DNA of 64,000 nucleotides. Origin: [Flexibacter] sp. ATCC 35103. Lineage in GTDB: Bacteria > Bacteroidota > Bacteroidia > Flavobacteriales > Flavobacteriaceae. Of the stretch, positions 1-64,000 are shown in pieces; the stretch's first letter is position 1, and every line of letters starts with the position of its first letter. The stretch covers positions 321,523 to 385,522 of the forward strand of contig NZ_MTQF01000003.1 of assembly GCF_001975985.1 (NCBI RefSeq), read 5' to 3'. Made by a program: the position numbers and the translations under genes. The notes under the pieces were generated by a model. The model was not told the DNA's origin and did no database searches. It saw only the letters and a program-made list of their open reading frames with translations.

Positions 1-1245
1 ATGAGTGCTCAGCAAGAGAAAGGAATTATGGGCTACAACAATTGGTTGAACAACTGGACCGAATTTAAGCCTAACAAAGTAGAGTATGGAGAAGCAAACC
101 AAATTTTAGCAGGAAACATTTCTGTTAATACTAAATTGCTGAAGAGGAATATTTATGTTTTACAAGGCAATGTTTATGTAACCAACAATGCTGTTTTGAC
201 TATTGAGCCAGGAACTTTGATTATTGGTGATTTTGAAACAAAAGGTGCTTTGGTAGTTACAAAAGGTGCACAACTTATTGCAGATGGTTTAGAAACTGAT
301 CCAATTGTATTTACTTCTAACCGCAGCCAGAAAAAAGCTGGTGACTGGGGTGGAGTTGTAATTCTTGGTGATGCTCCAATAAACAAATTTGGAAACGTAG
401 GTTCTTACAACATGGATCTTGATCCTACTTTGACAACTTATGGTGGTGATAATGTAGCTTCTAATTCAGGAGTTTTAAGATTTGTTAGAATCGAATTTGC
501 AGGAAAAAAAGTAAAAGGTGTTGATACTTTCAACGGTTTAACTCTTGCAGGTGTTGGAAACAAAACAGTTCTTGAAAACGTAATGGTAAGCTATGCCGGA
601 GGAGACTCATTTGGTTTATTAGGAGGTGATGTAAATGTTACAAAATTTGTTTCTTATAAATCAATAAACGACGATTTTAAATTCTCTCAGGGTGTTCAAT
701 GTCGTTTCTATAACTCATTAGCGGTTAGATCTTCTTATTTCTCTAGTACTAAAGACGGATCTCGTTGTATGGAAGTAAAATCATACGAAAAGAAAAGTGA
801 AACTGATTTTACCAAAAAACAGACTTTAGTAGTTGCAACTAATATTACAATGCTTAATGACAGTGAAAACATTAAAGCTGATATTCAGGCAGGTTTAGTA
901 AAAGAAGCCGTGTATGTGGCTGAAAATGCTTCTCTTGAAATGAAAAGAAGTGTAATCTCTGGATTTAATCCTGCAGTATTATTAGACAGCAAAACAGAAA
1001 TCAATGATGCCAACCTTAAAAAAATCAAATTTGAGGAAATGTATTTCAACTTATGTAACGGAAATATCTTTACAGAATACAATTCTAACAATGAAGATTT
1101 AGAAAGCTGGTATGGAAACAGTGTATTCTTTAACGTATACTCTCAAAGTGACAATAAAGAAACATTTATTGATATTTTCAATGCTAAAAAACCTGATTTC
1201 AGACTTCAATTAGGTAAAATCACAGCCTCAAGCGGAAATAGATAA
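1..1245 (+). CDS. Beta-helix-like surface or periplasmic protein, probably 5'-truncated by the window edge
   Basis: The 414 visible residues form short beta-strand repeats rich in G, N and V (for example 'GDWGGVVILGDAPIN' near residue 113 and 'TIEPGTLIIGD' near 66), the pattern of right-handed parallel beta-helix proteins common in Bacteroidota next to outer-membrane genes. There is an ATG at base 1, but no signal peptide follows, so the true start is probably upstream and the visible part is the C-terminal bulk. The last residues show no type A or type B T9SS sorting domain. It precedes the spr genes by about 100 bases on the same strand, and no promoter was found between them, so co-transcription is possible. 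Function unknown; the fold assignment is inferred from pattern only. Confidence 0.6.
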   Translation: MSAQQEKGIMGYNNWLNNWTEFKPNKVEYGEANQILAGNISVNTKLLKRNIYVLQGNVYVTNNAVLTIEPGTLIIGDFETKGALVVTKGAQLIADGLETDPIVFTSNRSQKKAGDWGGVVILGDAPINKFGNVGSYNMDLDPTLTTYGGDNVASNSGVLRFVRIEFAGKKVKGVDTFNGLTLAGVGNKTVLENVMVSYAGGDSFGLLGGDVNVTKFVSYKSINDDFKFSQGVQCRFYNSLAVRSSYFSSTKDGSRCMEVKSYEKKSETDFTKKQTLVVATNITMLNDSENIKADIQAGLVKEAVYVAENASLEMKRSVISGFNPAVLLDSKTEINDANLKKIKFEEMYFNLCNGNIFTEYNSNNEDLESWYGNSVFFNVYSQSDNKETFIDIFNAKKPDFRLQLGKITASSGNR

Positions 1246-1719
1246 ATAGATTTAGATTTTTATTTTAAAGCGTAAATTTTATTAATAAAGTCCCCAGACA
1301 CAATTTATGTACTCGTCTTAAAACGGACCAAATAAAGATCAAGACATAATGGCTCAATCTAGAAAAAAATATTTTTTATATATAATATTTTTGGTTTCAC
1401 CTATTACGTTAAGTCTATATGCACAAAGTTCATTAGAAAGACCTACGGCTTCTATTGATGCTATTTGCAGCCTGACTGCGGCTACAAACCAAAAAAATGA
1501 TAGTGCTGATACAACAATCGGCAAATTAGATAATTCTAATCAGTTTATAGTAGGGCCATCTATCCCCAAAGATGGCCTTGTTATGGCACTTGATGCGAAT
1601 AAAGGAGACAACTCAAACTGTGAAGAAAAACCTTTTATAGCAGCTTTTTATTCTGTTCTCGCAAAGGACATTATTGAGAACTATAAGTATGATTTTTCAG
1701 AAACATTTATTGATATTTT
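1158..1719 (+). repeat. 21-bp exact direct repeat pair (1158-1178 and 1699-1719)
   Basis: The stretch beginning AGAAACATTTATTGATAT occurs identically near the end of the beta-helix gene and near the end of the next small ORF, encoding ETFIDI in both. Flanking sequence does not match. The unit is too long to be chance, so it suggests a small duplication or past recombination between the two gene ends. Confidence 0.7.
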
Positions 1720-1762
1720 GTTTTTTGAGAATATAGATTTGGCCAGAAAACGCACTATATGA
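1349..1762 (+). CDS. Small secreted protein of unknown function upstream of sprC
   Basis: This 137-residue ORF begins with a clear signal peptide (MAQSRKK, a hydrophobic stretch, cleavage after LYAQ near residue 26). The mature part has no domain I recognise and contains only two cysteines. Its stop overlaps the start of the next gene in an ATGA arrangement (1759-1762), which implies translational coupling with sprC. A 21-base stretch near its 3' end (ETFIDI) is identical to one in the preceding gene, so this ORF may be partly built from duplicated sequence or be a gene remnant kept as a leader cistron. Real translation is supported by the signal peptide and the coupled stop, but not proven. 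Confidence 0.6.
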   Translation: MAQSRKKYFLYIIFLVSPITLSLYAQSSLERPTASIDAICSLTAATNQKNDSADTTIGKLDNSNQFIVGPSIPKDGLVMALDANKGDNSNCEEKPFIAAFYSVLAKDIIENYKYDFSETFIDILFFENIDLARKRTI

Positions 1763-3213
1763 TTAAAAAAACTACTCTATCTTTAACTAAATGCTTTCTG
1801 TTTTTGAGTATTCTTTTTGTTGTTAATTCAAAAATACAAGCACAAACTATTGTACCACAAACACTTGATGGTCTGGAGAAGTTATGCGCGGGTAATAATT
1901 TCAATGAATTTTATGCAACATTTAGTTATATAGATTTTCCTGCAGGAACTACTTTTGTGATTGAACTTTCAAACAGTCAGGGTAGTTATGCAACTCCTAT
2001 TGCTACAACGAAACTTCTGGCAACAGATCTTTCTTCTACTTCACAAACTATAAAATTTGCTGTACCAACTACTATAGTTGGTGCAGACACTTATAGTTTT
2101 AGGGTTAAGAGTTCTTTAGCAGGTGCTCCAGCCAGTACCAGCTTTAAAAATACTTTAGGTAATACCTCTTTCCCTATATATTTTAAGGATTTCGAAGGCT
2201 CTTTTTTCATTAATAATAAAAATGATGTTGCGTTATTATGTGCAGGTGGAAGCCTGACATTATCTATTAATAACGATACGCCTGATGTGGTAAATTCATC
2301 ACCGGTAAATTACCCAAAAATTAAGTATAAATGGTATAAAGATGATGTTGCAATTGCTGGACAAAGCTCTAAAGAGTTAGTTGTAAATGCTCCGGGAAAA
2401 TATTATGCTGAAATTGATTATGGTTTATGTTCTGATGTAAACTTTAGTTCAAATCGTGTTACCGTTAGTACTTCAGGTTCTGGCGGATCTGCAGTTTCAA
2501 TTACTTCTAGTTTAGGAAATCCTTTTTGTGCAAGTGTTGACGGAACTGTTTTAACAGCAACTCAGGGTAATCATTATGTATGGAAAAAAGATGGCGTTGC
2601 ATTTGGTGGTGACACCCGTACTGTGACTGCAAAAGATGCCGGAGTTTATACTGTGGCTGTAGATTTTGGAGGTTGTAGTTCTACCGGAACAATTGACCTT
2701 AAAAACAACGGTTTTAATGCCAGTATTGATGTAGCTGACGAATTTGAACTTATAGAAGGAGGAACTCAAAATGTTACTATAACAACAGATGCCACAAGTC
2801 CAACATTTGAATGGTATTTAAACAATAATCTTATTTCTGGTGCAACAACAGATACTTATGTAGTTACAGCAATTGGTACATATAAAGTAAAAATTTCTCA
2901 GGTTTCAGGATGTTTATCTTCTAAAGAATTTAGTTTTAGAGCAAAAGGTGAAGTAGGACCGGCAACTGTTATTCCAAACGTAGTTAGTCTTGCAAATCCA
3001 TATTGGAACATTCCTGATGCATACAAAACAGCCTCAACTAAAATAATAATTTTAAGTTCAAATGGCGAAATAATGTTTGATGATGTAGGAAGCAATTATG
3101 ATCCTGAAGTCAATTCGTTTATAAAAGATTTTAAAAATGTAAATCCAGTATATTACTATGTCATTCAATCCGACACAGGTGAAAAAAAAGGATCAATAAC
3201 TGTGATAAGATAA
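1759..3213 (+). CDS. sprC: SprC-like gliding motility protein with Ig-like repeats and a degenerate T9SS sorting domain
   Basis: 484 residues with a signal peptide ending at IQAQ (about residue 29). The body is a series of beta-sandwich, Ig-like units; several have the 'YKWYKDDVAI...' and 'GVYTVAVDFGGC' type core also found in SprB repeats. The last 80 residues (from 'VIPNVVSLANPYWNIPDAY') follow the layout of the type B (CHU_C, TIGR04131-like) gliding-motility C-terminal domain, but the usual NGDG turn is replaced by SLAN. It sits directly before sprD (one base between stop and start) and sprB, matching the order of the F. johnsoniae sprC-sprD-sprB-sprF operon, in which sprC is required for full spreading motility. 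The gene name rests on synteny and architecture, not on alignment. Confidence 0.75.
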   Translation: MIKKTTLSLTKCFLFLSILFVVNSKIQAQTIVPQTLDGLEKLCAGNNFNEFYATFSYIDFPAGTTFVIELSNSQGSYATPIATTKLLATDLSSTSQTIKFAVPTTIVGADTYSFRVKSSLAGAPASTSFKNTLGNTSFPIYFKDFEGSFFINNKNDVALLCAGGSLTLSINNDTPDVVNSSPVNYPKIKYKWYKDDVAIAGQSSKELVVNAPGKYYAEIDYGLCSDVNFSSNRVTVSTSGSGGSAVSITSSLGNPFCASVDGTVLTATQGNHYVWKKDGVAFGGDTRTVTAKDAGVYTVAVDFGGCSSTGTIDLKNNGFNASIDVADEFELIEGGTQNVTITTDATSPTFEWYLNNNLISGATTDTYVVTAIGTYKVKISQVSGCLSSKEFSFRAKGEVGPATVIPNVVSLANPYWNIPDAYKTASTKIIILSSNGEIMFDDVGSNYDPEVNSFIKDFKNVNPVYYYVIQSDTGEKKGSITVIR

Positions 3214-3214
3214 T

Positions 3215-6200
3215 ATGAAGAAAATTTTACTATTCATAACTTTATTTTACGGTTTTTCAAATACACTCTATTCACAGACAGCTTCTGAGGATGGAGTTGT
3301 TTCGTTTTCGTTACCTATCAGAAATTCGTTAAAGTTTAATAGATATTTAATTAACCCTGCATTCAGTTTTGTTCGCGAAACAAATGCTTATGCAAGTTTT
3401 TATAATAAAAGACAATGGGTGCAATTTGAGAATGCACCAAATACTTACTTAGCCAATTATTCCGGACGTTTTAGAGAAAATGAAGCATTTGCTTTTGGCT
3501 TATTCCAGCAAAATTATGGTCTGATGACTGTTTTTGGCGGAATAGGAAACTTTGCACATAACATCGTTTTAGAACAGGATAGTAATTTAACTTTTGGTTT
3601 AAACGTTGGTGTTTATCAAAGCGGTTTAGACAAAGGAAAACTTATCACTGATGATCCCAATCTTTTAAACGGAGATTATCCTTCACACACTCTACTTACC
3701 GTAAATCCGGGGATTAATTACGGAACTGCATTTCTTGATTTTGGAGTATCGGTAAATAACCTGATCCTTTACAATTTTGGTGGTGGTATTGTAAAAGAAG
3801 ATCCGGAAAGAGCAATCGAACTTCATGCAATGTACACAGGATACATTGATAGTTATGGTTTTTTTGACAGAAGTAAATTTTCAGGAATTGTAAAAACAGA
3901 AATCAAACAAGACAAAACAGTTATTTCAGGACTTGCCATGATCGCTATTCCGCAAGGAGTTTGGGCGCAGGCAGGATACAATACTTTATATGGTGTTTCA
4001 GCAGGACTTGGTGTTAATATAACTCCAAGTATTGCTATTGAATATAACTATGAAAGAGGAATGGGTAATTTCACTAACATGGGAGGTTCTCATGAATTTG
4101 CAATTGCTTATAAATTCAAAAACAAAAACTATTATTATGGTGATGATGAAGAAGGTGCATTACTAGATCCGTCTAAGCCAAAAGCTGTAATTGCGAAACC
4201 ATCGAGCGCTACAACAGCAGCCAGAGCTGATGGTGTAGAAAAAGCAAGACTGGCAGCAGAAGCTAAAGCCAAAGCAGATGCCGAAGCGAAAGCAGCAAGA
4301 CTTGCCGCTTCAGAAAAAGTAAAAGCAGATGCTGAAGCCGCTGCAAAAGCAAAATTAGAAGCCGACAATAAAGCGAAAGCAGATGCAGAAGCTATTAAAA
4401 TAAAATTAGCCGCCGATGCTAAAGCCAAGGCAGATGCCGCTGCTGCAGCAAGAGCACAAACTGCAACTGCAAACAGAGCAGTTGGTACAGAACAAAGAAC
4501 ACAAGCGCAATTGGCTGCAGATAAAGCAAGAGCCGATGCTGAAGCCCGTAGAATAAAATTAGCTGCAGATAATAAAGCAAGAGTAGATGCTGCTGCCGCT
4601 GCAAGAGCACAAGCAGCTGCAAATAAACCAGGAGCTACTGCTGCACAAAAAACACAAGCACAATTAGCAGCTGATAAAGCAAAAGCTGATGCCGAAGCAA
4701 TGAAATTGAAATTAGCTGCAGACGCAAAAGCGAAAGCAGATGCTGAGGCTGCTGCAAAAGCAAAAGCGGCAGAAAATGCAACACCTCAAAAAACACCAGC
4801 TCAACTAGCGGCTGATAAAGCAAAAGCCGATGCCGAAGCATTGAAATTGAAATTAGCTGCAGACGCGAAAGCGAAAGCCGATGCTGAAGCTACAAAAGCT
4901 AAAGTTGCTGAAAGTGCAACACCTCAAAAAACACCAGCACAATTAGCTGCTGAAAAAGCGAAAGCCGATGCTGAAGCTGCTGCAAAAGCAAAATTAGCTG
5001 CAGATGCTAAAGCCAAAGCTGATGCCGAAGCACTTCAGGCAAAATTAGTGGCTGATGCAAAAGCTAAAGCTGATGCTGCAGAAGCAAAACGTAAAGCAGA
5101 TGCAAAAGCAAAAGCAGAAGCCGCAGACTTACAATCTATTTTAGCTGCAGATGCAAAAGCAAAAGCAGATTCAGATGCTTATCAGGCAAGATTAGCTGCT
5201 GAAGCGAAAATTGCTGCTGCTGCAACTGCAAAAACAAAAGCAAATATTGATGCTGCCAACAAAGCAAAATTAGCTGCTGCAGCAAAAGAGAAAGCTGCTG
5301 AAGAGGCTGCATTAAAAGAAAAATTAGCTGCCGATGCAAAAGCAAAAGCTGATGCAGAAGCAAGAGAAGCAAGAATCGCTGCTGAAGCAAAAGCCAAAGC
5401 TGATGCCGAAGCTCTTAAAATAAAACTAGTTGCAGATGCAAAAGCGAAAGCAGATGCTGATGCACTTCAGGCAAAATTAGATGCTGAAGCTAAAGTTAAA
5501 GCAGACGCTGATGCATTACAAGCAAAATTAGCCGCTGATGCAAAAGCGAAAGCAGATGCAGAAGCGCTTCAGGCAAAATTAGCTGCCGATGCGAAAGCTA
5601 AAGCAGATGCAGAAGCATTACAAGCAAAATTAGCTGCAGATGCAAAAGCGAAAGCAGATGCTGAAGCACAACAAGCGAAATTAGCAGCCGATGCAAAATC
5701 TAAAGCAGATGCAGAAGCATTACAAGCAAAATTAGCAGCTGATGCAAAAGCAAAAGCAGACGCGGAAGCTCTTAAAATAAAATTAGCTGCAGATGCAAAA
5801 GCGAAAGCAGATGCTGATGCACTTCAGGCAAAATTAGCTGCAGATGCAAAAGCGAAAGCCGATGCAGAAGCACAACAAGCTAAAATAGCTGCTGATGCGA
5901 AAGCTAAAGCGGATATGGAAGCATTACAAGCACAACTTCTGGCTGATGCCAAAGTTAAGGCAGATGCTGAAGCAACAGCAAAAGCGAAAGCAGATGCTGA
6001 AGCGAAAAAATTACAAGAAGCAGAAGATGCTCGTTTAGCAAAACTAGCTGCAGATGCAAAAGCAAAAGCCGATGCAGAAGCATTACAAGCAAAATTAGCT
6101 GCTGATGCGAAAGCAAAAGCAGACGCTGATGCGTTACAAGCAAAATTAGCTGCAGATGCGAAAGCTAAAGCAGACGCTGATGCATTACAAGCAAAACTAG

Positions 6201-8011
6201 CTGCAGATGCAAAAGCCAAAGCAGATGCTGAAGCATTACAGGCAAAACTAGCTGCTGACGCAAAAGCCAAAGCAGATGCTGAAGCATTGCAAGCAAAATT
6301 AGCAGCAGATGCTGAAGCATTACAAGCAAAACTAGCAGCAGATGCAAAAGCGAAAGCAGATGCTGAAGCACAACAAGCAAAATTAGCTGCTGATGCGAAA
6401 GCAAAAGCTGATGCAGAAGCACAACAAGCGAAACTAGCAGCTGACGCAAAAGCGAAAGCAGATGCGGCTGCACTTCAGGCTAAATTAGCAGCAGATGCGA
6501 AAGCTAAAGCAGACGCTGATGCATTACAAGCAAAACTAGCTGCAGATGCAAAAGCTAAAGCAGATGCTGAAGCATTACAAGCAAAATTAGCTGCTGATGC
6601 GAAAGCTAAAGCAGACGCTGATGCGTTACAAGCAAAATTAGCTGCAGATGCTAAAGCCAAAGCAGACGCGGAAGCACAACAAGCAAAATTAGCTGCTGAT
6701 GCGAAAGCAAAAGCTGATGCAGAAGCACAACAAGCTAAGTTAGCTGCAGACGCAAAAGCTAAAGCAGACGCTGATGCATTAAAAGCAAAACTAGCAGCAG
6801 ATGCAAAAGCGAAAGCCGATGCCGAAGCACAACAAGCTAAGTTAGCTGCAGATGCAAAAGCGAAAGCAGATGCAGATGCAATTCAGGCAAAACTAGCTGC
6901 AGACGCAAAAGCAAAAGCAGATATGGAAGCAGCACAAGCTAAGTTATTGGCTGATCAAAAAGCTAAAGCAGATGCTGAATCTACAGAAAGATTAAAAGCT
7001 GAAGAGGAAACAAGACAATTGAGACTGGCAGAAGAAGCACGTGAAGCAAAATTACTAGCTGATGCAAAAGCGAAGGCAGATGCTGAGGCTCTTCAGGCTA
7101 AACTGGCTGCAGATGCACTTGCAAAAGCTGCTTCGGCTCCAAAAGATGATACAGCAAAAGCGATAGAAAGTTTGACGGAATCTATTGAAAGTTCAAGTAA
7201 AAATCAAAAAGATTTATTATCACAGTTTAATACAACAGTGGCAAATAAACAAAGAGACTTGAATGACTTAAGAGAAGAGAATGATTTAAGCGAAAAAGGA
7301 ATTTACAGAGAGCCTAAACCATTTAAAAGTGTTGCGGCAGAAAACAGTCAGTTAGAGGCATTAAAAGCACAACTTGCAGAAGCAAACAGAGCTCAAAAAG
7401 ATGAAATCGATAAGTTGACTAATTTATATAACGAAAGACTTAAAAAAGTTCCTAATAAAAATGACGCTCTGAACAAAGCTTATCTTGAAAAGATAAATCA
7501 GTTGAAAGCAGCACAATTAAAAATGGAACAGGATAGTGCTACTTTACTTTCGAATTTAGAACGTATTAAAGCAGAAACTGAGATAGAGAAAAAACGTAGA
7601 ATCAAACGTGCAGCTTACGAGAATGATCAAGGAAGATATGCGCAGGACGTTGCTGCTCTTAAACGTATAAAAGAAACAACAAAATTGAGTAGTACACCAT
7701 TAACCGCAAGTGATTTTGATTTTGGTGAAGACCAATCGAATATGCAAATTATCAAGAACATTAAAAATTCTGATAATGGTTATTATTTAATTATTGCCGT
7801 TCACAGCAGTGTTGAAAAAAGAGATCAATTCTTAACCAAAGCGGTGGCAGCCGGACGTTCAGATGTTAATTTCTTTTACAATGTGACAACAAGTAAATAT
7901 TATATCTATTACGAGAAATTCGATGGATTATCTGAAGCAACTAAAGCATTAGAAGCAAAAGGTACTAAGCCATATAACGGGAAAATGGCTATCGTAAAAG
8001 TTGAGAATTAA
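3215..8011 (+). CDS. sprD: SprD-like protein: PorP/SprF-type barrel, long Ala/Lys helical repeat, SPOR-like C-terminus
   Basis: 1,598 residues. A signal peptide ends at LYSQ (about residue 21). Residues 22-310 resemble the PorP/SprF outer-membrane family ('YLINPAFSF', repeated aromatic-ending strands, final strand 'FAIAYKF'). Residues about 340-1305 are dozens of 17-residue TolA-like units of the form ADAEALQAKLAADAKAK, predicted to be continuous alpha helix. A conventional coiled coil follows (about 1310-1490), then a compact end (about 1505-1598, 'NGYYLIIAVHSS...KYYIYYEKFDG...') that looks like a SPOR-type domain. It lies between sprC and sprB as in F. johnsoniae, where sprD supports SprB-dependent motility. 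Domain names are by eye; the barrel and helix calls are firm, the SPOR call moderate. Antisense ORFs in the repeat are shadows of the Ala/Leu codons. Confidence 0.8.
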   Translation: MKKILLFITLFYGFSNTLYSQTASEDGVVSFSLPIRNSLKFNRYLINPAFSFVRETNAYASFYNKRQWVQFENAPNTYLANYSGRFRENEAFAFGLFQQNYGLMTVFGGIGNFAHNIVLEQDSNLTFGLNVGVYQSGLDKGKLITDDPNLLNGDYPSHTLLTVNPGINYGTAFLDFGVSVNNLILYNFGGGIVKEDPERAIELHAMYTGYIDSYGFFDRSKFSGIVKTEIKQDKTVISGLAMIAIPQGVWAQAGYNTLYGVSAGLGVNITPSIAIEYNYERGMGNFTNMGGSHEFAIAYKFKNKNYYYGDDEEGALLDPSKPKAVIAKPSSATTAARADGVEKARLAAEAKAKADAEAKAARLAASEKVKADAEAAAKAKLEADNKAKADAEAIKIKLAADAKAKADAAAAARAQTATANRAVGTEQRTQAQLAADKARADAEARRIKLAADNKARVDAAAAARAQAAANKPGATAAQKTQAQLAADKAKADAEAMKLKLAADAKAKADAEAAAKAKAAENATPQKTPAQLAADKAKADAEALKLKLAADAKAKADAEATKAKVAESATPQKTPAQLAAEKAKADAEAAAKAKLAADAKAKADAEALQAKLVADAKAKADAAEAKRKADAKAKAEAADLQSILAADAKAKADSDAYQARLAAEAKIAAAATAKTKANIDAANKAKLAAAAKEKAAEEAALKEKLAADAKAKADAEAREARIAAEAKAKADAEALKIKLVADAKAKADADALQAKLDAEAKVKADADALQAKLAADAKAKADAEALQAKLAADAKAKADAEALQAKLAADAKAKADAEAQQAKLAADAKSKADAEALQAKLAADAKAKADAEALKIKLAADAKAKADADALQAKLAADAKAKADAEAQQAKIAADAKAKADMEALQAQLLADAKVKADAEATAKAKADAEAKKLQEAEDARLAKLAADAKAKADAEALQAKLAADAKAKADADALQAKLAADAKAKADADALQAKLAADAKAKADAEALQAKLAADAKAKADAEALQAKLAADAEALQAKLAADAKAKADAEAQQAKLAADAKAKADAEAQQAKLAADAKAKADAAALQAKLAADAKAKADADALQAKLAADAKAKADAEALQAKLAADAKAKADADALQAKLAADAKAKADAEAQQAKLAADAKAKADAEAQQAKLAADAKAKADADALKAKLAADAKAKADAEAQQAKLAADAKAKADADAIQAKLAADAKAKADMEAAQAKLLADQKAKADAESTERLKAEEETRQLRLAEEAREAKLLADAKAKADAEALQAKLAADALAKAASAPKDDTAKAIESLTESIESSSKNQKDLLSQFNTTVANKQRDLNDLREENDLSEKGIYREPKPFKSVAAENSQLEALKAQLAEANRAQKDEIDKLTNLYNERLKKVPNKNDALNKAYLEKINQLKAAQLKMEQDSATLLSNLERIKAETEIEKKRRIKRAAYENDQGRYAQDVAALKRIKETTKLSSTPLTASDFDFGEDQSNMQIIKNIKNSDNGYYLIIAVHSSVEKRDQFLTKAVAAGRSDVNFFYNVTTSKYYIYYEKFDGLSEATKALEAKGTKPYNGKMAIVKVEN
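4231..7130 (+). repeat. 51-bp tandem repeat array inside sprD
   Basis: The DNA repeats in steps of 51 bases, each encoding 17 residues close to ADAEALQAKLAADAKAK. Early units (4231-5400) are diverged and interrupted by spacers such as ATPQKTPAQLAA; later units (5500-6950) are nearly identical in protein but use shuffled synonymous codons (GCA, GCT, GCC, GCG). One shortened unit near 6298-6335 lacks the AKAKAD segment. Length is therefore likely to vary between strains by recombination. Confidence 0.9.
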
Positions 8012-8031
8012 TACGTATTAAGATTGAGTCG

Positions 8032-8057
8032 GTCCTTCTTAAGAAATTAAGAAGGAC
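8032..8057 (+). other. Intercistronic hairpin between sprD and sprB
   Basis: A perfect 10-bp stem (GTCCTTCTTA / TAAGAAGGAC) with a six-base loop lies 20 bases after the sprD stop and about 80 bases before sprB. No T-run follows, so it is not a standard intrinsic terminator. It may protect or process the mRNA, or attenuate transcription into the giant sprB gene. Confidence 0.65.
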
Positions 8058-8136
8058 ATAATAATAAATGTTATAGAATACTAATTGTTTTATTCACTAA
8101 TGCCCCTTAGAGGATAAGATGTAAGTAAACAAAAAA

Positions 8137-11100
8137 ATGATTATGAAAACACCTACTAACCTAAGATTGATTTTAATAGCTTTGATTTTCTTTCAAAGTT
8201 ACTTTGTAATTTCTCAAAATCTTAAGCCATTTACGCCAAGATTTGACAAGAGATTGAAGGGTGATATGTTACTTATTGGTAACAATATCCTGAACAGGGA
8301 AACCAATAATAGGAGTCCAAAAGACGCTTATAATGGTAATGGATACAATTCTGATTTCAATATGAAATATATTGATATCGATAATGATAACACTACATTC
8401 AGTTCGAGTAGTGCTACATTAACAGTACCAAAACCTGCCTGTTATAAAATAGTTTATGCTGGTTTATATTGGGGTGCGATCCTTCAGCAAAATGATCGTA
8501 CAGGTATAGAAAAAGTAAAACTTAAGTTGCCTACAGGTGGCTATAATGACATTACCGGTCAAATCATTCATGATGCTAATGCAGCGCCAATTGGTGGTGA
8601 TAATAACAAAGCATATGCGTGTTATGCGGATATTACATCTTTAGTTGCGGGACAAACAAATGCTCAGGGTTTATATACTGTTGCAAACGTTAAGTCTAGC
8701 GAAGGAACAAATGGCGGAACTGGTTTATCTGCCGGTTGGTCTATTTTTGTGGTTTATGAAGATCCTACTTTACCTGCAAAATTTATTACTTCGTTTGATG
8801 GTTTTAGCGGTATTGGTGGAGCAACAACTTTAGATATTGATGTTGCCGGATTTAAAACTATTCCTACTGGTCCTGTTCGTGTAAAATTTGCTTTTGCAGC
8901 TTTAGAGGGAGATCAGCCTATTGCGGGAGATTATCTGCAAATTAATGGTACAACTATTACGGCTACAAATGCTGCAAATGCAATCATCAGGCCATCAAAT
9001 AACTTCTTTAACAGTAGTGTAACTTTTGTTGATCCGGCAACGGATAAAACAGAAGATTTCTTAAATCGAAATCCCGCCAGTACCAACACCTTAGGGTATG
9101 ATGCCGGTATCTTGAATATTAATAATCCGGGAACGCTGTTAAGGCCCGGGGGGATTGTAATTGATAATAATGAAACTTCGGCAAAAATTAAGTTAGGAAG
9201 TACTCAGGACGTTTATTTCTATTATTTTAATGCTTTTGCGGTAGACATTATCGAACCTCATATTGTACTGACAAAAATTGTAAAAAATTCTGCGGGTACA
9301 GATATTGGAAACCAGAATGTAACATTAGGTCAACAATTAAATTATGAAATTGGTTTTAAAAACACGGGTAATGATGATGCTAAATCTTTAACGATTAGAG
9401 ATCAATTGCCTATCAATATTATATTTAATTATCCTACTGATATAAATCCTTTACCAGCTGGAGTGTCTATTCAAAGTTATGATCCTGCTACCAGAAGTAT
9501 TGTATTTAAAATTGATGATTCAGTAGTTAAGGCAAATTCATTATCAGATAAAATCATCAGTTTCAAAGTTAAGGTTGTTCCTGATTGTAATTCATTGAGT
9601 GAAGCATGTTCTAACAGTATTGATAACTCGGCTTACGCAACTTATAAAGGAACATTAAATCCTGATTTTCAAATTTCAGACGATCCAAGTGTTAATACCA
9701 ATACAGGATGTATATTAACTCCAAAAGCGACTAACTTTTTAGTAGGTGTTGATGGTTGTAAATATACAGCAACTGCTACTTTATGTAAAGATGATGTAAA
9801 TCTGGTAGCTGCTAATGGGTATACTTCTTATACTTGGTTTAGTGATGAAGCTCGTACTAAACAAATAGGTACAGGACAAACTCTTACTGTTAAAGAGCCT
9901 GGAATTTATTATGTTTATAATTTAGCCGCAGCTCCATGTAGATCAATTTACCAGGCTTTTACTGTAACGAGATTTGGTGCTACAACAACAAATCCGGTTA
10001 TTCCGTATGCAAAAGCTCCATATAAAGGTGAGGTATTAATTTGTCCTAACAACGGAAAAGAGTTACCTAATCTTTTCTTGTGTGGTGCAAATGATTCGAG
10101 ATTAATAGAAACTCATATTTCAGATGGTTCTACTCTTGTTTGGGAAAAACTGGATGAGGCAAGTTGTGCTGCTCCAATTAGTGCAAGTTGTGCTAATGAA
10201 GGGACTTCATGTGCATGGACTCAGGTTGCGACCGGACCAAATTATGAAGCCAAGATAGCGGGACAATACAGGTTAACATTAAATTATGCAGGTGGTTGTT
10301 TTAACCGTTTCTATTTTAATGTATTTACCAACTCATTAAACCCAACCGAAAAACATACAGATATTATTTGCGGAAAACCAGGTACAATTACTATTGGTGG
10401 TGTTCCGGCAGGATATGAGTACAGTATTAATGGTACAAATTATCAGGCAAGTAATATTTTTAATGTAACTACTGCAGGATTCTATACGGTATACATCAGA
10501 CAAACTGGTGTAAATCTAAATCCTTGTATTTTTACAGTTCCTAATATTCAAATCAGACAAAGAAATTTTGCTGTTGTTTCAGAAGTAACACAACCATTGT
10601 GTTATGGAGAAAAAGGTAGAATTAAAGTGGCGGTAAATGATGCTAATCCTCAATACTATTATAAAGTTTACAATAACGGAAGCTTGTTATATAATGTAGG
10701 ACCGGTTGCAGCATCTGAATATACTTTTGATAATTTAACTACAGATCAAAATTATGTTGTAGAGGTTTCTACAGATGATGGTTGTAAGGATACAAAATAC
10801 ATTTATATAGGTAAGGTTTGGAATGAGTACAAAGCAACAGCAACTTTGGTAGAACCATTGACAGCTTGTAGCGACGGAAAAATTAAAATTACTACAGAAG
10901 GTGGAAACAGCCCATACTCTTATTTTATAAATAGCGATACCGTTTTTCAAAGTTCAAACGAGTATGTAGTTACTGCTCCGGGAACATATGTAATTAAAAT
11001 TGTAGATAAAAATAACTGTACACTAACAAGAACAGTTGTAGTTCCTAGTAATACAAAACCAACTTATACAATTACAAATACAAACAGTACTTGTTATAAT

Positions 11101-14100
11101 GATAACTCTGAAATTAGAGTAAATGTTACTAATGCTAACGGATATAGTATGTCTTACAGTATTAATAATGGAGGAACTTATCAAACAAATCCTGTGTTTT
11201 CTAATTTACAACCTGGTACTTATAATGTAGTAGTAAGATATGGTATAACTTATACTCCTGAATTTGGTCAGCCTACTATTAAATATTGTTCAGATCCTGC
11301 GGTACAAAAAATCATTTTAGGACCAACTTCTGCTGTTACAGCATCTGGTGGTGTTGCAGCATTGGCAGGATGTACATTAGGTCAGCAAGGTGGTAAATTA
11401 AGAATTAATAATGCACAAGGAGGAACGACTCCTTATCAATACAGTTTTGATGGTGGTGCAACATGGCAGGCTACAAATGAAAAAGATGTATTGCCAGGTT
11501 CTTACATCTTAAAAATTAAAGATGCAGTTGGTTGTGAGTATACAATTCCTTACACGGTAACTCTGGATCAAAAACCAGCTGAACCAACTATAAAAGTTGA
11601 AGATCCGATATTTAATTGTAATGGTACTGCAACAAGTACTGTAACGGTTACAAACGGTACATCTGCAAACTATAAGTATGAATATTTTAGAAATGGTATT
11701 CCAAATACTCCAATTACAAATAACGTATTTGCAAATGTTCCTTCAGGAACTCATACAATTTCTGTTAAGTATACTGTAACTACAGTTTCTACTTATAGTA
11801 ACTTATTACAGGAAGATTTTGGTAAAGGTGGTTATACAACTACTCCAGGTATTAATCCTGCTTACTGTTTTGAAGATGAATCTACACCACACCCAGTTGG
11901 ATATCCTTGTGGAGCTTTTAACGATTACCAAATTAATGATGGTAAATATGCGGTAGCTAGTTCTATTAAAACAAACTTTGGAAATTCTTGGATTTTTGCA
12001 AAAGATCATACAGTTCCACAAGATCCGTTAGGAAGATTTTTATGTGTAAACGTAGGAGGTTCTGCAGGAATTGGTGGTATTTTATATAGTAAACCAATTA
12101 AAGATGTTATTGATAATCAGTCTGTAATTATTTCGTTATGGGCAGAAAACCTTATTGTTAAAACATCAACATCTCATGCTGATCCAAAATTAACGATTCA
12201 GTTAGTAAACAATTTAAATAATGTAGGTGGAGTAGAAGAAATTGTTGCTACTACAGATACATCAAACCCATGGGTTGTTCCTAAAACTGAAAAATGGGAA
12301 TATAAAGAGTTAACCTTAAATCCGGGTATTGGTAAAACTAATTTAAGTTTTGTAATTAGATCTTACAGTAATGAATTTAACGGTAATGACGTACTTATAG
12401 ATGATATCTGGGTTCGCCAGATTCCGGAATCTTGTCTTGCTACAAAAGATTTCCCAGTTGTTGTGGGTACAGATAAAGCGTTTTCAGCTGCAATTGTAGG
12501 TCATAAAGATCTTACTTGTTTTGGTGCTAATAATGGAGAAATCACTTTATCAGCTCAAAATTTTGGAACTGCTTATGGTTTCGATTATTCATTGGATAAT
12601 GGAACAACATGGACAAACTCTAAAACATCTCCTGTTACTGTTACCGGATTAACAGGTAAAACATATAATATTTTAATTCGTTACGATGATAAAGCTGCAA
12701 GTTGTAGTTTCCCATTTAGCCAGCCTATTGGTGTTCCAGCCGAATTAAAAATTGATGCAAAAGTTACTAAACTTGCAACTTGTACTACAGGTGCAACAAT
12801 TACAGCTACTGCAACAGGAGGAACTCCTGCTTATGAATTCGAATTAAGAGCTGCAAATGGTGTTACAGTTGTAAGAGCTTTCCAAAACACTGGAGTTTTT
12901 GCAAATGTCCCTACAGGAACTTATACTGTTGTAACCCGTGATCAATATGCGTGTTCTTCTACTGCGTCTGCGCAAGTAGTTGTAGATGCGCCAGTATTGC
13001 CAACAGCAAGTTTGGCTGCTACTTCAAATTATTGTTTCTCATCTAGTAAAGGAGCTACACTTGTAGTGACTGCAACAGGTACAGGAGCAATAACATATAG
13101 TTTAGATGGTGCGCCTGCACAAAACACGAATACATTTACAAATGTTGGACCAGGTACACATACTATTACAGTTACAGATAGCAATAACTGTCCTGTAACA
13201 ATTTCAAATATTGTTATTGCACCGGAATTAAAAGCGGCTGCTTCAATTACAAAAACATTAGATTGTACAACTCCTAATGCTACTATTAAAGTTGACATTA
13301 CAGATGGAGTTTCACCATATACTTATAAAGTTAAAAAAGATACCGGAGCTTATGGCGGTGTTGTAAATGTTACTGGTAATACATTTAATTACTCAGCTAC
13401 AACCGGAGCGGGACTTTATACTTTTGAAATTACAGACTCTAAAGGTTGTATTACAACTGTTACGGCTACTATTAGCCCAATTACTAATCCTACTGTTACT
13501 GCTTCACCAACACAAATTACTTGTAATGGTTTACAAAACGGTACAGTTGAATTACTTGGTGCGGGTGGTTCAGGCGGATATGAATATAACTTTAACAATT
13601 TAGGTTGGTCAACAAATACTTTATACTCTAATTTAAGTCCAAACGTTGATTATACGTATCAGGTTAGAGATAGCAAAGGATGTACTTCTGCAAGTGCAAT
13701 TATAAGATTAACGCAACCGGCTGTTGTAACAGGAACAATTGCTGCTACAACAATTAAATGTAGTGCTACAGGAACAGTTCCTGCAGTAGTTACAGTTACT
13801 GCTGGTGGCGGAACAGGTACTTACACGTATAGTTTTAACGGAACTACTAATTTTACAACAACAAATACATTCTCTACAACAACTGCAGGTACGGTTACTG
13901 CTTATATTAGAGATGCTAATAATTGTCAGCTTGGACCGTTATCTATTGCCATTGGTGCTTTAGATCAAATCACAGATATCACTATCGTTGATAGCGGATA
14001 CGATTGTTCTACAACTCCTCCAGGCGGACACGTAACTTTGACAGCTGTAAAAGCTGGAAGTTTAGCGACTATTACATACCAGATTATTTCTGGTCCTGCC

Positions 14101-17100
14101 GGATTTAATCCTGCAACAAATACAACAGGTGACTTTAAATCATTAGCTCCTGGTGATTATATTTTCCAGGCTACTGATACTGCTACAAATTGTTTATTTA
14201 CAAAAGGTCATACCGTAAAAGGTACTTCTGATATTACTGCTGGTGGTTCAGTACTTACAAATATTAAATGTTTTGGATCTACAGGAACTATTGAATTTAC
14301 AGTTAGTGGAGTAAAAGCAAGCGGATTCGATTATATTATTAGAAACGCTGCTAATACAATTATTCAGCAAGCTACAAATGTAAGCCAGGCAACAACAACT
14401 ATTGCTGTTACTGCTGCTCAGCCTGCAGGTACTTATACAATTACTGTAACAGACAGATTAACAAAATGTCAGGCTACTTATTCAGTTATTTTAGCGCAGC
14501 CAGCTGCTGTGTTAGATGTTACTGCAACGGCAACTACAGTAAATTGTAATAAATTTACAGCCGAAATTACAGCTACTACAACAGGAGGAACTCCTGCTTA
14601 CACCTATGCTGTTGCAAGACAAGGAGCTCCAGTTCCTACGGTTTATAATGATGTATTGACAGTTGATACTGCAAACGGAACAGTATTAAACTGGATTGTT
14701 TACGTTAAAGACGCTAATGGTTGTACAGATAATTTCCCAATCACTATCGCTGTAGATGCTAAACCGGTAATTAGTTTAGTTACTGTTGACAATCAATGTC
14801 AGACAGGTTCAACTTCAAGCTTTACTATTACGGCAAATGCTACAGGATTAAACCCTTTATCTTACAGTATTGATGGAACGAATTTCCAGCCAGGTAATAC
14901 TTTTACAGTAACTGCAGGAACATACACAGTTACAGTTAAGGATAAAAATGGTTGTACAACTAGTGCAGCTACTCCGGTAACTGTTTACCCTCAGGTATCT
15001 GCTTTGGCAGGTGTAACTAAAGAATTAGATTGTACTACTACTCCAGACGCCACTATCAAAGTTGATGTTAAAGGAGGAAAAGCACCATATACTTATACAG
15101 TAACAAAAGGATCGGGAACACCAAGTTCTCCGGTTGGTCCTATTGCCGGAACATCATTTACAATTTCTGTAACTCCGTCTAACGCTGATGGTTATACATT
15201 TGTAATTACAGATGCTAACGGATGTTCGACTACTACATCTACTACTGTTGCCCCAATTACAAACCCAACTGTTACTGCTGTAAAAGTTGATGCTTCTTGT
15301 AATGGTTCAGCAACAGGTTCTGTTCAGTTAACAGGAGCTGGTGGTTCAGGAGGATATACATACAGTTCTAATGGAACAACTTATGCATTAACTTCATTAT
15401 TCGAAAATTTAGCAGCAGGTTCATATACTTTCTATGTAAAAGACAGTAAAGGTTGTACAAATACTGTAACTGTAACTATTGGTCAGCCTACTACTTTAAC
15501 AGCTACTGCTACTGCTACTAATTTTACTTGTAGTGTTACAAATACAAAACAATCTGCTACGATTACAATTGCAGTACCAACAACTGGTACAGCTCCATAT
15601 GAATATAGCTTCAACGGAAGTCCATATAGCAACAATAATACCTTAACAATCAATGATAACGGAACAGATCAAACGATCAACTATTCTGTTAAAGATGCAA
15701 AAGGATGTACAACAGCAATTCAACAAATTGTTGTAAAAAAATTAGATCCTCCAATTATTGCATCAATTACCGGTACAGCAATTTTATGTTCTCCTGCTGC
15801 AAGTACTACAAGTACAGTAACAGTTACAACAACAAATGGTGTTGGAACTTTAGCTTATGTAATTACTGCTCCGGCTTCTGCTATTACAAACGTAACGGGA
15901 GCTACAACAGGAATTTTTACAGGATTAACTCCGGATACTTATACTTTTAAAGTTACTGATGCAAACGGATGTTTTGCAATTCAGTCTTATACCGTAAACA
16001 GTCTGACACCAATTGCTGTTACAGCATCTAAATTGACAGACGTTTTATGTTTTGGAGGAAATACAGGTTCAGCAAGATTCACGATCAGTGGCTTTAGCGC
16101 AACAGGAAATTATGCTGTTGCAGTAACTTCTACTCCTGCAGGATTACCTTATACAAATGTAACAACAGGAGATGTTATTACATTAAATGGTTTAGTTGCG
16201 GGTACTTATAACCTTGAGGTAACAGATAATACTACAAATTGTAAAGACAATAAATCAGTTACAATTACACAACCAACCCAAGCTCTTGCAGCTACTGTTG
16301 ATGTGGTAAATGCGAATTGTAATGTAACTACTTCAAAAGTGACAGTTAATGCTACTGGAGGTACTACAGCTTACTCTTATGCTTTTGTACAAAATAATGT
16401 TGCACCTACAGCAGGTGATTATGTATCAAATAACACTGCTAACCTTAACGCTACAATTACAGATTGGGATGTTTGGGTAAAAGACGCAAATGGTTGTTTG
16501 ATTAAATTAGATGTAGCAGTTACTACAGATATTGCACCTACTGTTACAGCTTCGGTTACAAATCAATGTACTTCAACAGGAACTTCTTTTGTGATAAAAG
16601 CTGTTGGTACAGGAGGTGTTGCACCTTTAACGTATTCTATCAGTAATGGTGTTACGCCTAGCCCTGCAGATACTTTTACAGTTACTTCTCCGGGAACATA
16701 TATTGTTACGGTTAAGGATGCTAATAATTGTACCGCTACAGCTACGGTTACAGTTAATTCTGTTTTAACAGCAAATGCTGTTTTAGTTAGCGATATTACT
16801 TGTTTAACTCCTGCTGGAGCAAGTATTACTATTAATGCAGGCGGAGGTTTAGCTCCTTATTCATATTTAGTTTCTACAGATGGCGGAGTAACTTATGGTA
16901 CATCTCCGGATTTAGTTGGAAACACATTTACAACAACTGTAGCCGGTGATTACTATTTTCAAGTAACTGACGCAGCAGGTTGTAAAAAAGTTACCAATAA
17001 AGTTACTACAACAACACCGCAAAGTATTGCTGTAACAGCTACAAAAGTTGACCCAACTTGTAATGCTTACACAGATGGTTCTATCAAATTGGTAGCTACA

Positions 17101-20100
17101 TCAGGAGTTTCTCCTTTTACTTACAGTATTGATAACGGTGCTACTTATGTATCTACAAATGTTTTTGGAGGTTTAGCTGCAGGAACTTATGACTATTTCG
17201 TTAAAGATTCTAAAGGTTGTATTTCTGCACCTGCAACAATTACGTTGAATAATCCAGCTCCAATTGTGGTTAATATAGTGCGTAATGCAATTTTATGTAA
17301 CTTAAATACTCCTGGTAGTTTTGACCTTAATGTAGTTTCAGGTGGAGTTGCTCCATACGTTTACAGACTATACGATAATACATTTACACAAATAGATACC
17401 TATACTGAAACAGGCGCTGCGGCAACTGCAGTTCATAAATTTGCAAACTTAAACTTTGGTGATTATTATATTACCGTTGTAGATGCAGTTGGTTGTGAAT
17501 TTAAAAGTGGTAAATTAAGAATTGAAACACCACCTTATTTGAGCATGACTGCGGTTATAGATTCAAACAATTGTGCTACAGGTGTAAATGTTACAGTGAC
17601 TACTTCAGGAGGTACACCAGATTATAAATATTCTATTTTTGGACAACCTTTAACGGAAAGCCCTGCGCAAACAAGTCCAACTTATACATTTATAGGTTTA
17701 CAACACGGAACTACTTATTACTTACAAGTAAAAGATGCTAATGATTGTATCTCTATTTTAGAATTTAAAACTCCTCCTCCTCCTTCAGGAATAGTAATTA
17801 CTGGTACAACAGCAACTAATGTTACTTGTACTGGTACTTCAACAGGAACATTACAATTTACTGTTAGCGGTTACGATGCTACAGTTTCTGTAATTAATTA
17901 TGTTGTTTTAAATGCTTTGACTTTATTACCGGTTACTCCACCAATTGGCGGAACATTAACAGGTCCTGCAGGTGGTCCGGTTTCTTATACGATACCAAAT
18001 TTAAAAGCAGGAAGCTATGTTTTAAAAGTTTCTGAGTCTACAGGTACATTATGTTCTAATGCTTATACATTTGACATAACACAACCGGCACAACCACTTA
18101 AAACTGCTATAACAGCAGTTGTAGATGCTACTTGTAATGTAGATGCTCAGGTTACCCTAACAACAACAGGAGGAACAGGTCCTTATAAATATGCTGCTGG
18201 AGCTGTTGGTTTCACGCCTACAGTTTTCAATACAGGCAATGTTTTGAGCTTAAACTATGCAACAAGAACCAATTGGGATATTGTTGTTCAAGATGCAAAT
18301 GGTTGTACAGACAGAGTTAGTACAACAATATCTTTAGCACCAAGTCCGGTAATTGCTTTAGCAGTTGTAGACAAATGTGTGGCTGAAGGAACTTATGTAG
18401 TGAGAGTTTCTCAAACTACTGCAGGTGTTGCACCTTATTCTATAAGTGTAAACAACGGTTTATATACAAGTATTCCTGGTTTACCTTATGACGTTACAGG
18501 TCTTAATTCAGGTTCAAATACAATTAGCATCAAAGATGTTAACGGTTGTATTGACACTAAATCGATCGTAATCGAAAAACCTCTTTTAGTAGTACCTGCT
18601 ATTACTAAATTACCAACTTGTGCGAATAACGATGGAGTTATAAAATTGACACCTTCTGGAGGTTCAGGTACTTATTCATATAGTATCACTCCTAATGTGG
18701 GAACTATTTTAGGTAATGTTATTTCAGGTGTTCCTGCAGGTGCTTATACAATTACTATTACAGATACAAATACATTGTGTACTGCAAATGCTCCGGTTGA
18801 GTTATCTGCTCCAACACCTGTAGATTTTACTGCTGTTGTAATTGATGCTTCTTGTAACGGAGCTAGTGATGGTACGATTACTGTAAATCTGGCTGCTAAC
18901 AGCGATAATCCGGTTTACACGTATTCTATCTTACCAGTTCCTCCGGGATCAGTACAAACAAATAACATATTCTCTAACTTACCTCAGGGAACGTATTCTA
19001 TTACAGTATTCTCAGGTAGAGGATGTTCATTGTCTAAACCTTTCACAGTTGGACAACCAGCAATTCTTGCAGCTACTGCAGCAGTAACACCATATTCTTG
19101 TAACACAAGTAATGTTGCTCAGCCAGCAGTTGTAACAGTAAATGTTACGGCAGGTACAGGAACAGCTCCATACAAATACAATTTTGATGGTTCTGCGGTA
19201 TACAATGACGCTAATACATTAGCAGTTCTGGATAATGGTACAGTACAAACTATTCACTATTATGTTAAAGATGCTAAAGGCTGTACATTTGATAATACGG
19301 TAACAGTTAATCCATACCAAAAAATTACAAACTTAACTTTTGCTGGTGCTGCAATAACTTGTAATGCTCCAACAACTAGTATTACAGTTTCTGTAGTAGG
19401 TGGATATGCAATTACTAAATATGAAATCGTATCACCAATTACGGTTGATAACGGTACATCAAATGTTTTTGCAGGACTTGGACCAGATACTTATGTTTTC
19501 AAAGTAACTGATGCAAATGGATGTTCATTCCAAAAATCATACACAATTAAACCAGTAACAAATATTACAGTTTCTGGTCAATTAATAAAAGATGTTAGCT
19601 GTAACGAAACAGCAGCAACTCCAAATGGTTCTGTAGAATTTACAGTAGGTAATTTTGCCGGATCATATACCTATTCAATCAACGGTGTTGCCGTTGCAGG
19701 AACGCATACAAACCCTAAAGTTACTCTTGTAAATTTAGCTGTAGGTTCTTATAAAATTGATGTTGTAGACGTAGCAACAGGTTGTGTCGCTACAAATACT
19801 GTAGTGGTTAGCCAACCAGCTGTACCATTAGATTTATCTTTAGTTTCTAATGTTAATGCAAACTGTAGTTTTGGTGCAAAAGTGAGCGTGATAGGTTCTG
19901 GAGGAACTCCAAACTATACTTATGCTTTCGTTGCAACTCCTGCAACTCCGGTTGCAACTGATTATAAAGCTAGTCCTAATGCTATTTTAGATCCGTCTAA
20001 AACATGGATTGCCTATGTAAAAGATTCAAAAGGATGTATCGCACAATTACCATTAACTATCGCAACAGATCCTAGACCAACAATCGACCCAATAACTGGT

Positions 20101-23100
20101 GTTTGTTATGATGGTGCTCCGGTAAATGTTACTTTGGTTGGTCATGGTGTTGGTCCATTAATGTACAGTATTGGTAACGGATTTAAATCTAGTCCAGATT
20201 TCGTATTAAATGCACCGGGATCTTATACTTTCTATGTAAGAGATGCAAACAATTGTGATGCAGTTACACCGTATGTTTACAACCTTGATCAGGAATTATT
20301 GTTAGATGCTAAATTGCAGGATTTAACATGTGCCGCTCCTAACTTAGCTACAATTACACTAACAGCTACTCAGGGATCATTGACATATAATAATTATCAG
20401 GTTTCATTTAATGGAGGTGCACCTACACCGGCAACTTCTCCATACACAACAAATGTTCCTGGAACATATACTTTTACAGTAACAGATAGTAAAAACTGTC
20501 AGGCAGTTTCACTTCCTGTAGTTGTAAATCCTATTGTAATGCCTACAATTTCTACAACTCACGCAGACGTAAGTTGTAATGGTGGAAATACCGGAAGTAT
20601 TACAATCACAGCCGGAAGCGGACTTCCTGCTTACGAATACAGTATTAATGGTACAACATATCAGCCATCTAACATTTTTGCTGGATTAACAGCAAATACT
20701 TACACAGTTTACGTAAGAGATGCTAAAAAATGTGTTGTAAGTGAGACTGTTGTAATTTCAGAGCCAGCTACATTAACAGCAACAGCAGTAGTTACACCAT
20801 TTGGTTGTAGCCTGACTAATGCTCCTCAGGATGCAGTTGTTACCTTAACAGCTGCTGATGGTACACCTGGATATAAATATAGTTTTGATAATGGAGTTAC
20901 TTTTGGAGATTCTCCAACATTAACTGTAAGTACTATAGTTACTCCAAAAACTGTTTACTATGTTGTAATCGATTCTAAAGGATGTAGAGTTGCAAACTCT
21001 GTAGTCGTTAATCCTTACACACCGCCAACAGATATGAATATTACTTCAACACCAATTTACTGTAACACTGTAGGAGGAACTTCTACAGCTACTGTAACTG
21101 GAGTAACTGGTGGTGTAGGACCATATAAATATGAAATTGTTTCGCCTGCAACAGCAGTAGCAAACAATACAACTGGTGTTTTCCCAGGATTATTACCAGA
21201 TAATTATCAAATAAAAGTTACAGATGCTAACGGTTGTAGTACAACTAAAGCGATTGTGATAAAAGAGTCTGAGAAAATCAATGTAACTGCTCAGTTATTA
21301 AGCGATGTATTATGTAATGGTGGTAATACAGGTTCAGTAGCCTTTACGGTAACGAACTATATTACTCCGGCTAATTATGGATATAGTATCTCGCCAATTG
21401 CAGGAACTGCTACAAAAGTTGGAGATGTTATTACATATACAGGTTTAACAGCAGGTAGTTATACATTTACTGTTTTAGATAATATTTCAGGATGTCAGCG
21501 TCAGGTAATTAATTTTGTAGTTGGTGAGCCGGCTGTTCTGGATTTCACATCTACTGCAACAAATATTAATTGTAACAATAAAAAAGCTATAATTACAATT
21601 ACTGCTACAGGCGGAACGCAAGCTTATGGTTATGCAGCAGTAGTTCAGGGATCTCCGGTTCCAACAACGTTTGGAGCTAATCCTACGATTGTTGTAGATA
21701 CAAACAATGGAGCTAACATGGTTTGGGATATTTATGTAAAAGATCTTAACGGATGTCCAGCTACAAAAACTCAAACAATTATTGAGGATGCATTACCAAC
21801 AACTCCAAGTGTGGCTCCGTTCAGTCAATGTCCGGATGCAACAAACGGAACGTATACATTTACGATTACCGGAGTTACAGGTGTAGCACCAATCCTTTAT
21901 AGTATTGGTAACGGATTCCAATCTAGTCCAACATTCACAGTTACTGATGCTCGTTCTTATGATGTAACAGTAAAAGATGGTAATGGTTGTGAAGTAACAA
22001 CAACAGCTGTAGTAAATATTTTACCACCATTAGTTTTAGATGTTGTGGTAACTAAATTGCCAGGTTGTAACTTCGTAGATGGTATAGTTACTGCTACGGC
22101 TACAGGAGGAGCAACTCCTGCAAATTATAGCTATAGTTTAGATGGTAACTTTGGTCAGACGTCAGGAACATTTAATAATGTTAATCACGGACATCATACT
22201 ATTATTGTAACAGATCTAACAACTAATTGTACAGATACAGTTGAGTTTGATATTGAAAAAGCTACAGACATTCAAGGTTTACTTGTAAAAGGAACTGATG
22301 TAACTTGTAATGGATTTACAGATGGTACTATTACTGCTACTATTGATGAAACAGGTGTAAATAATAATCCTATTTATTACTATAGTATTACTGCAGGACC
22401 AGTTACAAGACCAGATCAAACATCTGGAGTGTTTACAGGATTACCTGTAGGACAATATACCGTAACAGTTACTTCAGGTAGAGGTTGTAAAGCATTAGAA
22501 GATGTTACAATAGGTCAGCCAGCTGTAATTACAGTTCCTGATCCGGTTGTTACTCAATTTGGTTGTACTCCTGGTACTAACGGAAATAATCTGGCTACAA
22601 TTACAGTAAACAATGTAACTGGTGGTTCTGGTAACTTCATTAAATATGAATTTATTAAAGGAGCAACAGTACTTCAAAGCAGTACATCAAATGTATATAC
22701 TGTATTTGATCTTAGCGGAGGTATTTATACTGTAAATGTTTATGATGAAAACGGATGTGTTGGATCAGCAACATCAATCATCGATATTAAACCTTTCATT
22801 AGTTTAGATGATATTGATATTACAATTAATAAAAACATCACTTGTGTAAACAATGAAGATATAACTGTAACTGTTAAAACAACAGGTACACCAGCTCCGG
22901 CATTCTTGTTATACAAAATTGAAGGTATTGGCGGAAGTACATTTACAGATAACAATACAACAGGAGTATTTACAGGATTGCCAATAGGAAATTATTTAAT
23001 TACTGTTGAAAACCCTGATACACATTGTTCAATACAAGAAGCACATTATGTTTCAAATCCTAACACATTTGAAATTAAAGTTAATCCAATTGCTACAGAA

Positions 23101-25611
23101 ATTTGTTATGGTACAAGTACCGGAAGCGTTGAATTAAATTTTGTAGACAATCAAACTGATCCTCTTGATGAAGCTGGTCCTTTTGATTACACTATTACAG
23201 GTGGTCCTGCAGTAATCTCAGGAACAACTACAAGTGCAGGTCCTGAATTGATTTCGAACCTTGTTGCAGGTACATATACCGTAACGGCAAAATTAAGAGC
23301 TTTACCTGAATGTACTGTTTCGACTGTGTTTACAATAGCACAGCCTTCAGCTCAATTAGAGGTTAAAGTATTAACTAGTCCAATTACTTGTACATCTGCA
23401 AATTATGATGACGGTGAAATCTCTGCTTCTGCAGTAGGTGGATGGGATAATAACTATACTTATGAATTAGCATTAAACGGTGCTCCAATAGTTCCTTACA
23501 GAACTGATGGAAACTTTACAGGATTAAAAGCTGGAGTTTACACAGTAAGTGCTAAAGATGGTAAAGGATGTATCGATTCTGAAATAGTGACATTAGTTGA
23601 GCCGGATCCAATCCAGGTAAATGCTACGCCAAATGCGGCAATGTTATCTTGTTTTGGAGGAAGAGACGGTATCATTACAGTTCATACAACAACAGGTGGT
23701 CAGGGAAGTAACTATTCGTATACATTAAACTACTTATCAGTAAACCCGGTTGCTGTTTCAGGTCCGCAAATTGATCCTGTTTTCGCAGGATTACCTGCCG
23801 GAACATATAGTATTACAGTTTCTGACGGATACAACTGTTCAATAACATCAGCTAATATTGTTATTACAGAACCAACAGAAATTGTTGCTGACTTAACTTT
23901 AGCAACATCACAAACATGTGATACAGAAACGACCCTTACATTAAGTGCAACAGGCGGATTAGCTCCTTACACTTACAGTGCAGATGGTACAACATATAAT
24001 GTTACTCCATTTATAAGTTCAGTATCATTCCAGGTGCCGGTTGGTAAATACCAGTACTTTGTAAAAGATGCTAATAACTGTGTGGCTAGTATTTCTAACG
24101 AAATTAAAATAGACGCTTTAGAGCCTCTGTTATTAGACTTAGATATTACAAATGCAGTTGTAAAATGTACAGGTGATTTTACAGGCGTTATCGTTGCTGA
24201 AGGAAAAGGTGCTTTAGGAAACTATCAATATACTTTAGAAACAAGTGCGGGAGTTATATTACAAGGGCCTCAGACTAATGGTAGATTCGAAGGTCTGATC
24301 GCAGGAAATTACAATGTTAGAGTTGTAAGTGGCGATTGTGATGCAGTAGTTAAATCGGTAGAAATTAAAGAACCTGCAGTTGGTTTAAGTGCTACATATG
24401 TAAAAAACAATGTTACTTGTTTCGGAGATAACAATGGTAAAATTGTGATGAGTTACACAGGTGGTACAGGTGTAGTTAAATATGCTATCTCACCAAACTT
24501 GAATCAGTTTGACACTAAAAACACATTCGAGAAATTAACAGCTGGTATCTACACTATCGTTACACAAGATGAAAACGGTTGTTACAAAATAGATGATATA
24601 GAGATTACACAACCATTGCCTGTTATTGTTAAAGAACTGGCAAACTCTATGATTCCTGAAGTTTGTAAAGACGACAAAGACGGAGCATTTAGTATCGAAA
24701 TTAAAGGAGGTACAGCACCATACAGCGTAAGTCTTGATGTTAAAAACGGAACTTATACTGTAGGAGCAATTGGTCAGACAATCTTTGACTTTACTAACCT
24801 TTCAGGAGGTGTTCATACGGTTTATGTTAAAGATGCTGAGGGATGTGCGGTTGAGTTTGTAGAGAATATGCCTTTACCGGTAGTTCTTAACCCAATTGTT
24901 GAAGTAAATTATGACTGTGTAAACAATGCACAATCTAACATGGTAACTATTACAGTTGATGCAAGCAATATAGATCTTACACAAATTGATTATTCACTTG
25001 ATAACGAAGCAGGTCCTTTCCAGACAAGCCACATCTTTACAAATGTTGCTCCTGGTAGACACTTTATTGTAGCAAGACATACAAATGGATGTATTGTACC
25101 AACAATTAGTTTCGACATCAAAGCATACGATCCGTTAACTCTTATTGAGACTACAGGACAACAGGAAATGAATATTATTAATGTTACTGCTGCTGGTGGT
25201 TCACCTGCTTATGAATACAGTTTCAACGGAGAGCCGTTTACATCTTCAAACAAATACAAAATCTACAAAACAGGAGATTATGTAGTAGTAGTAAGAGATC
25301 AAAACGGATGTACAGCGACAATTACTGTTCATGCTATTTACGTAGATGTTTGTCTTGACAATTACTTTACCCCTAACGGAGATGGTATTTATGATACATG
25401 GGGTCCTGGTTGTACAAATATTTACAACAACCTTGAGTTCTCAATCTTCGACAGATACGGTCGTGTAATTGCTAAATACCACTACGGTCAAAAATGGGAT
25501 GGTAAATACAATGGCGAAGAATTACCAACAGGAGATTACTGGTATGTTCTTAAATTAAAAGACGAGAAAGATGCGAGAGAGTTTGTAGGACATTTCACTT
25601 TATACAGATAA
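8137..25611 (+). CDS. sprB: SprB-like giant gliding adhesin exported by the type IX secretion system
   Basis: 5,824 residues. A signal peptide ends near FVISQ (residue 27); an alternative start is the Met two codons later (8143). Residues about 28-370 form a unique N-terminal domain, followed by a DUF11-like segment (about 380-470, 'NQNVTLGQQLNYEIGFKN'). From about residue 700 there are dozens of SprB-type repeats (PF13573-like), each starting with a Cys in contexts such as CNG and ending in DxxGC, which probably form disulfides. Residues about 1224-1434 are a separate beta-sandwich insert. The last 90 residues ('FTPNGDGIYDTWGPG...FSIFDRYGRVI') are a typical type B sorting domain. In F. johnsoniae SprB is the mobile cell-surface adhesin driven by the gliding motor, and its export needs SprF, encoded next here. 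Size, repeats, sorting domain and synteny all agree. Confidence 0.9.
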   Translation: MIMKTPTNLRLILIALIFFQSYFVISQNLKPFTPRFDKRLKGDMLLIGNNILNRETNNRSPKDAYNGNGYNSDFNMKYIDIDNDNTTFSSSSATLTVPKPACYKIVYAGLYWGAILQQNDRTGIEKVKLKLPTGGYNDITGQIIHDANAAPIGGDNNKAYACYADITSLVAGQTNAQGLYTVANVKSSEGTNGGTGLSAGWSIFVVYEDPTLPAKFITSFDGFSGIGGATTLDIDVAGFKTIPTGPVRVKFAFAALEGDQPIAGDYLQINGTTITATNAANAIIRPSNNFFNSSVTFVDPATDKTEDFLNRNPASTNTLGYDAGILNINNPGTLLRPGGIVIDNNETSAKIKLGSTQDVYFYYFNAFAVDIIEPHIVLTKIVKNSAGTDIGNQNVTLGQQLNYEIGFKNTGNDDAKSLTIRDQLPINIIFNYPTDINPLPAGVSIQSYDPATRSIVFKIDDSVVKANSLSDKIISFKVKVVPDCNSLSEACSNSIDNSAYATYKGTLNPDFQISDDPSVNTNTGCILTPKATNFLVGVDGCKYTATATLCKDDVNLVAANGYTSYTWFSDEARTKQIGTGQTLTVKEPGIYYVYNLAAAPCRSIYQAFTVTRFGATTTNPVIPYAKAPYKGEVLICPNNGKELPNLFLCGANDSRLIETHISDGSTLVWEKLDEASCAAPISASCANEGTSCAWTQVATGPNYEAKIAGQYRLTLNYAGGCFNRFYFNVFTNSLNPTEKHTDIICGKPGTITIGGVPAGYEYSINGTNYQASNIFNVTTAGFYTVYIRQTGVNLNPCIFTVPNIQIRQRNFAVVSEVTQPLCYGEKGRIKVAVNDANPQYYYKVYNNGSLLYNVGPVAASEYTFDNLTTDQNYVVEVSTDDGCKDTKYIYIGKVWNEYKATATLVEPLTACSDGKIKITTEGGNSPYSYFINSDTVFQSSNEYVVTAPGTYVIKIVDKNNCTLTRTVVVPSNTKPTYTITNTNSTCYNDNSEIRVNVTNANGYSMSYSINNGGTYQTNPVFSNLQPGTYNVVVRYGITYTPEFGQPTIKYCSDPAVQKIILGPTSAVTASGGVAALAGCTLGQQGGKLRINNAQGGTTPYQYSFDGGATWQATNEKDVLPGSYILKIKDAVGCEYTIPYTVTLDQKPAEPTIKVEDPIFNCNGTATSTVTVTNGTSANYKYEYFRNGIPNTPITNNVFANVPSGTHTISVKYTVTTVSTYSNLLQEDFGKGGYTTTPGINPAYCFEDESTPHPVGYPCGAFNDYQINDGKYAVASSIKTNFGNSWIFAKDHTVPQDPLGRFLCVNVGGSAGIGGILYSKPIKDVIDNQSVIISLWAENLIVKTSTSHADPKLTIQLVNNLNNVGGVEEIVATTDTSNPWVVPKTEKWEYKELTLNPGIGKTNLSFVIRSYSNEFNGNDVLIDDIWVRQIPESCLATKDFPVVVGTDKAFSAAIVGHKDLTCFGANNGEITLSAQNFGTAYGFDYSLDNGTTWTNSKTSPVTVTGLTGKTYNILIRYDDKAASCSFPFSQPIGVPAELKIDAKVTKLATCTTGATITATATGGTPAYEFELRAANGVTVVRAFQNTGVFANVPTGTYTVVTRDQYACSSTASAQVVVDAPVLPTASLAATSNYCFSSSKGATLVVTATGTGAITYSLDGAPAQNTNTFTNVGPGTHTITVTDSNNCPVTISNIVIAPELKAAASITKTLDCTTPNATIKVDITDGVSPYTYKVKKDTGAYGGVVNVTGNTFNYSATTGAGLYTFEITDSKGCITTVTATISPITNPTVTASPTQITCNGLQNGTVELLGAGGSGGYEYNFNNLGWSTNTLYSNLSPNVDYTYQVRDSKGCTSASAIIRLTQPAVVTGTIAATTIKCSATGTVPAVVTVTAGGGTGTYTYSFNGTTNFTTTNTFSTTTAGTVTAYIRDANNCQLGPLSIAIGALDQITDITIVDSGYDCSTTPPGGHVTLTAVKAGSLATITYQIISGPAGFNPATNTTGDFKSLAPGDYIFQATDTATNCLFTKGHTVKGTSDITAGGSVLTNIKCFGSTGTIEFTVSGVKASGFDYIIRNAANTIIQQATNVSQATTTIAVTAAQPAGTYTITVTDRLTKCQATYSVILAQPAAVLDVTATATTVNCNKFTAEITATTTGGTPAYTYAVARQGAPVPTVYNDVLTVDTANGTVLNWIVYVKDANGCTDNFPITIAVDAKPVISLVTVDNQCQTGSTSSFTITANATGLNPLSYSIDGTNFQPGNTFTVTAGTYTVTVKDKNGCTTSAATPVTVYPQVSALAGVTKELDCTTTPDATIKVDVKGGKAPYTYTVTKGSGTPSSPVGPIAGTSFTISVTPSNADGYTFVITDANGCSTTTSTTVAPITNPTVTAVKVDASCNGSATGSVQLTGAGGSGGYTYSSNGTTYALTSLFENLAAGSYTFYVKDSKGCTNTVTVTIGQPTTLTATATATNFTCSVTNTKQSATITIAVPTTGTAPYEYSFNGSPYSNNNTLTINDNGTDQTINYSVKDAKGCTTAIQQIVVKKLDPPIIASITGTAILCSPAASTTSTVTVTTTNGVGTLAYVITAPASAITNVTGATTGIFTGLTPDTYTFKVTDANGCFAIQSYTVNSLTPIAVTASKLTDVLCFGGNTGSARFTISGFSATGNYAVAVTSTPAGLPYTNVTTGDVITLNGLVAGTYNLEVTDNTTNCKDNKSVTITQPTQALAATVDVVNANCNVTTSKVTVNATGGTTAYSYAFVQNNVAPTAGDYVSNNTANLNATITDWDVWVKDANGCLIKLDVAVTTDIAPTVTASVTNQCTSTGTSFVIKAVGTGGVAPLTYSISNGVTPSPADTFTVTSPGTYIVTVKDANNCTATATVTVNSVLTANAVLVSDITCLTPAGASITINAGGGLAPYSYLVSTDGGVTYGTSPDLVGNTFTTTVAGDYYFQVTDAAGCKKVTNKVTTTTPQSIAVTATKVDPTCNAYTDGSIKLVATSGVSPFTYSIDNGATYVSTNVFGGLAAGTYDYFVKDSKGCISAPATITLNNPAPIVVNIVRNAILCNLNTPGSFDLNVVSGGVAPYVYRLYDNTFTQIDTYTETGAAATAVHKFANLNFGDYYITVVDAVGCEFKSGKLRIETPPYLSMTAVIDSNNCATGVNVTVTTSGGTPDYKYSIFGQPLTESPAQTSPTYTFIGLQHGTTYYLQVKDANDCISILEFKTPPPPSGIVITGTTATNVTCTGTSTGTLQFTVSGYDATVSVINYVVLNALTLLPVTPPIGGTLTGPAGGPVSYTIPNLKAGSYVLKVSESTGTLCSNAYTFDITQPAQPLKTAITAVVDATCNVDAQVTLTTTGGTGPYKYAAGAVGFTPTVFNTGNVLSLNYATRTNWDIVVQDANGCTDRVSTTISLAPSPVIALAVVDKCVAEGTYVVRVSQTTAGVAPYSISVNNGLYTSIPGLPYDVTGLNSGSNTISIKDVNGCIDTKSIVIEKPLLVVPAITKLPTCANNDGVIKLTPSGGSGTYSYSITPNVGTILGNVISGVPAGAYTITITDTNTLCTANAPVELSAPTPVDFTAVVIDASCNGASDGTITVNLAANSDNPVYTYSILPVPPGSVQTNNIFSNLPQGTYSITVFSGRGCSLSKPFTVGQPAILAATAAVTPYSCNTSNVAQPAVVTVNVTAGTGTAPYKYNFDGSAVYNDANTLAVLDNGTVQTIHYYVKDAKGCTFDNTVTVNPYQKITNLTFAGAAITCNAPTTSITVSVVGGYAITKYEIVSPITVDNGTSNVFAGLGPDTYVFKVTDANGCSFQKSYTIKPVTNITVSGQLIKDVSCNETAATPNGSVEFTVGNFAGSYTYSINGVAVAGTHTNPKVTLVNLAVGSYKIDVVDVATGCVATNTVVVSQPAVPLDLSLVSNVNANCSFGAKVSVIGSGGTPNYTYAFVATPATPVATDYKASPNAILDPSKTWIAYVKDSKGCIAQLPLTIATDPRPTIDPITGVCYDGAPVNVTLVGHGVGPLMYSIGNGFKSSPDFVLNAPGSYTFYVRDANNCDAVTPYVYNLDQELLLDAKLQDLTCAAPNLATITLTATQGSLTYNNYQVSFNGGAPTPATSPYTTNVPGTYTFTVTDSKNCQAVSLPVVVNPIVMPTISTTHADVSCNGGNTGSITITAGSGLPAYEYSINGTTYQPSNIFAGLTANTYTVYVRDAKKCVVSETVVISEPATLTATAVVTPFGCSLTNAPQDAVVTLTAADGTPGYKYSFDNGVTFGDSPTLTVSTIVTPKTVYYVVIDSKGCRVANSVVVNPYTPPTDMNITSTPIYCNTVGGTSTATVTGVTGGVGPYKYEIVSPATAVANNTTGVFPGLLPDNYQIKVTDANGCSTTKAIVIKESEKINVTAQLLSDVLCNGGNTGSVAFTVTNYITPANYGYSISPIAGTATKVGDVITYTGLTAGSYTFTVLDNISGCQRQVINFVVGEPAVLDFTSTATNINCNNKKAIITITATGGTQAYGYAAVVQGSPVPTTFGANPTIVVDTNNGANMVWDIYVKDLNGCPATKTQTIIEDALPTTPSVAPFSQCPDATNGTYTFTITGVTGVAPILYSIGNGFQSSPTFTVTDARSYDVTVKDGNGCEVTTTAVVNILPPLVLDVVVTKLPGCNFVDGIVTATATGGATPANYSYSLDGNFGQTSGTFNNVNHGHHTIIVTDLTTNCTDTVEFDIEKATDIQGLLVKGTDVTCNGFTDGTITATIDETGVNNNPIYYYSITAGPVTRPDQTSGVFTGLPVGQYTVTVTSGRGCKALEDVTIGQPAVITVPDPVVTQFGCTPGTNGNNLATITVNNVTGGSGNFIKYEFIKGATVLQSSTSNVYTVFDLSGGIYTVNVYDENGCVGSATSIIDIKPFISLDDIDITINKNITCVNNEDITVTVKTTGTPAPAFLLYKIEGIGGSTFTDNNTTGVFTGLPIGNYLITVENPDTHCSIQEAHYVSNPNTFEIKVNPIATEICYGTSTGSVELNFVDNQTDPLDEAGPFDYTITGGPAVISGTTTSAGPELISNLVAGTYTVTAKLRALPECTVSTVFTIAQPSAQLEVKVLTSPITCTSANYDDGEISASAVGGWDNNYTYELALNGAPIVPYRTDGNFTGLKAGVYTVSAKDGKGCIDSEIVTLVEPDPIQVNATPNAAMLSCFGGRDGIITVHTTTGGQGSNYSYTLNYLSVNPVAVSGPQIDPVFAGLPAGTYSITVSDGYNCSITSANIVITEPTEIVADLTLATSQTCDTETTLTLSATGGLAPYTYSADGTTYNVTPFISSVSFQVPVGKYQYFVKDANNCVASISNEIKIDALEPLLLDLDITNAVVKCTGDFTGVIVAEGKGALGNYQYTLETSAGVILQGPQTNGRFEGLIAGNYNVRVVSGDCDAVVKSVEIKEPAVGLSATYVKNNVTCFGDNNGKIVMSYTGGTGVVKYAISPNLNQFDTKNTFEKLTAGIYTIVTQDENGCYKIDDIEITQPLPVIVKELANSMIPEVCKDDKDGAFSIEIKGGTAPYSVSLDVKNGTYTVGAIGQTIFDFTNLSGGVHTVYVKDAEGCAVEFVENMPLPVVLNPIVEVNYDCVNNAQSNMVTITVDASNIDLTQIDYSLDNEAGPFQTSHIFTNVAPGRHFIVARHTNGCIVPTISFDIKAYDPLTLIETTGQQEMNIINVTAAGGSPAYEYSFNGEPFTSSNKYKIYKTGDYVVVVRDQNGCTATITVHAIYVDVCLDNYFTPNGDGIYDTWGPGCTNIYNNLEFSIFDRYGRVIAKYHYGQKWDGKYNGEELPTGDYWYVLKLKDEKDAREFVGHFTLYR
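11806..12440 (+). other. Non-repeat beta-sandwich insert within SprB (residues about 1224-1434)
   Basis: Between repeat units the protein carries about 210 residues with a different composition: 'LLQEDFGKGGYTTTPG' at the start, a conserved aromatic core ('SWIFAKDH', 'TEKWEYKELTLNPG') and the ending 'DVLIDDIWVRQI'. Such endings (ID-D/N-I-x-V) are typical of jelly-roll, carbohydrate-binding-like modules. It is a candidate ligand-binding head within the otherwise fibrous adhesin. No specific ligand can be read from the sequence. Confidence 0.55.
12780..22620 (+). repeat. Higher-order repeat of about 1.7-1.8 kb in sprB
   Basis: Sets of consecutive SprB repeats recur in the same order about every 570-605 residues. 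One marker unit, with a Trp before the closing motif ('NWIVYVKDANGC'-like), occurs near 14545, 16315, 18130, 19860 and 21565, with a Trp-less version near 12780. A second marker (the 'ELDCTTPNATIKV' type) occurs near 13260, 15030, 16795, 18615, 20325 and 22065. A third ('TNFTCSVTN' type) occurs near 13755, 15530, 17275, 19100, 20805 and 22560. Equal spacing of three independent markers shows the adhesin grew by duplicating blocks of about seven units. Confidence 0.75.
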
Positions 25612-25655
25612 CAAAATAAGAGCCCCTGATGATGTTATCTAAAAAAATTATTACA

Positions 25656-26630
25656 ATGAAAAAGTTTATTTTATCTTTAGTACTCATGGCTGTAACAACA
25701 AGTTACAGCCAAGAGTTAAACCTACCAGTTTTTACACAATATTTGGCGGACAACCCCTTTGTTATCTCACCAGCCTTTGCCGGTATTGGGGATAACCTTA
25801 GAATTAGGGCAAACGGTCTTACACAATGGGTGGGGATTAAAGATGCGCCAGATAACCAATCGGTTTATGCTGATTTTAGAGTACTGGATCGTTCCGGAGT
25901 TGGTATTAATGTTTATAATGATAAAAATGGTTATACGCGTCAAACAGGAGCTAAAATTTCATTTGCGCATCACATCATTTTAGATTACTATTCTAAGCAA
26001 TATCTGTCTTTTGGACTTTCCTATAACATCAATACTTTCCGTATTGATACAGATGAATTTACTAGTACGCCCAATCAGCCTTTTATTGATCCGGGAGTTA
26101 CAGACAATCGTTATAATGCAAATAGTAACTTTGATATTAGTGCTTTGTACCGTAATAAAAGTTTCTATGTAAGTTTTAACGCCAACAACGTTTTAAAGAA
26201 AAATACCGATAAATACAGAGGAGTAGAACCTAGTTTACTTTCAAACTATCAGGTATATTCAGGATACGTTTTTAAAGACGGAGAAAACAGCCGTATCGAA
26301 TATGAACCGTCTGTTTACTACCAATATTTTGCCAGCGATAAACGTTCTACAACCGATTTCAACTTCAAATACAGACGTTACAATCGTTACGAAGATTATT
26401 ATTGGATAGGAGTTTCATACCGTTTCCTAAACGACCAGTTTCCTAAACCATTATCAGTTGGGCCAATGGTAGGTTTCATGAAATCTAAATTCTATTTTGG
26501 ATATTCATACCAGGTAATGTTCAACGATTTGGGTAACTATAACACAGGTACACACTCGATAACTATTGGTTTCGATTTCTTACAATCGATCAGTAACTGT
26601 CCTTGTACACAAAGTCCGGTTCACGATTAA
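25656..26630 (+). CDS. sprF: SprF-like outer membrane protein (PorP/SprF family)
   Basis: About 324 residues from the ATG at 25656, which opens a good signal peptide (MKKFILSLVLMAVTTSYSQ); the reading frame also has ATGs at 25629 and 25632, but these add nine polar residues before it. The start of the mature protein ('LPVFTQYLADNPFVISPAFAG') is the hallmark of the PorP/SprF family of T9SS-associated beta barrels, and the rest alternates strands with aromatic ends up to 'HSITIGFDF'. It begins 44 bases after sprB. In F. johnsoniae SprF is needed for SprB to reach the cell surface but not for other T9SS cargo, so it is read here as the dedicated partner of the adjacent adhesin. Confidence 0.9.
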   Translation: MKKFILSLVLMAVTTSYSQELNLPVFTQYLADNPFVISPAFAGIGDNLRIRANGLTQWVGIKDAPDNQSVYADFRVLDRSGVGINVYNDKNGYTRQTGAKISFAHHIILDYYSKQYLSFGLSYNINTFRIDTDEFTSTPNQPFIDPGVTDNRYNANSNFDISALYRNKSFYVSFNANNVLKKNTDKYRGVEPSLLSNYQVYSGYVFKDGENSRIEYEPSVYYQYFASDKRSTTDFNFKYRRYNRYEDYYWIGVSYRFLNDQFPKPLSVGPMVGFMKSKFYFGYSYQVMFNDLGNYNTGTHSITIGFDFLQSISNCPCTQSPVHD

Positions 26631-26737
26631 AGAGCATTTTCAACAATTTAATACCTAATTTGTTTTTTTTCTTAACTTATAACGTTTTCGTTATTGTAGA
26701 TAGGTTATTTTTATATTTATTGATACTTTAAAAGTTC

Positions 26738-26745
26738 TATATTTG
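26738..26745 (+). promoter_or_regulatory. Candidate promoter -7 box for pgk
   Basis: TATATTTG fits the Bacteroidota -7 consensus TAnnTTTG. A TTG at 26720-26722 lies 15 bases upstream, slightly closer than usual for the -33 element. The start codon of pgk is 33 bases downstream. Confidence 0.6.
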
Positions 26746-26777
26746 TTTTTCTTTCAAAAAAACTAAAAAATTATCTA

Positions 26778-27965
26778 ATGAAAACTTTAAACGATTTCGA
26801 TTTTAAAAATAAAAAAGCAATTATCCGTGTTGACTTTAATGTACCACTGGATGAAAATTTTAATGTAACTGATGCTACACGTATCGAAGCTGCAAAACCA
26901 ACAATTGATGCTATTTTAGCACAAGGCGGAAGCGTAATTTTAATGTCGCATTTAGGAAGACCAAAAGGTGTTGAAGAAAAATATTCGTTAAAACATATTT
27001 TAAAAACAGCTTCAGAAATTTTAGGAGTTGAGGTTAAATTTGCTGAAAATTGTGTTGGAGAAGTAGCTCAGGCTGCAGCAAAAGATTTAAAACCAGGAGA
27101 AGTTTTATTACTTGAAAATTTACGTTTTCATGCCGAAGAAGAAGCTGGAGATGTTGCTTTTGCAAAAGAATTAGCTTCACTTGGGGACATCTATGTAAAT
27201 GATGCTTTTGGAACTGCACACAGAGCGCACGCTTCAACAACAATTATTGCACAATTTTTTCCAACAGAAAAATGTTTCGGAACATTGTTGGCTAAAGAAA
27301 TAGAAAGCTTAAACAAAGTACTTAAAAATAGCGAAAAACCAGTAACAGCAGTTCTTGGAGGATCAAAAGTATCGTCTAAAATCACTGTTATCGAAAATAT
27401 CTTAGACAAAGTAGATCACATGATCATTGGCGGCGGAATGACTTTTACATTCATTAAAGCACAAGGTGGTAAAATTGGAGATTCTATTTGCGAAGATGAC
27501 AAACAAGAATTAGCACTTGAAATTTTAAGATTAGCCAAAGAAAAAGGAGTTCAGATCCATATTCCGGTTGACGTAATTGCTGCAGATGATTTCTCAAACA
27601 CGGCAAATACAAAAGTGGTTAACGTAACAGAAATTCCTGACGGATGGCAAGGTCTTGATGCAGGTCCTAAATCTTTAGAAAACTTCAAAAAAGTAATTTT
27701 AGAGTCAAAAACTATTTTATGGAACGGTCCATTAGGAGTTTTTGAAATGGAATCATTTGCAAAAGGAACAATTGCTTTAGGTGATTATATTGCTGAAGCA
27801 ACAGAAAATGGAGCATTTTCATTAGTTGGAGGCGGAGATTCAGTTGCCGCCGTAAAACAATTTGGTTTCGAAGACAAAATGAGCTATGTTTCCACTGGTG
27901 GCGGGGCTATGCTAGAAATGTTAGAAGGAAAAGTTTTACCTGGAATCGCTGCGATTTTAGACTAA
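26778..27965 (+). CDS. pgk: Phosphoglycerate kinase
   Basis: 395 residues, the normal length for this glycolytic enzyme, which transfers phosphate from 1,3-bisphosphoglycerate to ADP in the cytoplasm. Visible motifs include the N-terminal substrate loop 'VDFNVPLD', 'SHLGRPKG' (3-phosphoglycerate binding), the hinge-region '[16 protein letters not shown]' and the nucleotide-loop 'VGGGDSVAA' near the C-terminus. It has its own candidate promoter and is separated by 147 bases from sprF, so it is not expected to be part of the spr operon. The class I aldolase at 53627-54529 acts in the same pathway but is far away. Confidence 0.97.
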
Positions 27966-28013
27966 AATATCACAATTAACATTTTTTTACATAATTTACA
28001 TCCATAAACTGGT

Positions 28014-28021
28014 TAAGTTTG
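28014..28021 (+). promoter_or_regulatory. Candidate promoter -7 box for the MltD-like gene
   Basis: TAAGTTTG matches TAnnTTTG. It lies 54 bases upstream of the preferred ATG at 28076. No clear TTG -33 element was found. Confidence 0.55.
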
Positions 28022-28075
28022 CAAAAGTAAGGTTTCTATAATAGTTTGATTTATAGAATTTTAAAAAAATGTTAT

Positions 28076-29914
28076 ATGATTGTAAAAAAAATATCAATAG
28101 TTGTTTCTGCTTTTTTTTCAATTTCGATGTTTGCACAAGATGTTGCAAAGACAGATGTAGAGATTAAGCCAATTGTAAAGATATCGTATTTAGATTCTGT
28201 TAAAAATTCTTTTAAAAGAGACGAGATGGCAACTCGCGTTGATAGTCTCTGGATGAACGAATTAGTAAGTCTGGATATTTACGATGATCTCACGAAAGAC
28301 ATTCAAACCATCAACACAGATGTTACTGTAGATGAAGAACTGCCAACAGAATTGCTTAAACAGCGTCTTCAGGCAATGAATGAGAAATCACCTTTTGACA
28401 TTGAATACAATCAAGGTTTAGAAAACATAATAAAGTCATTTCTTAAAAATCGTAAAAAATCGTTTTCACGATTAATGTCTTTATCAGAATATTATTTCCC
28501 AATTTTTGAAGACGCCTTTGCAAAACAAAACGTCCCATTAGAAATTAAATATTTAGCCGTTGTAGAATCTGCTTTAAATCCTAAAGCAGTTTCTAAAATG
28601 GGTGCCACAGGACTTTGGCAATTCATGTACGGAACCGGGAAACAATATGCCCTTAAAATAGATTCCTATATCGATGAACGCAGTGATCCGCTTAAAGCAA
28701 CAGCTGCATGTTCAGAATACATGACTAAAATGTTCAGCATTTTTGGCGACTGGGAACTTGTTTTAGCTTCATACAACTCAGGTCCGGGAAATGTTACCAA
28801 AGCAATTCGTCGTTCTGGCGGAAAAACAAAATACTGGGACATTCGTAACCATCTTCCTAAAGAAACCCAAGGTTATGTACCCGCTTTTTTAGCTACAATG
28901 TATCTTTTTGAATATCATAAAGAACACGGAATCAATCCGCAAAGAGCCGTAGTTAAAAACTTCGAAACTGATACAGTTCAGATCAAAAACCAAATGTCAT
29001 TCAAACAAATCGCTGATTTGTTAGACATGCCTCAATCTCAAATACAACTTTTAAACCCTTCGTATAAATTAAACGTAGTACCTTTTTATCAAAACGAACC
29101 ACATTATTTGCGTTTGCCAAAAGATAAAATCGCAACATTTGTTTCAAACGAAAATAAAATTTATGATTACGTAGCGTATCAGTCGCTAAATAAAACCATG
29201 CCCGCAAAATTGGCTTTGAAAGTAACGCCAAAAGCAAAAGCAAAACTGGAGAAAACGATCGACACAGATGTTAAATGGTATAAAGTTCAAAAAGGAGATA
29301 ATTTAGGAGCCATTGCTGCAAAATATAACGTAAACATTATCGACTTAAAGAAATGGAACAACCTTAAATCTAATGCCGTTGCACTTGGAAAAAGTCTAAA
29401 GATTAAATCAGATGTTGATCCGATTATTAAAAATCCAAAAGAAATAAAAGCAACACTTGCAGTAGAGAAAAGATCTGAAGAAGCAATTGCTGCTGCAGAC
29501 GATAAGGATAAAAACAATACACAATCACAAGAATATGTTGTAGTAGCCGGAGATAATTTAGGCAGCATTGCTAAAAAATTCGGTACGACTATTGCGGAGT
29601 TAAAAGAATTAAATAGTTTAACTTCAAATAATATTGGTTTAGGTAAAACACTTTTAGTTTCTAAAACAACACCTGAAATTATTGATGAAAATGCTGTAAA
29701 CACAGCAATAGCTTCAAATTCTTCGATTGATTCATTCAAGAAAAAAGCAACTTCAACCAAAGATCTTGGAGAAGACTATTACGTTAAAAAAGGAGATTCG
29801 TTATATAGTATTTCAAAAAAATATCCTGGAGTTACGATTTCAGATATTAAAAAATGGAATAATATAAAAGACGGAGATATTAAACCCGGAATGAAACTTA
29901 AAATAAACGGATAG
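28076..29914 (+). CDS. mltD: Membrane-bound lytic murein transglycosylase D-like protein with three LysM domains
   Basis: 612 residues from the ATG at 28076; an upstream TTG in frame (28046) is less likely because this ATG opens a clean signal peptide (MIVKKISIVVSAFFSISMFAQ). The SLT catalytic domain spans about residues 130-260 with the expected Glu near 164 in 'VVESALNPKAVS', then 'GATGLWQFM' and 'LASYNSGPGNV'. Three LysM peptidoglycan-binding modules follow at about 400-443, 486-529 and 567-612 ('YKVQKGDNLGAIA', 'YVVVAGDNLGSIA', 'YYVKKGDSLYSIS'). It should cleave glycan strands in the periplasm to make 1,6-anhydro muropeptides. The name is by domain layout; E. coli MltD is a lipoprotein, whereas no lipobox Cys is seen here. 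Confidence 0.85.
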   Translation: MIVKKISIVVSAFFSISMFAQDVAKTDVEIKPIVKISYLDSVKNSFKRDEMATRVDSLWMNELVSLDIYDDLTKDIQTINTDVTVDEELPTELLKQRLQAMNEKSPFDIEYNQGLENIIKSFLKNRKKSFSRLMSLSEYYFPIFEDAFAKQNVPLEIKYLAVVESALNPKAVSKMGATGLWQFMYGTGKQYALKIDSYIDERSDPLKATAACSEYMTKMFSIFGDWELVLASYNSGPGNVTKAIRRSGGKTKYWDIRNHLPKETQGYVPAFLATMYLFEYHKEHGINPQRAVVKNFETDTVQIKNQMSFKQIADLLDMPQSQIQLLNPSYKLNVVPFYQNEPHYLRLPKDKIATFVSNENKIYDYVAYQSLNKTMPAKLALKVTPKAKAKLEKTIDTDVKWYKVQKGDNLGAIAAKYNVNIIDLKKWNNLKSNAVALGKSLKIKSDVDPIIKNPKEIKATLAVEKRSEEAIAAADDKDKNNTQSQEYVVVAGDNLGSIAKKFGTTIAELKELNSLTSNNIGLGKTLLVSKTTPEIIDENAVNTAIASNSSIDSFKKKATSTKDLGEDYYVKKGDSLYSISKKYPGVTISDIKKWNNIKDGDIKPGMKLKING

Positions 29915-29929
29915 TAAAAAAATCTTACA

Positions 29930-29937
29930 TAAATTTG
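29930..29937 (+). promoter_or_regulatory. Candidate promoter -7 box for the DUF4837 lipoprotein gene
   Basis: TAAATTTG matches TAnnTTTG and lies 24 bases before the start codon at 29962. No -33 element is evident. Confidence 0.5.
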
Positions 29938-29961
29938 GGTTTTATTTCATAAATTAAGAAA

Positions 29962-30930
29962 ATGAATAAAACCCATTTTTTATTGCTGCTAATTCCATTT
30001 GTACTCATTTCATGTTTCAGGAATGAAAAGCAGTCCCAACCAGTATCCGGAAAAACCAATTCGATCTCTATTATTATAGACGATCAGTTATGGTATGGAG
30101 AAGTAGGCGACAGTATCCGTAATAAATTTGCCTCACCGGTTTTAGGTCTTACCCAGGAAGAACCGTTATTTACCATAAATCAATATCCCGCTCGTTTACT
30201 TGAAGGCTTTGTTACCGACAGCCGCAGTATAATTGTAGTCAAAAAAGCAGTTACAGATAAATTCGAAATCTATCACAGCAAAGCCTTGCCCCATAATACG
30301 TTTCGCATTTACGGTAAATCTGTAGATGATATTATTTGCAGTATCGAACTTAATTCATCACAAATTATTAAGATTATTCGCGATGCCGAAATAAAAAAAA
30401 TCCAGGAAGATAACAGCAAATCACTTCTAAACCCTGCTGTTATAAAAAACAAATTTCATATCGATTTACAAATTCCAACAGGATATGAATACATGTTGCA
30501 CAAAAAGAATTTCATTTGGTTAAAAAAAGATATAATCAGCGGCAATACGAGCTTACTTATTTACCAGATACCTTTACGTAGTTTTAAAAAGAACTCAAAC
30601 ATGGTAACCAATATTATCAGAATGCGTGATTCTATTGGAAGTTACATCAAAGGACGTGAACCCAATACCAGAATGATTACCGGCGAAGCTTATGCACCAT
30701 ATTTTTCTGCAACAACCTTAGACGACAAAAATGCTTATGAGACCAAAGGAACATGGGAGCTTAAAAATGATTTTATGTCAGGACCTTTTATCAATTATGC
30801 AATAGTAGATGAAATGTACAACAGGATTTTGGTTATTGAAGGATTCTGTTATTCGCCCTCAAATCAGGAACGAGATTTAATGTTCGATTTAGAAGCAATT
30901 ATAAAGTCAGTTAAAATCGATAAACGTTAA
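29962..30930 (+). CDS. DUF4837-like lipoprotein
   Basis: 322 residues with a lipoprotein signal peptide; the lipobox is 'VLISC' with Cys at about residue 18. The sequence 'ISIIIDDQLWYGEVGDSIRNKF' near the N-terminus and the overall length fit the Bacteroidota DUF4837 family, which has no known biochemical role. It follows the transglycosylase gene by 47 bases on the same strand and may be read with it, but has its own -7 box. Expected location is the periplasmic side of a membrane. Family call by eye. Confidence 0.75.
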   Translation: MNKTHFLLLLIPFVLISCFRNEKQSQPVSGKTNSISIIIDDQLWYGEVGDSIRNKFASPVLGLTQEEPLFTINQYPARLLEGFVTDSRSIIVVKKAVTDKFEIYHSKALPHNTFRIYGKSVDDIICSIELNSSQIIKIIRDAEIKKIQEDNSKSLLNPAVIKNKFHIDLQIPTGYEYMLHKKNFIWLKKDIISGNTSLLIYQIPLRSFKKNSNMVTNIIRMRDSIGSYIKGREPNTRMITGEAYAPYFSATTLDDKNAYETKGTWELKNDFMSGPFINYAIVDEMYNRILVIEGFCYSPSNQERDLMFDLEAIIKSVKIDKR

Positions 30931-30966
30931 GAATCAAATCAGAACACAATTAACTAATATTTTTCT

Positions 30967-30974
30967 TATTTTTG
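30967..30974 (+). promoter_or_regulatory. Candidate promoter -7 box for the DUF1579 lipoprotein gene
   Basis: TATTTTTG matches TAnnTTTG, 29 bases before the start codon at 31004. No convincing -33 TTG is present in this AT-rich stretch. Confidence 0.45.
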
Positions 30975-31003
30975 TTTTGTAACAAACATTAAAACAAAGG
31001 CTT

Positions 31004-31645
31004 ATGAAAAATTTAATCACAGTATTAGTAATGTTACTACTGTTTTTTGCTTCCTGTAAGAAAGAAGTAAAAACAGAAGTTGGAACCGTAAATGCTAAAG
31101 ACAGCATTTCGACCACAGAACCAATTGCCGAACAACCGGTAGATTCAGCAACAGAAATGAAAGCCTGGCAAGAATATGCCAAACCCGGTGAACCGCACAA
31201 ACTAATGACAGATGAAGTAGGAACCTGGAATTGCGACATGACTTTCTGGTATGAACCAAATGGAAAACCCGAAAAATCAAGTTCTACGGCAAATGTCAAA
31301 ATGATTCTTGGCGGACGTTATCAGGAAACCAATTATGAGGGAAAAATAATGGGACAGCCATTTGAAGGAAAAAGTACCCTTGCCTATAATAATGCCAGCA
31401 AAGAATATACTACAACTTTTATCGACAACATGGGAACAGGAATGATGGTTGCAACCGGTACATATGATGATAAAACAAAAAGTATGGAACTGAAAGGAGA
31501 TGTGGTAAATCCTGTAAGTCAGAAAAAAACGCCCTTCCGTGAAATTTATACCATTGTAGACCCGCAAACGCGTAAAATGGAAATGTTTGACGTAAAAAAT
31601 GGTAATGAATATAAAAGCATGGAAATCATAATGAAGAAAAAATAA
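31004..31645 (+). CDS. DUF1579-like lipoprotein
   Basis: 213 residues with a lipoprotein signal (lipobox 'FFASC', Cys near residue 18) followed by a polar, Glu/Thr-rich linker to about residue 60. The remainder, with 'GTWNCDMTFWYEP', 'LGGRYQETNYEG' and a series of regularly spaced strands ending in 'YKSMEIIMKKK', fits the DUF1579 beta-barrel-like family. No catalytic residues are known for this family, and function is open. An intrinsic terminator follows at 31669, so it ends a transcription unit. Confidence 0.75.
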   Translation: MKNLITVLVMLLLFFASCKKEVKTEVGTVNAKDSISTTEPIAEQPVDSATEMKAWQEYAKPGEPHKLMTDEVGTWNCDMTFWYEPNGKPEKSSSTANVKMILGGRYQETNYEGKIMGQPFEGKSTLAYNNASKEYTTTFIDNMGTGMMVATGTYDDKTKSMELKGDVVNPVSQKKTPFREIYTIVDPQTRKMEMFDVKNGNEYKSMEIIMKKK

Positions 31646-31668
31646 GTTTTTAGTGCATTAAAAAGTAT

Positions 31669-31708
31669 AAATCCTGATTGCAGTTTGTAGTCAGGATTTT
31701 TATTTAAT
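31669..31708 (+). terminator. Intrinsic terminator after the DUF1579 gene
   Basis: A nine-bp stem AAATCCTGA / TCAGGATTT with a 13-base loop is followed by a T-rich run. It lies 23 bases after the stop codon at 31645. Confidence 0.8.
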
Positions 31709-31717
31709 GTAATTTTG
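31685..31717 (+). promoter_or_regulatory. Candidate promoter for the ElaA-type acetyltransferase
   Basis: TTG at 31685-31687 and TAATTTTG at 31710-31717 are 22 bases apart, within the range reported for Flavobacterium promoters. The TTG lies in the loop of the preceding terminator. The start codon is 32 bases downstream. Confidence 0.5.
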
Positions 31718-31749
31718 CCTAACCCTATTAAAATTGAATATACAACACA

Positions 31750-32196
31750 ATGGAATTAAAATGGAAAATAAAGCCTTTTGAGGCATTAACAGTTCATGAA
31801 CTATATGATTTGCTCAAACTAAGAAGTGAGATCTTTGTAGTCGAGCAAAATTGCGTTTATTTAGACCTTGACGGAAAAGATAAGAAAGCCTTGCACCTAA
31901 TTGGAGAGTACGATGATAAAATTGTAGCTTATGCACGTATATTCGATGCAGGAATAAGCTTTGATAATACCTCGATTGGCAGAGTAACAGTTGACGCCAA
32001 TTATCGTGACAAAAAATGGGGACATGATTTAATGCGTGAAGCCATCGCAGGAATAAAATCAAATTTCAATAAAGATAAAATAACTATTGGCGCTCAATTG
32101 TACCTGAAGAAATTTTATGAAAGTCACGGATTTGTCCAAACCAGCGAAATGTATCTTGAAGATGATATCCCACATATTGAGATGATAAAAGAATAA
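31750..32196 (+). CDS. ElaA-type GNAT N-acetyltransferase
   Basis: 148 residues, a typical single-domain GNAT length. The N-terminal 'LLKLRSEIFVVEQNCVYLDLDGKD' region (in pieces: LRSEIFVVEQNC and YLDLDGKD) is characteristic of the ElaA subfamily, and 'IGRVTVDANYRDKKWGHDLM' corresponds to the acetyl-CoA-binding motif A with an unusual W in place of the second glycine region. The substrate of ElaA proteins is unknown. It stands alone between a terminator and a convergent minus-strand unit. Confidence 0.85.
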   Translation: MELKWKIKPFEALTVHELYDLLKLRSEIFVVEQNCVYLDLDGKDKKALHLIGEYDDKIVAYARIFDAGISFDNTSIGRVTVDANYRDKKWGHDLMREAIAGIKSNFNKDKITIGAQLYLKKFYESHGFVQTSEMYLEDDIPHIEMIKE

Positions 32197-32358
32197 TTTT
32201 TTAAGAGGATTTCAAAAATTTATAAATCTGAAAATGATCAGGGTGAATTTTAATGTTACAATATTGCGATAATTTTAAATTTTAGGTTTTTAAATTATAA
32301 TACATTTAAAAACAATCGAATACTAGTTTTTCTTAGAGTTTAACTTTAAGTCAGAAAG

Positions 32359-33165
32359 CTATAATTTGGTAATTAAAAACTCTACGCGACGATCAAGAGC
32401 ATCGCCTTTTCCCAACGGATATTGATTACCACAGCCTCGATAAGTCATGCGGTTTTTAGAAACTTTTTTAGAACTCAGATAATTAAAAACGGTTTTTGCA
32501 CGGTTCCAGGAAAGCTTTCTTTCTTTTGTGTCCCTATCAATTCCGTCACTATATATTTGAGGAGTGCAACAAACGTGACCTCTTATTTCGAAATTAATGT
32601 TCTTTTGTTTTTCTAAAATTGCGACAACTTTGTCCAGTTCTTTTTTAGATGTAAAAGTAAGTTTTGAACTTCCCAGATTAAATAGAATGTTTTCTAAGAA
32701 AACTTTATCGCCAACTTTAATTTTATTGCTAAACGAATTGTGAATTCCCTTCCCCAGGTTGCTTTTCTTGACAACAATCAAATCGACCCTACGATTTCTG
32801 GAACGGGTTTCATGAAGATTTTCAACCGTGTCAGCTTTAATCCTGACGCGTCCTTTTCCTTCAATAATTATAATTTTAGTCTGATTATTAAACCCGGCCA
32901 AAACTAATAGCTTCTGAATAGTTTTGGCACGATTATTTGATAAGCGGAAATTGTATTCGTCATTCCCGCGATCATCACAATATCCATAAATTTCTATTGA
33001 CTCTACTTTTGAGCTGTCAATATCTTTAATAAAACAAGTTACAACTTCGGTTTGTCTGGGCGTAAGATCGAATTTATCAAATTCGAAATAAATGGTTTCA
33101 ATGGTGTTTTGCTGTGCCGATAAATTGTAAAGAATAAACAGAAAAAAGGCGCTACAAAGTTTCAT
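32359..33165 (-). CDS. Secreted protein with two tandem OmpA-like peptidoglycan-binding domains
   Basis: 268 residues: a signal peptide (to about LSAQ, residue 18), then two OmpA C-terminal-like domains without a barrel. Domain 1 (about 22-133) has 'IYFEFDKFDLT', 'YCDDRGNDEYNFRLSNNRA' and 'RSRNRRVDLIV'. Domain 2 (about 155-268) has 'ILFNLGSSKLT', 'SWNRAKTVFNYL' and 'LDRRVEFLI'. The family binds the diaminopimelate of peptidoglycan through Asp and Arg residues, and the Arg of the NRR/DRR motif is kept in both. It follows the S41 protease gene by three bases, so the two are likely one transcription unit. Confidence 0.85.
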   Translation of the reverse strand: MKLCSAFFLFILYNLSAQQNTIETIYFEFDKFDLTPRQTEVVTCFIKDIDSSKVESIEIYGYCDDRGNDEYNFRLSNNRAKTIQKLLVLAGFNNQTKIIIIEGKGRVRIKADTVENLHETRSRNRRVDLIVVKKSNLGKGIHNSFSNKIKVGDKVFLENILFNLGSSKLTFTSKKELDKVVAILEKQKNINFEIRGHVCCTPQIYSDGIDRDTKERKLSWNRAKTVFNYLSSKKVSKNRMTYRGCGNQYPLGKGDALDRRVEFLITKL

Positions 33166-33168
33166 TTT

Positions 33169-34806
33169 TTACATCTTTAAAATCGTTTTATATTCAGTTT
33201 GATTATTTAAAACGCTTACCGCTTTCTTAATCTCTGAATTGTTCCTAATATAATATTGATATAATCCCTCCTGATATTGATATCTCTTAATCAGTTCTTC
33301 CTGAATCAGGTTTCTAATTTCCTTTTGGTTTTTATCCAGCAAAGTTGTTTCGCTTTTTTCGAGAGCTGCCAATAATTGTTGGTATTCCGGAGCTATCGTT
33401 TCATCAATTTTTTCATTTTTGGCTGCAGCCAAAGTGTTCTTCAAAGCCACTTCAGTTTCCGTGTCAAAACTAATTTTGTTTGCTTTTAAATATTGTTTGA
33501 AACTGGTATAATCAGCATCTGAAACCGTTGGGATTTTATCTCCCAGATTCGGGTTCTTGTAATAATAGGTTGTTGCATAATCAAAGATTCCGTCATTTTT
33601 TAATAACGCAGTCGTAATCGGGCTCATTTTAGCTTCGTCTAATTCTATATCCGGCAAAACGCCACCGCCATCATAAACCGTTCTTCCTTTTCTGGTTTTA
33701 AAAGCATTAAAGTTTTTAGCATCCGTTTTTTGAGCAACGCCATTTTTATCCTTATGTGCATAATCTAAAGCCTGAATGCAACGGCCGGAAGGCGTATAAT
33801 AACGTGAAATTGTTACTTTTAGCTGAGTTCCGTAAGTTAAATCAACAGAACGCTGTACCAAACCTTTTCCAAAACTACGGCTTCCCAAAACCACCGCGCG
33901 ATCTAAATCCTGCAAAGCTCCCGAAACAATTTCAGAGGCAGAAGCACTTCGTCCGTTTACCAAAATCGCCAACGGAATTTGAGTATCAATAGGTTCTTTT
34001 GTCGTTTTGTAGGTGTTGTTGTGCTTTTCGATTCTTGATTTTGTAGTTACAATAACTTCATTTTTAGGAACAAATAAATTACAAATATCAATGGCTTCAT
34101 TTAGCAAACCACCCGGATTTCCTCTTAAATCAAGCACGATTTGCGTAGCACCGTCTGCTTTTAGTTTTTCCAGGGCTTCTTTTACTTCATTTGAAGCTTT
34201 TCGGCTAAAATGTGCCAGAACGATATAACCCGTTTTATCATCTATCTTTCCGTAGAACGGAACTGATTTAATATCCACTTCATCCAAAACTAATTCAGTT
34301 GTAAATGTTTTTCCCTGACGTAGATATTTAATCTGGATTTTAGTATTCTTGGTTCCTTTTAGCAATTGCGAAGCATCATCTTTAAAATCAGCAATCAAAA
34401 CATCACCAATCTGGATAATTTCATCGCCCGCTTTTAGTCCCGCTTTATCAGCAGGATAATTTTTATAAGGTTCGCGAACAATTAAACGATCTTTTTTTCT
34501 GGAGATCAAAGCGCCAATTCCCGTATATTCTCCCGTATTGTTAATTTTAAAGTTCACAACATCCTGTTCGTTAAAATAAACAGTATAAGGATCTAAACTT
34601 CCCAACATGCTTTTAATCGCTTTATCCATCAAGTCACCAGGATTGGTTTCGTCGACATAATTCGTATTAACAGCTTTGAATAATGTGGTGAAGATTTCGA
34701 TTTGCTTGGCAATTTCAAAAAAGTCGTCTTTGAAACTGGTTCCAATAAATAAAAATCCTGCCGCAACAGTTGGTATGATGAATTTCTTTTTGAAATAAGG
34801 ATACAT
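33169..34806 (-). CDS. S41-family C-terminal processing peptidase
   Basis: 545 residues. A hydrophobic N-terminal segment (about residues 7-23) acts as signal or membrane anchor. A PDZ domain (about 95-175, 'PADKAGLKAGDEIIQIGD') is followed by the S41 serine protease core: 'VLDLRGNPGGLLNEA', the catalytic Ser in 'NGRSASASEIVSGAL' (near 288) and the catalytic Lys in 'SFGKGLVQ' (near 316). About 180 residues follow the core, a helical extension common in Bacteroidota members. Such CtpA/Prc-like enzymes trim or degrade periplasmic proteins. It lies between a DUF4349 lipoprotein and the double OmpA-domain gene with 2- to 3-base gaps, a compact operon aimed at the cell envelope. Confidence 0.92.
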   Translation of the reverse strand: MYPYFKKKFIIPTVAAGFLFIGTSFKDDFFEIAKQIEIFTTLFKAVNTNYVDETNPGDLMDKAIKSMLGSLDPYTVYFNEQDVVNFKINNTGEYTGIGALISRKKDRLIVREPYKNYPADKAGLKAGDEIIQIGDVLIADFKDDASQLLKGTKNTKIQIKYLRQGKTFTTELVLDEVDIKSVPFYGKIDDKTGYIVLAHFSRKASNEVKEALEKLKADGATQIVLDLRGNPGGLLNEAIDICNLFVPKNEVIVTTKSRIEKHNNTYKTTKEPIDTQIPLAILVNGRSASASEIVSGALQDLDRAVVLGSRSFGKGLVQRSVDLTYGTQLKVTISRYYTPSGRCIQALDYAHKDKNGVAQKTDAKNFNAFKTRKGRTVYDGGGVLPDIELDEAKMSPITTALLKNDGIFDYATTYYYKNPNLGDKIPTVSDADYTSFKQYLKANKISFDTETEVALKNTLAAAKNEKIDETIAPEYQQLLAALEKSETTLLDKNQKEIRNLIQEELIKRYQYQEGLYQYYIRNNSEIKKAVSVLNNQTEYKTILKM

Positions 34807-34808
34807 GA

Positions 34809-35627
34809 TTATAGTTTTTTTCTTTTAAATCTTTTTCTAATAAAATAGGCGAATACGCAAAATAGTATAATAAATGGCCAAAGGCTAATGATCGATATTA
34901 AAAATTCTGAAAGGCTATAAAATCCCGATTGAAGGGCAGTCCAGATTTTTGATCCGTACGAAGTTTTTACCCCTTCTTTTTGAGCAATGGTTTTGTAGAA
35001 TTCGATTGTAACAGTACTTTCTGATACACGACTTTCCAGGTATTTTAGTTGCCCTTCTTTAGCTTCAATTTCTTCGCGAATGGCTGAAATTTGCTTTTCA
35101 ATTTCTAAAATCTCGCTAATTTTTGTCGCTTTTTGTAATATTTCTAAGTAACGGGCTTCGAGTTTACGTTTGTTATTTAGTCTTGTGGTTAGGTCAATAT
35201 ATCGTTCGGTTACATTTTGAGCCGAAATATCTTTTCTTTCAAAATAAGAAACACCTTTTGAAACAGAATTTATAAAAGCATCAAAATTCTCACTTGGAAC
35301 ACGAATGGTTAGATTTCTATAAATGTTGTTATAATCTTTTCCTTCAGAATCATTTTCAATCGTAGCTTTATTTGTAACAATTGCAGTTTGAATTTGCTTA
35401 AAAGTTTCTTCTAAATCATTAGTTTCAAATCGAAGAGAAGCTTCTTTGATAATTTTTTGTGGAATTTGAGGAGAAGCAGGCTCAGCTTGTACATCTGAAC
35501 TGGGAGCAGATTCGTTTTTTGCAGCAAGTTTAATGGCACTAACTGCCATCTCAGCAATTGGCTCTTCGTTTTTACCACAACCCGTAAAGCTAAAAAGAAC
35601 AAAGAATAAAATGGAAATATATTTCAT
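34809..35627 (-). CDS. DUF4349-like lipoprotein with coiled coil and C-terminal membrane segment
   Basis: 272 residues with a lipobox 'SFTGC' (Cys near 17). The body (about 60-210) contains the conserved 'LTIRVPSENFDAFINSV' pattern and a predicted coiled coil (about 145-195), then a single membrane segment near residues 240-262 ('LISIISLWPFIILFCVFA') and a basic tail (KRFKRKKL). This is the standard DUF4349 layout. It is the first gene of the unit leading to the S41 protease, two bases upstream of it. The role is unknown; a proteolysis-linked or sensing role is a guess from context. Confidence 0.82.
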   Translation of the reverse strand: MKYISILFFVLFSFTGCGKNEEPIAEMAVSAIKLAAKNESAPSSDVQAEPASPQIPQKIIKEASLRFETNDLEETFKQIQTAIVTNKATIENDSEGKDYNNIYRNLTIRVPSENFDAFINSVSKGVSYFERKDISAQNVTERYIDLTTRLNNKRKLEARYLEILQKATKISEILEIEKQISAIREEIEAKEGQLKYLESRVSESTVTIEFYKTIAQKEGVKTSYGSKIWTALQSGFYSLSEFLISIISLWPFIILFCVFAYFIRKRFKRKKL

Positions 35628-35708
35628 ATCTATTTCAAATTAAATCTAAAACTACAATTTTTTTATAAGCGTTGGTCTAATTTGATAAATAAAGTTATGA
35701 TTGAAACA

Positions 35709-36113
35709 TTACAACTCCGTTTTATTTTCAGAATCAATAGGTTTGTTTACCTGCAAAAGAAATTTCTCAAACAACTGAATCGTTTTGGTATTGATTTCTT
35801 CGTATGATAATTTGTCTTTCGTCTGATAAAAAAACATCAAAGAATACGGTTGCTGGATATTGTCTAAAAGCAAATGTTTGTTCAATCGGTACGTTTCTCT
35901 CAAAACGCGTTTGAAATAATTGCGGTCAACTGCTTTTTTAAAGTATTTTTTAGAGACAGAAACACCCATTTTTATTTTTTCATCTGCATCAACTTCCGCT
36001 TCACGGTAAACTAAACGCAATGGATATTTAGAAACCGATTTTCCTTCAGAAAACAGTAAACCTATTGTCGTTTTGCTCTTTAAGCGTTCATTTTTGGGGT
36101 AAGTGAAGTTCAT
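35709..36113 (-). CDS. rnpA: Ribonuclease P protein component
   Basis: 134 residues, standard length. The RNA-binding RNR signature is clear in 'KKAVDRNYFKRVLRETYR' near residues 59-76, preceded by 'MGVSVSKKYF'. RnpA assists the RNase P RNA in trimming the 5' leader of tRNA precursors. In many bacteria it sits next to rpmH, but not here, which is common in Bacteroidota. A divergent promoter region separates it from plsC. Confidence 0.95.
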   Translation of the reverse strand: MNFTYPKNERLKSKTTIGLLFSEGKSVSKYPLRLVYREAEVDADEKIKMGVSVSKKYFKKAVDRNYFKRVLRETYRLNKHLLLDNIQQPYSLMFFYQTKDKLSYEEINTKTIQLFEKFLLQVNKPIDSENKTEL

Positions 36114-36144
36114 TTAATTCAGAAAAAATTTGCAATTTTATAGG

Positions 36145-36152
36145 CAAAGGTA
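36145..36152 (-). promoter_or_regulatory. Candidate promoter -7 box for rnpA
   Basis: On the minus strand the sequence reads TACCTTTG, matching TAnnTTTG, 31 bases before the rnpA start at 36113. No good -33 element was found. Confidence 0.55.
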
Positions 36153-36212
36153 CAATTAAACCAGAAAAACGGTTATTGTTTTCAATTTTTATACGGCTAA
36201 AAATTTATTTAT

Positions 36213-36220
36213 TACTTTTG
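36213..36220 (+). promoter_or_regulatory. Candidate promoter -7 box for plsC
   Basis: TACTTTTG lies 18 bases before the ATG at 36239. An in-frame upstream TTG start (36176) would place this box inside the coding region, so the box favours the shorter gene. Confidence 0.6.
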
Positions 36221-36238
36221 GGCATTAATTTTTTAAGC

Positions 36239-36979
36239 ATGCAAAAAATAATTTCCTATCCAGTATCTGTCATATACTATATCATTTTTAGTTTGTGTTT
36301 GCTTGTATTTCATCCAATACAATGGATTTGCCTAAATGTTTTTGGCTATCAGGCTCATAAAAAAAGTGTCGATTATTTAAATTTTTGCCTTTTAAGATGC
36401 ACAAATCTTGTAGGAACAACGTATAAAATCGAAAACAGAGAAACGATTCCAACCGGAGTTCCAATTATTTTTGTTTCAAACCACCAAAGCATGTACGATA
36501 TTATCGCAATGATTTGGTATTTTAGACGTTTTCATTGTAAATTTGTAAGTAAGAAGGAGTTAGGAAGCGGAATCCCGAGTGTATCATATAATTTACGCCA
36601 CGGAGGATCAGTGCTAATCGACCGTAAAGACCCAAAACAAGCCATTCCTGCCATCAAAGGATTGTCTGAATATATTGAGAAATACAATAGATCTGCTGTT
36701 ATTTTTCCTGAAGGAACGCGTAGCAAAACAGGAAAACCTAAAGAATTCGCTCAAAATGGTTTAAAAATTCTATGTAAATATGCACCTTCTGCGTATATAG
36801 TACCAGTGAGTATCAACAATTCATGGAAAATGGTAAAATATGGTTTTTTTCCTGTAGGTTTAGGAAATCGCCTTACCTTTACAGCACATAAGGCTTTGGC
36901 CGTAAAAGACTATAACTTTGCTGATTTAATGGCGATGACAGAGAAAGCAGTTGTAGAAGGAGTAAACGAGTATAAATAG
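36239..36979 (+). CDS. plsC: 1-acyl-sn-glycerol-3-phosphate acyltransferase
   Basis: 246 residues from the ATG at 36239. One or two membrane segments occupy residues about 5-32. The acyltransferase motifs are present: 'VSNHQSMYD' (HX4D-like catalytic pair), 'GGSVLIDRKD' and 'IFPEGTRSKTG' (glycerol-phosphate binding), then 'IVPVSINNSW'. The enzyme makes phosphatidic acid by adding the second acyl chain to lysophosphatidic acid at the inner membrane. The acyl-ACP desaturase gene 51 bases downstream fits a joint role in membrane lipid synthesis. Confidence 0.93.
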   Translation: MQKIISYPVSVIYYIIFSLCLLVFHPIQWICLNVFGYQAHKKSVDYLNFCLLRCTNLVGTTYKIENRETIPTGVPIIFVSNHQSMYDIIAMIWYFRRFHCKFVSKKELGSGIPSVSYNLRHGGSVLIDRKDPKQAIPAIKGLSEYIEKYNRSAVIFPEGTRSKTGKPKEFAQNGLKILCKYAPSAYIVPVSINNSWKMVKYGFFPVGLGNRLTFTAHKALAVKDYNFADLMAMTEKAVVEGVNEYK

Positions 36980-37030
36980 ATTTTTGATTCAGAATAATCT
37001 GAAATGAAAATCCCAAATCTAAAATAAGTA

Positions 37031-38023
37031 ATGTCTATAAAAAACATTAGATTAGAAGTAATGCAGTTTTTAGAAAAAAACGTGGATAGCTTCGTTGAAC
37101 AGTATTTAATTCCAGTGGAAAAAATTTGGCAGCCGTCAGACTTTTTGCCTAATTCTGAAGGAGAAAATTTCTTTGAGGAGGTAAAAGAGTTACGTGAAAT
37201 TGCTAAAGAATTACCATATGATTTCTGGGTAACCCTTGTAGGTGATACAATCACTGAAGAAGCTTTGCCAACATATGAATCATGGTTAATGGATGTAGAG
37301 GGAATAAATCAAATAGAAAACGGTGGAAATGGCTGGTCTAAATGGATCAGACAATGGACCGGAGAAGAAAACCGCCACGGTGATTTGCTAAATAAATACT
37401 TGTATTTGTCCGGTCGTGTAAACATGCGTGAAATCGAAATGACAACACAGCATTTAATCAACGACGGTTTTGATATTGGAACTGGATCTGACCCATACAA
37501 AAACTTTGTATATACGAGTTTCCAGGAATTAGCAACATATGTATCACACAACAGAGTAGCTCAAATGGCGAAAAAATTTGGTGATAACAAGTTGTCTAAA
37601 ATGTGTAAAATGATTGCTGGTGACGAAATGCGTCATCATCACGCTTACAGCGAATTTGTTACTCGTATTTTTGCAGTTGATCCAAGCGAAATGATGTTGG
37701 CGTTTCAATACATGATGAAACAAAAAATCGTTATGCCGGCACACTTTTTAAGAGAATCAGGTCAAAAGATCAGTTCTGCTTTTGAACAATTTTCTGATTC
37801 TGCACAACGTATTGGAGTTTACACCGCAAACGATTATGTAGATATCATGCAAAAATTAATCGATAAATGGGAAATTGATAAAATTTCTAATTTAACAGAT
37901 GAAGCTGAAAAAGCACGTGATTACTTAATGAAATTACCGGCTCGTATGGCAAGAATCTCAGAGAGATTAGTAATTCCGCAAGAATCACATATCTTTAAAT
38001 GGGTTGAACCAGCGAGACTTTAA
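37031..38023 (+). CDS. Acyl-[ACP] desaturase (ferritin-like diiron family)
   Basis: 330 residues. Two diiron motifs are visible: 'EENRHGDLLNKYLYL' near residue 112 and 'DEMRHHHAYSEF' near residue 198, with the first Glu in 'DTITEEALPTYE' near 76. This is the plant-type soluble acyl-ACP desaturase family (FA_desaturase_2), which inserts a cis double bond into acyl-ACP using O2 and ferredoxin. It follows plsC closely on the same strand and is ended by a strong terminator, so both genes probably tune membrane fluidity. The position of desaturation cannot be read from the sequence. Confidence 0.92.
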   Translation: MSIKNIRLEVMQFLEKNVDSFVEQYLIPVEKIWQPSDFLPNSEGENFFEEVKELREIAKELPYDFWVTLVGDTITEEALPTYESWLMDVEGINQIENGGNGWSKWIRQWTGEENRHGDLLNKYLYLSGRVNMREIEMTTQHLINDGFDIGTGSDPYKNFVYTSFQELATYVSHNRVAQMAKKFGDNKLSKMCKMIAGDEMRHHHAYSEFVTRIFAVDPSEMMLAFQYMMKQKIVMPAHFLRESGQKISSAFEQFSDSAQRIGVYTANDYVDIMQKLIDKWEIDKISNLTDEAEKARDYLMKLPARMARISERLVIPQESHIFKWVEPARL

Positions 38024-38047
38024 ATAATTTTAGATTGCAGATTTTAG

Positions 38048-38063
38048 TCCCGAAGCCTCGGGA
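38048..38063. repeat. Short palindrome TCCCGA-N4-TCGGGA
   Basis: A six-bp inverted repeat in the intergenic region after the desaturase gene. GC-rich compared with its surroundings. I believe this type of element is common between Flavobacterium genes, but that is from memory. Confidence 0.5.
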
Positions 38064-38117
38064 TAGATTTAAAATTGATTTCGCAATTAATATTTGATAT
38101 TGACATTTAAAACATAT

Positions 38118-38164
38118 TGTTGATTGTTGAAGCTTCAAAACTTTGACAATCAACATTTTTTATT
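38118..38164 (+). terminator. Intrinsic terminator after the acyl-ACP desaturase
   Basis: A ten-bp outer stem TGTTGATTGT / ACAATCAACA encloses a second small palindrome TTGAAGCTTCAA and is followed by TTTTTTATTT. Confidence 0.8.
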
Positions 38165-38248
38165 TAAAAAGTATCAAATAAACGAATCAGCGTTAATCTG
38201 CTTAATCTGTGTCATCCGCTTGCCATTTCTCAATTCAAAAACACAACT

Positions 38249-38902
38249 ATGAATAATCCTGAATTAATAAACAAAACAATCGCTTTTGTAAAAGAAAAAC
38301 TAAATGATGCCGAAGGCGGACACGATTGGTTTCATATCGAACGAGTTTACAAAAACGCACTTTTAATCGCAAAAGGAACAGAATGTGATTTGATTGTAGT
38401 GCAATTAGGAGCTTTGCTTCACGATATTGCCGACAGTAAATTTCATAACGGAGACGAAACTATCGGACCCAAAACGGCTCGTTTATTTTTAGAATCCGAA
38501 AGTGTTTCAGAAAATATTATTCAGCATGTCGTGAATATTATCGAAAACATCTCATATAAAGGTGGAAATTTCGAAAAGAAGTTCAAGTCTATAGAATTGG
38601 ATATCGTTCAGGATGCGGATCGTTTAGATGCAATAGGGGCGATTGGAGTAGCAAGAGCGTTTAATTATGGAGGTTTTAAAAACAGAACCCTTCATAATCC
38701 TGAAATTGCTCCAATAACGAATATGACCAAAGAAGAATATAAAAAGAATAATGCACCAACGATAAATCATTTCTACGAAAAGCTTTTACTCTTAAAAGAT
38801 AAAATGAATACCGAAACCGGAAAACAAATCGCCGCCGAAAGACATCGTTTCATGGAATTGTTCCTTGCTCAGTTTTATGCAGAGTGGGAAGGGGTTAAAT
38901 AA
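38249..38902 (+). CDS. HD-domain metal-dependent phosphohydrolase
   Basis: 217 residues. The HD signature is intact: 'GGHDWFHIERVYKNAL' near residues 23-38, 'GALLHDIADSKFH' near 60-72 and the final Asp in 'IVQDADRLDAIGAIGVARAF'. The layout fits the YedJ/YpgQ-like branch of small HD hydrolases, which act on nucleotides or other phosphoesters. The exact substrate is not predictable. It stands alone between a terminator upstream and a bidirectional terminator downstream. Confidence 0.88.
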   Translation: MNNPELINKTIAFVKEKLNDAEGGHDWFHIERVYKNALLIAKGTECDLIVVQLGALLHDIADSKFHNGDETIGPKTARLFLESESVSENIIQHVVNIIENISYKGGNFEKKFKSIELDIVQDADRLDAIGAIGVARAFNYGGFKNRTLHNPEIAPITNMTKEEYKKNNAPTINHFYEKLLLLKDKMNTETGKQIAAERHRFMELFLAQFYAEWEGVK

Positions 38903-38910
38903 GTTTTTGA

Positions 38911-38958
38911 GTCTCAGTTTTGAGTCTCAGTCTCAGTTTTCAGTTTTCAGTTTTCAGT
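38911..38958. repeat. Short tandem repeats of CAGTTTT / GAGTCTCAGT type
   Basis: Several copies of (T)CAGTTTT and GAGTCTCAG follow each other directly after the HD gene. Related CAGTTTTCAGT units, as an inverted pair, occur at 59031-59096 upstream of another gene. It looks like a dispersed intergenic repeat. Confidence 0.65.
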
Positions 38959-38961
38959 AAT

Positions 38962-38992
38962 AAAAAATGGCTTCATATTGAAGCCATTTTTT
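38962..38992. terminator. Bidirectional terminator between the HD gene and the feo unit
   Basis: A 14-bp stem AAAAAATGGCTTCA / TGAAGCCATTTTTT with a three-base loop has A and T tracts on both sides, suited to end both convergent units. Confidence 0.88.
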
Positions 38993-39039
38993 TTATGTTT
39001 TATAATTGATATCTGTAAAATGAAAAGCTGTTTGCTTTG

Positions 39040-39062
39040 TCAGGCTGAGCGAAGTCGAAGCC
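39040..39062. repeat. Intergenic element TCAGGCTGAGCGAAGTCGAA
   Basis: A GC-richer block between the terminator and the feo genes. I recall this phrase as widespread in intergenic DNA of Flavobacterium and relatives; only one copy is present in this window, so the repeat status rests on memory. Confidence 0.45.
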
Positions 39063-39111
39063 TTTCTAAAAACCTCAGTGTCTTAGTTCCTTAGTAAGTT
39101 AGAACCTTCTT

Positions 39112-39234
39112 CTAAGAACACCCGCAATTACCGTCGCCGCAATCTTTTTTCTTTTTAGATTTCCAAAGGAATTTTCTAACCAAAAAACCAACGGCGATAA
39201 ATAAAATGACAAAGGCAATAATTTCTTGTACCAT
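39112..39234 (-). CDS. FeoB-associated Cys-rich membrane protein (40 residues)
   Basis: This short ORF begins with ATG at 39234, six bases after the feoB stop. It encodes MVQEIIAFVILFIAVGFLVR (one membrane segment), a basic stretch (KFLWKSKKKK) and a tail DCGDGNCGCS with three Cys residues. This matches the FeoB-associated Cys-rich family (PF12669-like), small single-pass proteins encoded right after feoB in many anaerobes and Bacteroidota. A role in helping FeoB, perhaps by binding iron on the cytoplasmic side, is inferred. Confidence 0.88.
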   Translation of the reverse strand: MVQEIIAFVILFIAVGFLVRKFLWKSKKKKDCGDGNCGCS

Positions 39235-39240
39235 GATTGT

Positions 39241-41340
39241 TTATTTTAAAAGTTGATACGCAAAAAGCGCTACAAAATAAGCAAGACCACTCATCAGGAA
39301 TAGCTGCATTGCAGGCCATTTCCATGAATTCGTTTCTTTTTTAGTAATGGCAAGCGTACTGGCACATTGCATTGCAAAAGCATAAAACAACAATAAGGAG
39401 ATTCCAGAAGCAAAATTAAAGATCTTCTTACCCGTTTCCGGATTAATTTCTTCCTGCATTTTGCTTTTTATAGTCGCTTCGTTATCACTGCTTCCTACAC
39501 TATAAATAGTAGCAAGAGTTCCTACGAAAACCTCACGCGCAGCAAATGAACTGATAATCGCAATTCCTATTTTCCAGTCATAACCTAATGGCGCAATCGC
39601 AGGTTCGATTACTCTTCCCATGATTCCAATATAAGAGTTTTCCAGTTTTTGGGAAGCAACTTCATTTTCGAATTCTAATTCGGTTAGAGGTTTGTCTACA
39701 AATCGTTCTTTTACAATAGTTTCTGCTTCATTAAAGTTTTCTCCAGGACCAAAAGAAGCCAGGAACCATAAAATAACAGATATGGCTAAAATAATTTTAC
39801 CCGCTCCAACAACGAAAGCTTTTGTTTTTTCAACAACATTAATCGCAACGTTCTTGAAAAGAGGCAATTTATAACTTGGCATTTCGACAACGAAATACGT
39901 TTTAGCACTTATTTTTAATATTTTATTTAAGATATAAGCCGATAAAATTGCAGTTCCAAAACCTAATAAATACAACAACATCAAAGCCAAACCTTGCACA
40001 TTTAGAAATCCAAACAAGCGTTCCTCCGGAATAACCAATGAAATGATAATCGTATAAACCGGTAACCTTGCAGAACAAGTGGTAAACGGAGTTACGAGAA
40101 TTGTAATCAAACGTTCTTTCCAGTTTTCGATATTTCTGGTTGCCATAATTGCCGGAATCGCACAGGCAGTTCCTGAAATCAAAGGCACGACACTTTTTCC
40201 GGAAAGACCAAACTTACGCATGATTTTATCCATCAAAAAGACCACGCGACTCATATAACCGCTTTCTTCAAGAATAGAAATAAACAAGAATAGAAAGGCA
40301 ATTTGAGGAATAAAAATAATAACACCGCCAATTCCCGGTACAATTCCCTGCGAAAGTAAATCAGTAAGAATTCCGCTTGGTAATTCCTGAGCAACCCAAC
40401 TGCTTAAAGAAGCAAAAGTGCTGTCAATGAAATCCATCGGGATAGTTGACCAACTGAAAATCGATTGGAAAATCAAAAATAATATCGCTAAGAAAATCAC
40501 ATAACCCCAAACTTTGTGCGTTAAAACACGATCAAGTTTAGCTCTAAAATCTTTGGCATTAGTCGCATCAATTTTTAAACCTTCCTTAAGAACATCATTT
40601 ATAAATTGATAACGTTTTATCGTTTCTTTTTGCTGTAAACGCTTTAATTCTGAATGTGATTTTGTAAAAGTACTTCTGATTTCATTTCGGTCTAAATTCA
40701 AAAAGTTAACATCCTGCGTAATTACAAGCCACAACTTATACAATAATTGATTTGGAAATGCTTTTTGCAAACTCTCAAAATAGTCTTCGTCAATAACGGA
40801 AGCATTAAGGCAAGGTTCGTGTGGAATCGTTTTATAAGAAACAATTAATTCTTTCAATTCATCAATTCCCAAACCTTTTCGTGAACTTACTAAAGCAATT
40901 TTTGTTTTTAGTTTTTCTTCTAAATACGGAATATCCAAAGTTATTCCTTTGCTTTCCATACGATCTGACATATTAATCACTAAAATCGTTGGAATTTCAA
41001 GGTCCTTTATTTGAGTGTAAATCAGCAGGTTTCGTTTCAGGTTTTCAACATCTGTAACTACAACTGCAACATCAGGGTATAATTTGTCATTTTTATTCAG
41101 CAAAAGCTCAATCACCACACTTTCGTCCATAGAACTTGCGTTCAGGCTATAAGTTCCGGGTAAATCAAGAATGTTGGCTTTGATGTTGTGCGGCAATTTA
41201 CAGAACCCGATTTTTTTCTCAACCGTAATTCCGGGATAATTCCCCACTTGTTGATTTAAACCTGTAAGCTGATTAAAAACAGAAGTTTTTCCAGTATTTG
41301 GATTCCCAATAAGGGCAACATTGATATTTTGAATGCTCAT
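39241..41340 (-). CDS. feoB: Ferrous iron transporter B
   Basis: 699 residues. The N-terminal G domain has G1 'GNPNTGKTS' at residues 12-20, G3 'DLPGTYSLN' near 59 and G4 'NMSDR' near 124, followed by the helical spacer. Two Gate-type membrane regions follow from about residue 270, with 'LISGTACAIPAIMATR' and 'TTCSARLPVY' as conserved pore motifs. FeoB imports Fe2+ across the inner membrane. The protein is shorter than the 773-residue E. coli form but has all main parts. It shares one base with the end of feoA (41340) and is followed by a small Cys-rich partner, a complete feoAB-plus-partner set. Confidence 0.96.
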   Translation of the reverse strand: MSIQNINVALIGNPNTGKTSVFNQLTGLNQQVGNYPGITVEKKIGFCKLPHNIKANILDLPGTYSLNASSMDESVVIELLLNKNDKLYPDVAVVVTDVENLKRNLLIYTQIKDLEIPTILVINMSDRMESKGITLDIPYLEEKLKTKIALVSSRKGLGIDELKELIVSYKTIPHEPCLNASVIDEDYFESLQKAFPNQLLYKLWLVITQDVNFLNLDRNEIRSTFTKSHSELKRLQQKETIKRYQFINDVLKEGLKIDATNAKDFRAKLDRVLTHKVWGYVIFLAILFLIFQSIFSWSTIPMDFIDSTFASLSSWVAQELPSGILTDLLSQGIVPGIGGVIIFIPQIAFLFLFISILEESGYMSRVVFLMDKIMRKFGLSGKSVVPLISGTACAIPAIMATRNIENWKERLITILVTPFTTCSARLPVYTIIISLVIPEERLFGFLNVQGLALMLLYLLGFGTAILSAYILNKILKISAKTYFVVEMPSYKLPLFKNVAINVVEKTKAFVVGAGKIILAISVILWFLASFGPGENFNEAETIVKERFVDKPLTELEFENEVASQKLENSYIGIMGRVIEPAIAPLGYDWKIGIAIISSFAAREVFVGTLATIYSVGSSDNEATIKSKMQEEINPETGKKIFNFASGISLLLFYAFAMQCASTLAITKKETNSWKWPAMQLFLMSGLAYFVALFAYQLLK

Positions 41341-41579
41341 TATAAGTTGGTTTTGATAAGTTCAACTTCAATTTCACGAGCAGTTTCAACACGAATGGCA
41401 ACATGCGAACCATTAATATCTAAATATAATGGATCTCCAAAAGGAGCAATTTGAAGTAATTCGACTAAGTTGCCTGGCAAACAACCCATTTCTAATAATT
41501 TTAGAGGAATAAGATCGATATCAAAATCTTTGATAATGGCTTTCTCGCCTTTTTTTAGAGTGTGGATAGTATTTTGCAA
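41340..41579 (-). CDS. feoA: Ferrous iron transport protein A
   Basis: 79 residues, the usual size of an SH3-like FeoA protein. 'LLEMGCLPGNLVELLQIAPFGDPLYLDI' (seen as LLEMGCLPG and APFGDPLYLDI) is the characteristic FeoA core. It overlaps feoB by one base, implying translational coupling, and is the first gene of the unit. FeoA supports FeoB in the cytoplasm. Confidence 0.93.
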   Translation of the reverse strand: MQNTIHTLKKGEKAIIKDFDIDLIPLKLLEMGCLPGNLVELLQIAPFGDPLYLDINGSHVAIRVETAREIEVELIKTNL

Positions 41580-41584
41580 AGCTT

Positions 41585-41605
41585 ATTTAGATTGAATTTA
41601 GATTG
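41585..41605. promoter_or_regulatory. Two direct 10-bp repeats in the feoA leader
   Basis: ATTTAGATTG occurs at 41585-41594 and again at 41596-41605, a spacing of 11 bases or one helical turn. The pair sits between the -7 box and the feoA start codon. It could be an operator for an iron regulator, though simple AGATT repeats are also common in intergenic DNA here. Confidence 0.4.
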
Positions 41606-41634
41606 CAAAAGTAGGCAATTATTCTTTATTTCAA
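41606..41634 (-). promoter_or_regulatory. Promoter of the feoA-feoB unit
   Basis: On the minus strand a TTG (41634-41632) is followed after 18 bases by TACTTTTG (41613-41606), a full match to the Flavobacterium -33/-7 layout. The feoA start lies 27 bases downstream. Confidence 0.7.
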
Positions 41635-41683
41635 GGTATTTAACACTTTTGTAAATGCTAAATGTTTCTAAAAATAAGGGATT

Positions 41684-42349
41684 TTACTCCTGGCACAAGA
41701 AATTGATGTCTTCTAAAAGACGTTTGATTTCCTCTTTATTTGTTCCGTCATAAAAACCGCGAACGCGACGTTTTTGATCTACCAAAACAAAATTCTCTGT
41801 ATGTACCATATCATACAATTGATCTGGTCTGCCTAGTTTAACCGCCAGGTAAGATTTTCTGGCCATTGTATAGATTTCTTTTTTATCTCCTGTAACCAGA
41901 TTCCATTTACTATCCACAACATTATGTTTTATAGCATATGCTTTTAAAACCGGAATGCTGTCAACTTCAGGAAAAACAGTATGAGAAAGCAACATTACTT
42001 TCGGATTATTTAAAACTGCTTTTTGAACATCTTCTAAATTTGTCGTCATTTTTGGGCAAATAGATCCACAAGTCGTGAAGAAAAAGTCGGCTACATAAAT
42101 TTTACCTTCATAGTTCTTTTGAGTAATCGTATCTCCGTTTTGGTTAACAAACTTAAAATCAGCAATTGTATGGTATTTACTTTTATATTGAATCGTACTA
42201 TCAACCAATTCAGGGTTTACATCAGCAGGATTGTAAATTGGTAATGTTTTTTGTGGCTTTAAAGCCGAATAAAATAAGGATATAGTAACAGCCGAAAATA
42301 CAATAAGAACAATAAAGAATTTGCGGTATTTGTAAAGAAACGATTTCAT
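41684..42349 (-). CDS. SCO1/SenC family copper chaperone
   Basis: 221 residues from the ATG at 42349; an in-frame ATG at 42367 is disfavoured because the -7 box overlaps it. One N-terminal membrane segment (about residues 10-28) anchors a thioredoxin-fold domain. The copper-binding pair is in 'TTCGSICPKM' (CxxxC), and the third ligand His is in 'DMVHTENFVLVDQ'. SCO proteins deliver copper to, or act as thiol reductases for, the CuA site of cytochrome c oxidase. Neighbouring feo genes handle iron; a shared respiratory theme is likely but the gene has its own promoter. Confidence 0.92.
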   Translation of the reverse strand: MKSFLYKYRKFFIVLIVFSAVTISLFYSALKPQKTLPIYNPADVNPELVDSTIQYKSKYHTIADFKFVNQNGDTITQKNYEGKIYVADFFFTTCGSICPKMTTNLEDVQKAVLNNPKVMLLSHTVFPEVDSIPVLKAYAIKHNVVDSKWNLVTGDKKEIYTMARKSYLAVKLGRPDQLYDMVHTENFVLVDQKRRVRGFYDGTNKEEIKRLLEDINFLCQE

Positions 42350-42364
42350 AAAAATAATTTGCTG

Positions 42365-42372
42365 CAAAAGTA
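42365..42372 (-). promoter_or_regulatory. Candidate promoter -7 box for the SCO gene
   Basis: The minus strand reads TACTTTTG. The box ends 15 bases before the ATG at 42349 and overlaps the upstream alternative ATG, which supports the downstream start. Confidence 0.6.
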
Positions 42373-42450
42373 CAAAAAGGGTATTTTAAAATGCTAATTG
42401 GGTTTGGTTTTTAACAATGTAACAGATTAAGAAAAGGCAAAAAATACTCC

Positions 42451-43407
42451 TTATCTTTTTCGAATAGATTTATTGACCAGATACAATCCAGCTAAAGTTA
42501 CGACAGCACCAATAACAATTGCCTGCGTTAAAACCTCATCAAAAATAAAAGAGCCTAAAACCATAGCCACGATTGGGTTGATGTAAACATAAATGCTGCT
42601 TATTTCTGTTGGAAGATTTTGAAGGGAATATATAAAAGCAATAAAAGTTAGAACAGAACCAATGATTACCAAATAACCAATTGACCACCACGAAGCCAAA
42701 GGTATTTCGCTAAGCGGAATATTAATTCCGGAAGCTTCTGTGATTCCAAACAGTAATACACTCGAGATTAGCATTTGCAATCCTAAACTAAAATAGGGAT
42801 TAAAATTTACGGCATGTTTTTTAGTTTCCAATATTCCAAAAGCCCACGTAATTGTAGAAGCAGTCATTAAAATAATTCCGAATTGAAATTCAGGTTTTAG
42901 AAAATCGGCGATATAATCAATGAAAATAATACAAATCCCTCCAAAACTAATAAGAATTCCAAGCAAAGCCATTTTTGCAATTTTCTTACCATTAAAAAAG
43001 TTGATTATGATAATCCAAATAGGAAAAAGTGCACTAATAATCGCTCCCAAACCGCTGCTCATATATTTTACGCCCCAAGTACTTAATCCGTTACTCAAAG
43101 CAAAATTTAAAATACTTAAAACAATAATTGTACGCCATTGTTTGCCTTTTGGCCAGGGTTGTTTTTTAAAAATAAAATATCCTACATAAAGAACTCCACC
43201 CAAAAGCTGACGAATATTCGCTAATTGCAAACCGGGCATATGTCTCACACCTTCTTTTGAAGCTAACCACGTAGTTCCCCAAAAGAAACTTACCCAGCAC
43301 AAAGCCAAAATAGGTAATCCGATGGCATTAATTTTTCCTGAAACGGCATTCTGAATTTTTGTTCTCACTTTTATTGAAATTCTTTGTAACAAATATTCCA
43401 AAAACAA
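42451..43407 (-). CDS. EamA/DMT-family membrane transporter
   Basis: 318 residues with about ten hydrophobic segments in two EamA halves. Typical motifs are 'LCWVSFFWGTTWLASKEGV' near residue 36 (seen as FFWGTTWLASKEG), 'STWGVKYMSSGLGAIISAL' (first-half end) and 'YVYINPIVAMVLGSFIFDE' in the second half. These proteins export small metabolites such as amino acids; the substrate cannot be predicted. The polar N-terminal 30 residues are longer than usual, so a later non-ATG start is possible. It stands alone, divergent from the first M13 peptidase. Confidence 0.88.
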   Translation of the reverse strand: MFLEYLLQRISIKVRTKIQNAVSGKINAIGLPILALCWVSFFWGTTWLASKEGVRHMPGLQLANIRQLLGGVLYVGYFIFKKQPWPKGKQWRTIIVLSILNFALSNGLSTWGVKYMSSGLGAIISALFPIWIIIINFFNGKKIAKMALLGILISFGGICIIFIDYIADFLKPEFQFGIILMTASTITWAFGILETKKHAVNFNPYFSLGLQMLISSVLLFGITEASGINIPLSEIPLASWWSIGYLVIIGSVLTFIAFIYSLQNLPTEISSIYVYINPIVAMVLGSFIFDEVLTQAIVIGAVVTLAGLYLVNKSIRKR

Positions 43408-43510
43408 TTCTAATATTCAGATATAAACCGGTAATAAATACATGAAAATATTCGATGATATCTATTAATGATGTTAGAAGAAATCGCTTTTTTGCGATTA
43501 TTTCAAAAAT

Positions 43511-43546
43511 TTTAACATAGCGTTTCAAATATTAGGAATACGTTTG
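43511..43546 (+). promoter_or_regulatory. Promoter region of the first M13 peptidase, shared with its paralog
   Basis: TACGTTTG (43539-43546) matches the -7 consensus. The block from TTTAACATAG (43511) to this box aligns with the same block upstream of the second peptidase (45775-45810) with identical 28-base spacing between the two landmarks. Confidence 0.65.
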
Positions 43547-43572
43547 TATAAAGACCACAAAATTAAATATAA

Positions 43573-45633
43573 ATGAAAAAACACATTTGCAGACCTTTAT
43601 TCTGCGCCTTTTTTGTAACGGTTTCATTGACGGCTGTCAAAGCCCAAAATGCAGCTTCAAAAGAACCGGGTATTAACGTTTCATACATGAATAGCAAAAT
43701 TAGTCCAAGTCAGGATTTTTTTAAATATGTAAACGGAACCTGGCTTGATCAGACTGAAATTCCAAGTGATCGTACAACATGGGGAAGTTTTAATGAACTG
43801 ATTAAGAAAACAGATAAAGATGCAATGTCTATCCTGAAAGAAGCATCTAAAAATCCAAAATATAAATCAGATACAGATCAGGGAAAAGCAATTAACTTAT
43901 TCTCTACGATTTTAGATACAGTGGGTAGAAATAAAGCGGGAATAAAACCTTTAGAACCTTATTTTAAAAAGATTGATGCAATCAAAAACATTGCTGATCT
44001 TCAAAAATATTTGGTAGAGATGGAGCCTGAAGGAGGTTCTGGCTTTTTTGGGATATATATTGGTGCTGATGAAAAAAACAGTTCTAAAAACTCTGTATAT
44101 CTTGGCGTAAGCAGATTAGGATTGCCTGATAAAGATTATTACACATCTGAAGATAAAGACTCTAAAGAAAAGAAAGCAAAATATGAATTGCATTTAGCAA
44201 AGATGCTTCAGATTATTGGAGAATCTCCTGAGAAAGCAAAACAAAATGCAACCGGAATCCTGGCTTTAGAAACAGAATTGTCTAAACCAAGATTAAACCG
44301 TGTTGAAAGCAGAGACAGCCGTTTGCAATACAATCCAATGACAATTGCCCAACTTCAAAAATTAACGCCGGCTATTAAGTGGGATGCTTATTTTGCAGGT
44401 ATTGGTTTGGCAAACTTAGATACTGTAATAGTTATGGAGCCTAAATATATGAAAGCTCTGCAAACTGTTTTTACTGAAAACAAAGTAGCACTCTGGAAAG
44501 AATATTTGAAATGGGATTTACTAAACACAGTTTCTACGACATTATCTACAGATGTTGAAACTGCCAGTTTTGATTTTTACAGCAAGACTTTAAGAGGTGC
44601 AATAAAACAATTACCACGAGAAGAAAAAGCATTACAAGTTGTAAATAACAGTATTGGTGAAGCACTTGGTAAACTATATGTAGAAAAAGTATTTCCTGCC
44701 GAAGCAAAGGCGAAAGCAGTTGATATGATTCATAATGTTATTTTGGCTTATCAAAACCGTATCAATAATTTAACCTGGATGTCTGCAGCTACAAAAGTAA
44801 AAGCGAATGAAAAGTTAAACAAGATCACCATAAAAGTTGGTTATCCGGATAAATGGAAAGATTACTCTGCCCTTGAAATTAAAAGTGTAGCCGATGGTGG
44901 AAGTTATTTCGAAAATGAGCGTAATCTTTCTAAATGGAACTTTAAAAAAGGAATCGAAAAACTAAAAAAACCAGTTGATAAAACAGAGTGGGGAATGTCA
45001 CCACAAACTGTAAATGCGTATTATAATCCATCATACAACGAAATTGTATTTCCAGCAGCAATTTTGCAACCTCCGTTTTATAATTATCAAGCGGATGAAG
45101 CTGTAAATTATGGCGGAATTGGAGCTGTAATTGGTCATGAAATTTCTCATGGTTTTGATGATTCCGGAGCACGTTATAATGCCGAAGGAAATTTAGTAGA
45201 CTGGTGGACACCGGAAGACTTAAAACAATTTACGGCACTTGGTACTGCTTTAGCAGATCAATATAGCGCATTAGAGCCGTTGCCGGGAATTCATGTAGAT
45301 GGTAAATTTACACTAGGTGAAAATATTGGTGACTTAGGTGGTATTAATGCAGCTTATGATGGTTTGCAATTGTATCTAAAAGCACATGGAAATCCTGGAT
45401 TAATAGACGGCTTTACGCCAGAACAGCGTTTCTTTATTTCATGGGCAACCGTATGGAGAACAAAAACCAGAGATGAAGCCCTTAAAAATCAGGTAAAAAC
45501 AGATCCGCATTCTCCTGGAATGTACAGAGCTGTTGTGCCAATTCAGAACGTAGATGCTTTTTATGATGCTTTCGGGATTAAAAAAGGAGATAAAATGTAT
45601 ATTGATCCAGCTAAAAGAGTTAAAATCTGGTAA
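43573..45633 (+). CDS. M13-family zinc metallopeptidase (neprilysin/PepO-like), copy 1
   Basis: 686 residues with a signal peptide ending at VKAQ (about residue 24). The N-terminal M13 domain starts with 'SPSQDFFKYVNGTWLDQTEI'-type sequence (seen as QDFFKYVNGTWL), and the C-terminal catalytic domain has 'NAYYNPSYNEIVFPAAILQ', the zinc motif 'VIGHEISHGFDDSGA', the third ligand in 'GENIGDLGG' and 'RFFISWATVWR'. These enzymes cleave short peptides; the location should be periplasmic or secreted. Copy 2, 204 bases downstream, has the same length and similar promoter and terminator, so this is a recent-to-moderate tandem duplication. Sequence identity looks high, greatest in the catalytic half. 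Confidence 0.95.
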   Translation: MKKHICRPLFCAFFVTVSLTAVKAQNAASKEPGINVSYMNSKISPSQDFFKYVNGTWLDQTEIPSDRTTWGSFNELIKKTDKDAMSILKEASKNPKYKSDTDQGKAINLFSTILDTVGRNKAGIKPLEPYFKKIDAIKNIADLQKYLVEMEPEGGSGFFGIYIGADEKNSSKNSVYLGVSRLGLPDKDYYTSEDKDSKEKKAKYELHLAKMLQIIGESPEKAKQNATGILALETELSKPRLNRVESRDSRLQYNPMTIAQLQKLTPAIKWDAYFAGIGLANLDTVIVMEPKYMKALQTVFTENKVALWKEYLKWDLLNTVSTTLSTDVETASFDFYSKTLRGAIKQLPREEKALQVVNNSIGEALGKLYVEKVFPAEAKAKAVDMIHNVILAYQNRINNLTWMSAATKVKANEKLNKITIKVGYPDKWKDYSALEIKSVADGGSYFENERNLSKWNFKKGIEKLKKPVDKTEWGMSPQTVNAYYNPSYNEIVFPAAILQPPFYNYQADEAVNYGGIGAVIGHEISHGFDDSGARYNAEGNLVDWWTPEDLKQFTALGTALADQYSALEPLPGIHVDGKFTLGENIGDLGGINAAYDGLQLYLKAHGNPGLIDGFTPEQRFFISWATVWRTKTRDEALKNQVKTDPHSPGMYRAVVPIQNVDAFYDAFGIKKGDKMYIDPAKRVKIW

Positions 45634-45647
45634 TATATAAATACTAT

Positions 45648-45677
45648 AAAAACGGCGCTGATTCAGCGTCGTTTTTT
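45648..45677 (+). terminator. Terminator after M13 peptidase copy 1
   Basis: AAAACGGCGCTGA pairs with TCAGCGTCGTTTT (one G-T wobble) and ends in a T-run. The CGGCGCT core is also used in the terminator after copy 2. Confidence 0.85.
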
Positions 45678-45774
45678 GTTTAAAATTATCCTGCAATTGT
45701 TTGTTCTGTTGTTTTTTTAGTCAAATTCTGAACAAAAAATGAACGAGGTTTTTCAAAATCAATTATTTGGCAAA

Positions 45775-45810
45775 TTTAACATAGAGTTTGAAATAATTGC
45801 AATATGTTTG
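45775..45810 (+). promoter_or_regulatory. Promoter region of the second M13 peptidase
   Basis: TATGTTTG (45803-45810) matches TAnnTTTG, and TTTAACATAG (45775-45784) repeats the copy-1 element at the same distance. The start codon is 27 bases after the box. Confidence 0.65.
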
Positions 45811-45837
45811 TGTATATACTAAAAACTATAAATTAAA

Positions 45838-47898
45838 ATGATTAAACAACTACGAAAACCTATGTTTTGTGTTGTTTCTGCAATGATTACTATTACTGCA
45901 GTAAACGCTCAGGATGCAAAAAAGAAAGAACCAGGTATTAATCTTTCTAACATGGATACAAAAGTTAGTCCGGGACAAGATTTCTTCCGTTACGTAAACG
46001 GAGCCTGGCTGGATAAAACTGAAATACCAAGTGATAGAAATTCATGGGGAAGTTTCAACGAATTACGTCAAAAGACAGATAATGATGCACTTGCAATCTT
46101 AAAAGAAGCTTCAAAAGATCCTAAGTACAAATCGAATACAGATCAGGGTAAAGCAATTGCTTTGTTTAATACAATTATGGATACTGTTGGTCGTAATAAA
46201 AGCGGCATCAAACCACTTCAGCCTTATTTAAAGAAGATCGATGCGATTAAAAACGTAACAGATTTACAAAATTTCTTTATCGAAATGCAGTCTCAGGGAA
46301 GTATTGGTTTCTTTAGTGTGTATGTTTCAGCTGATGCAAAAGACAGTAATAAAAATTCTGTTAGCCTTGTTCCCGGAGGTTTAGGATTATCTGATAAAGA
46401 TTATTACAACGCAGATGATAAAGACTCTAAGGAAAAACGTGAAAAATATGAAGTGCATATTGCAAGAATGATGCAATATATTGGAGAATCTCCTGCAAAA
46501 GCTAAAGAAAGCGCCAAACAAATCGTGGCTTTAGAAGTTGAATTATCAGCGCCAAGATTAGACCGTGTTGAGCGCAGAGATCGTAGAAAACAATATAATC
46601 CAACAGCTGTTGCTGACTTAAAAAAGAATACACCTTCAATTCAATGGGAGAAATATTTCACCGGAATCGGGATGTCAAAACTAGATACAGTAAACGTAGC
46701 GCAGCCGCGTTATATGATTGCTCTAGAAAAAACCTTGACAGATAAGAAAGTAGAAGCCTGGAAAGAATACCTGAAATGGTCTTTATTAAATAAAACCGCA
46801 GCTACTTTAAGTACTGATATTGAAAACGCTAATTTCGATTTCTACGGAAAAACGTTAACAGGAGCTTTAAAGCAACGTCCGCGTGAAGAAGTAGCACTTC
46901 AGGTAATCAACGGAGCAACAGGTGAAGCTTTAGGAAAACTTTATGTAGAGAAATTATTTCCTTCAGAAGCAAAAACAAAAGCTAAAGACATGATCAACAA
47001 TGTTATGTTAGCTTATGAAAACAGAATTAATGCTTTGCCTTGGATGTCTAAGGAAACTAAGGTTAAAGCGATTGAAAAACTAAAGAAACTTACCGTAAAA
47101 ATTGGATATCCGGACAAGTGGAAAGATTATTCAGCTTTAGAACTTAAAAATGTTAACGAAGGCGGAACTTATTTTGATAATATGAGAAATATATCAAAAT
47201 GGTCTTATGCCGAAAATTTAGCCAAATTAGGCAAACCGGTTGATAAAACAGAATGGGGAATGTCGCCACAAACTGTAAATGCATATTTTAATCCATCTTA
47301 TAACGAGATTGTTTTTCCTGCAGCAATTCTACAGCCGCCTTTCTACAATTACCAAGCTGATGAAGCCGTTAATTATGGTGGAATTGGAGCTGTAATTGGT
47401 CACGAGATTTCTCATGGATTTGATGATTCTGGTGCACGTTACAACGCTGATGGAAATTTAGTTGACTGGTGGACTCCTGAAGACTTAAAACAATTTACTG
47501 CTCTTGGCGGTGAACTTGCTGCACAATACAGCGCTTTAGAACCACTTCCTGGAATTCACGTAGATGGTAAATTTACATTAGGTGAAAACATTGGAGATTT
47601 AGGTGGAACGAATGCAGCTTATGATGGTTTGCAATTGTATTTGAAACAACATGGTAATCCGGGGTTAATTGACGGATTTACACCAGAACAGCGTTTCTTT
47701 ATTTCCTGGGCGACAGTTTGGAGAACTAAATCAAGAGACGAAGCCATAAAAAGCCAGGTTAAAACAGATCCGCATTCACCTGGAATGTACAGAGCTGTTG
47801 TGCCAATTCAGAATTTAGATACTTTTTATCAGGCTTTTGGTATTAAGAAAGGCGATAAGATGTATGTAGAACCAGAAAAAAGAGTTAAAATATGGTAA
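45838..47898 (+). CDS. M13-family zinc metallopeptidase (neprilysin/PepO-like), copy 2
   Basis: 686 residues, exactly the length of copy 1. A signal peptide ends at VNAQ (about residue 24). The same landmarks are present: 'QDFFRYVNGAWLDKTEI', 'NAYFNPSYNEIVFPAAILQ', 'VIGHEISHGFDDSGA', 'GENIGDLGG' and 'RFFISWATVWR', so both copies should be active. Differences are concentrated in the N-terminal half (for example 'RLDRVERRDRRKQYNP' against 'RLNRVESRDSRLQYNP'), which lines the substrate chamber, so the two enzymes may prefer different peptides. It ends in a terminator shared with the convergent GyrI-like gene. Confidence 0.95.
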   Translation: MIKQLRKPMFCVVSAMITITAVNAQDAKKKEPGINLSNMDTKVSPGQDFFRYVNGAWLDKTEIPSDRNSWGSFNELRQKTDNDALAILKEASKDPKYKSNTDQGKAIALFNTIMDTVGRNKSGIKPLQPYLKKIDAIKNVTDLQNFFIEMQSQGSIGFFSVYVSADAKDSNKNSVSLVPGGLGLSDKDYYNADDKDSKEKREKYEVHIARMMQYIGESPAKAKESAKQIVALEVELSAPRLDRVERRDRRKQYNPTAVADLKKNTPSIQWEKYFTGIGMSKLDTVNVAQPRYMIALEKTLTDKKVEAWKEYLKWSLLNKTAATLSTDIENANFDFYGKTLTGALKQRPREEVALQVINGATGEALGKLYVEKLFPSEAKTKAKDMINNVMLAYENRINALPWMSKETKVKAIEKLKKLTVKIGYPDKWKDYSALELKNVNEGGTYFDNMRNISKWSYAENLAKLGKPVDKTEWGMSPQTVNAYFNPSYNEIVFPAAILQPPFYNYQADEAVNYGGIGAVIGHEISHGFDDSGARYNADGNLVDWWTPEDLKQFTALGGELAAQYSALEPLPGIHVDGKFTLGENIGDLGGTNAAYDGLQLYLKQHGNPGLIDGFTPEQRFFISWATVWRTKSRDEAIKSQVKTDPHSPGMYRAVVPIQNLDTFYQAFGIKKGDKMYVEPEKRVKIW

Positions 47899-47916
47899 TC
47901 AATCCAATCATAAAAT

Positions 47917-47948
47917 AAAAAACGGCGCTAATTTTAGCGCCGTTTTTG
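47917..47948. terminator. Bidirectional terminator between M13 copy 2 and the GyrI-like gene
   Basis: AAAACGGCGCTAA / TTAGCGCCGTTTT forms a near-perfect stem with A and T tracts on the two sides. It lies between convergent genes. Confidence 0.88.
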
Positions 47949-47958
47949 TTTATGTATG

Positions 47959-48408
47959 TTATTGAATGGCAATATAAATTGCAACTTCTGCATTTTTAGG
48001 ATTCTGGGTTTTCTCTCCATAAACCTCAAAATCTGCAGTAAAACTTCGATCTAAATCTGAGTTCCAGATTTCCAGCCACTTGTTAAACACAATTCCTTCG
48101 GCTAGATTTCCTTTGGCAATCAATTGTTCGTAATGTGCGGATTCAATTGTTATTCCAATCATGTTTTCAGGTATAAAGTCTAAGCTTTCAACCTTACAGC
48201 CCAAAATAGTAGTGTAAGGTTTGGTATGATCTTTTTCGTAATCTGTATAAATACAAAATAGATCTTGCGAAACTTTGCCCGGAATCTTATGCTGAATTTC
48301 TTCACTCATAAATTTGTTCCAAAGCACTGGAATGTCTTTTGCTGAAGTACCATTTTCATTTGTAGTTCTTACTGAAATACCAATTACATTGAATTTTTGA
48401 ATTATCAT
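47959..48408 (-). CDS. GyrI-like / AraC effector-binding domain protein
   Basis: 149 residues forming a single SOUL/GyrI-like small-molecule-binding domain ('NVIGISVRTTNENG', 'GCKVESLDFIPENMIGITI', 'FNKWLEIWNSDLDRSFTADFEVYGE' given in pieces). The conserved late Glu in 'ADFEVYGE' is present. Such stand-alone proteins bind drugs or signal ligands, and some hydrolyse them, but they lack a DNA-binding domain. The family resembles PF14526 (Cass2-type). No operon partner is evident. Confidence 0.8.
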   Translation of the reverse strand: MIIQKFNVIGISVRTTNENGTSAKDIPVLWNKFMSEEIQHKIPGKVSQDLFCIYTDYEKDHTKPYTTILGCKVESLDFIPENMIGITIESAHYEQLIAKGNLAEGIVFNKWLEIWNSDLDRSFTADFEVYGEKTQNPKNAEVAIYIAIQ

Positions 48409-48482
48409 TTTACGTCATTTTTGTTAAGCTGTAAATGTAAAACCATGCAATGACAACAGTATGTCAGCAGAAATGGTAAATA

Positions 48483-48884
48483 CTACTTTAAATGACTGTA
48501 AATATAAGCCTCAATCGCTTTCAATTCTTCGTCAGACATTGCCTGAGTCACAGGAAAATTGGTTTTCATAACCGCAAACTGACTTGGATCTACAATTGGT
48601 TCAGCATTTCCTTTTAAGAAAGTAGTAATGTCTCCTTTTTTGTCTTTGTAGATTTTGGCAATTTCCTGAATACTTGGGCCAATTACTGTTTGATCAGCCT
48701 GATGACAGGAAAAACAGTTTCCTTGTCCTTCAAAAATTTGTTTTCCTAAAGCTTCCGGAGTTTTGGCTTCTGCCGAATGTCCTTCTGAATAGTTGTCTAC
48801 AGGTTCCTGAACAGTATTTTCTGTTGCTTCTTTTTTACAAGAAGCTAAAGCTAAAACAGCAAATAAGAATAATAGTTTTTTCAT
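48483..48884 (-). CDS. Cytochrome c lipoprotein
   Basis: 133 residues with a lipobox 'ALASC' (Cys near 16), an acidic linker to about residue 45, then one class I cytochrome c domain. The heme-binding motif is 'GNCFSCHQAD' (CxxCH) near residue 57, and the likely axial Met is in 'FAVMKTNFP' or 'TQAMSDEE' near the C-terminus, followed by the usual final helix 'EELKAIEAYIYSHLK'. It should carry electrons on the periplasmic side of a membrane. It is next to hemB and a heme-synthesis block, which supplies its cofactor. Confidence 0.9.
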   Translation of the reverse strand: MKKLLFLFAVLALASCKKEATENTVQEPVDNYSEGHSAEAKTPEALGKQIFEGQGNCFSCHQADQTVIGPSIQEIAKIYKDKKGDITTFLKGNAEPIVDPSQFAVMKTNFPVTQAMSDEELKAIEAYIYSHLK

Positions 48885-48897
48885 TATAGATTTAATT

Positions 48898-49815
48898 TTA
48901 TTTCATTGCTTCAAACTTATAGCCATTATAAAGAAGTTTGGCTACAATTTGTTTTGAAAGAAGATCTTTATCTTCATTACCATAAAACGAAAGATTAATT
49001 TTCTCGGTATCAGTAAGAGTTCCTCTTAAATTATAGTATTTGTTATCCCAGGTAATTATTTCGTCCCTGATATTTTTATTGGTATTTGGGTTTTGATATC
49101 CTGTTTTTGTAGCATACCAGGCACCCAATACTTTAACTCGGTTTTGAACTCTGCTGTTATTGTCTTTTTCAGAATATAATGAGTTTACAGTATAAACCAG
49201 ACTAGGCGGAAAATTAGGCATAAAAGTTATATTGCTTTTTTTAACTTCTCCTATTACAACATAATCCATAACAAGCTGGCCATCTTTAAGAACTTCCTGT
49301 TTTTGAAGGATATTTCCATTCTCAACTTTTATTCTTAGGGCAACCATTGCATCATTTTCTGTTTTTAACTGGTCAATTGTTTTTTGATTTGCATCATCAA
49401 AAACTTTTGTAATGTTAGTTGGTGTTCCGTTAATGAATTCTAAAACGCCTTTTTCATCTAAACCGGATGCGCTGATAAATTTGTATTTTTCATTGCAAAC
49501 ACTGGCAATAATCGCTCTTTGAAAGCTTAAACCCTGATCTGTACCATAATCAACAATTTCATTTGTTTTATTATTGCTTAAATCAGTAAGAAGAGACCAA
49601 TAAACCATTGAACCATCAAGGAGGGTATTAGCTTTTCTTTCGATAGAAAAAATAGGTCTGTTGTCTAATGAAAGAATCTTATACGATAATTTTTCTTTAT
49701 CTAAAATCGCGACTTCAGTTCCGTCGATACTGATTTTATCTTTTTTAATTTTAATATCCTGACCAATTGCTGTTAAAGAAACGATCATGGCAAGTCCAAG
49801 TAATACTTTTTTCAT
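48898..49815 (-). CDS. Secreted protein of unknown function
   Basis: 305 residues with a signal peptide (MKKVLLGLAMIVSLTAIGQ). The mature part is rich in alternating hydrophobic and charged residues and has no motif I recognise; no cysteines suggest a lipobox. It lies 37 bases downstream of hemB and 13 bases before the cytochrome c gene on the same strand, so hemB, this gene and the cytochrome gene may form one transcript. No function can be assigned from the sequence. Confidence 0.75.
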   Translation of the reverse strand: MKKVLLGLAMIVSLTAIGQDIKIKKDKISIDGTEVAILDKEKLSYKILSLDNRPIFSIERKANTLLDGSMVYWSLLTDLSNNKTNEIVDYGTDQGLSFQRAIIASVCNEKYKFISASGLDEKGVLEFINGTPTNITKVFDDANQKTIDQLKTENDAMVALRIKVENGNILQKQEVLKDGQLVMDYVVIGEVKKSNITFMPNFPPSLVYTVNSLYSEKDNNSRVQNRVKVLGAWYATKTGYQNPNTNKNIRDEIITWDNKYYNLRGTLTDTEKINLSFYGNEDKDLLSKQIVAKLLYNGYKFEAMK

Positions 49816-49852
49816 AAGTTATATTTTCGGCTAAAGTAGCTTTTAATTTATA

Positions 49853-50845
49853 TTACTTGTTTAAAAGAATTGCAGCTTCTTTTGCAAAATAAGTAGAGAT
49901 AATACTGGCACCTGCACGCTTAATGCAATAAAGTTGCTCTATCATAATTTTATCGTGATCTAACCATCCTCTTTCTGCTGCGGCCTTTACCATCGCGTAC
50001 TCACCAGATACTTGGTATACGGCAACCGGTACATGAACGGTATCTTTTATCTCACGAACAATGTCTAAATAAGCAATTCCGGGTTTTACCATAACAATAT
50101 CTGCACCTTCTTCAACATCTAATAATGCCTCACGAATTCCTTCAATTCGATTAGCATAATCCATTTGATAGGTCTTTTTATCTTTAGGGATATTTTGAGA
50201 ATCTACAGGAGCAGAATCCAGAGCATCACGAAATGGTCCGTAAAATGCCGAAGCATATTTTGCACTATAACTCATGATTCCCACATTATGATGTCCGTTT
50301 TCTTCCAGTGCTTTTCTAATTGCTAAAACACGTCCATCCATCATATCACTTGGTGCAACAAAATCAGCTCCAGCTTCAGCATGACTCAAACTCATTCTGG
50401 TCAAAGCATCTACAGTAGCGTCGTTGATTAATTGACCATTTTCTATAATTCCGTCATGACCATAAATCGAATAAGGATCTAATGCTACATCCGGCATAAC
50501 AATCATTTCCGGAACAGCATCTTTGATCGCACGGATCGTTTGTTGCATCAAACCATCTTTATTCCAGGCTTCAACACCTTTATTGTCTTTTAGATTATCG
50601 CTTACTTTTACATAAATATTAACCGCTTTGATTCCTAAATCCCACGCTTCCTTTACTTCTTTTATGGTATTGTCTAACGAATGACGGTAAATTCCCGGCA
50701 TTGACGGAATAGCAACTTTGACGTCTTTTCCTTCAGCAACAAACATTGGAAGCATAAAATCTTGTGGACTCAAACTTGTTTCACGAACTAAAGAGCGAAT
50801 AGATTCATTAGTTCTTAAACGGCGGTTTCTTTGTAATGGGAACAT
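49853..50845 (-). CDS. hemB: Delta-aminolevulinic acid dehydratase (porphobilinogen synthase)
   Basis: 330 residues, normal length. Visible motifs include 'RRLRTNESIRSLVRET' at the N-terminus, the metal-site region 'MPDVALDPYSIYGHDG' (with Asp in place of the Cys seen in zinc enzymes), 'PSDMMDGRV', the Lys pair in 'SYSAKYASAFYGP' and 'MVKPGIAYLD' that bind substrate, and 'YQVSGEYAMVKAA'. It condenses two ALA molecules to porphobilinogen. The Asp-rich metal site suggests a Mg-dependent form. It is separated from the other hem genes by about 5.6 kb of unrelated genes. Confidence 0.96.
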   Translation of the reverse strand: MFPLQRNRRLRTNESIRSLVRETSLSPQDFMLPMFVAEGKDVKVAIPSMPGIYRHSLDNTIKEVKEAWDLGIKAVNIYVKVSDNLKDNKGVEAWNKDGLMQQTIRAIKDAVPEMIVMPDVALDPYSIYGHDGIIENGQLINDATVDALTRMSLSHAEAGADFVAPSDMMDGRVLAIRKALEENGHHNVGIMSYSAKYASAFYGPFRDALDSAPVDSQNIPKDKKTYQMDYANRIEGIREALLDVEEGADIVMVKPGIAYLDIVREIKDTVHVPVAVYQVSGEYAMVKAAAERGWLDHDKIMIEQLYCIKRAGASIISTYFAKEAAILLNK

Positions 50846-50978
50846 ATAATTTAGGATTTAGATTTTAGATTTCAGATTTTAATCTGATTTATTCGAAAGC
50901 AGATTGGTAATCTTTAATGCTAAAAGTGGAGTTATTTTTTATTTTTTTGAAGATTATAATGCTTTTTGTGAAGCAGTG

Positions 50979-50986
50979 CAAAGTTA
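50979..50986 (-). promoter_or_regulatory. Candidate promoter -7 box for hemB in the 304-base divergent gap
   Basis: The minus strand reads TAACTTTG, 133 bases before the hemB start, which implies a long leader. The leader holds short AGATTT direct repeats (50865-50890) but no recognisable riboswitch or hairpin. Otherwise the gap 50846-51149 shows nothing. Confidence 0.4.
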
Positions 50987-51149
50987 AAGAAAAATCAACA
51001 GAATAAGGAGATTAGGGTACGGTAGAATCCGTTAATATTATCTAAAATTTTGCTATTTTTTTGTTTCCGTTTAATTCTTAAAACCTAGAAATGGAAGTTG
51101 TTTATTAGGATGCTATGGTTTTTAAAAATTTTCCCATTAAATTTGTCTG

Positions 51150-51782
51150 ATGAAGAAATTTCTCGCTTTATGCTGTTGTTTACTGCTAACAAGTTGTTTT
51201 GAAATAACAGAAAGAATCAAACATCACGACGATCAAAGTGGCGAATATACGTTGATGGTTGATTTTTCGAAATCCTGGTTTAAAACAAAATCGGCAATGT
51301 GGCTGGAAGAAGTCGATGGCGTAAAAATCCCAAACGAACAGGAAATCACCAAAAAACTGGAAGATTTTAAAGCAAAAGCGTCTAAAATTGACGGAATTAC
51401 AAATGTAACTACCAAAACTGATTTTGAAAATTATGTTTTTATTATCAAACTCAATTATGCAAATGTAAAAGCACTCAATGCTGTTGTAAATACAATAAAC
51501 AATCAAAGCGATCAGATTCATTTTGCCAGTAGTGCCAAGAACTTCGAAAGAATTGCTTCGTATCCAATTCCTGAAAAATTGCTAAAAGATCCTAAGAAAA
51601 AACAAGATCTTGAAGCAGCAAATATTATTGCTATTTACACATTTGATAAAGATGTTCAGGCAGTGCAAAATGCAAATAGTAAAATTTCCCAAAACAAAAA
51701 GACCGTATTTTTAAAACAAAGTATGTATAGCGTGCTTAAAAAATCGGCATTAATGAACAATACAATCCAATTAACTCCCTGA
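51150..51782 (+). CDS. Lipoprotein of unknown function
   Basis: 210 residues with a lipoprotein signal (MKKFLALCCCLLLTSC, lipobox LTSC). The mature part is a mixed alpha/beta sequence ('GEYTLMVDFSKSW', 'DFENYVFIIKLNYANVKAL') without a motif I recognise. It is followed after three bases by a second secreted protein gene (51786), so the two are surely co-transcribed and probably act together in the envelope. A -7-like TAAATTTG only five bases before the start is too close for a normal leader. Confidence 0.75.
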   Translation: MKKFLALCCCLLLTSCFEITERIKHHDDQSGEYTLMVDFSKSWFKTKSAMWLEEVDGVKIPNEQEITKKLEDFKAKASKIDGITNVTTKTDFENYVFIIKLNYANVKALNAVVNTINNQSDQIHFASSAKNFERIASYPIPEKLLKDPKKKQDLEAANIIAIYTFDKDVQAVQNANSKISQNKKTVFLKQSMYSVLKKSALMNNTIQLTP

Positions 51783-51785
51783 TTT

Positions 51786-53570
51786 ATGAAGCAGTTTTAT
51801 ACGCTCTTTTTATTATTCGCCCTGCATTTGACTTTTGGCCAAGCCAATCAAAAACAATACGATTATTTCGTTCAATTTAATGGAAACCAGCTTTCTAAAA
51901 AAGTAAACCTTACTGATATACTGAATCATCCGCTTATTGCGAAATACAAGGATGGTCCTGATTTAGCGAAATACGCAGCTCTTTTTCAAATGGATCAAAA
52001 AGCATCTATTCATGGAAATTTTACAGATAGTATTCCGTATTATCAGGTTACGATTCCTATAAAAAATAAAGAAGCCGTTAAGCAGTTTCTAATGGAGCAA
52101 CGCACGATTAATAAAAATACAGATTCTGTTGAGGTGCCAATAATACAAGACCTTGGTAAATATTTGCTTTTTTCGCCAAAGAACCAAAAGAAATCATTTG
52201 CATGGAATGATAATTATCTGGTCATTTTAGAATTTACTAAAAAGTATAAATCAAACATTCTTTTTCCTGAGACAACGCAAGATTCTATTTCAATCGAAGA
52301 ACCTTATGAAGAAACGACAACAGACGAGACAAACGCAACAACAGAAAATGATGATACTGAAGTAGTAGAAGAGTATGCCGGAATATCAAATGCTGAATAT
52401 GAAAAAGCAGAAGCCGATTTTAATTTTTTGCAGGCAGAACAACAAAACCTCTTTATCAAATCGTTATTCGAAAATGGCTTTACACCGCCACATTCAGATA
52501 AAATAAATGCCAGTGCTGATATTTCGTCATGGTTAAACTACAGTTCTGTAATGTCTACTTTAAGTTCTACATATGGTGCTTTGTCACAGTTTACCAGTTA
52601 TAACAAGTTTTTACCGGTACAAAATAGCTTTGGGAATTTTGTAAAAGGAATTAACCTTGATTTTTATTTCGATAATGACAATGCCCGTATTGATGAAGTC
52701 ATCGAATATGCTGAACCAATGGCTGCAATGGTCGAAAAAATGACGAATAGAAAAGTGAATAAAAACATCTTTAATTACTTTCCTGATGAAAAGCCATTAG
52801 CATATATGTCTTATCATGTCAACAGTAAAGCAATACTTGAAAGCTTTCCGTCCTTAACCGCTGAATTATTTCAAAATCCAAAACTTCGTAAAGAAGATAT
52901 AACTATTGTAACCGATTTAATTTCGACAATAATAGATGAAGAAGCAACAGCAACGCTTTTTGATGGTGATTTAAGCATGTTTTTTTATAACATGAAGGAA
53001 GTTGAAGTAACAACGAAATCTTATGGATATGATGAAAATTATGAAGAAACAGTAACAGAACAAAAGATTAAGAAGAACATTCCGTTATTTTCTGCTGTTT
53101 TTACCTCTACGCATCCCACTTTTGGTGATAAACTTATTCAGTTAGGAGTTCGCAAACAATTCTTGGAGCCTAAAGGAGATTATTATCAAATACTGGGAAC
53201 AGAAGATTACGGTACTATTTTTATCAAAAAAGACAAAGATGTAGTAATTATAACCAATACGCAGGATTATTTTAATACAGGAAAAGGAACTTTTTCTAAA
53301 GAAGCAAAAAAAGCATTAAAGAAAAACTACATCTTCGGAAAATTCAATATTGCCGAATTATCAAATGTTTATGCTAATAGTAGTGAAGCCACAAAAGCGA
53401 AATTAGATAAAATGAAAAGAGTTGCCGAAGAATTCATAGATGTTACATTCGAATCTCCTAAAAAACTAATCGACAATAAATTGATTTTTGAATTTAAACT
53501 AAATGCCTCAAAATCAGATAAAAATATCATTTTGCAAACATTAGATTTAGCAGAAGAATTAACTAAATAG
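51786..53570 (+). CDS. Large secreted protein of unknown function, partner of the preceding lipoprotein
   Basis: 594 residues with a signal peptide (to about TFGQ, residue 19). A Glu/Thr-rich acidic linker (about 170-200, 'EEPYEETTTDETNATTEN') separates two larger domains. The second half ('NYFPDEKPLAYMSYHVNSK', 'FGKFNIAELSNVYANS') is somewhat like the DUF4836/DUF3352 type of Bacteroidota secreted proteins, but this is uncertain. It is the second gene of a two-gene unit ended by a strong bidirectional terminator. No enzyme motif was found. Confidence 0.75.
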   Translation: MKQFYTLFLLFALHLTFGQANQKQYDYFVQFNGNQLSKKVNLTDILNHPLIAKYKDGPDLAKYAALFQMDQKASIHGNFTDSIPYYQVTIPIKNKEAVKQFLMEQRTINKNTDSVEVPIIQDLGKYLLFSPKNQKKSFAWNDNYLVILEFTKKYKSNILFPETTQDSISIEEPYEETTTDETNATTENDDTEVVEEYAGISNAEYEKAEADFNFLQAEQQNLFIKSLFENGFTPPHSDKINASADISSWLNYSSVMSTLSSTYGALSQFTSYNKFLPVQNSFGNFVKGINLDFYFDNDNARIDEVIEYAEPMAAMVEKMTNRKVNKNIFNYFPDEKPLAYMSYHVNSKAILESFPSLTAELFQNPKLRKEDITIVTDLISTIIDEEATATLFDGDLSMFFYNMKEVEVTTKSYGYDENYEETVTEQKIKKNIPLFSAVFTSTHPTFGDKLIQLGVRKQFLEPKGDYYQILGTEDYGTIFIKKDKDVVIITNTQDYFNTGKGTFSKEAKKALKKNYIFGKFNIAELSNVYANSSEATKAKLDKMKRVAEEFIDVTFESPKKLIDNKLIFEFKLNASKSDKNIILQTLDLAEELTK

Positions 53571-53583
53571 CTTTATAAAACAT

Positions 53584-53619
53584 AAAAAATCCCCAGAATA
53601 TTTTCCTGGGGATTTTTTT
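53584..53619. terminator. Bidirectional terminator between convergent genes
   Basis: AAAAAATCCCCAG / CTGGGGATTTTTT forms a strong stem with a nine-base loop and A/T tracts on both sides, between the secreted-protein gene and the aldolase gene. Confidence 0.9.
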
Positions 53620-53626
53620 TATCATC

Positions 53627-54529
53627 TTACGTAATAGAAGCTTCGTAAATCTCTTTAATTGTTTTAGCTATTTTAGTGTCAAACTCTTCATCAGACTGAG
53701 AAGTAATAAGTCCTTCTGATAATGCTCTTGAGAAACTGGCGATCAATCCGTGATTTTGTGCCAGTTTATGATTGGCTTCGTCTTGTGCATATCCGCCGGA
53801 TAATGCCACAACACGTACAACATGCGGATCAGACATTAGTTCTTTGTAAAAGTCATTTACAGTTGGAATCGATAGTTTCAACATTACTTTTACATCTTTT
53901 CCCAATAAACTCAGTTGTTTCTGGATTTCTTCTTTTAGAATTTCTTCTGATTTTTCCTTATCAGTACTATAAATATCCACTTCAGGTTCGATAATTGGCA
54001 CAAGACCTTTTTCAAAGATTTGCAAACCTACTGCAAATTGTTGTTCAACGACTTCACGGATTCCTGTTGTATTTGCTTCTTTAATAACAGAACGCATTTT
54101 GGTTCCAAAAACATTTCGTTCTACAGCTCGTGTTAACAATTCATCTAAATTGGAAATAGGTTTCATCAATTGCACACCATTTGCAAGATCAGCAAGTCCT
54201 TTGTCAACCTTTAAAAAAGGAACTATGTTTTTTTTCTCCCACAAATAATCGGCAGTCCATTGGTTGTCGATTTTACGATCCATTGTATTTTCAAATAAAA
54301 TTGCGCCCAAAATATATTCGCTCTTAAAAGCAGGACTTTTGATAATGCGGGTTCTCATTTCATGTACAAGCGTATACATTTCATCATCATTCGAGAAGCT
54401 GTTTTCCAGAACTCCGTATTGTGATAAGGCTTTTGGCGTACTTCCGCCACTTTGATCTAATGCAGCAATAAATCCTTTTCCGGAATGCATTCGATGTAGT
54501 TGTGCGATGTATCTTTCTCTATTTTTCAT
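53627..54529 (-). CDS. Class I fructose-bisphosphate aldolase
   Basis: 300 residues. '[20 protein letters not shown]' near residues 17-36 and '[14 protein letters not shown]' are typical of the bacterial class I (Schiff-base) aldolase; the catalytic Lys is in 'VMLKLSIPT' near residue 214, with 'PIIEPEVDI' before it and '[14 protein letters not shown]' after. The enzyme splits fructose 1,6-bisphosphate in glycolysis or joins trioses in gluconeogenesis. It is a single gene with a terminator at its end. Confidence 0.93.
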
Positions 54530-54570
54530 ATTATTATATTTTTAGAATTAAAATTTAAATTTTATGAATA

Positions 54571-55509
54571 TCACAAACCTATTTTCTGATTTACTTTGTC
54601 ATAAATTTCTTTTACTTTTTTGGGAGGATCAAATCGGTAACCTGCAGAAAGTTTTAAAGTGGCAATATTATCATTCAGTCTCGGATTGACTGTATCGTCC
54701 TGAGCAAAACTTACGGTATTAATACTTGCAAAAGCAAAGAAACGATCCTTATTGTAAGCCAGTTTTAAATTAAAATCGGCTTGATATAGAGCAGATGAAT
54801 CTCCGTCAATATCATTAATTCCAACTCCTAAAGCAATTCCAGTACCAATTAAAACTCTGTCACTAATTACAAAATTATAGAAATAGGATGGAGCCAAAGT
54901 AAATACATAAATGTCTCCAGGTGTTGCATCGGGAGTGTTTAAGTCGATATTGGTATAGTAAAACGAGAAAGTTGGAATAAAACTTCCGGAACTCTTAGTC
55001 TGCCATTCGTTTTGGCTTACCAATGTTTTAAAAGAGAATTTATTATTAAAAACGTAAGCCGTCGATCCGCCAATTTTCGTAGTACGCATATCCGGAAGTT
55101 GTGCCGTTATATTATCATCGCTGATATAAAATCCTTTTTGATTGATGAAAGTAAACGACTGCATCCATTTTTTGTAGTAAAAACGAGTATTGAAATTAAA
55201 ATTTTTGGAATGGCTATCTCCTTTATTTTGGCTTAGAAATTTTGGAGCAAAACCAACAGAAATATCAATGATTTTATAATTCAGATTAAAACCAATCTGT
55301 TCTCTTCTATTTGGTATAAGATTAACGAATGTTTCCGAATCCTGAGTGCCTGAAGCAATCTGAAAACTATTTGAAGTATCTAAATAATAAATACTGGCAG
55401 TAATTTTATCATTATAAGATTTAAAATAGGGGTTCTGAAGTGAATCGTTTTGCGCAAAACACCCAAAAATGCTATTTAAAGTTAATATACCGATTAATTT
55501 AAAATTCAT
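54571..55509 (-). CDS. Outer-membrane beta-barrel-like protein (DUF6268-like)
   Basis: 312 residues from the ATG at 55509, which opens a signal peptide (MNFKLIGILTLNSIFGCFAQ). The reading frame extends up to 55545, but those extra codons fall in a REP palindrome (55531-55543) and are not expected to be translated. The body has many alternating strands with aromatic residues ('FNFNTRFYYKKWMQSFTFIN', 'TLKLSAGYRFDPPKKV'), as in outer-membrane barrels of the DUF6268 type. Function unknown. It lies next to the RAYT/REP cluster, separated from the aldolase by 41 bases. Confidence 0.7.
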   Translation of the reverse strand: MNFKLIGILTLNSIFGCFAQNDSLQNPYFKSYNDKITASIYYLDTSNSFQIASGTQDSETFVNLIPNRREQIGFNLNYKIIDISVGFAPKFLSQNKGDSHSKNFNFNTRFYYKKWMQSFTFINQKGFYISDDNITAQLPDMRTTKIGGSTAYVFNNKFSFKTLVSQNEWQTKSSGSFIPTFSFYYTNIDLNTPDATPGDIYVFTLAPSYFYNFVISDRVLIGTGIALGVGINDIDGDSSALYQADFNLKLAYNKDRFFAFASINTVSFAQDDTVNPRLNDNIATLKLSAGYRFDPPKKVKEIYDKVNQKIGL

Positions 55510-55530
55510 CTGCAAAATCAGTTTCATAGT

Positions 55531-55596
55531 GCTCCAGAGGAGCAAAATATTTATAGCAATTGAATTGCCGAAAAAGGTTTAAAGCTCCAGAGGAGC
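55531..55596 (+). repeat. Two REP-like palindromes downstream of the RAYT gene
   Basis: GCTCCAGAGGAGC occurs at 55531-55543 and 55584-55596; the first is followed by AAAATATTTATAGCAA, the conserved tail of these units. The second lies ten bases past the transposase stop (55606). Both point in the same direction as the units at 56335-56450. Confidence 0.85.
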
Positions 55597-55605
55597 AATA
55601 TATAA

Positions 55606-56064
55606 TTAAACGTTTTCAAAAAGATATTCATTTCTAAAATCAATATTGAATAATTTTAAAAATGCAATATATTCTTCTCTTAATGTTTTTGTTTTATGAT
55701 GTTCTTCTTGATTCTCAATGTATTTTATAACATTGGCCAATTGTGAATGTCCATATGAAAAAGCACCAAAGCCAGTCTGCCATTCAAATTTTCCATTTAT
55801 CCATTTTTGTTCATTTATGAATTTGGATGAACTTGATTTAATATCTCTTACTAAATCAGATAATGATATATCCGGTTTTATTCCAACTAAGATATGAATA
55901 TGATCTGGCATTCCATTAATGGCAATCAGTTTTTGTTTGTGATTGGTGATAATTCCCGTGATATATTTATAAATCTCGTCTTTGTTATTTTTTGAAATTA
56001 AGTTTTGTCTTCCCTTTACAGCAAAAACAATTTGGAAATATAACTGAGAATAAGTGTTTGCCAT
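55606..56064 (-). CDS. REP-associated tyrosine transposase (IS200/IS605 TnpA-like, RAYT)
   Basis: 152 residues. The HUH motif is 'MPDHIHILVG' (His55 and His57), and the single catalytic Tyr is Tyr115 in 'VIKYIENQEEH', with Gln119 as metal ligand. This is the Y1 transposase fold that nicks and joins single-stranded DNA at hairpins. The gene is flanked on both sides by short GCTCC...GGAGC palindromes, as RAYT genes are by REP elements, and no IS200/IS605 end pair or second transposase is seen. It is therefore read as a domesticated, single-copy RAYT that spreads or maintains the palindromes. All catalytic residues are present. Confidence 0.88.
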   Translation of the reverse strand: MANTYSQLYFQIVFAVKGRQNLISKNNKDEIYKYITGIITNHKQKLIAINGMPDHIHILVGIKPDISLSDLVRDIKSSSSKFINEQKWINGKFEWQTGFGAFSYGHSQLANVIKYIENQEEHHKTKTLREEYIAFLKLFNIDFRNEYLFENV

Positions 56065-56151
56065 GTTTTAAAATTTATTAATTGGTAAAGCTAATTAATA
56101 AATTTAATTTGTAGGATATTTCTTTTTTATTGTGCAAGAATAAATATGTCA

Positions 56152-56451
56152 CCCCGCTGGGGCTTTATGGTAACGGCGATAAATTATGCTACAGATATTT
56201 CGCTCCGCTGGAGCTTTACTTGAATGGTAATATTGGGCTATAAATATTTAGCTCCTCTGGAGCTTTTATATAATATACAGCTATTACTAGAGGATCAGAA
56301 TATTTACAGCAAAAATTATGGCACATCGCACAAAGCTCCAGCGGAGCTAAATATCTATAGCAATGAATTCTGTTATCGCGATTTAAGCTCCAGCGGAGCG
56401 AAATATCTGTAGCAAAAATTATAAGATATTGTTCAAAAACTCCAGCGGAGC
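56152..56451. repeat. REP-like palindrome cluster upstream of the RAYT gene
   Basis: Six palindromes lie in this gene-free 420-base gap: CCCCGCTGGGG at 56152-56162, GCTCCGCTGGAGC at 56202-56214, GCTCCTCTGGAGC at 56251-56263, GCTCCAGCGGAGC at 56335-56347 and 56387-56399, and CTCCAGCGGAG at 56440-56450; a worn copy is near 56284-56300. The first three have the tail on their left (GCTATAAATATTT type) and the last three have it on their right (AAATATCTATAGCAA type), so the cluster contains head-to-head inverted pairs. The three-base centre varies (AGA, AGC, GCT, TCT) with compensating symmetry. Confidence 0.88.
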
Positions 56452-56487
56452 GAAATATTTATAACAATATAAATTTGTATATAAATA

Positions 56488-57390
56488 TTAAACCCAATCA
56501 ATTGGATTTTCTAACACATTTACCAATTTTTCCTCTTCGCTTCCGGCTTCTGCATGATGATCATAAACCCATTGCACATGCGGAGGCAAGCTCATCAAAA
56601 TACTCTCAATTCTTCCGTTGGTTTTTAAACCGAATAAAGTTCCTTTGTCATGAACAAGGTTAAACTCAACATAACGACCACGACGAATTTCCTGCCAGTT
56701 TCTGTTTTCCGGAGTATATTCTAAATTTTTTCTTCTTTCCACAATCGGAACATAGGCTTCAAGGAAACTGTTTCCAACTTCGGTTACGAAATTGTACCAA
56801 TCGTCCATTGACATTTGCTCATTTGCTTTGCAATAATCAAAGAATAAACCACCAATTCCGCGTGCTTCGTTTCTGTGTGCATTCCAGAAATAAGCGTCGC
56901 ATTGTTTTTTATATTTTGGATAAAATTCTGGATTATGTTTATCGCAAGCCATTTTACACGTTTGATGAAAGTGTTTTGCATCTTCCTCAAACAAATAATA
57001 AGGCGTTAAATCCTGTCCGCCGCCAAACCATTGTTCGATCACTTTTCCGGATTCATCATACATTTCAAAATATCGCCAATTAGCATGCACAGTTGGAACC
57101 ATTGGGTTTTTAGGATGTAAAACCAAACTTAATCCGCAGGCAAAGAAATCAGCTTCACCAACGCCAAACATCTTTTGCATCGCTTCCGGTAATTTTCCGT
57201 GAACGGCTGAATTGTTTACACCGCCTTTTTCGAAAACATTTCCATTTTCTATAACGCGTGTTCTTCCGCCGCCGCCTTCAGGACGTTTCCAAAGATCTTC
57301 GCGGAATTTTGTAGTTCCGTCAACAGCTTCTAATCCGGCACAAATTTGATCTTGTAATTTTTGTATGTATGCGTAAAATTTATCTTTCAT
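56488..57390 (-). CDS. hemF: Oxygen-dependent coproporphyrinogen III oxidase
   Basis: 300 residues from the ATG at 57390; the frame continues upstream to 57453 but that part overlaps the GNAT gene and lacks family similarity. Landmark motifs are 'GGGGRTRVIENGNVFEKGG', 'MVPTVHANWRYFE', 'WFGGGQDLTPYYLFEEDA', 'GGLFFDY' and 'RRGRYVEFNLVHDKGTLFGL'. The enzyme converts coproporphyrinogen III to protoporphyrinogen IX using O2, which points to aerobic heme synthesis. The start overlaps the end of the upstream GNAT gene by 11 bases, so it is translated from the same message. Confidence 0.97.
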   Translation of the reverse strand: MKDKFYAYIQKLQDQICAGLEAVDGTTKFREDLWKRPEGGGGRTRVIENGNVFEKGGVNNSAVHGKLPEAMQKMFGVGEADFFACGLSLVLHPKNPMVPTVHANWRYFEMYDESGKVIEQWFGGGQDLTPYYLFEEDAKHFHQTCKMACDKHNPEFYPKYKKQCDAYFWNAHRNEARGIGGLFFDYCKANEQMSMDDWYNFVTEVGNSFLEAYVPIVERRKNLEYTPENRNWQEIRRGRYVEFNLVHDKGTLFGLKTNGRIESILMSLPPHVQWVYDHHAEAGSEEEKLVNVLENPIDWV

Positions 57391-57931
57391 CGTTATTATA
57401 TTCTGATTTGAGCAATCCAAAGTAAACAGTGTTTTGCAATTCGCCGTCACCATTTCTAAATTCGTCTCGTAAAATTCCTTCTTGTTTAAAATTATGTTTC
57501 AATGCAATTCTTTGGCTTGCCAAATTAATTTCTGAGGTACATATAAAAACCTTGTTTAGCATTAATTTATTGAAACAAAAATCAAGTGCATGAGAAACCA
57601 TTTCTGAAGTGATTCCTTTTCCTTGGTAATCTTCATCAATAAAATAACCTAATTCGCATTTAGAAATACGGTAATCTATGGTTTTAACACACAAATAACC
57701 AATTAAAGCATTGGTTGTTATATCTCTCGCGTAAAAATGATAACCGTCTTTGTTCTTCTCTTTGTCAAGACTAACTTTTAAAAAGTTCTGTGCTTTCTTT
57801 AGAGAATCAGAATTGGCCAGCGTAACAGGGAAAGTTTTCCCAATATAACTTTTGTTCTTTTCGATGAGGTTGTAAAACTCTTCCGGAAGAATGTTGGCAA
57901 TTATTTCTATTTTCCAATCTGTAAAACTCAT
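57380..57931 (-). CDS. RimJ/RimL-type GNAT acetyltransferase in the hem cluster
   Basis: 183 residues. The GNAT core is visible: 'DITTNALIGYLCVKTIDY', 'CELGYFIDEDYQGKGITSEM' (acetyl-CoA loop QGKGIT) and 'NLASQRIALKHNFKQEGILRDEF', which is the RimJ/RimL ribosomal-protein or small-molecule acetyltransferase layout. It sits between an unknown gene and hemF with two-base and overlapping junctions, so it is transcribed with heme genes. A role in heme metabolism is not implied by the family and is only suggested by position. Confidence 0.85.
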   Translation of the reverse strand: MSFTDWKIEIIANILPEEFYNLIEKNKSYIGKTFPVTLANSDSLKKAQNFLKVSLDKEKNKDGYHFYARDITTNALIGYLCVKTIDYRISKCELGYFIDEDYQGKGITSEMVSHALDFCFNKLMLNKVFICTSEINLASQRIALKHNFKQEGILRDEFRNGDGELQNTVYFGLLKSEYNNDER

Positions 57932-57933
57932 TT

Positions 57934-58311
57934 TTATTTTTTTTTAGCCGAAGCAATTTTAGCATTTATTCCAAATGAAAAAACCTTGCTTTCCTGCTGG
58001 ATGTATTGGTAGATGGCAAGGGCCTTTGATAGAAAATCAAATTGTTTTTCATGGGATAAGCCTATTAAAATATCTGCAAATTCCTCCTGTTGATTCCAGT
58101 CGAGATGACATCTTTGCAATAAAAGAATCAACTCTTCTTCAGGGATTTCAATCGTTCTTTCTAAGCTTAAACCAAAATTTTTAAGTTGCTCATCGATAAG
58201 GATTGTATCTTCGGCATTCCAAAACTTTGGAACAAAAATTAACGCATGCAAAGTTCGTAGCGTGTTTTCTATCCTAATACTTTCCTCGTCTCTTAAGCCT
58301 TTGTTGAGCAT
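57934..58311 (-). CDS. Small cytoplasmic protein of unknown function in the hem cluster
   Basis: 125 residues, mostly helical in appearance, no signal peptide or membrane segment ('ALIFVPKFWNAEDTILIDEQ', 'EELILLLQRCHLDWNQQEEF'). No family recognised. It lies two bases before the GNAT gene and five bases after the membrane-protein gene, which ties it to the hemE-to-hemF stretch. Confidence 0.7.
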   Translation of the reverse strand: MLNKGLRDEESIRIENTLRTLHALIFVPKFWNAEDTILIDEQLKNFGLSLERTIEIPEEELILLLQRCHLDWNQQEEFADILIGLSHEKQFDFLSKALAIYQYIQQESKVFSFGINAKIASAKKK

Positions 58312-58316
58312 GATTT

Positions 58317-59012
58317 TTATCTTTTATTCGATTTAAACTTCTGACTGTATGTTGTTTTACTAAAGATTAATCTCTCTTCCTGAAAAGAATTGTTTTTATT
58401 TCTGCCAAAGTTTTTAATAGTCCGGTAGATAAAATACAAAACTGGCAACGAGTAATATATAAATCCCATACATATTGGAACGTATGGTTTGTCTATGAAT
58501 AATCCACTTGATTTTACAGTATCAAAATAATGGGATTTTTCTAAAAACTCATCTGTTAACCCAAATTTCGGAATTATTCCATTTGCAAAACATACAGCAA
58601 AAATTAAAAAGAAATAGAACATTGCTTTTGCTACAGATTTTCCTATTTGTAATGCCCGAATTTCTGGAGAAACATTAGAAAAAGCAAATCGCATTCGGTT
58701 TAAAACCGTCAACAAATAAATGTATAAAATATTTGTATTGATTACAGAGTGATGAAATGCTAATGCAAATAATCCGTACATGGGGAAAAATACAAATAGG
58801 GATAGTTTTTTAGGCATAACCGCCATAAAAACTCCTGAATGTACCATAATAAACTCAAAAGCCATTAAAATAGCTAAATCATTAATCAAACTTACATTGT
58901 GTTGTTCCGGATGTAACCAAACCATCAAAAATACCGTCGCATAATACGCCTGAAAAGCATATTCTATAAAAGAAAATGGAGAATTTCTGGTAAAGTTTAT
59001 GTTTGCAAACAT
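58317..59012 (-). CDS. Multi-spanning membrane protein of unknown function in the hem cluster
   Basis: 231 residues with about six hydrophobic segments ('YAFQAYYATVFLMVWL', 'MVHSGVFMAVMPKKLSLFVFF', 'AMFYFFLIFAVCFANGIIP', 'YVPICMGFIYYSLPVLYFIY' and others) and a basic C-terminus. I do not recognise the family. It opens the four-gene run that ends in hemF, 90 bases downstream of hemE, with a repeat-rich gap between. Confidence 0.75.
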   Translation of the reverse strand: MFANINFTRNSPFSFIEYAFQAYYATVFLMVWLHPEQHNVSLINDLAILMAFEFIMVHSGVFMAVMPKKLSLFVFFPMYGLFALAFHHSVINTNILYIYLLTVLNRMRFAFSNVSPEIRALQIGKSVAKAMFYFFLIFAVCFANGIIPKFGLTDEFLEKSHYFDTVKSSGLFIDKPYVPICMGFIYYSLPVLYFIYRTIKNFGRNKNNSFQEERLIFSKTTYSQKFKSNKR

Positions 59013-59030
59013 TTAGGACATGGTTTTTTA

Positions 59031-59096
59031 AGTTTTCAGTCCCAGTCCCAGTTTTCAGTTTAAAATTAGACTGAAAACTGCGACTGAAAACTGAAA
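59031..59096. repeat. Inverted CAGTTTTCAGT repeats between hemE and the membrane-protein gene
   Basis: AGTTTTCAGT and CCAGTTTTCAG on the left face ACTGAAAACTG and ACTGAAAACTGAAA on the right, able to form a long imperfect hairpin. The same unit appears in tandem at 38911-38958, so it is a dispersed intergenic element. Confidence 0.7.
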
Positions 59097-59102
59097 CTAT
59101 AT

Positions 59103-60128
59103 TTAGTTCCCGTATTCCTTAACCGCGTCAATAAACGCTTTTGCGTGATCTACAGGGATATTTGGTAAAATTCCGTGACCTAAATTTACAACATATTTAT
59201 CTTTTCCGAACTCGTCGATCATTTCGTGAACCATTTTTTTGATGGTTGGAATTGGAGAAAGCAATCTTGACGGATCAAAGTTTCCTTGTAAAGTGATGTT
59301 TCCACCAGACAAATAACGAGCATTTCTAGCCGAACAAGTCCAGTCTACACCAAGTGCCGAAGCTCTACTTTTACCCATTTCGCCAAGAGCAAACCAACAT
59401 CCTTTTCCGAAAACGATAACCGGAGCATGATCAGCCAAAGCTTCAACGATTTGGTTGATGTATTTCCATGAGAATTCCTGATAATCAACCGGAGAAAGCA
59501 TTCCTCCCCAAGAATCAAAAATCTGAACGGCATCAACACCCGCTTTTACTTTTTCTTTTAAGTATAAAATAGTAGTGTCTGTAATTTTTTGTAATAATGT
59601 ATGTGCTGCAGCAGGGTTTGAGAAACAAAATCCTTTTGCAGTATCAAAACTTTTTGAACCTTTTCCTTCAACAGCATAACAGAAAATTGTCCAAGGAGAA
59701 CCGGCGAAACCAATTAATGGTACTTCGTCATTCAACATTTCTTTAGTCAATTTAATAGCATCCATTACATAACCTAAACTTTCCTGAATATCCGGAACGT
59801 AAACTCTATGAACATCTGCTAATGAACGAATTGGGTTTGGTAAAAACGGACCAAAATTCTCTTTCATTAAAACTTCGATTCCCATTGCTTGCGGAACAAC
59901 CAAGATATCCGAGAATAAAATCGCAGCATCCGGAGCAATTCTACGAATAGGCTGAACAGTAATTTCAGCAGCTAATTCAGGAGTTTGACAACGAGTGAAG
60001 AAATCGTATTTATCACGTAAAGCGATAAATTCCGGTAAATATCTTCCGGCTTGACGCATCATCCATACTGGCGGACGTTGAACAGTTTCTCCTTTTAATG
60101 CTTTTAAAAATAGGTCGTTTTTTAACAT
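59103..60128 (-). CDS. hemE: Uroporphyrinogen decarboxylase
   Basis: 341 residues, normal length. The N-terminal signature '[16 protein letters not shown]' (residues about 18-33) is present with both conserved Arg residues, as are '[15 protein letters not shown]' (catalytic Asp), '[16 protein letters not shown]' and '[16 protein letters not shown]'. The enzyme removes four carboxyl groups from uroporphyrinogen III to give coproporphyrinogen III in the cytoplasm. It follows hemD with a palindromic gap of 59 bases. Confidence 0.97.
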
Positions 60129-60143
60129 GAGTTTCTATATTTT

Positions 60144-60176
60144 AAACCCGACAGGTTTTTAAACCCTGTCGGGTTT
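60144..60176. repeat. Palindromic element AAACCCGACAGG / CCTGTCGGGTTT between hemD and hemE
   Basis: A perfect 12-bp stem with a nine-base loop. On the hem coding strand it is followed by AAAATATAG rather than a T-run, so it is a weak terminator at best. GC-rich stems of this sequence type are, as I recall, widespread between Flavobacterium genes; only one copy is here. Confidence 0.7.
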
Positions 60177-60187
60177 CTTTGTTATCG

Positions 60188-60853
60188 TTATTTATATTCA
60201 TTAATTACATCTTCGATTACGTCTTCAACCGTAGGCTGATCTGCTATGATGATGTTTTTGGTAATTTTATCTAAAGCTTCTGCAGTTGTTTCTCCTATGC
60301 AAAAGCACTTTTCTTTCTTGATTGTATTGTCTTTCAAATAACTTTCAACGCCAGAAGGACTAAAGAATAGAATTCCGTCAATGGCAGTTTTTATCTTCTG
60401 AGGTGTTAATGAGGTATCATAAACCTGAATTTCATTCAATTTCACATCAGCATCTTTTAATGCTTTTGGCAACGTTTCTCTACGAAGGTTTCCGCTAAAA
60501 AAAGTATAGCTTTCGCTGCGGTAAATCAAAGTGATGATTTCGGCTAAATCTGATGCATATCCGGTGTAAGCAACAACATTAAACCCGCTTTCAGATAAAA
60601 GAATCTTAGTTTTTAAACCCACGCAAAAAACATTTTTACTTTTCAGTTTTTCTGATTCCGGATGAGATAAAACGCTATGAACTGCATTCTGACTTGTAAA
60701 AATTAGATTTTCGTTGAGGTCTTTTAGTTCGAAAGGTTTGTTTTGAGTTTGAATAAAATCAGCTTCGATAACTTCAATATTGGCTTTTACCAATGCTTGT
60801 TTTTGTTCGCCTGATAGCTTTTTTGTAGATAATATTTGAATTGATTTACTCAT
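60188..60853 (-). CDS. hemD: Uroporphyrinogen-III synthase
   Basis: 221 residues of the poorly conserved HemD family. The two-lobe pattern is seen, with 'NLIFTSQNAVHSVL' near residue 49 and 'GILFFSPSGVESYL' followed by 'KCFCIGETTAEAL' in the second half. It closes the linear tetrapyrrole made by HemC into uroporphyrinogen III. It starts on the last base of hemC (60853), so the two are translationally coupled, which strengthens the call. Confidence 0.9.
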   Translation of the reverse strand: MSKSIQILSTKKLSGEQKQALVKANIEVIEADFIQTQNKPFELKDLNENLIFTSQNAVHSVLSHPESEKLKSKNVFCVGLKTKILLSESGFNVVAYTGYASDLAEIITLIYRSESYTFFSGNLRRETLPKALKDADVKLNEIQVYDTSLTPQKIKTAIDGILFFSPSGVESYLKDNTIKKEKCFCIGETTAEALDKITKNIIIADQPTVEDVIEDVINEYK

Positions 60854-61776
60854 TATTTTTTTAAAGATTCTTTAATAAATGCCATCAATTCGGTTCCGCC
60901 GTTATTCAGAATTTCCTGAGCAGCGAAGAAACCTAGTTTTTTCCATTCTGAAATATCAACTGTTTTGTCAATTTCTAGTTTTTGTTTTCCATCAATAGAA
61001 AGCAAAACGCCTTGAAAATGCAAAGTGTCTTCGTCTTCATTATAATTTACTAACGCTCCAATTGGCGCCGTACAACCGCCTTCAAGCGTTCTTAGAAACT
61101 GACGTTCTATATAGGTACAAATCTCAGTTTCGATATGGTTTAGTTGTGAAAGTGCGTCTAAAGTATAATTGTCATTTTCCATTGCCACAACTAGCATTGC
61201 GCCTTGAGCCGGTGCCGGAATCATCCAATCAAGATCTATGTAATTTCCTGGTTTCAGGTTAATGCGCTCTAAACCTGCAGCGGCAAAAACAGCTCCGTCC
61301 CAATTATTGTCTTGTAGTTTTTGCATACGTGTGTTTACGTTTCCGCGTAAATCAACTACGGTATGATTAGGATATTTGTTAAACCATTGCGCCTGACGAC
61401 GTAAACTTCCGGTTGCAATCGTACTTGGATTGGCAAAATCAGGATTTCCTTTATGAACTAAAATGTCCAGAACATTGGCTCTTTCTAAAACCGCCGCCTG
61501 AACAATACCTTTTGGTAAAGCTGTTGGAACATCTTTCATCGAATGTACCGCAATATCAATACTGCCATTAATCATGGCAATGTCTAAGGTTTTAGTAAAG
61601 ATTCCGGTAATACCAAGTTCGTAAAGAGGTTTGTCAAGAATAATATCTCCTGTAGATTTTACCGCAACAATTTCGGTTTTATAACCTAAGTCGTTTAGTT
61701 TTTTTTCGACAGTATGTGCTTGCCAAAGTGCTAATTCGCTATCGCGAGTTCCAATTCTGATTGTTTTTTCAGCCAT
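60853..61776 (-). CDS. hemC: Hydroxymethylbilane synthase (porphobilinogen deaminase)
   Basis: 307 residues, normal length. Motifs: 'IRIGTRDSELALWQAHTVE' at the N-terminus, 'VHSMKDVPTALP' (catalytic Asp), 'GTGSLRRQAQW'-like 'ATGSLRRQAQWFNKYPN', and the cofactor-binding Cys in 'LEGGCTAPIG'. It joins four porphobilinogen units. It is preceded by a gap with a 20-bp inverted repeat and shares a base with hemD. Confidence 0.97.
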   Translation of the reverse strand: MAEKTIRIGTRDSELALWQAHTVEKKLNDLGYKTEIVAVKSTGDIILDKPLYELGITGIFTKTLDIAMINGSIDIAVHSMKDVPTALPKGIVQAAVLERANVLDILVHKGNPDFANPSTIATGSLRRQAQWFNKYPNHTVVDLRGNVNTRMQKLQDNNWDGAVFAAAGLERINLKPGNYIDLDWMIPAPAQGAMLVVAMENDNYTLDALSQLNHIETEICTYIERQFLRTLEGGCTAPIGALVNYNEDEDTLHFQGVLLSIDGKQKLEIDKTVDISEWKKLGFFAAQEILNNGGTELMAFIKESLKK

Positions 61777-61792
61777 GTTTTACTTTTTTCCC

Positions 61793-61868
61793 ACCATATA
61801 AGTTATATAAGTAAATTTAAGCAATGCGTAAACAACTATATTAAATGAACTTATATAACTTATATGGT
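61793..61868. repeat. Perfect 20-bp inverted repeat between hemA and hemC
   Basis: ACCATATAAGTTATATAAGT (61793-61812) and its exact complement ACTTATATAACTTATATGGT (61849-61868) flank a 36-base spacer. It occupies most of the 108-base gap. It could be a mini transposable element, a stem that limits read-through from hemA into hemC, or a protein site. No T-run follows on either strand. Confidence 0.85.
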
Positions 61869-61884
61869 AGAAAGAGTTATGTTT

Positions 61885-63135
61885 TTAAGATGCTTTTATT
61901 TTAAAGACTTTTTCGATCCATTCGATACTTTCATCAACCATGGTATCGTCGTCTTTTAAATGATTTGCGAAATGTGTAGTGATTTTCTGGATGATTCTGT
62001 TACTGATAATTTCAGCTTGAGCTTCATTAAAATCTGCAATTTTACGGCTTTGAAAATCCAATTCTGAAACTTTAATAGCGTTCAGTTTTTCTTTCAAAGC
62101 ATTAATAGTTGGAGCAAATTTGCGTCCTTTTGTCCAGGTTACGAATTCCTCTTTAACCTCTTCAATAATAGCTTCGGCAGCAGGAATATGTAATTTTCTG
62201 TTTTCAAGAGTTTCATCTGTCAATTGTGACAAATAATCCATATGAATCAACGTTACACCTTCTAATTCCTCTACGTTTTCATGAACGTTTTTCGGAATCG
62301 ATAAATCCAGAATTAATAAAGGTTTCTTAAGATTCAAAATTGCTTTGTCAACCGTTGGGTTTTGAGCGCCTGTCGCGACAACTACAACATCAGCTTTTTG
62401 AAGTTCTAAATGTAACTCCGAATAATCTTTAACAATCAAATTTAGTTTTCCGGCTAATTTCTCCGCTTTATCCTTTGTTCTGTTTATTAAAGTAATATGT
62501 TCGTTCTTGGTATGCTTTACAAGATTTTCGCAAGTATTTCTTCCGATTTTTCCTGTTCCAAAAAGTAAAATATTTTTATTGCCAATATCTTCTACATTTT
62601 TAATAATGTATTGGACCGATGCAAAAGAAACAGATGTTGCTCCGGAACTAATCTCCGTTTCATTCTTGATCTTTTTGCTCGCCTGAATCACGGCATTTAC
62701 CAATCTTTCTAAGAATGCATTTGAAAGACCCATAGATTTTGAATGTGCAAAACTGGTCTTAATTTGAGATATAATCTCAAAATCGCCTAAGATCTGACTG
62801 TCTAAACCAGTTCCTACGCGAAACATATGACTAATAGCTTCTTGATTTTTATAAACAAAACCAACTTTCTGAAAAGCATCAACAGAACCGTTGCTGTTAT
62901 CACAAATTAGTTTTATTAATTGAAATGGATGTTCTGCAAAACCGTAAATCTCGGTTCTGTTGCAGGTCGAAGTGACAATCAAACTTTCTATTCCTTCTTC
63001 TTTAGCCTGTTCCAACAAACGCGTTTTTGCAATTGCATCCAAACTAAATTTACCTCTTACCTCAGCATCAGCTTTTTTATAACTCAAACCAACTGAGTAA
63101 AAATAAAGATGTTTAGGTACGTTATTGTTTTCCAT
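61885..63135 (-). CDS. hemA: Glutamyl-tRNA reductase
   Basis: 416 residues from the ATG at 63135. The frame extends to 63171, but the -7 box at 63167-63160 falls inside that extension. The catalytic Cys is in 'TSTCNRTEIYGF' near residue 50, the NADPH-binding loop is 'LLFGTGKIGRNTCENL', and the C-terminal dimerisation helix is present. It reduces glutamyl-tRNA to glutamate-1-semialdehyde, the first committed step of the C5 route to heme. It heads the hemA-C-D-E series, and an AraC-type gene lies divergently upstream, a possible regulator. Confidence 0.96.
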   Translation of the reverse strand: MENNNVPKHLYFYSVGLSYKKADAEVRGKFSLDAIAKTRLLEQAKEEGIESLIVTSTCNRTEIYGFAEHPFQLIKLICDNSNGSVDAFQKVGFVYKNQEAISHMFRVGTGLDSQILGDFEIISQIKTSFAHSKSMGLSNAFLERLVNAVIQASKKIKNETEISSGATSVSFASVQYIIKNVEDIGNKNILLFGTGKIGRNTCENLVKHTKNEHITLINRTKDKAEKLAGKLNLIVKDYSELHLELQKADVVVVATGAQNPTVDKAILNLKKPLLILDLSIPKNVHENVEELEGVTLIHMDYLSQLTDETLENRKLHIPAAEAIIEEVKEEFVTWTKGRKFAPTINALKEKLNAIKVSELDFQSRKIADFNEAQAEIISNRIIQKITTHFANHLKDDDTMVDESIEWIEKVFKIKAS

Positions 63136-63159
63136 AAATTCACTTTCATAAAAGTGCAA

Positions 63160-63167
63160 CAAAATTA
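63160..63167 (-). promoter_or_regulatory. Candidate promoter -7 box for hemA
   Basis: The minus strand reads TAATTTTG, matching TAnnTTTG, and ends 24 bases before the preferred ATG at 63135. No -33 TTG is obvious. Confidence 0.55.
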
Positions 63168-63261
63168 TCACTATAGTCTTTATAAAAGTAACGCTGAAAG
63201 TACTTTTTGTATCGCTGCATGTTTTTTTGTTTGTAAAGGTCTGTTTTTATGCAAAAAGAAG

Positions 63262-63269
63262 TACTTTTG
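63262..63269 (+). promoter_or_regulatory. Candidate promoter -7 box for the AraC-type gene
   Basis: TACTTTTG matches TAnnTTTG and lies 93 bases before the start at 63363. A related AAGTACTTTTTGTA occurs 61 bases upstream (63198-63211), so the region holds a direct repeat that may be an operator. Confidence 0.5.
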
Positions 63270-63362
63270 TAGCAAAATCAACTCGTTAGAAATGATTTGT
63301 TTAGAGTGATTCTAAATAACATTTTCCAAATGTCTTGATTTTTGTTCTAAAAAAATATCGCT

Positions 63363-64000
63363 ATGAGTTCTCAGGAAATTATTAAAATTGAAGACGACTT
63401 TACGCTTATCCGTTTTCAAAATGACAGTTTAGAACCTTTTTCTGCGCAACGCGAAATTGGTAGTGGCCTGATACAGTTTCACTTCGGAATAAAAGGAAAT
63501 GCAAAATTCTTGTTCAATCAGGGTAATTATGCTTTAGAATTGAAAGAAGAAAAATCGTTGCTTTTATATAATCCGCAGAAAGAATTACCATTGAATTTAG
63601 AGTTGGCTCCAAATTCCTGGGTAATCTCTGTAATTGTTTCGATTAAGAAATTTCACGCGTTGTTTTCTGCAGAAGCAGACTATATTACTTTTTTAAGTCC
63701 GGATAATAAAGACAAAAAGTATTATAACGAAGGAAATATTAGTCCGTCGATGGCGATTGTTTTGAGTCAACTGTTTCATTATAACTTACATCCGTCTATA
63801 AAAAACCTTTATTATAAAGGAAAAGGATACGAATTGCTGAGTTTATATTTTAACAGAACCGAAGATCCAAATGCAGAACAATGTCCGTTTTTGATTGATG
63901 AAGATAACGTTCTAAAAATCAGAAAAGCCAAAGAAATTATTATCGCGAATATGGCCGAACCTCCGGGATTACAGGAATTGGCAGATGAAATTGGTTTGAA
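63363..64000 (+). CDS. AraC-family transcriptional regulator, 3' end cut by the window
   Basis: 212 codons are visible from the ATG at 63363 (MSSQEIIKIEDDFTLIRFQ), with no stop before the window end. The first 170 residues are a cupin-like sensing domain ('QFHFGIKGNAKFLFNQGNYALEL'). The visible end, 'VLKIRKAKEIIIANMAEPPG' then 'LQELADEIGL', is the start of an AraC-type helix-turn-helix. It diverges from hemA across a 227-base gap with promoter boxes for both genes, so it may regulate itself and hemA. The signal it senses is unknown; an iron or heme link is inferred from position only. Confidence 0.85.
   Translation, partial: MSSQEIIKIEDDFTLIRFQNDSLEPFSAQREIGSGLIQFHFGIKGNAKFLFNQGNYALELKEEKSLLLYNPQKELPLNLELAPNSWVISVIVSIKKFHALFSAEADYITFLSPDNKDKKYYNEGNISPSMAIVLSQLFHYNLHPSIKNLYYKGKGYELLSLYFNRTEDPNAEQCPFLIDEDNVLKIRKAKEIIIANMAEPPGLQELADEIGL

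Follow-up and report, generated by a model that had tools for sequence, protein, structure and literature searches.

Positions 55,531 to 56,451 of the window, i.e., the whole 64-kb stretch of [Flexibacter] sp. ATCC 35103 DNA that was analysed, hold a small transposase gene surrounded by short palindromes, and the question raised by this locus is what kind of system the gene and the palindromes form. The gene, tnpA, lies on the minus strand (55606..56064) and encodes a 152-aa protein of the HUH/Y1 type; its reading frame was intact and scored 101 bits on the Pfam Y1_Tnp profile (cut-off, 23). The pattern GCTCC-N3-GGAGC with at most one mismatch was found seven times in the 64 kb (six times exactly), always within 55531-56451, compared with a mean of 0.20 matches and a maximum of 2 in dinucleotide shuffles of the window (n = 100). 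Eight palindromes were obtained when a unit with GCCCC-AGC-GGGGT was included (55531+, 55584+, 56163-, 56214-, 56263-, 56335+, 56387+ and 56439+), reproducing both the count of at least eight and the order of two forward, three reverse and three forward that an earlier note had read from the letters; a decayed ninth was recognized by eye.

On the 3' side of tnpA, an outer hairpin unit (55531..55559, plus strand; GCTCC-AGA-GGAGC with the tail AAAATATTTATAGCAA, found by pattern match) is separated by 53 bp from an inner unit located directly 3' of the gene (55584..55606, plus strand; GCTCCAGAGGAGC-AATATATAATT). On the 5' side, the inner unit (56141..56163, minus strand; GCCCC-AGC-GGGGT with the tail GACATATTTATT) is 51 bp from an outer unit (56186..56214, minus strand), beyond which a second outer unit (56235..56263, minus strand) and a decayed outer-like unit are located (56284..56312, plus strand); the latter equals the consensus at about 20 of 29 positions, judged by eye. 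Three further outer units follow on the plus strand (56335..56363, 56387..56415 and 56439..56467), the last with ACTCC-AGC-GGAGC and the tail TATAACAA. The tail described in the earlier note as conserved (ATAT...TATAG, TGTAG or TATAA) was present on six of the eight palindromes; those at 55584 and 56163 carry another tail and represent a second, inner type of unit. An Rfam search of the window gave no match. Elsewhere in the window, a 5824-aa frame (8137-25611, plus strand) follows a 1598-aa frame (3215-8011) with AKAKADAEALQAKLAAD-type repeats in tandem arrays (4255-6979), and another frame is located at 25629-26630; by their size and repeats, the frames in 3215-26630 could be a giant surface-adhesin or gliding operon.

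The transposase was complete, as had been claimed. H55, H57 and Y115 were invariant in an alignment of 42 members, the window protein included, and so were W95, Q96, Q119 and H123 (the members were chosen, with broken genes left out). Its identity as a RAYT in the class-2 sense was not upheld. The protein scored 38.2 bits on the NCBIfam profile REP_Tyr_transpos, below the cut-off of 80, compared with 179 bits for the E. coli RayT control, and 78.3 bits on the NCBIfam IS200/IS605 profile (NF033573; cut-off, 55). All 42 aligned members matched the IS200/IS605 profile at E <= 0.001, and 40 of them matched REP_Tyr_transpos weakly. The class-2 motif Y---NP was absent, and Q119, invariant in the 42 members, occupies the position where RAYTs have N. 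An AlphaFold model of TnpA (mean pLDDT 83) had the ISDra2 and IS608 transposases as its first fold matches (E about 1e-9 to 1e-8, from 1.8e-9), with TnpA-REP 4er8 coming later (E 2e-5); a sequence search for structures returned the IS200/IS605 type only.

The motifs DHIH, WQ and YIENQEEHH of the window protein agree with the signature DH[IV]H, WQ, Y---Q--HH given for IS200-like subclass 1.2 in Quentin et al. 2018 (PMC6006769), where the members are about 148 aa long, of low copy number and from Bacteroidetes. Copy number was low here too: of 249 genomes, the 117 that gave a match carried between 1 and 6 relatives each, and the genome of the window carried four (among the matches listed). Judged by profiles, alignment and this signature, TnpA is a protein of IS200-like subclass 1.2 and not a canonical class-2 RAYT. 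In the table of the same paper, REP is given as 'no' for subclass 1.2, and its text describes the subclass as lacking, in general, the terminal structures typical of IS200. In the automatic REP search used there, a hairpin qualified if GTAG/GTGG preceded its stem on the 5' side by 0-2 nt, if the basal stem measured 7 nt or more, and if a copy occurred no further than 1 kb from the gene; 5-bp stems without GTAG were therefore undetectable by it. We take the twin-hairpin finding described below to correct the description of the subclass, not to exclude the protein from it.

The unit consensus, drawn from 127 unit calls in 21 stretches of the window's genome, was AAA, a 5-bp stem arm, a 3-nt loop (mostly AGC or AGA), the second arm and GANATATTTATAGMAA. 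In this consensus ATAT, the pairing and CC/GG were fixed in advance by the search pattern, which accepted only near-complete pairing; AAA, the loop and TATAG were not. No GT[AG]G guide was present 0-2 nt 5' of the hairpin in the position frequencies of the 127 calls, and AAA stood there instead. The earlier note had placed the variation between palindromes in symmetric centres; variation was found, mainly in the stems (GCTCC, GTCCC, GCCCC, ATCCC, GCTTC and others), with both arms changing together. In a set of 64 distinct units, pairing extended to 98.1% of the stem cells and 48 cells had changed on both sides, as high a value being reached in 0 of 500 shuffles; this statistic leans towards pairing, because the units had been pre-picked for CC/GG and at least four of five paired positions.

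Outer units, with the tail ATATTTATAG ending in TATAG or nearly so, and inner units, with another tail, were arranged in a regular order. When 125 units in 16 stretches of the same genome were compared, 34 of the 35 outer/inner neighbours of one direction had the outer unit first, 48-56 bp ahead of the inner one, and the reverse order was seen twice. Inner units faced each other at 25-46 bp, and outer-outer neighbours were common too (25 and 5), forming arrays. Six complete outer-inner-inner-outer frames were called in the 16 stretches, their outermost hairpin centres being 124-149 bp apart, and the remaining frames had no called inner unit. Around tnpA the twin hairpins are mirrored, with the outer one followed by the inner one about 51 bp further in. 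At the locus, with hairpin centres at 55537, 55590, 56157 and 56208, tnpA stands between the two inner units of the same kind of frame, and gene-less frames of about 140-160 nt are scattered between genes. Of the 26 loci of clade A, to which the window's gene belongs, 19 had a hairpin pair at 48-55 bp 3' of the gene, and the number was again 19 for the 5' side, where a few of the pairs were outer-outer (hand count from the listing of the loci). The fixed pitch of about 51 bp suggests that one protein assembly holds the outer and the inner hairpin.

Two dispersed elements, folded as single DNA strands, each gave one long hairpin, as the inverted REP pair of a REPIN does. The predicted energies were -34.7 kcal/mol (z -7.3) for one and -47.9 kcal/mol (z -12.7) for the other, the latter from a stretch a few bases short of the last hairpin. 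Head-to-tail arrays of outer units were also observed, with 11 in a row in L054 (G000:C23, ~381 kb), mostly 38-52 bp apart, and at least eight in G114:C36 (~76 kb). The copy number in such arrays may vary between strains and could be a typing marker.

The genome-wide count that the earlier note had proposed as a check showed that the palindromes were not confined to the locus. The generic pattern had 78 exact matches in 5.7 Mb (control, 0) and 111 matches with at most one mismatch (control, 1), and the narrower GCTCC pattern had 52 matches with at most two mismatches (control, 0). A REP-like system with inverted pairs is thus dispersed in a Flavobacterium genome, as had been proposed. Inverted flanking REPs together with genome-wide over-representation, by which class-2 systems are judged, were both found for the tnpA locus. 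The repeats were intergenic, with no overlapping reading frame of at least 150 codons in 10 of 12 clusters, and several clusters were tandem arrays. When 180 kb were aligned with G075, the closest genome in the sample (~92% DNA identity), three of the five repeat sites compared were shared, one was tandem-multiplied in the genome of the window and one was present only there, with other DNA in G075; most of the A sites compared are common to the two genomes, not new. At the site L044 the element was present in G000 and G075 and abruptly missing from G235 and G218. Empty and occupied sites differed by 216 bp, more than the element itself, no target duplication was visible at L044, and the site could be a deletion. 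It was the one abrupt presence/absence site, and no clean insertion with target duplication was found. The few new sites and mostly shared ones indicate that dispersal is real but slow; the data that bear on a putative mobilisation of the repeats by their cognate TnpA are the association with the gene and this presence/absence pattern.

Among 249 genomes of the genus, 117 had a relative of TnpA at E <= 1e-10. In a tree, clades C, D, A2, E, F and G each formed a single group and clade B did so weakly (81/67); the tree was used unrooted only, the outgroup branches being 4.3 to 4.6 long and attaching inside clade A. The palindrome beside the gene was GTTCC-gcta-GGAAC with ATATTGGTAG in clade B and the same stem with ATCTCATCGGTAG in clade C. 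Clade D had GTTCC or GAGCC units linked by ATATTGTAGGGC to CGGAT/TGGAC hairpins, clade A2 had tails of the GACCTG type, and clades E, F and G had other palindromes again. In clade D the units carry GTAG just 5' of the second hairpin (ATATTGTAGGGC-CGGATtttaATCCG; L102-L107, L038, L139, L141-L143), resembling the guide of class-2 REPs although the clade-D protein is of class 1.

Repeats were counted by exact patterns because counts by the covariance model, which scored about 28 candidates per genome, saturate. At least two copies of the A repeat were present in 25 of 28 genomes with clade-A tnpA versus 20 of 221 without, which supports an association between palindrome and transposase across the relatives. 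The clade-A set counts G102 (frameshifted) and G187 (a fragment at a contig end) as present, and moving both to absent gave 23 of 26 versus 22 of 223. C repeats reached two copies in 12 of 12 genomes with clade-C tnpA versus 9 of 237 without, and D repeats in 32 of 40 with clade-D tnpA versus 20 of 209 (the C and D sets are identity and length classes among the matches listed, to about E 1e-30, partly checked in the tree). Over the 249 genomes, palindrome types A, C and D were most strongly associated with their own tnpA clade. Non-cognate pairs were associated as well (odds ratios 3.8 to 65.7), e.g., A palindromes in 11 of 12 genomes with a clade-C gene versus 34 of 237; shared ancestry would account for this, since a large-genome lineage would carry all types. 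In the 47 genomes of at least 4.9 Mb, genome size being only a rough control for shared ancestry, the cognate pairs alone were significant (p 1.7e-5, 2.3e-7 and 1.8e-5; off-diagonals, 0.06 to 0.71).

The A-type gene occupied one chromosomal neighbourhood: hemF, the gene for coproporphyrinogen oxidase, was no more than 1.5 kb away in 24 of 26 loci, with TnpA identity as low as 69%. The exceptions were L068 and L080, and in L083 another gene intervenes. The genome of the window has a single A-type tnpA, and the next relative among the matches listed was 50% identical. Near-identical gene copies at several sites, as expected of an insertion sequence, were not found in this genome. The median dN/dS of tnpA, computed on those 58 of 91 pairs in which dS was below 1.5, was 0.08 (0.02 to 0.13), a little higher than the hemF value but close to it. 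Broken genes were present as well: an internal stop in G051, G131 and G047, a frameshift in G102 (L118), and in G191 (L080) NHIY in place of DHIH, by which the second catalytic His is lost. Residence at hemF, purifying selection and some broken copies together mark tnpA as resident but open to loss, and not as an active insertion sequence. All five genomes with decayed clade-A genes still hold A-type repeats, as in stages of gene decay. Other subclass-1.2 Y1 genes, of clades D and E, were located about 30-75 kb from hemF in many inspected genomes (G000:C14 ~429 kb and relatives; L144, L145, L150, L138), as if this stretch collected them.

Palindromes occurring equally in genomes that lack the gene had been named by the earlier note as evidence against its reading, and this was found in part: the 20 of 221 genomes with at least two A repeats and no clade-A tnpA were all drafts, of 8 to 180 contigs. 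Repeats were numerous in some of the tnpA-less genomes (71 in G114, 41 in G121, 33 in G184 and 29 in G202), and G004, with 13 A repeats, gave no match in a Y1 search at E <= 0.001. In contrast, all eight single-contig genomes with at least two A repeats have the gene (G042, G051, G109, G136, G150, G180, G191 and G207). For the 16 of the 20 orphan-repeat genomes whose hemF region was fetched, an assembly gap at that site was rejected as the reason for the missing gene. The region contained neither tnpA nor N runs, and in 13 of the 16 hemF was directly beside a gene that Pfam assigns to DUF4421; hemF lay beside an aldolase in G154 and beside other DNA in G114 and G179. A 30-base tnpA-like match beside hemF in G114 (E 0.008) is too weak to be called a remnant. 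A different Y1 gene serving the orphan repeats was also considered and rejected: the 30 Y1 loci inspected, of 49 listed in 12 orphan-repeat genomes, had no exact A unit nearer than 1.5 kb. Because all 20 genomes are drafts while the single-contig genomes all have the gene, gene loss or gaps elsewhere are favoured. We read the orphan A repeats as the result of gene loss with slower repeat loss; a tnpA may be hidden in a gap elsewhere in these drafts, and another clade may act in trans.

A scan of named genomes gave 573 relatives, of which the best 80 were analysed (a few loci are shared with the 249-genome set). The hosts were mostly Bacteroidota, including Flavobacterium hungaricum, F. aquidurense, F. 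johnsoniae CI04, Chryseobacterium, Galbibacter, Mucilaginibacter and Pedobacter; others were MAGs labelled Ignavibacteria, Poribacteria, Verrucomicrobia and others, labels that may reflect binning errors. The inverted repeat across the gene exceeded the third-highest of 60 shuffles in 51 of 65 loci, compared with 7 of 63 in the far-flank control; 15 of the 80 loci, with short or shifted flanks, had been left out beforehand. In the 157 near flanks of the 80 loci, 113 of 189 hairpin pairs were 48-55 bp apart, versus 3 of 11 in those far flanks (~1 kb away) that were long enough. The last hairpin ended within 37 nt of the ATG in 47 of 68 hairpin-bearing 5' flanks (a count without a control set), which invites its reading as a translational brake of the kind described for IS200. 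Only two pattern matches, one of them beside tnpA, were found in 800 kb of Chryseobacterium panacisoli (reversed control, 0), showing with this one dispersed copy that strong amplification is not universal.

These results are best explained by a resident REP/REPIN-like system in which the enzyme is an IS200-like HUH transposase of subclass 1.2, not a class-2 RAYT, and the repeat unit is a twin hairpin; we give this reading a probability of roughly 0.74. It builds on the observed anatomy, mirrored ends, gene-less dispersed frames, clade-specific pairing, fixed locus and purifying selection, from which binding, cleavage and transposition of the repeats by TnpA are inferred. The recognised unit would be the twin hairpin, consisting of an outer hairpin (5-bp GC-rich stem, 3-nt loop, tail ATATTTATAG) and, about 51 bp in, an inner hairpin with a different tail. 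Two inverted modules would frame tnpA, and the gene-less module pairs (~140-160 nt) would be its non-autonomous partners. During replication the single strand would fold, a TnpA dimer would hold two hairpins, and Tyr115 would cleave near the TATAG tail, so that a hairpin unit is occasionally copied or moved to another intergenic site, with tnpA keeping its chromosomal place by vertical inheritance. The hairpin just upstream of the ATG may also curb translation, a putative autoregulation. A single-copy gene with scattered frames suggests a repeat-spreading system of the kind known from Proteobacteria, run by a branch reported without it. Of the earlier interpretation, the REP-like system linked to a transposase thus stood, the class-2 RAYT did not, and the twin-hairpin module had been missed.

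An ordinary IS200/IS605 insertion sequence with MITE/PATE derivatives, in which tnpA is mobile and the repeats are internally deleted copies, would account for the score on the IS200/IS605 profile (78.3 bits versus the cut-off of 55), the best fold matches to ISDra2 and IS608, and the resemblance of the dispersed units to the tnpA frame minus its gene. We consider it unlikely, however, given the single A-type tnpA with a next relative (among the matches listed) of 50% identity, the presence of hemF within 1.5 kb in 24 of 26 loci at identities down to 69%, the mirror-image ends and a purifying selection near that of hemF. Less probable again is a host function for the palindromes, as regulatory or terminator hairpins or as RNA stability elements; their position beside tnpA would then be incidental, and gene conversion or tandem slippage would have spread them. 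The repeat type follows the tnpA clade in large genomes, the twin spacing frames tnpA in the 80 loci and not the sequence about 1 kb off, and the window was without an Rfam match, all of which argues against host hairpins, even though 10 of 12 clusters are intergenic (no overlapping frame of at least 150 codons), several are tandem arrays and copies persist without tnpA.

A true class-2 RAYT/REP system whose usual motifs were lost appears very improbable. Its REPtron-like frame, low copy number and dispersed REPs would be as observed, and the fold match to TnpA-REP 4er8 (E 2e-5) and the weak matches of 40 of 42 members to REP_Tyr_transpos point the same way. Against these stand Q119 in place of Y---NP, a score of 38.2 bits below the cut-off of 80 (E. 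coli RayT, 179), the absence of GTAG 5' of the hairpin and the IS200/IS605-type structures as the only ones matched by sequence.

We would give even odds to a broader form of the resident twin-hairpin reading, namely a second, independent origin of REP/REPIN systems. Class-1 IS200-like transposases would have turned resident with a twin-hairpin REP of their own, of fixed 51-bp pitch (about five helical turns) and copied as a four-hairpin single strand of ~150 nt; the design would be kept across Bacteroidota and MAGs labelled as other phyla, with hairpin and tail sequences diverging by clade and several tnpA/repeat codes side by side per genome. The finding gives a repeat family to a branch of the enzymes for which none had been described, and the domestication of HUH transposases into REP systems seems to have occurred more than once. 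Parallel gene/repeat codes in one genome allow the matching of protein and hairpin to be tested directly in laboratory strains of the Flavobacterium johnsoniae type, and the constant pitch of 51 bp is a concrete structural prediction. The system would also explain many short intergenic palindromes in large Flavobacterium genomes.

No account of a subclass-1.2 REP/REPIN, or of a Flavobacterium REP with a transposase, was found in a literature search whose scope left subscription journals mostly outside. In the accessible parts of the papers concerned, RAYTs meeting the criteria of Nunvar 2010 (PMC2817692) were from gammaproteobacteria only, CGTC-tagged repeats were reported in Bacteroidetes among other phyla (PMC3733652), and a Chryseobacterium gene called RayT was discussed with no mention of repeats (PMC11194056). 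Many generic REP predictions were made in two Flavobacterium genomes in PMC12306157, in the accessible text of which the words 'transposase' and 'RAYT' do not occur.

The Flavobacterium TnpA shares its core fold and catalytic residues with IS608 and ISDra2 of the IS200/IS605 family, which also have small hairpins at the element ends. However, these are mobile insertion sequences, whereas the Flavobacterium gene stays near hemF and its ends are mirror-image twin hairpins. The PATEs of Haloquadratum walsbyi are non-autonomous palindrome elements related to an IS200-type transposase, and they are IS-derived and archaeal; to our knowledge, neither twin spacing nor a resident gene is known for them. 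Subclass 2.6 (Bertels group 5), also from Bacteroidetes, has atypical flanking secondary structures as well, but its proteins are class 2 (YIH[QN]NP) with a median of 179 aa, according to PMC6006769. The REPtrons and REPINs of RAYTs, as described in PMC2817692 and PMC8266576, likewise consist of a resident low-copy Y1 gene in an inverted REP frame, with dispersed intergenic head-to-head REPs and an own repeat family per gene. RAYTs are class 2, with Y---NP, a GT[AG]G guide and one hairpin per REP in those texts, whereas the Flavobacterium system is class 1, without GTAG, and each of its half-elements contains two hairpins spaced by about 51 bp. The subclass-1.2 proteins of PMC6006769 share with the Flavobacterium TnpA the motifs, a length of about 150 aa, low copy number, an origin in Bacteroidetes and closeness to the IS200 TnpA. 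The order of an outer hairpin and then an inner one about 51 bp in, mirrored around tnpA, is not described in the accessible part of that paper, and where REP is given there as 'no', conserved twin-hairpin frames and dispersed copies were found here.
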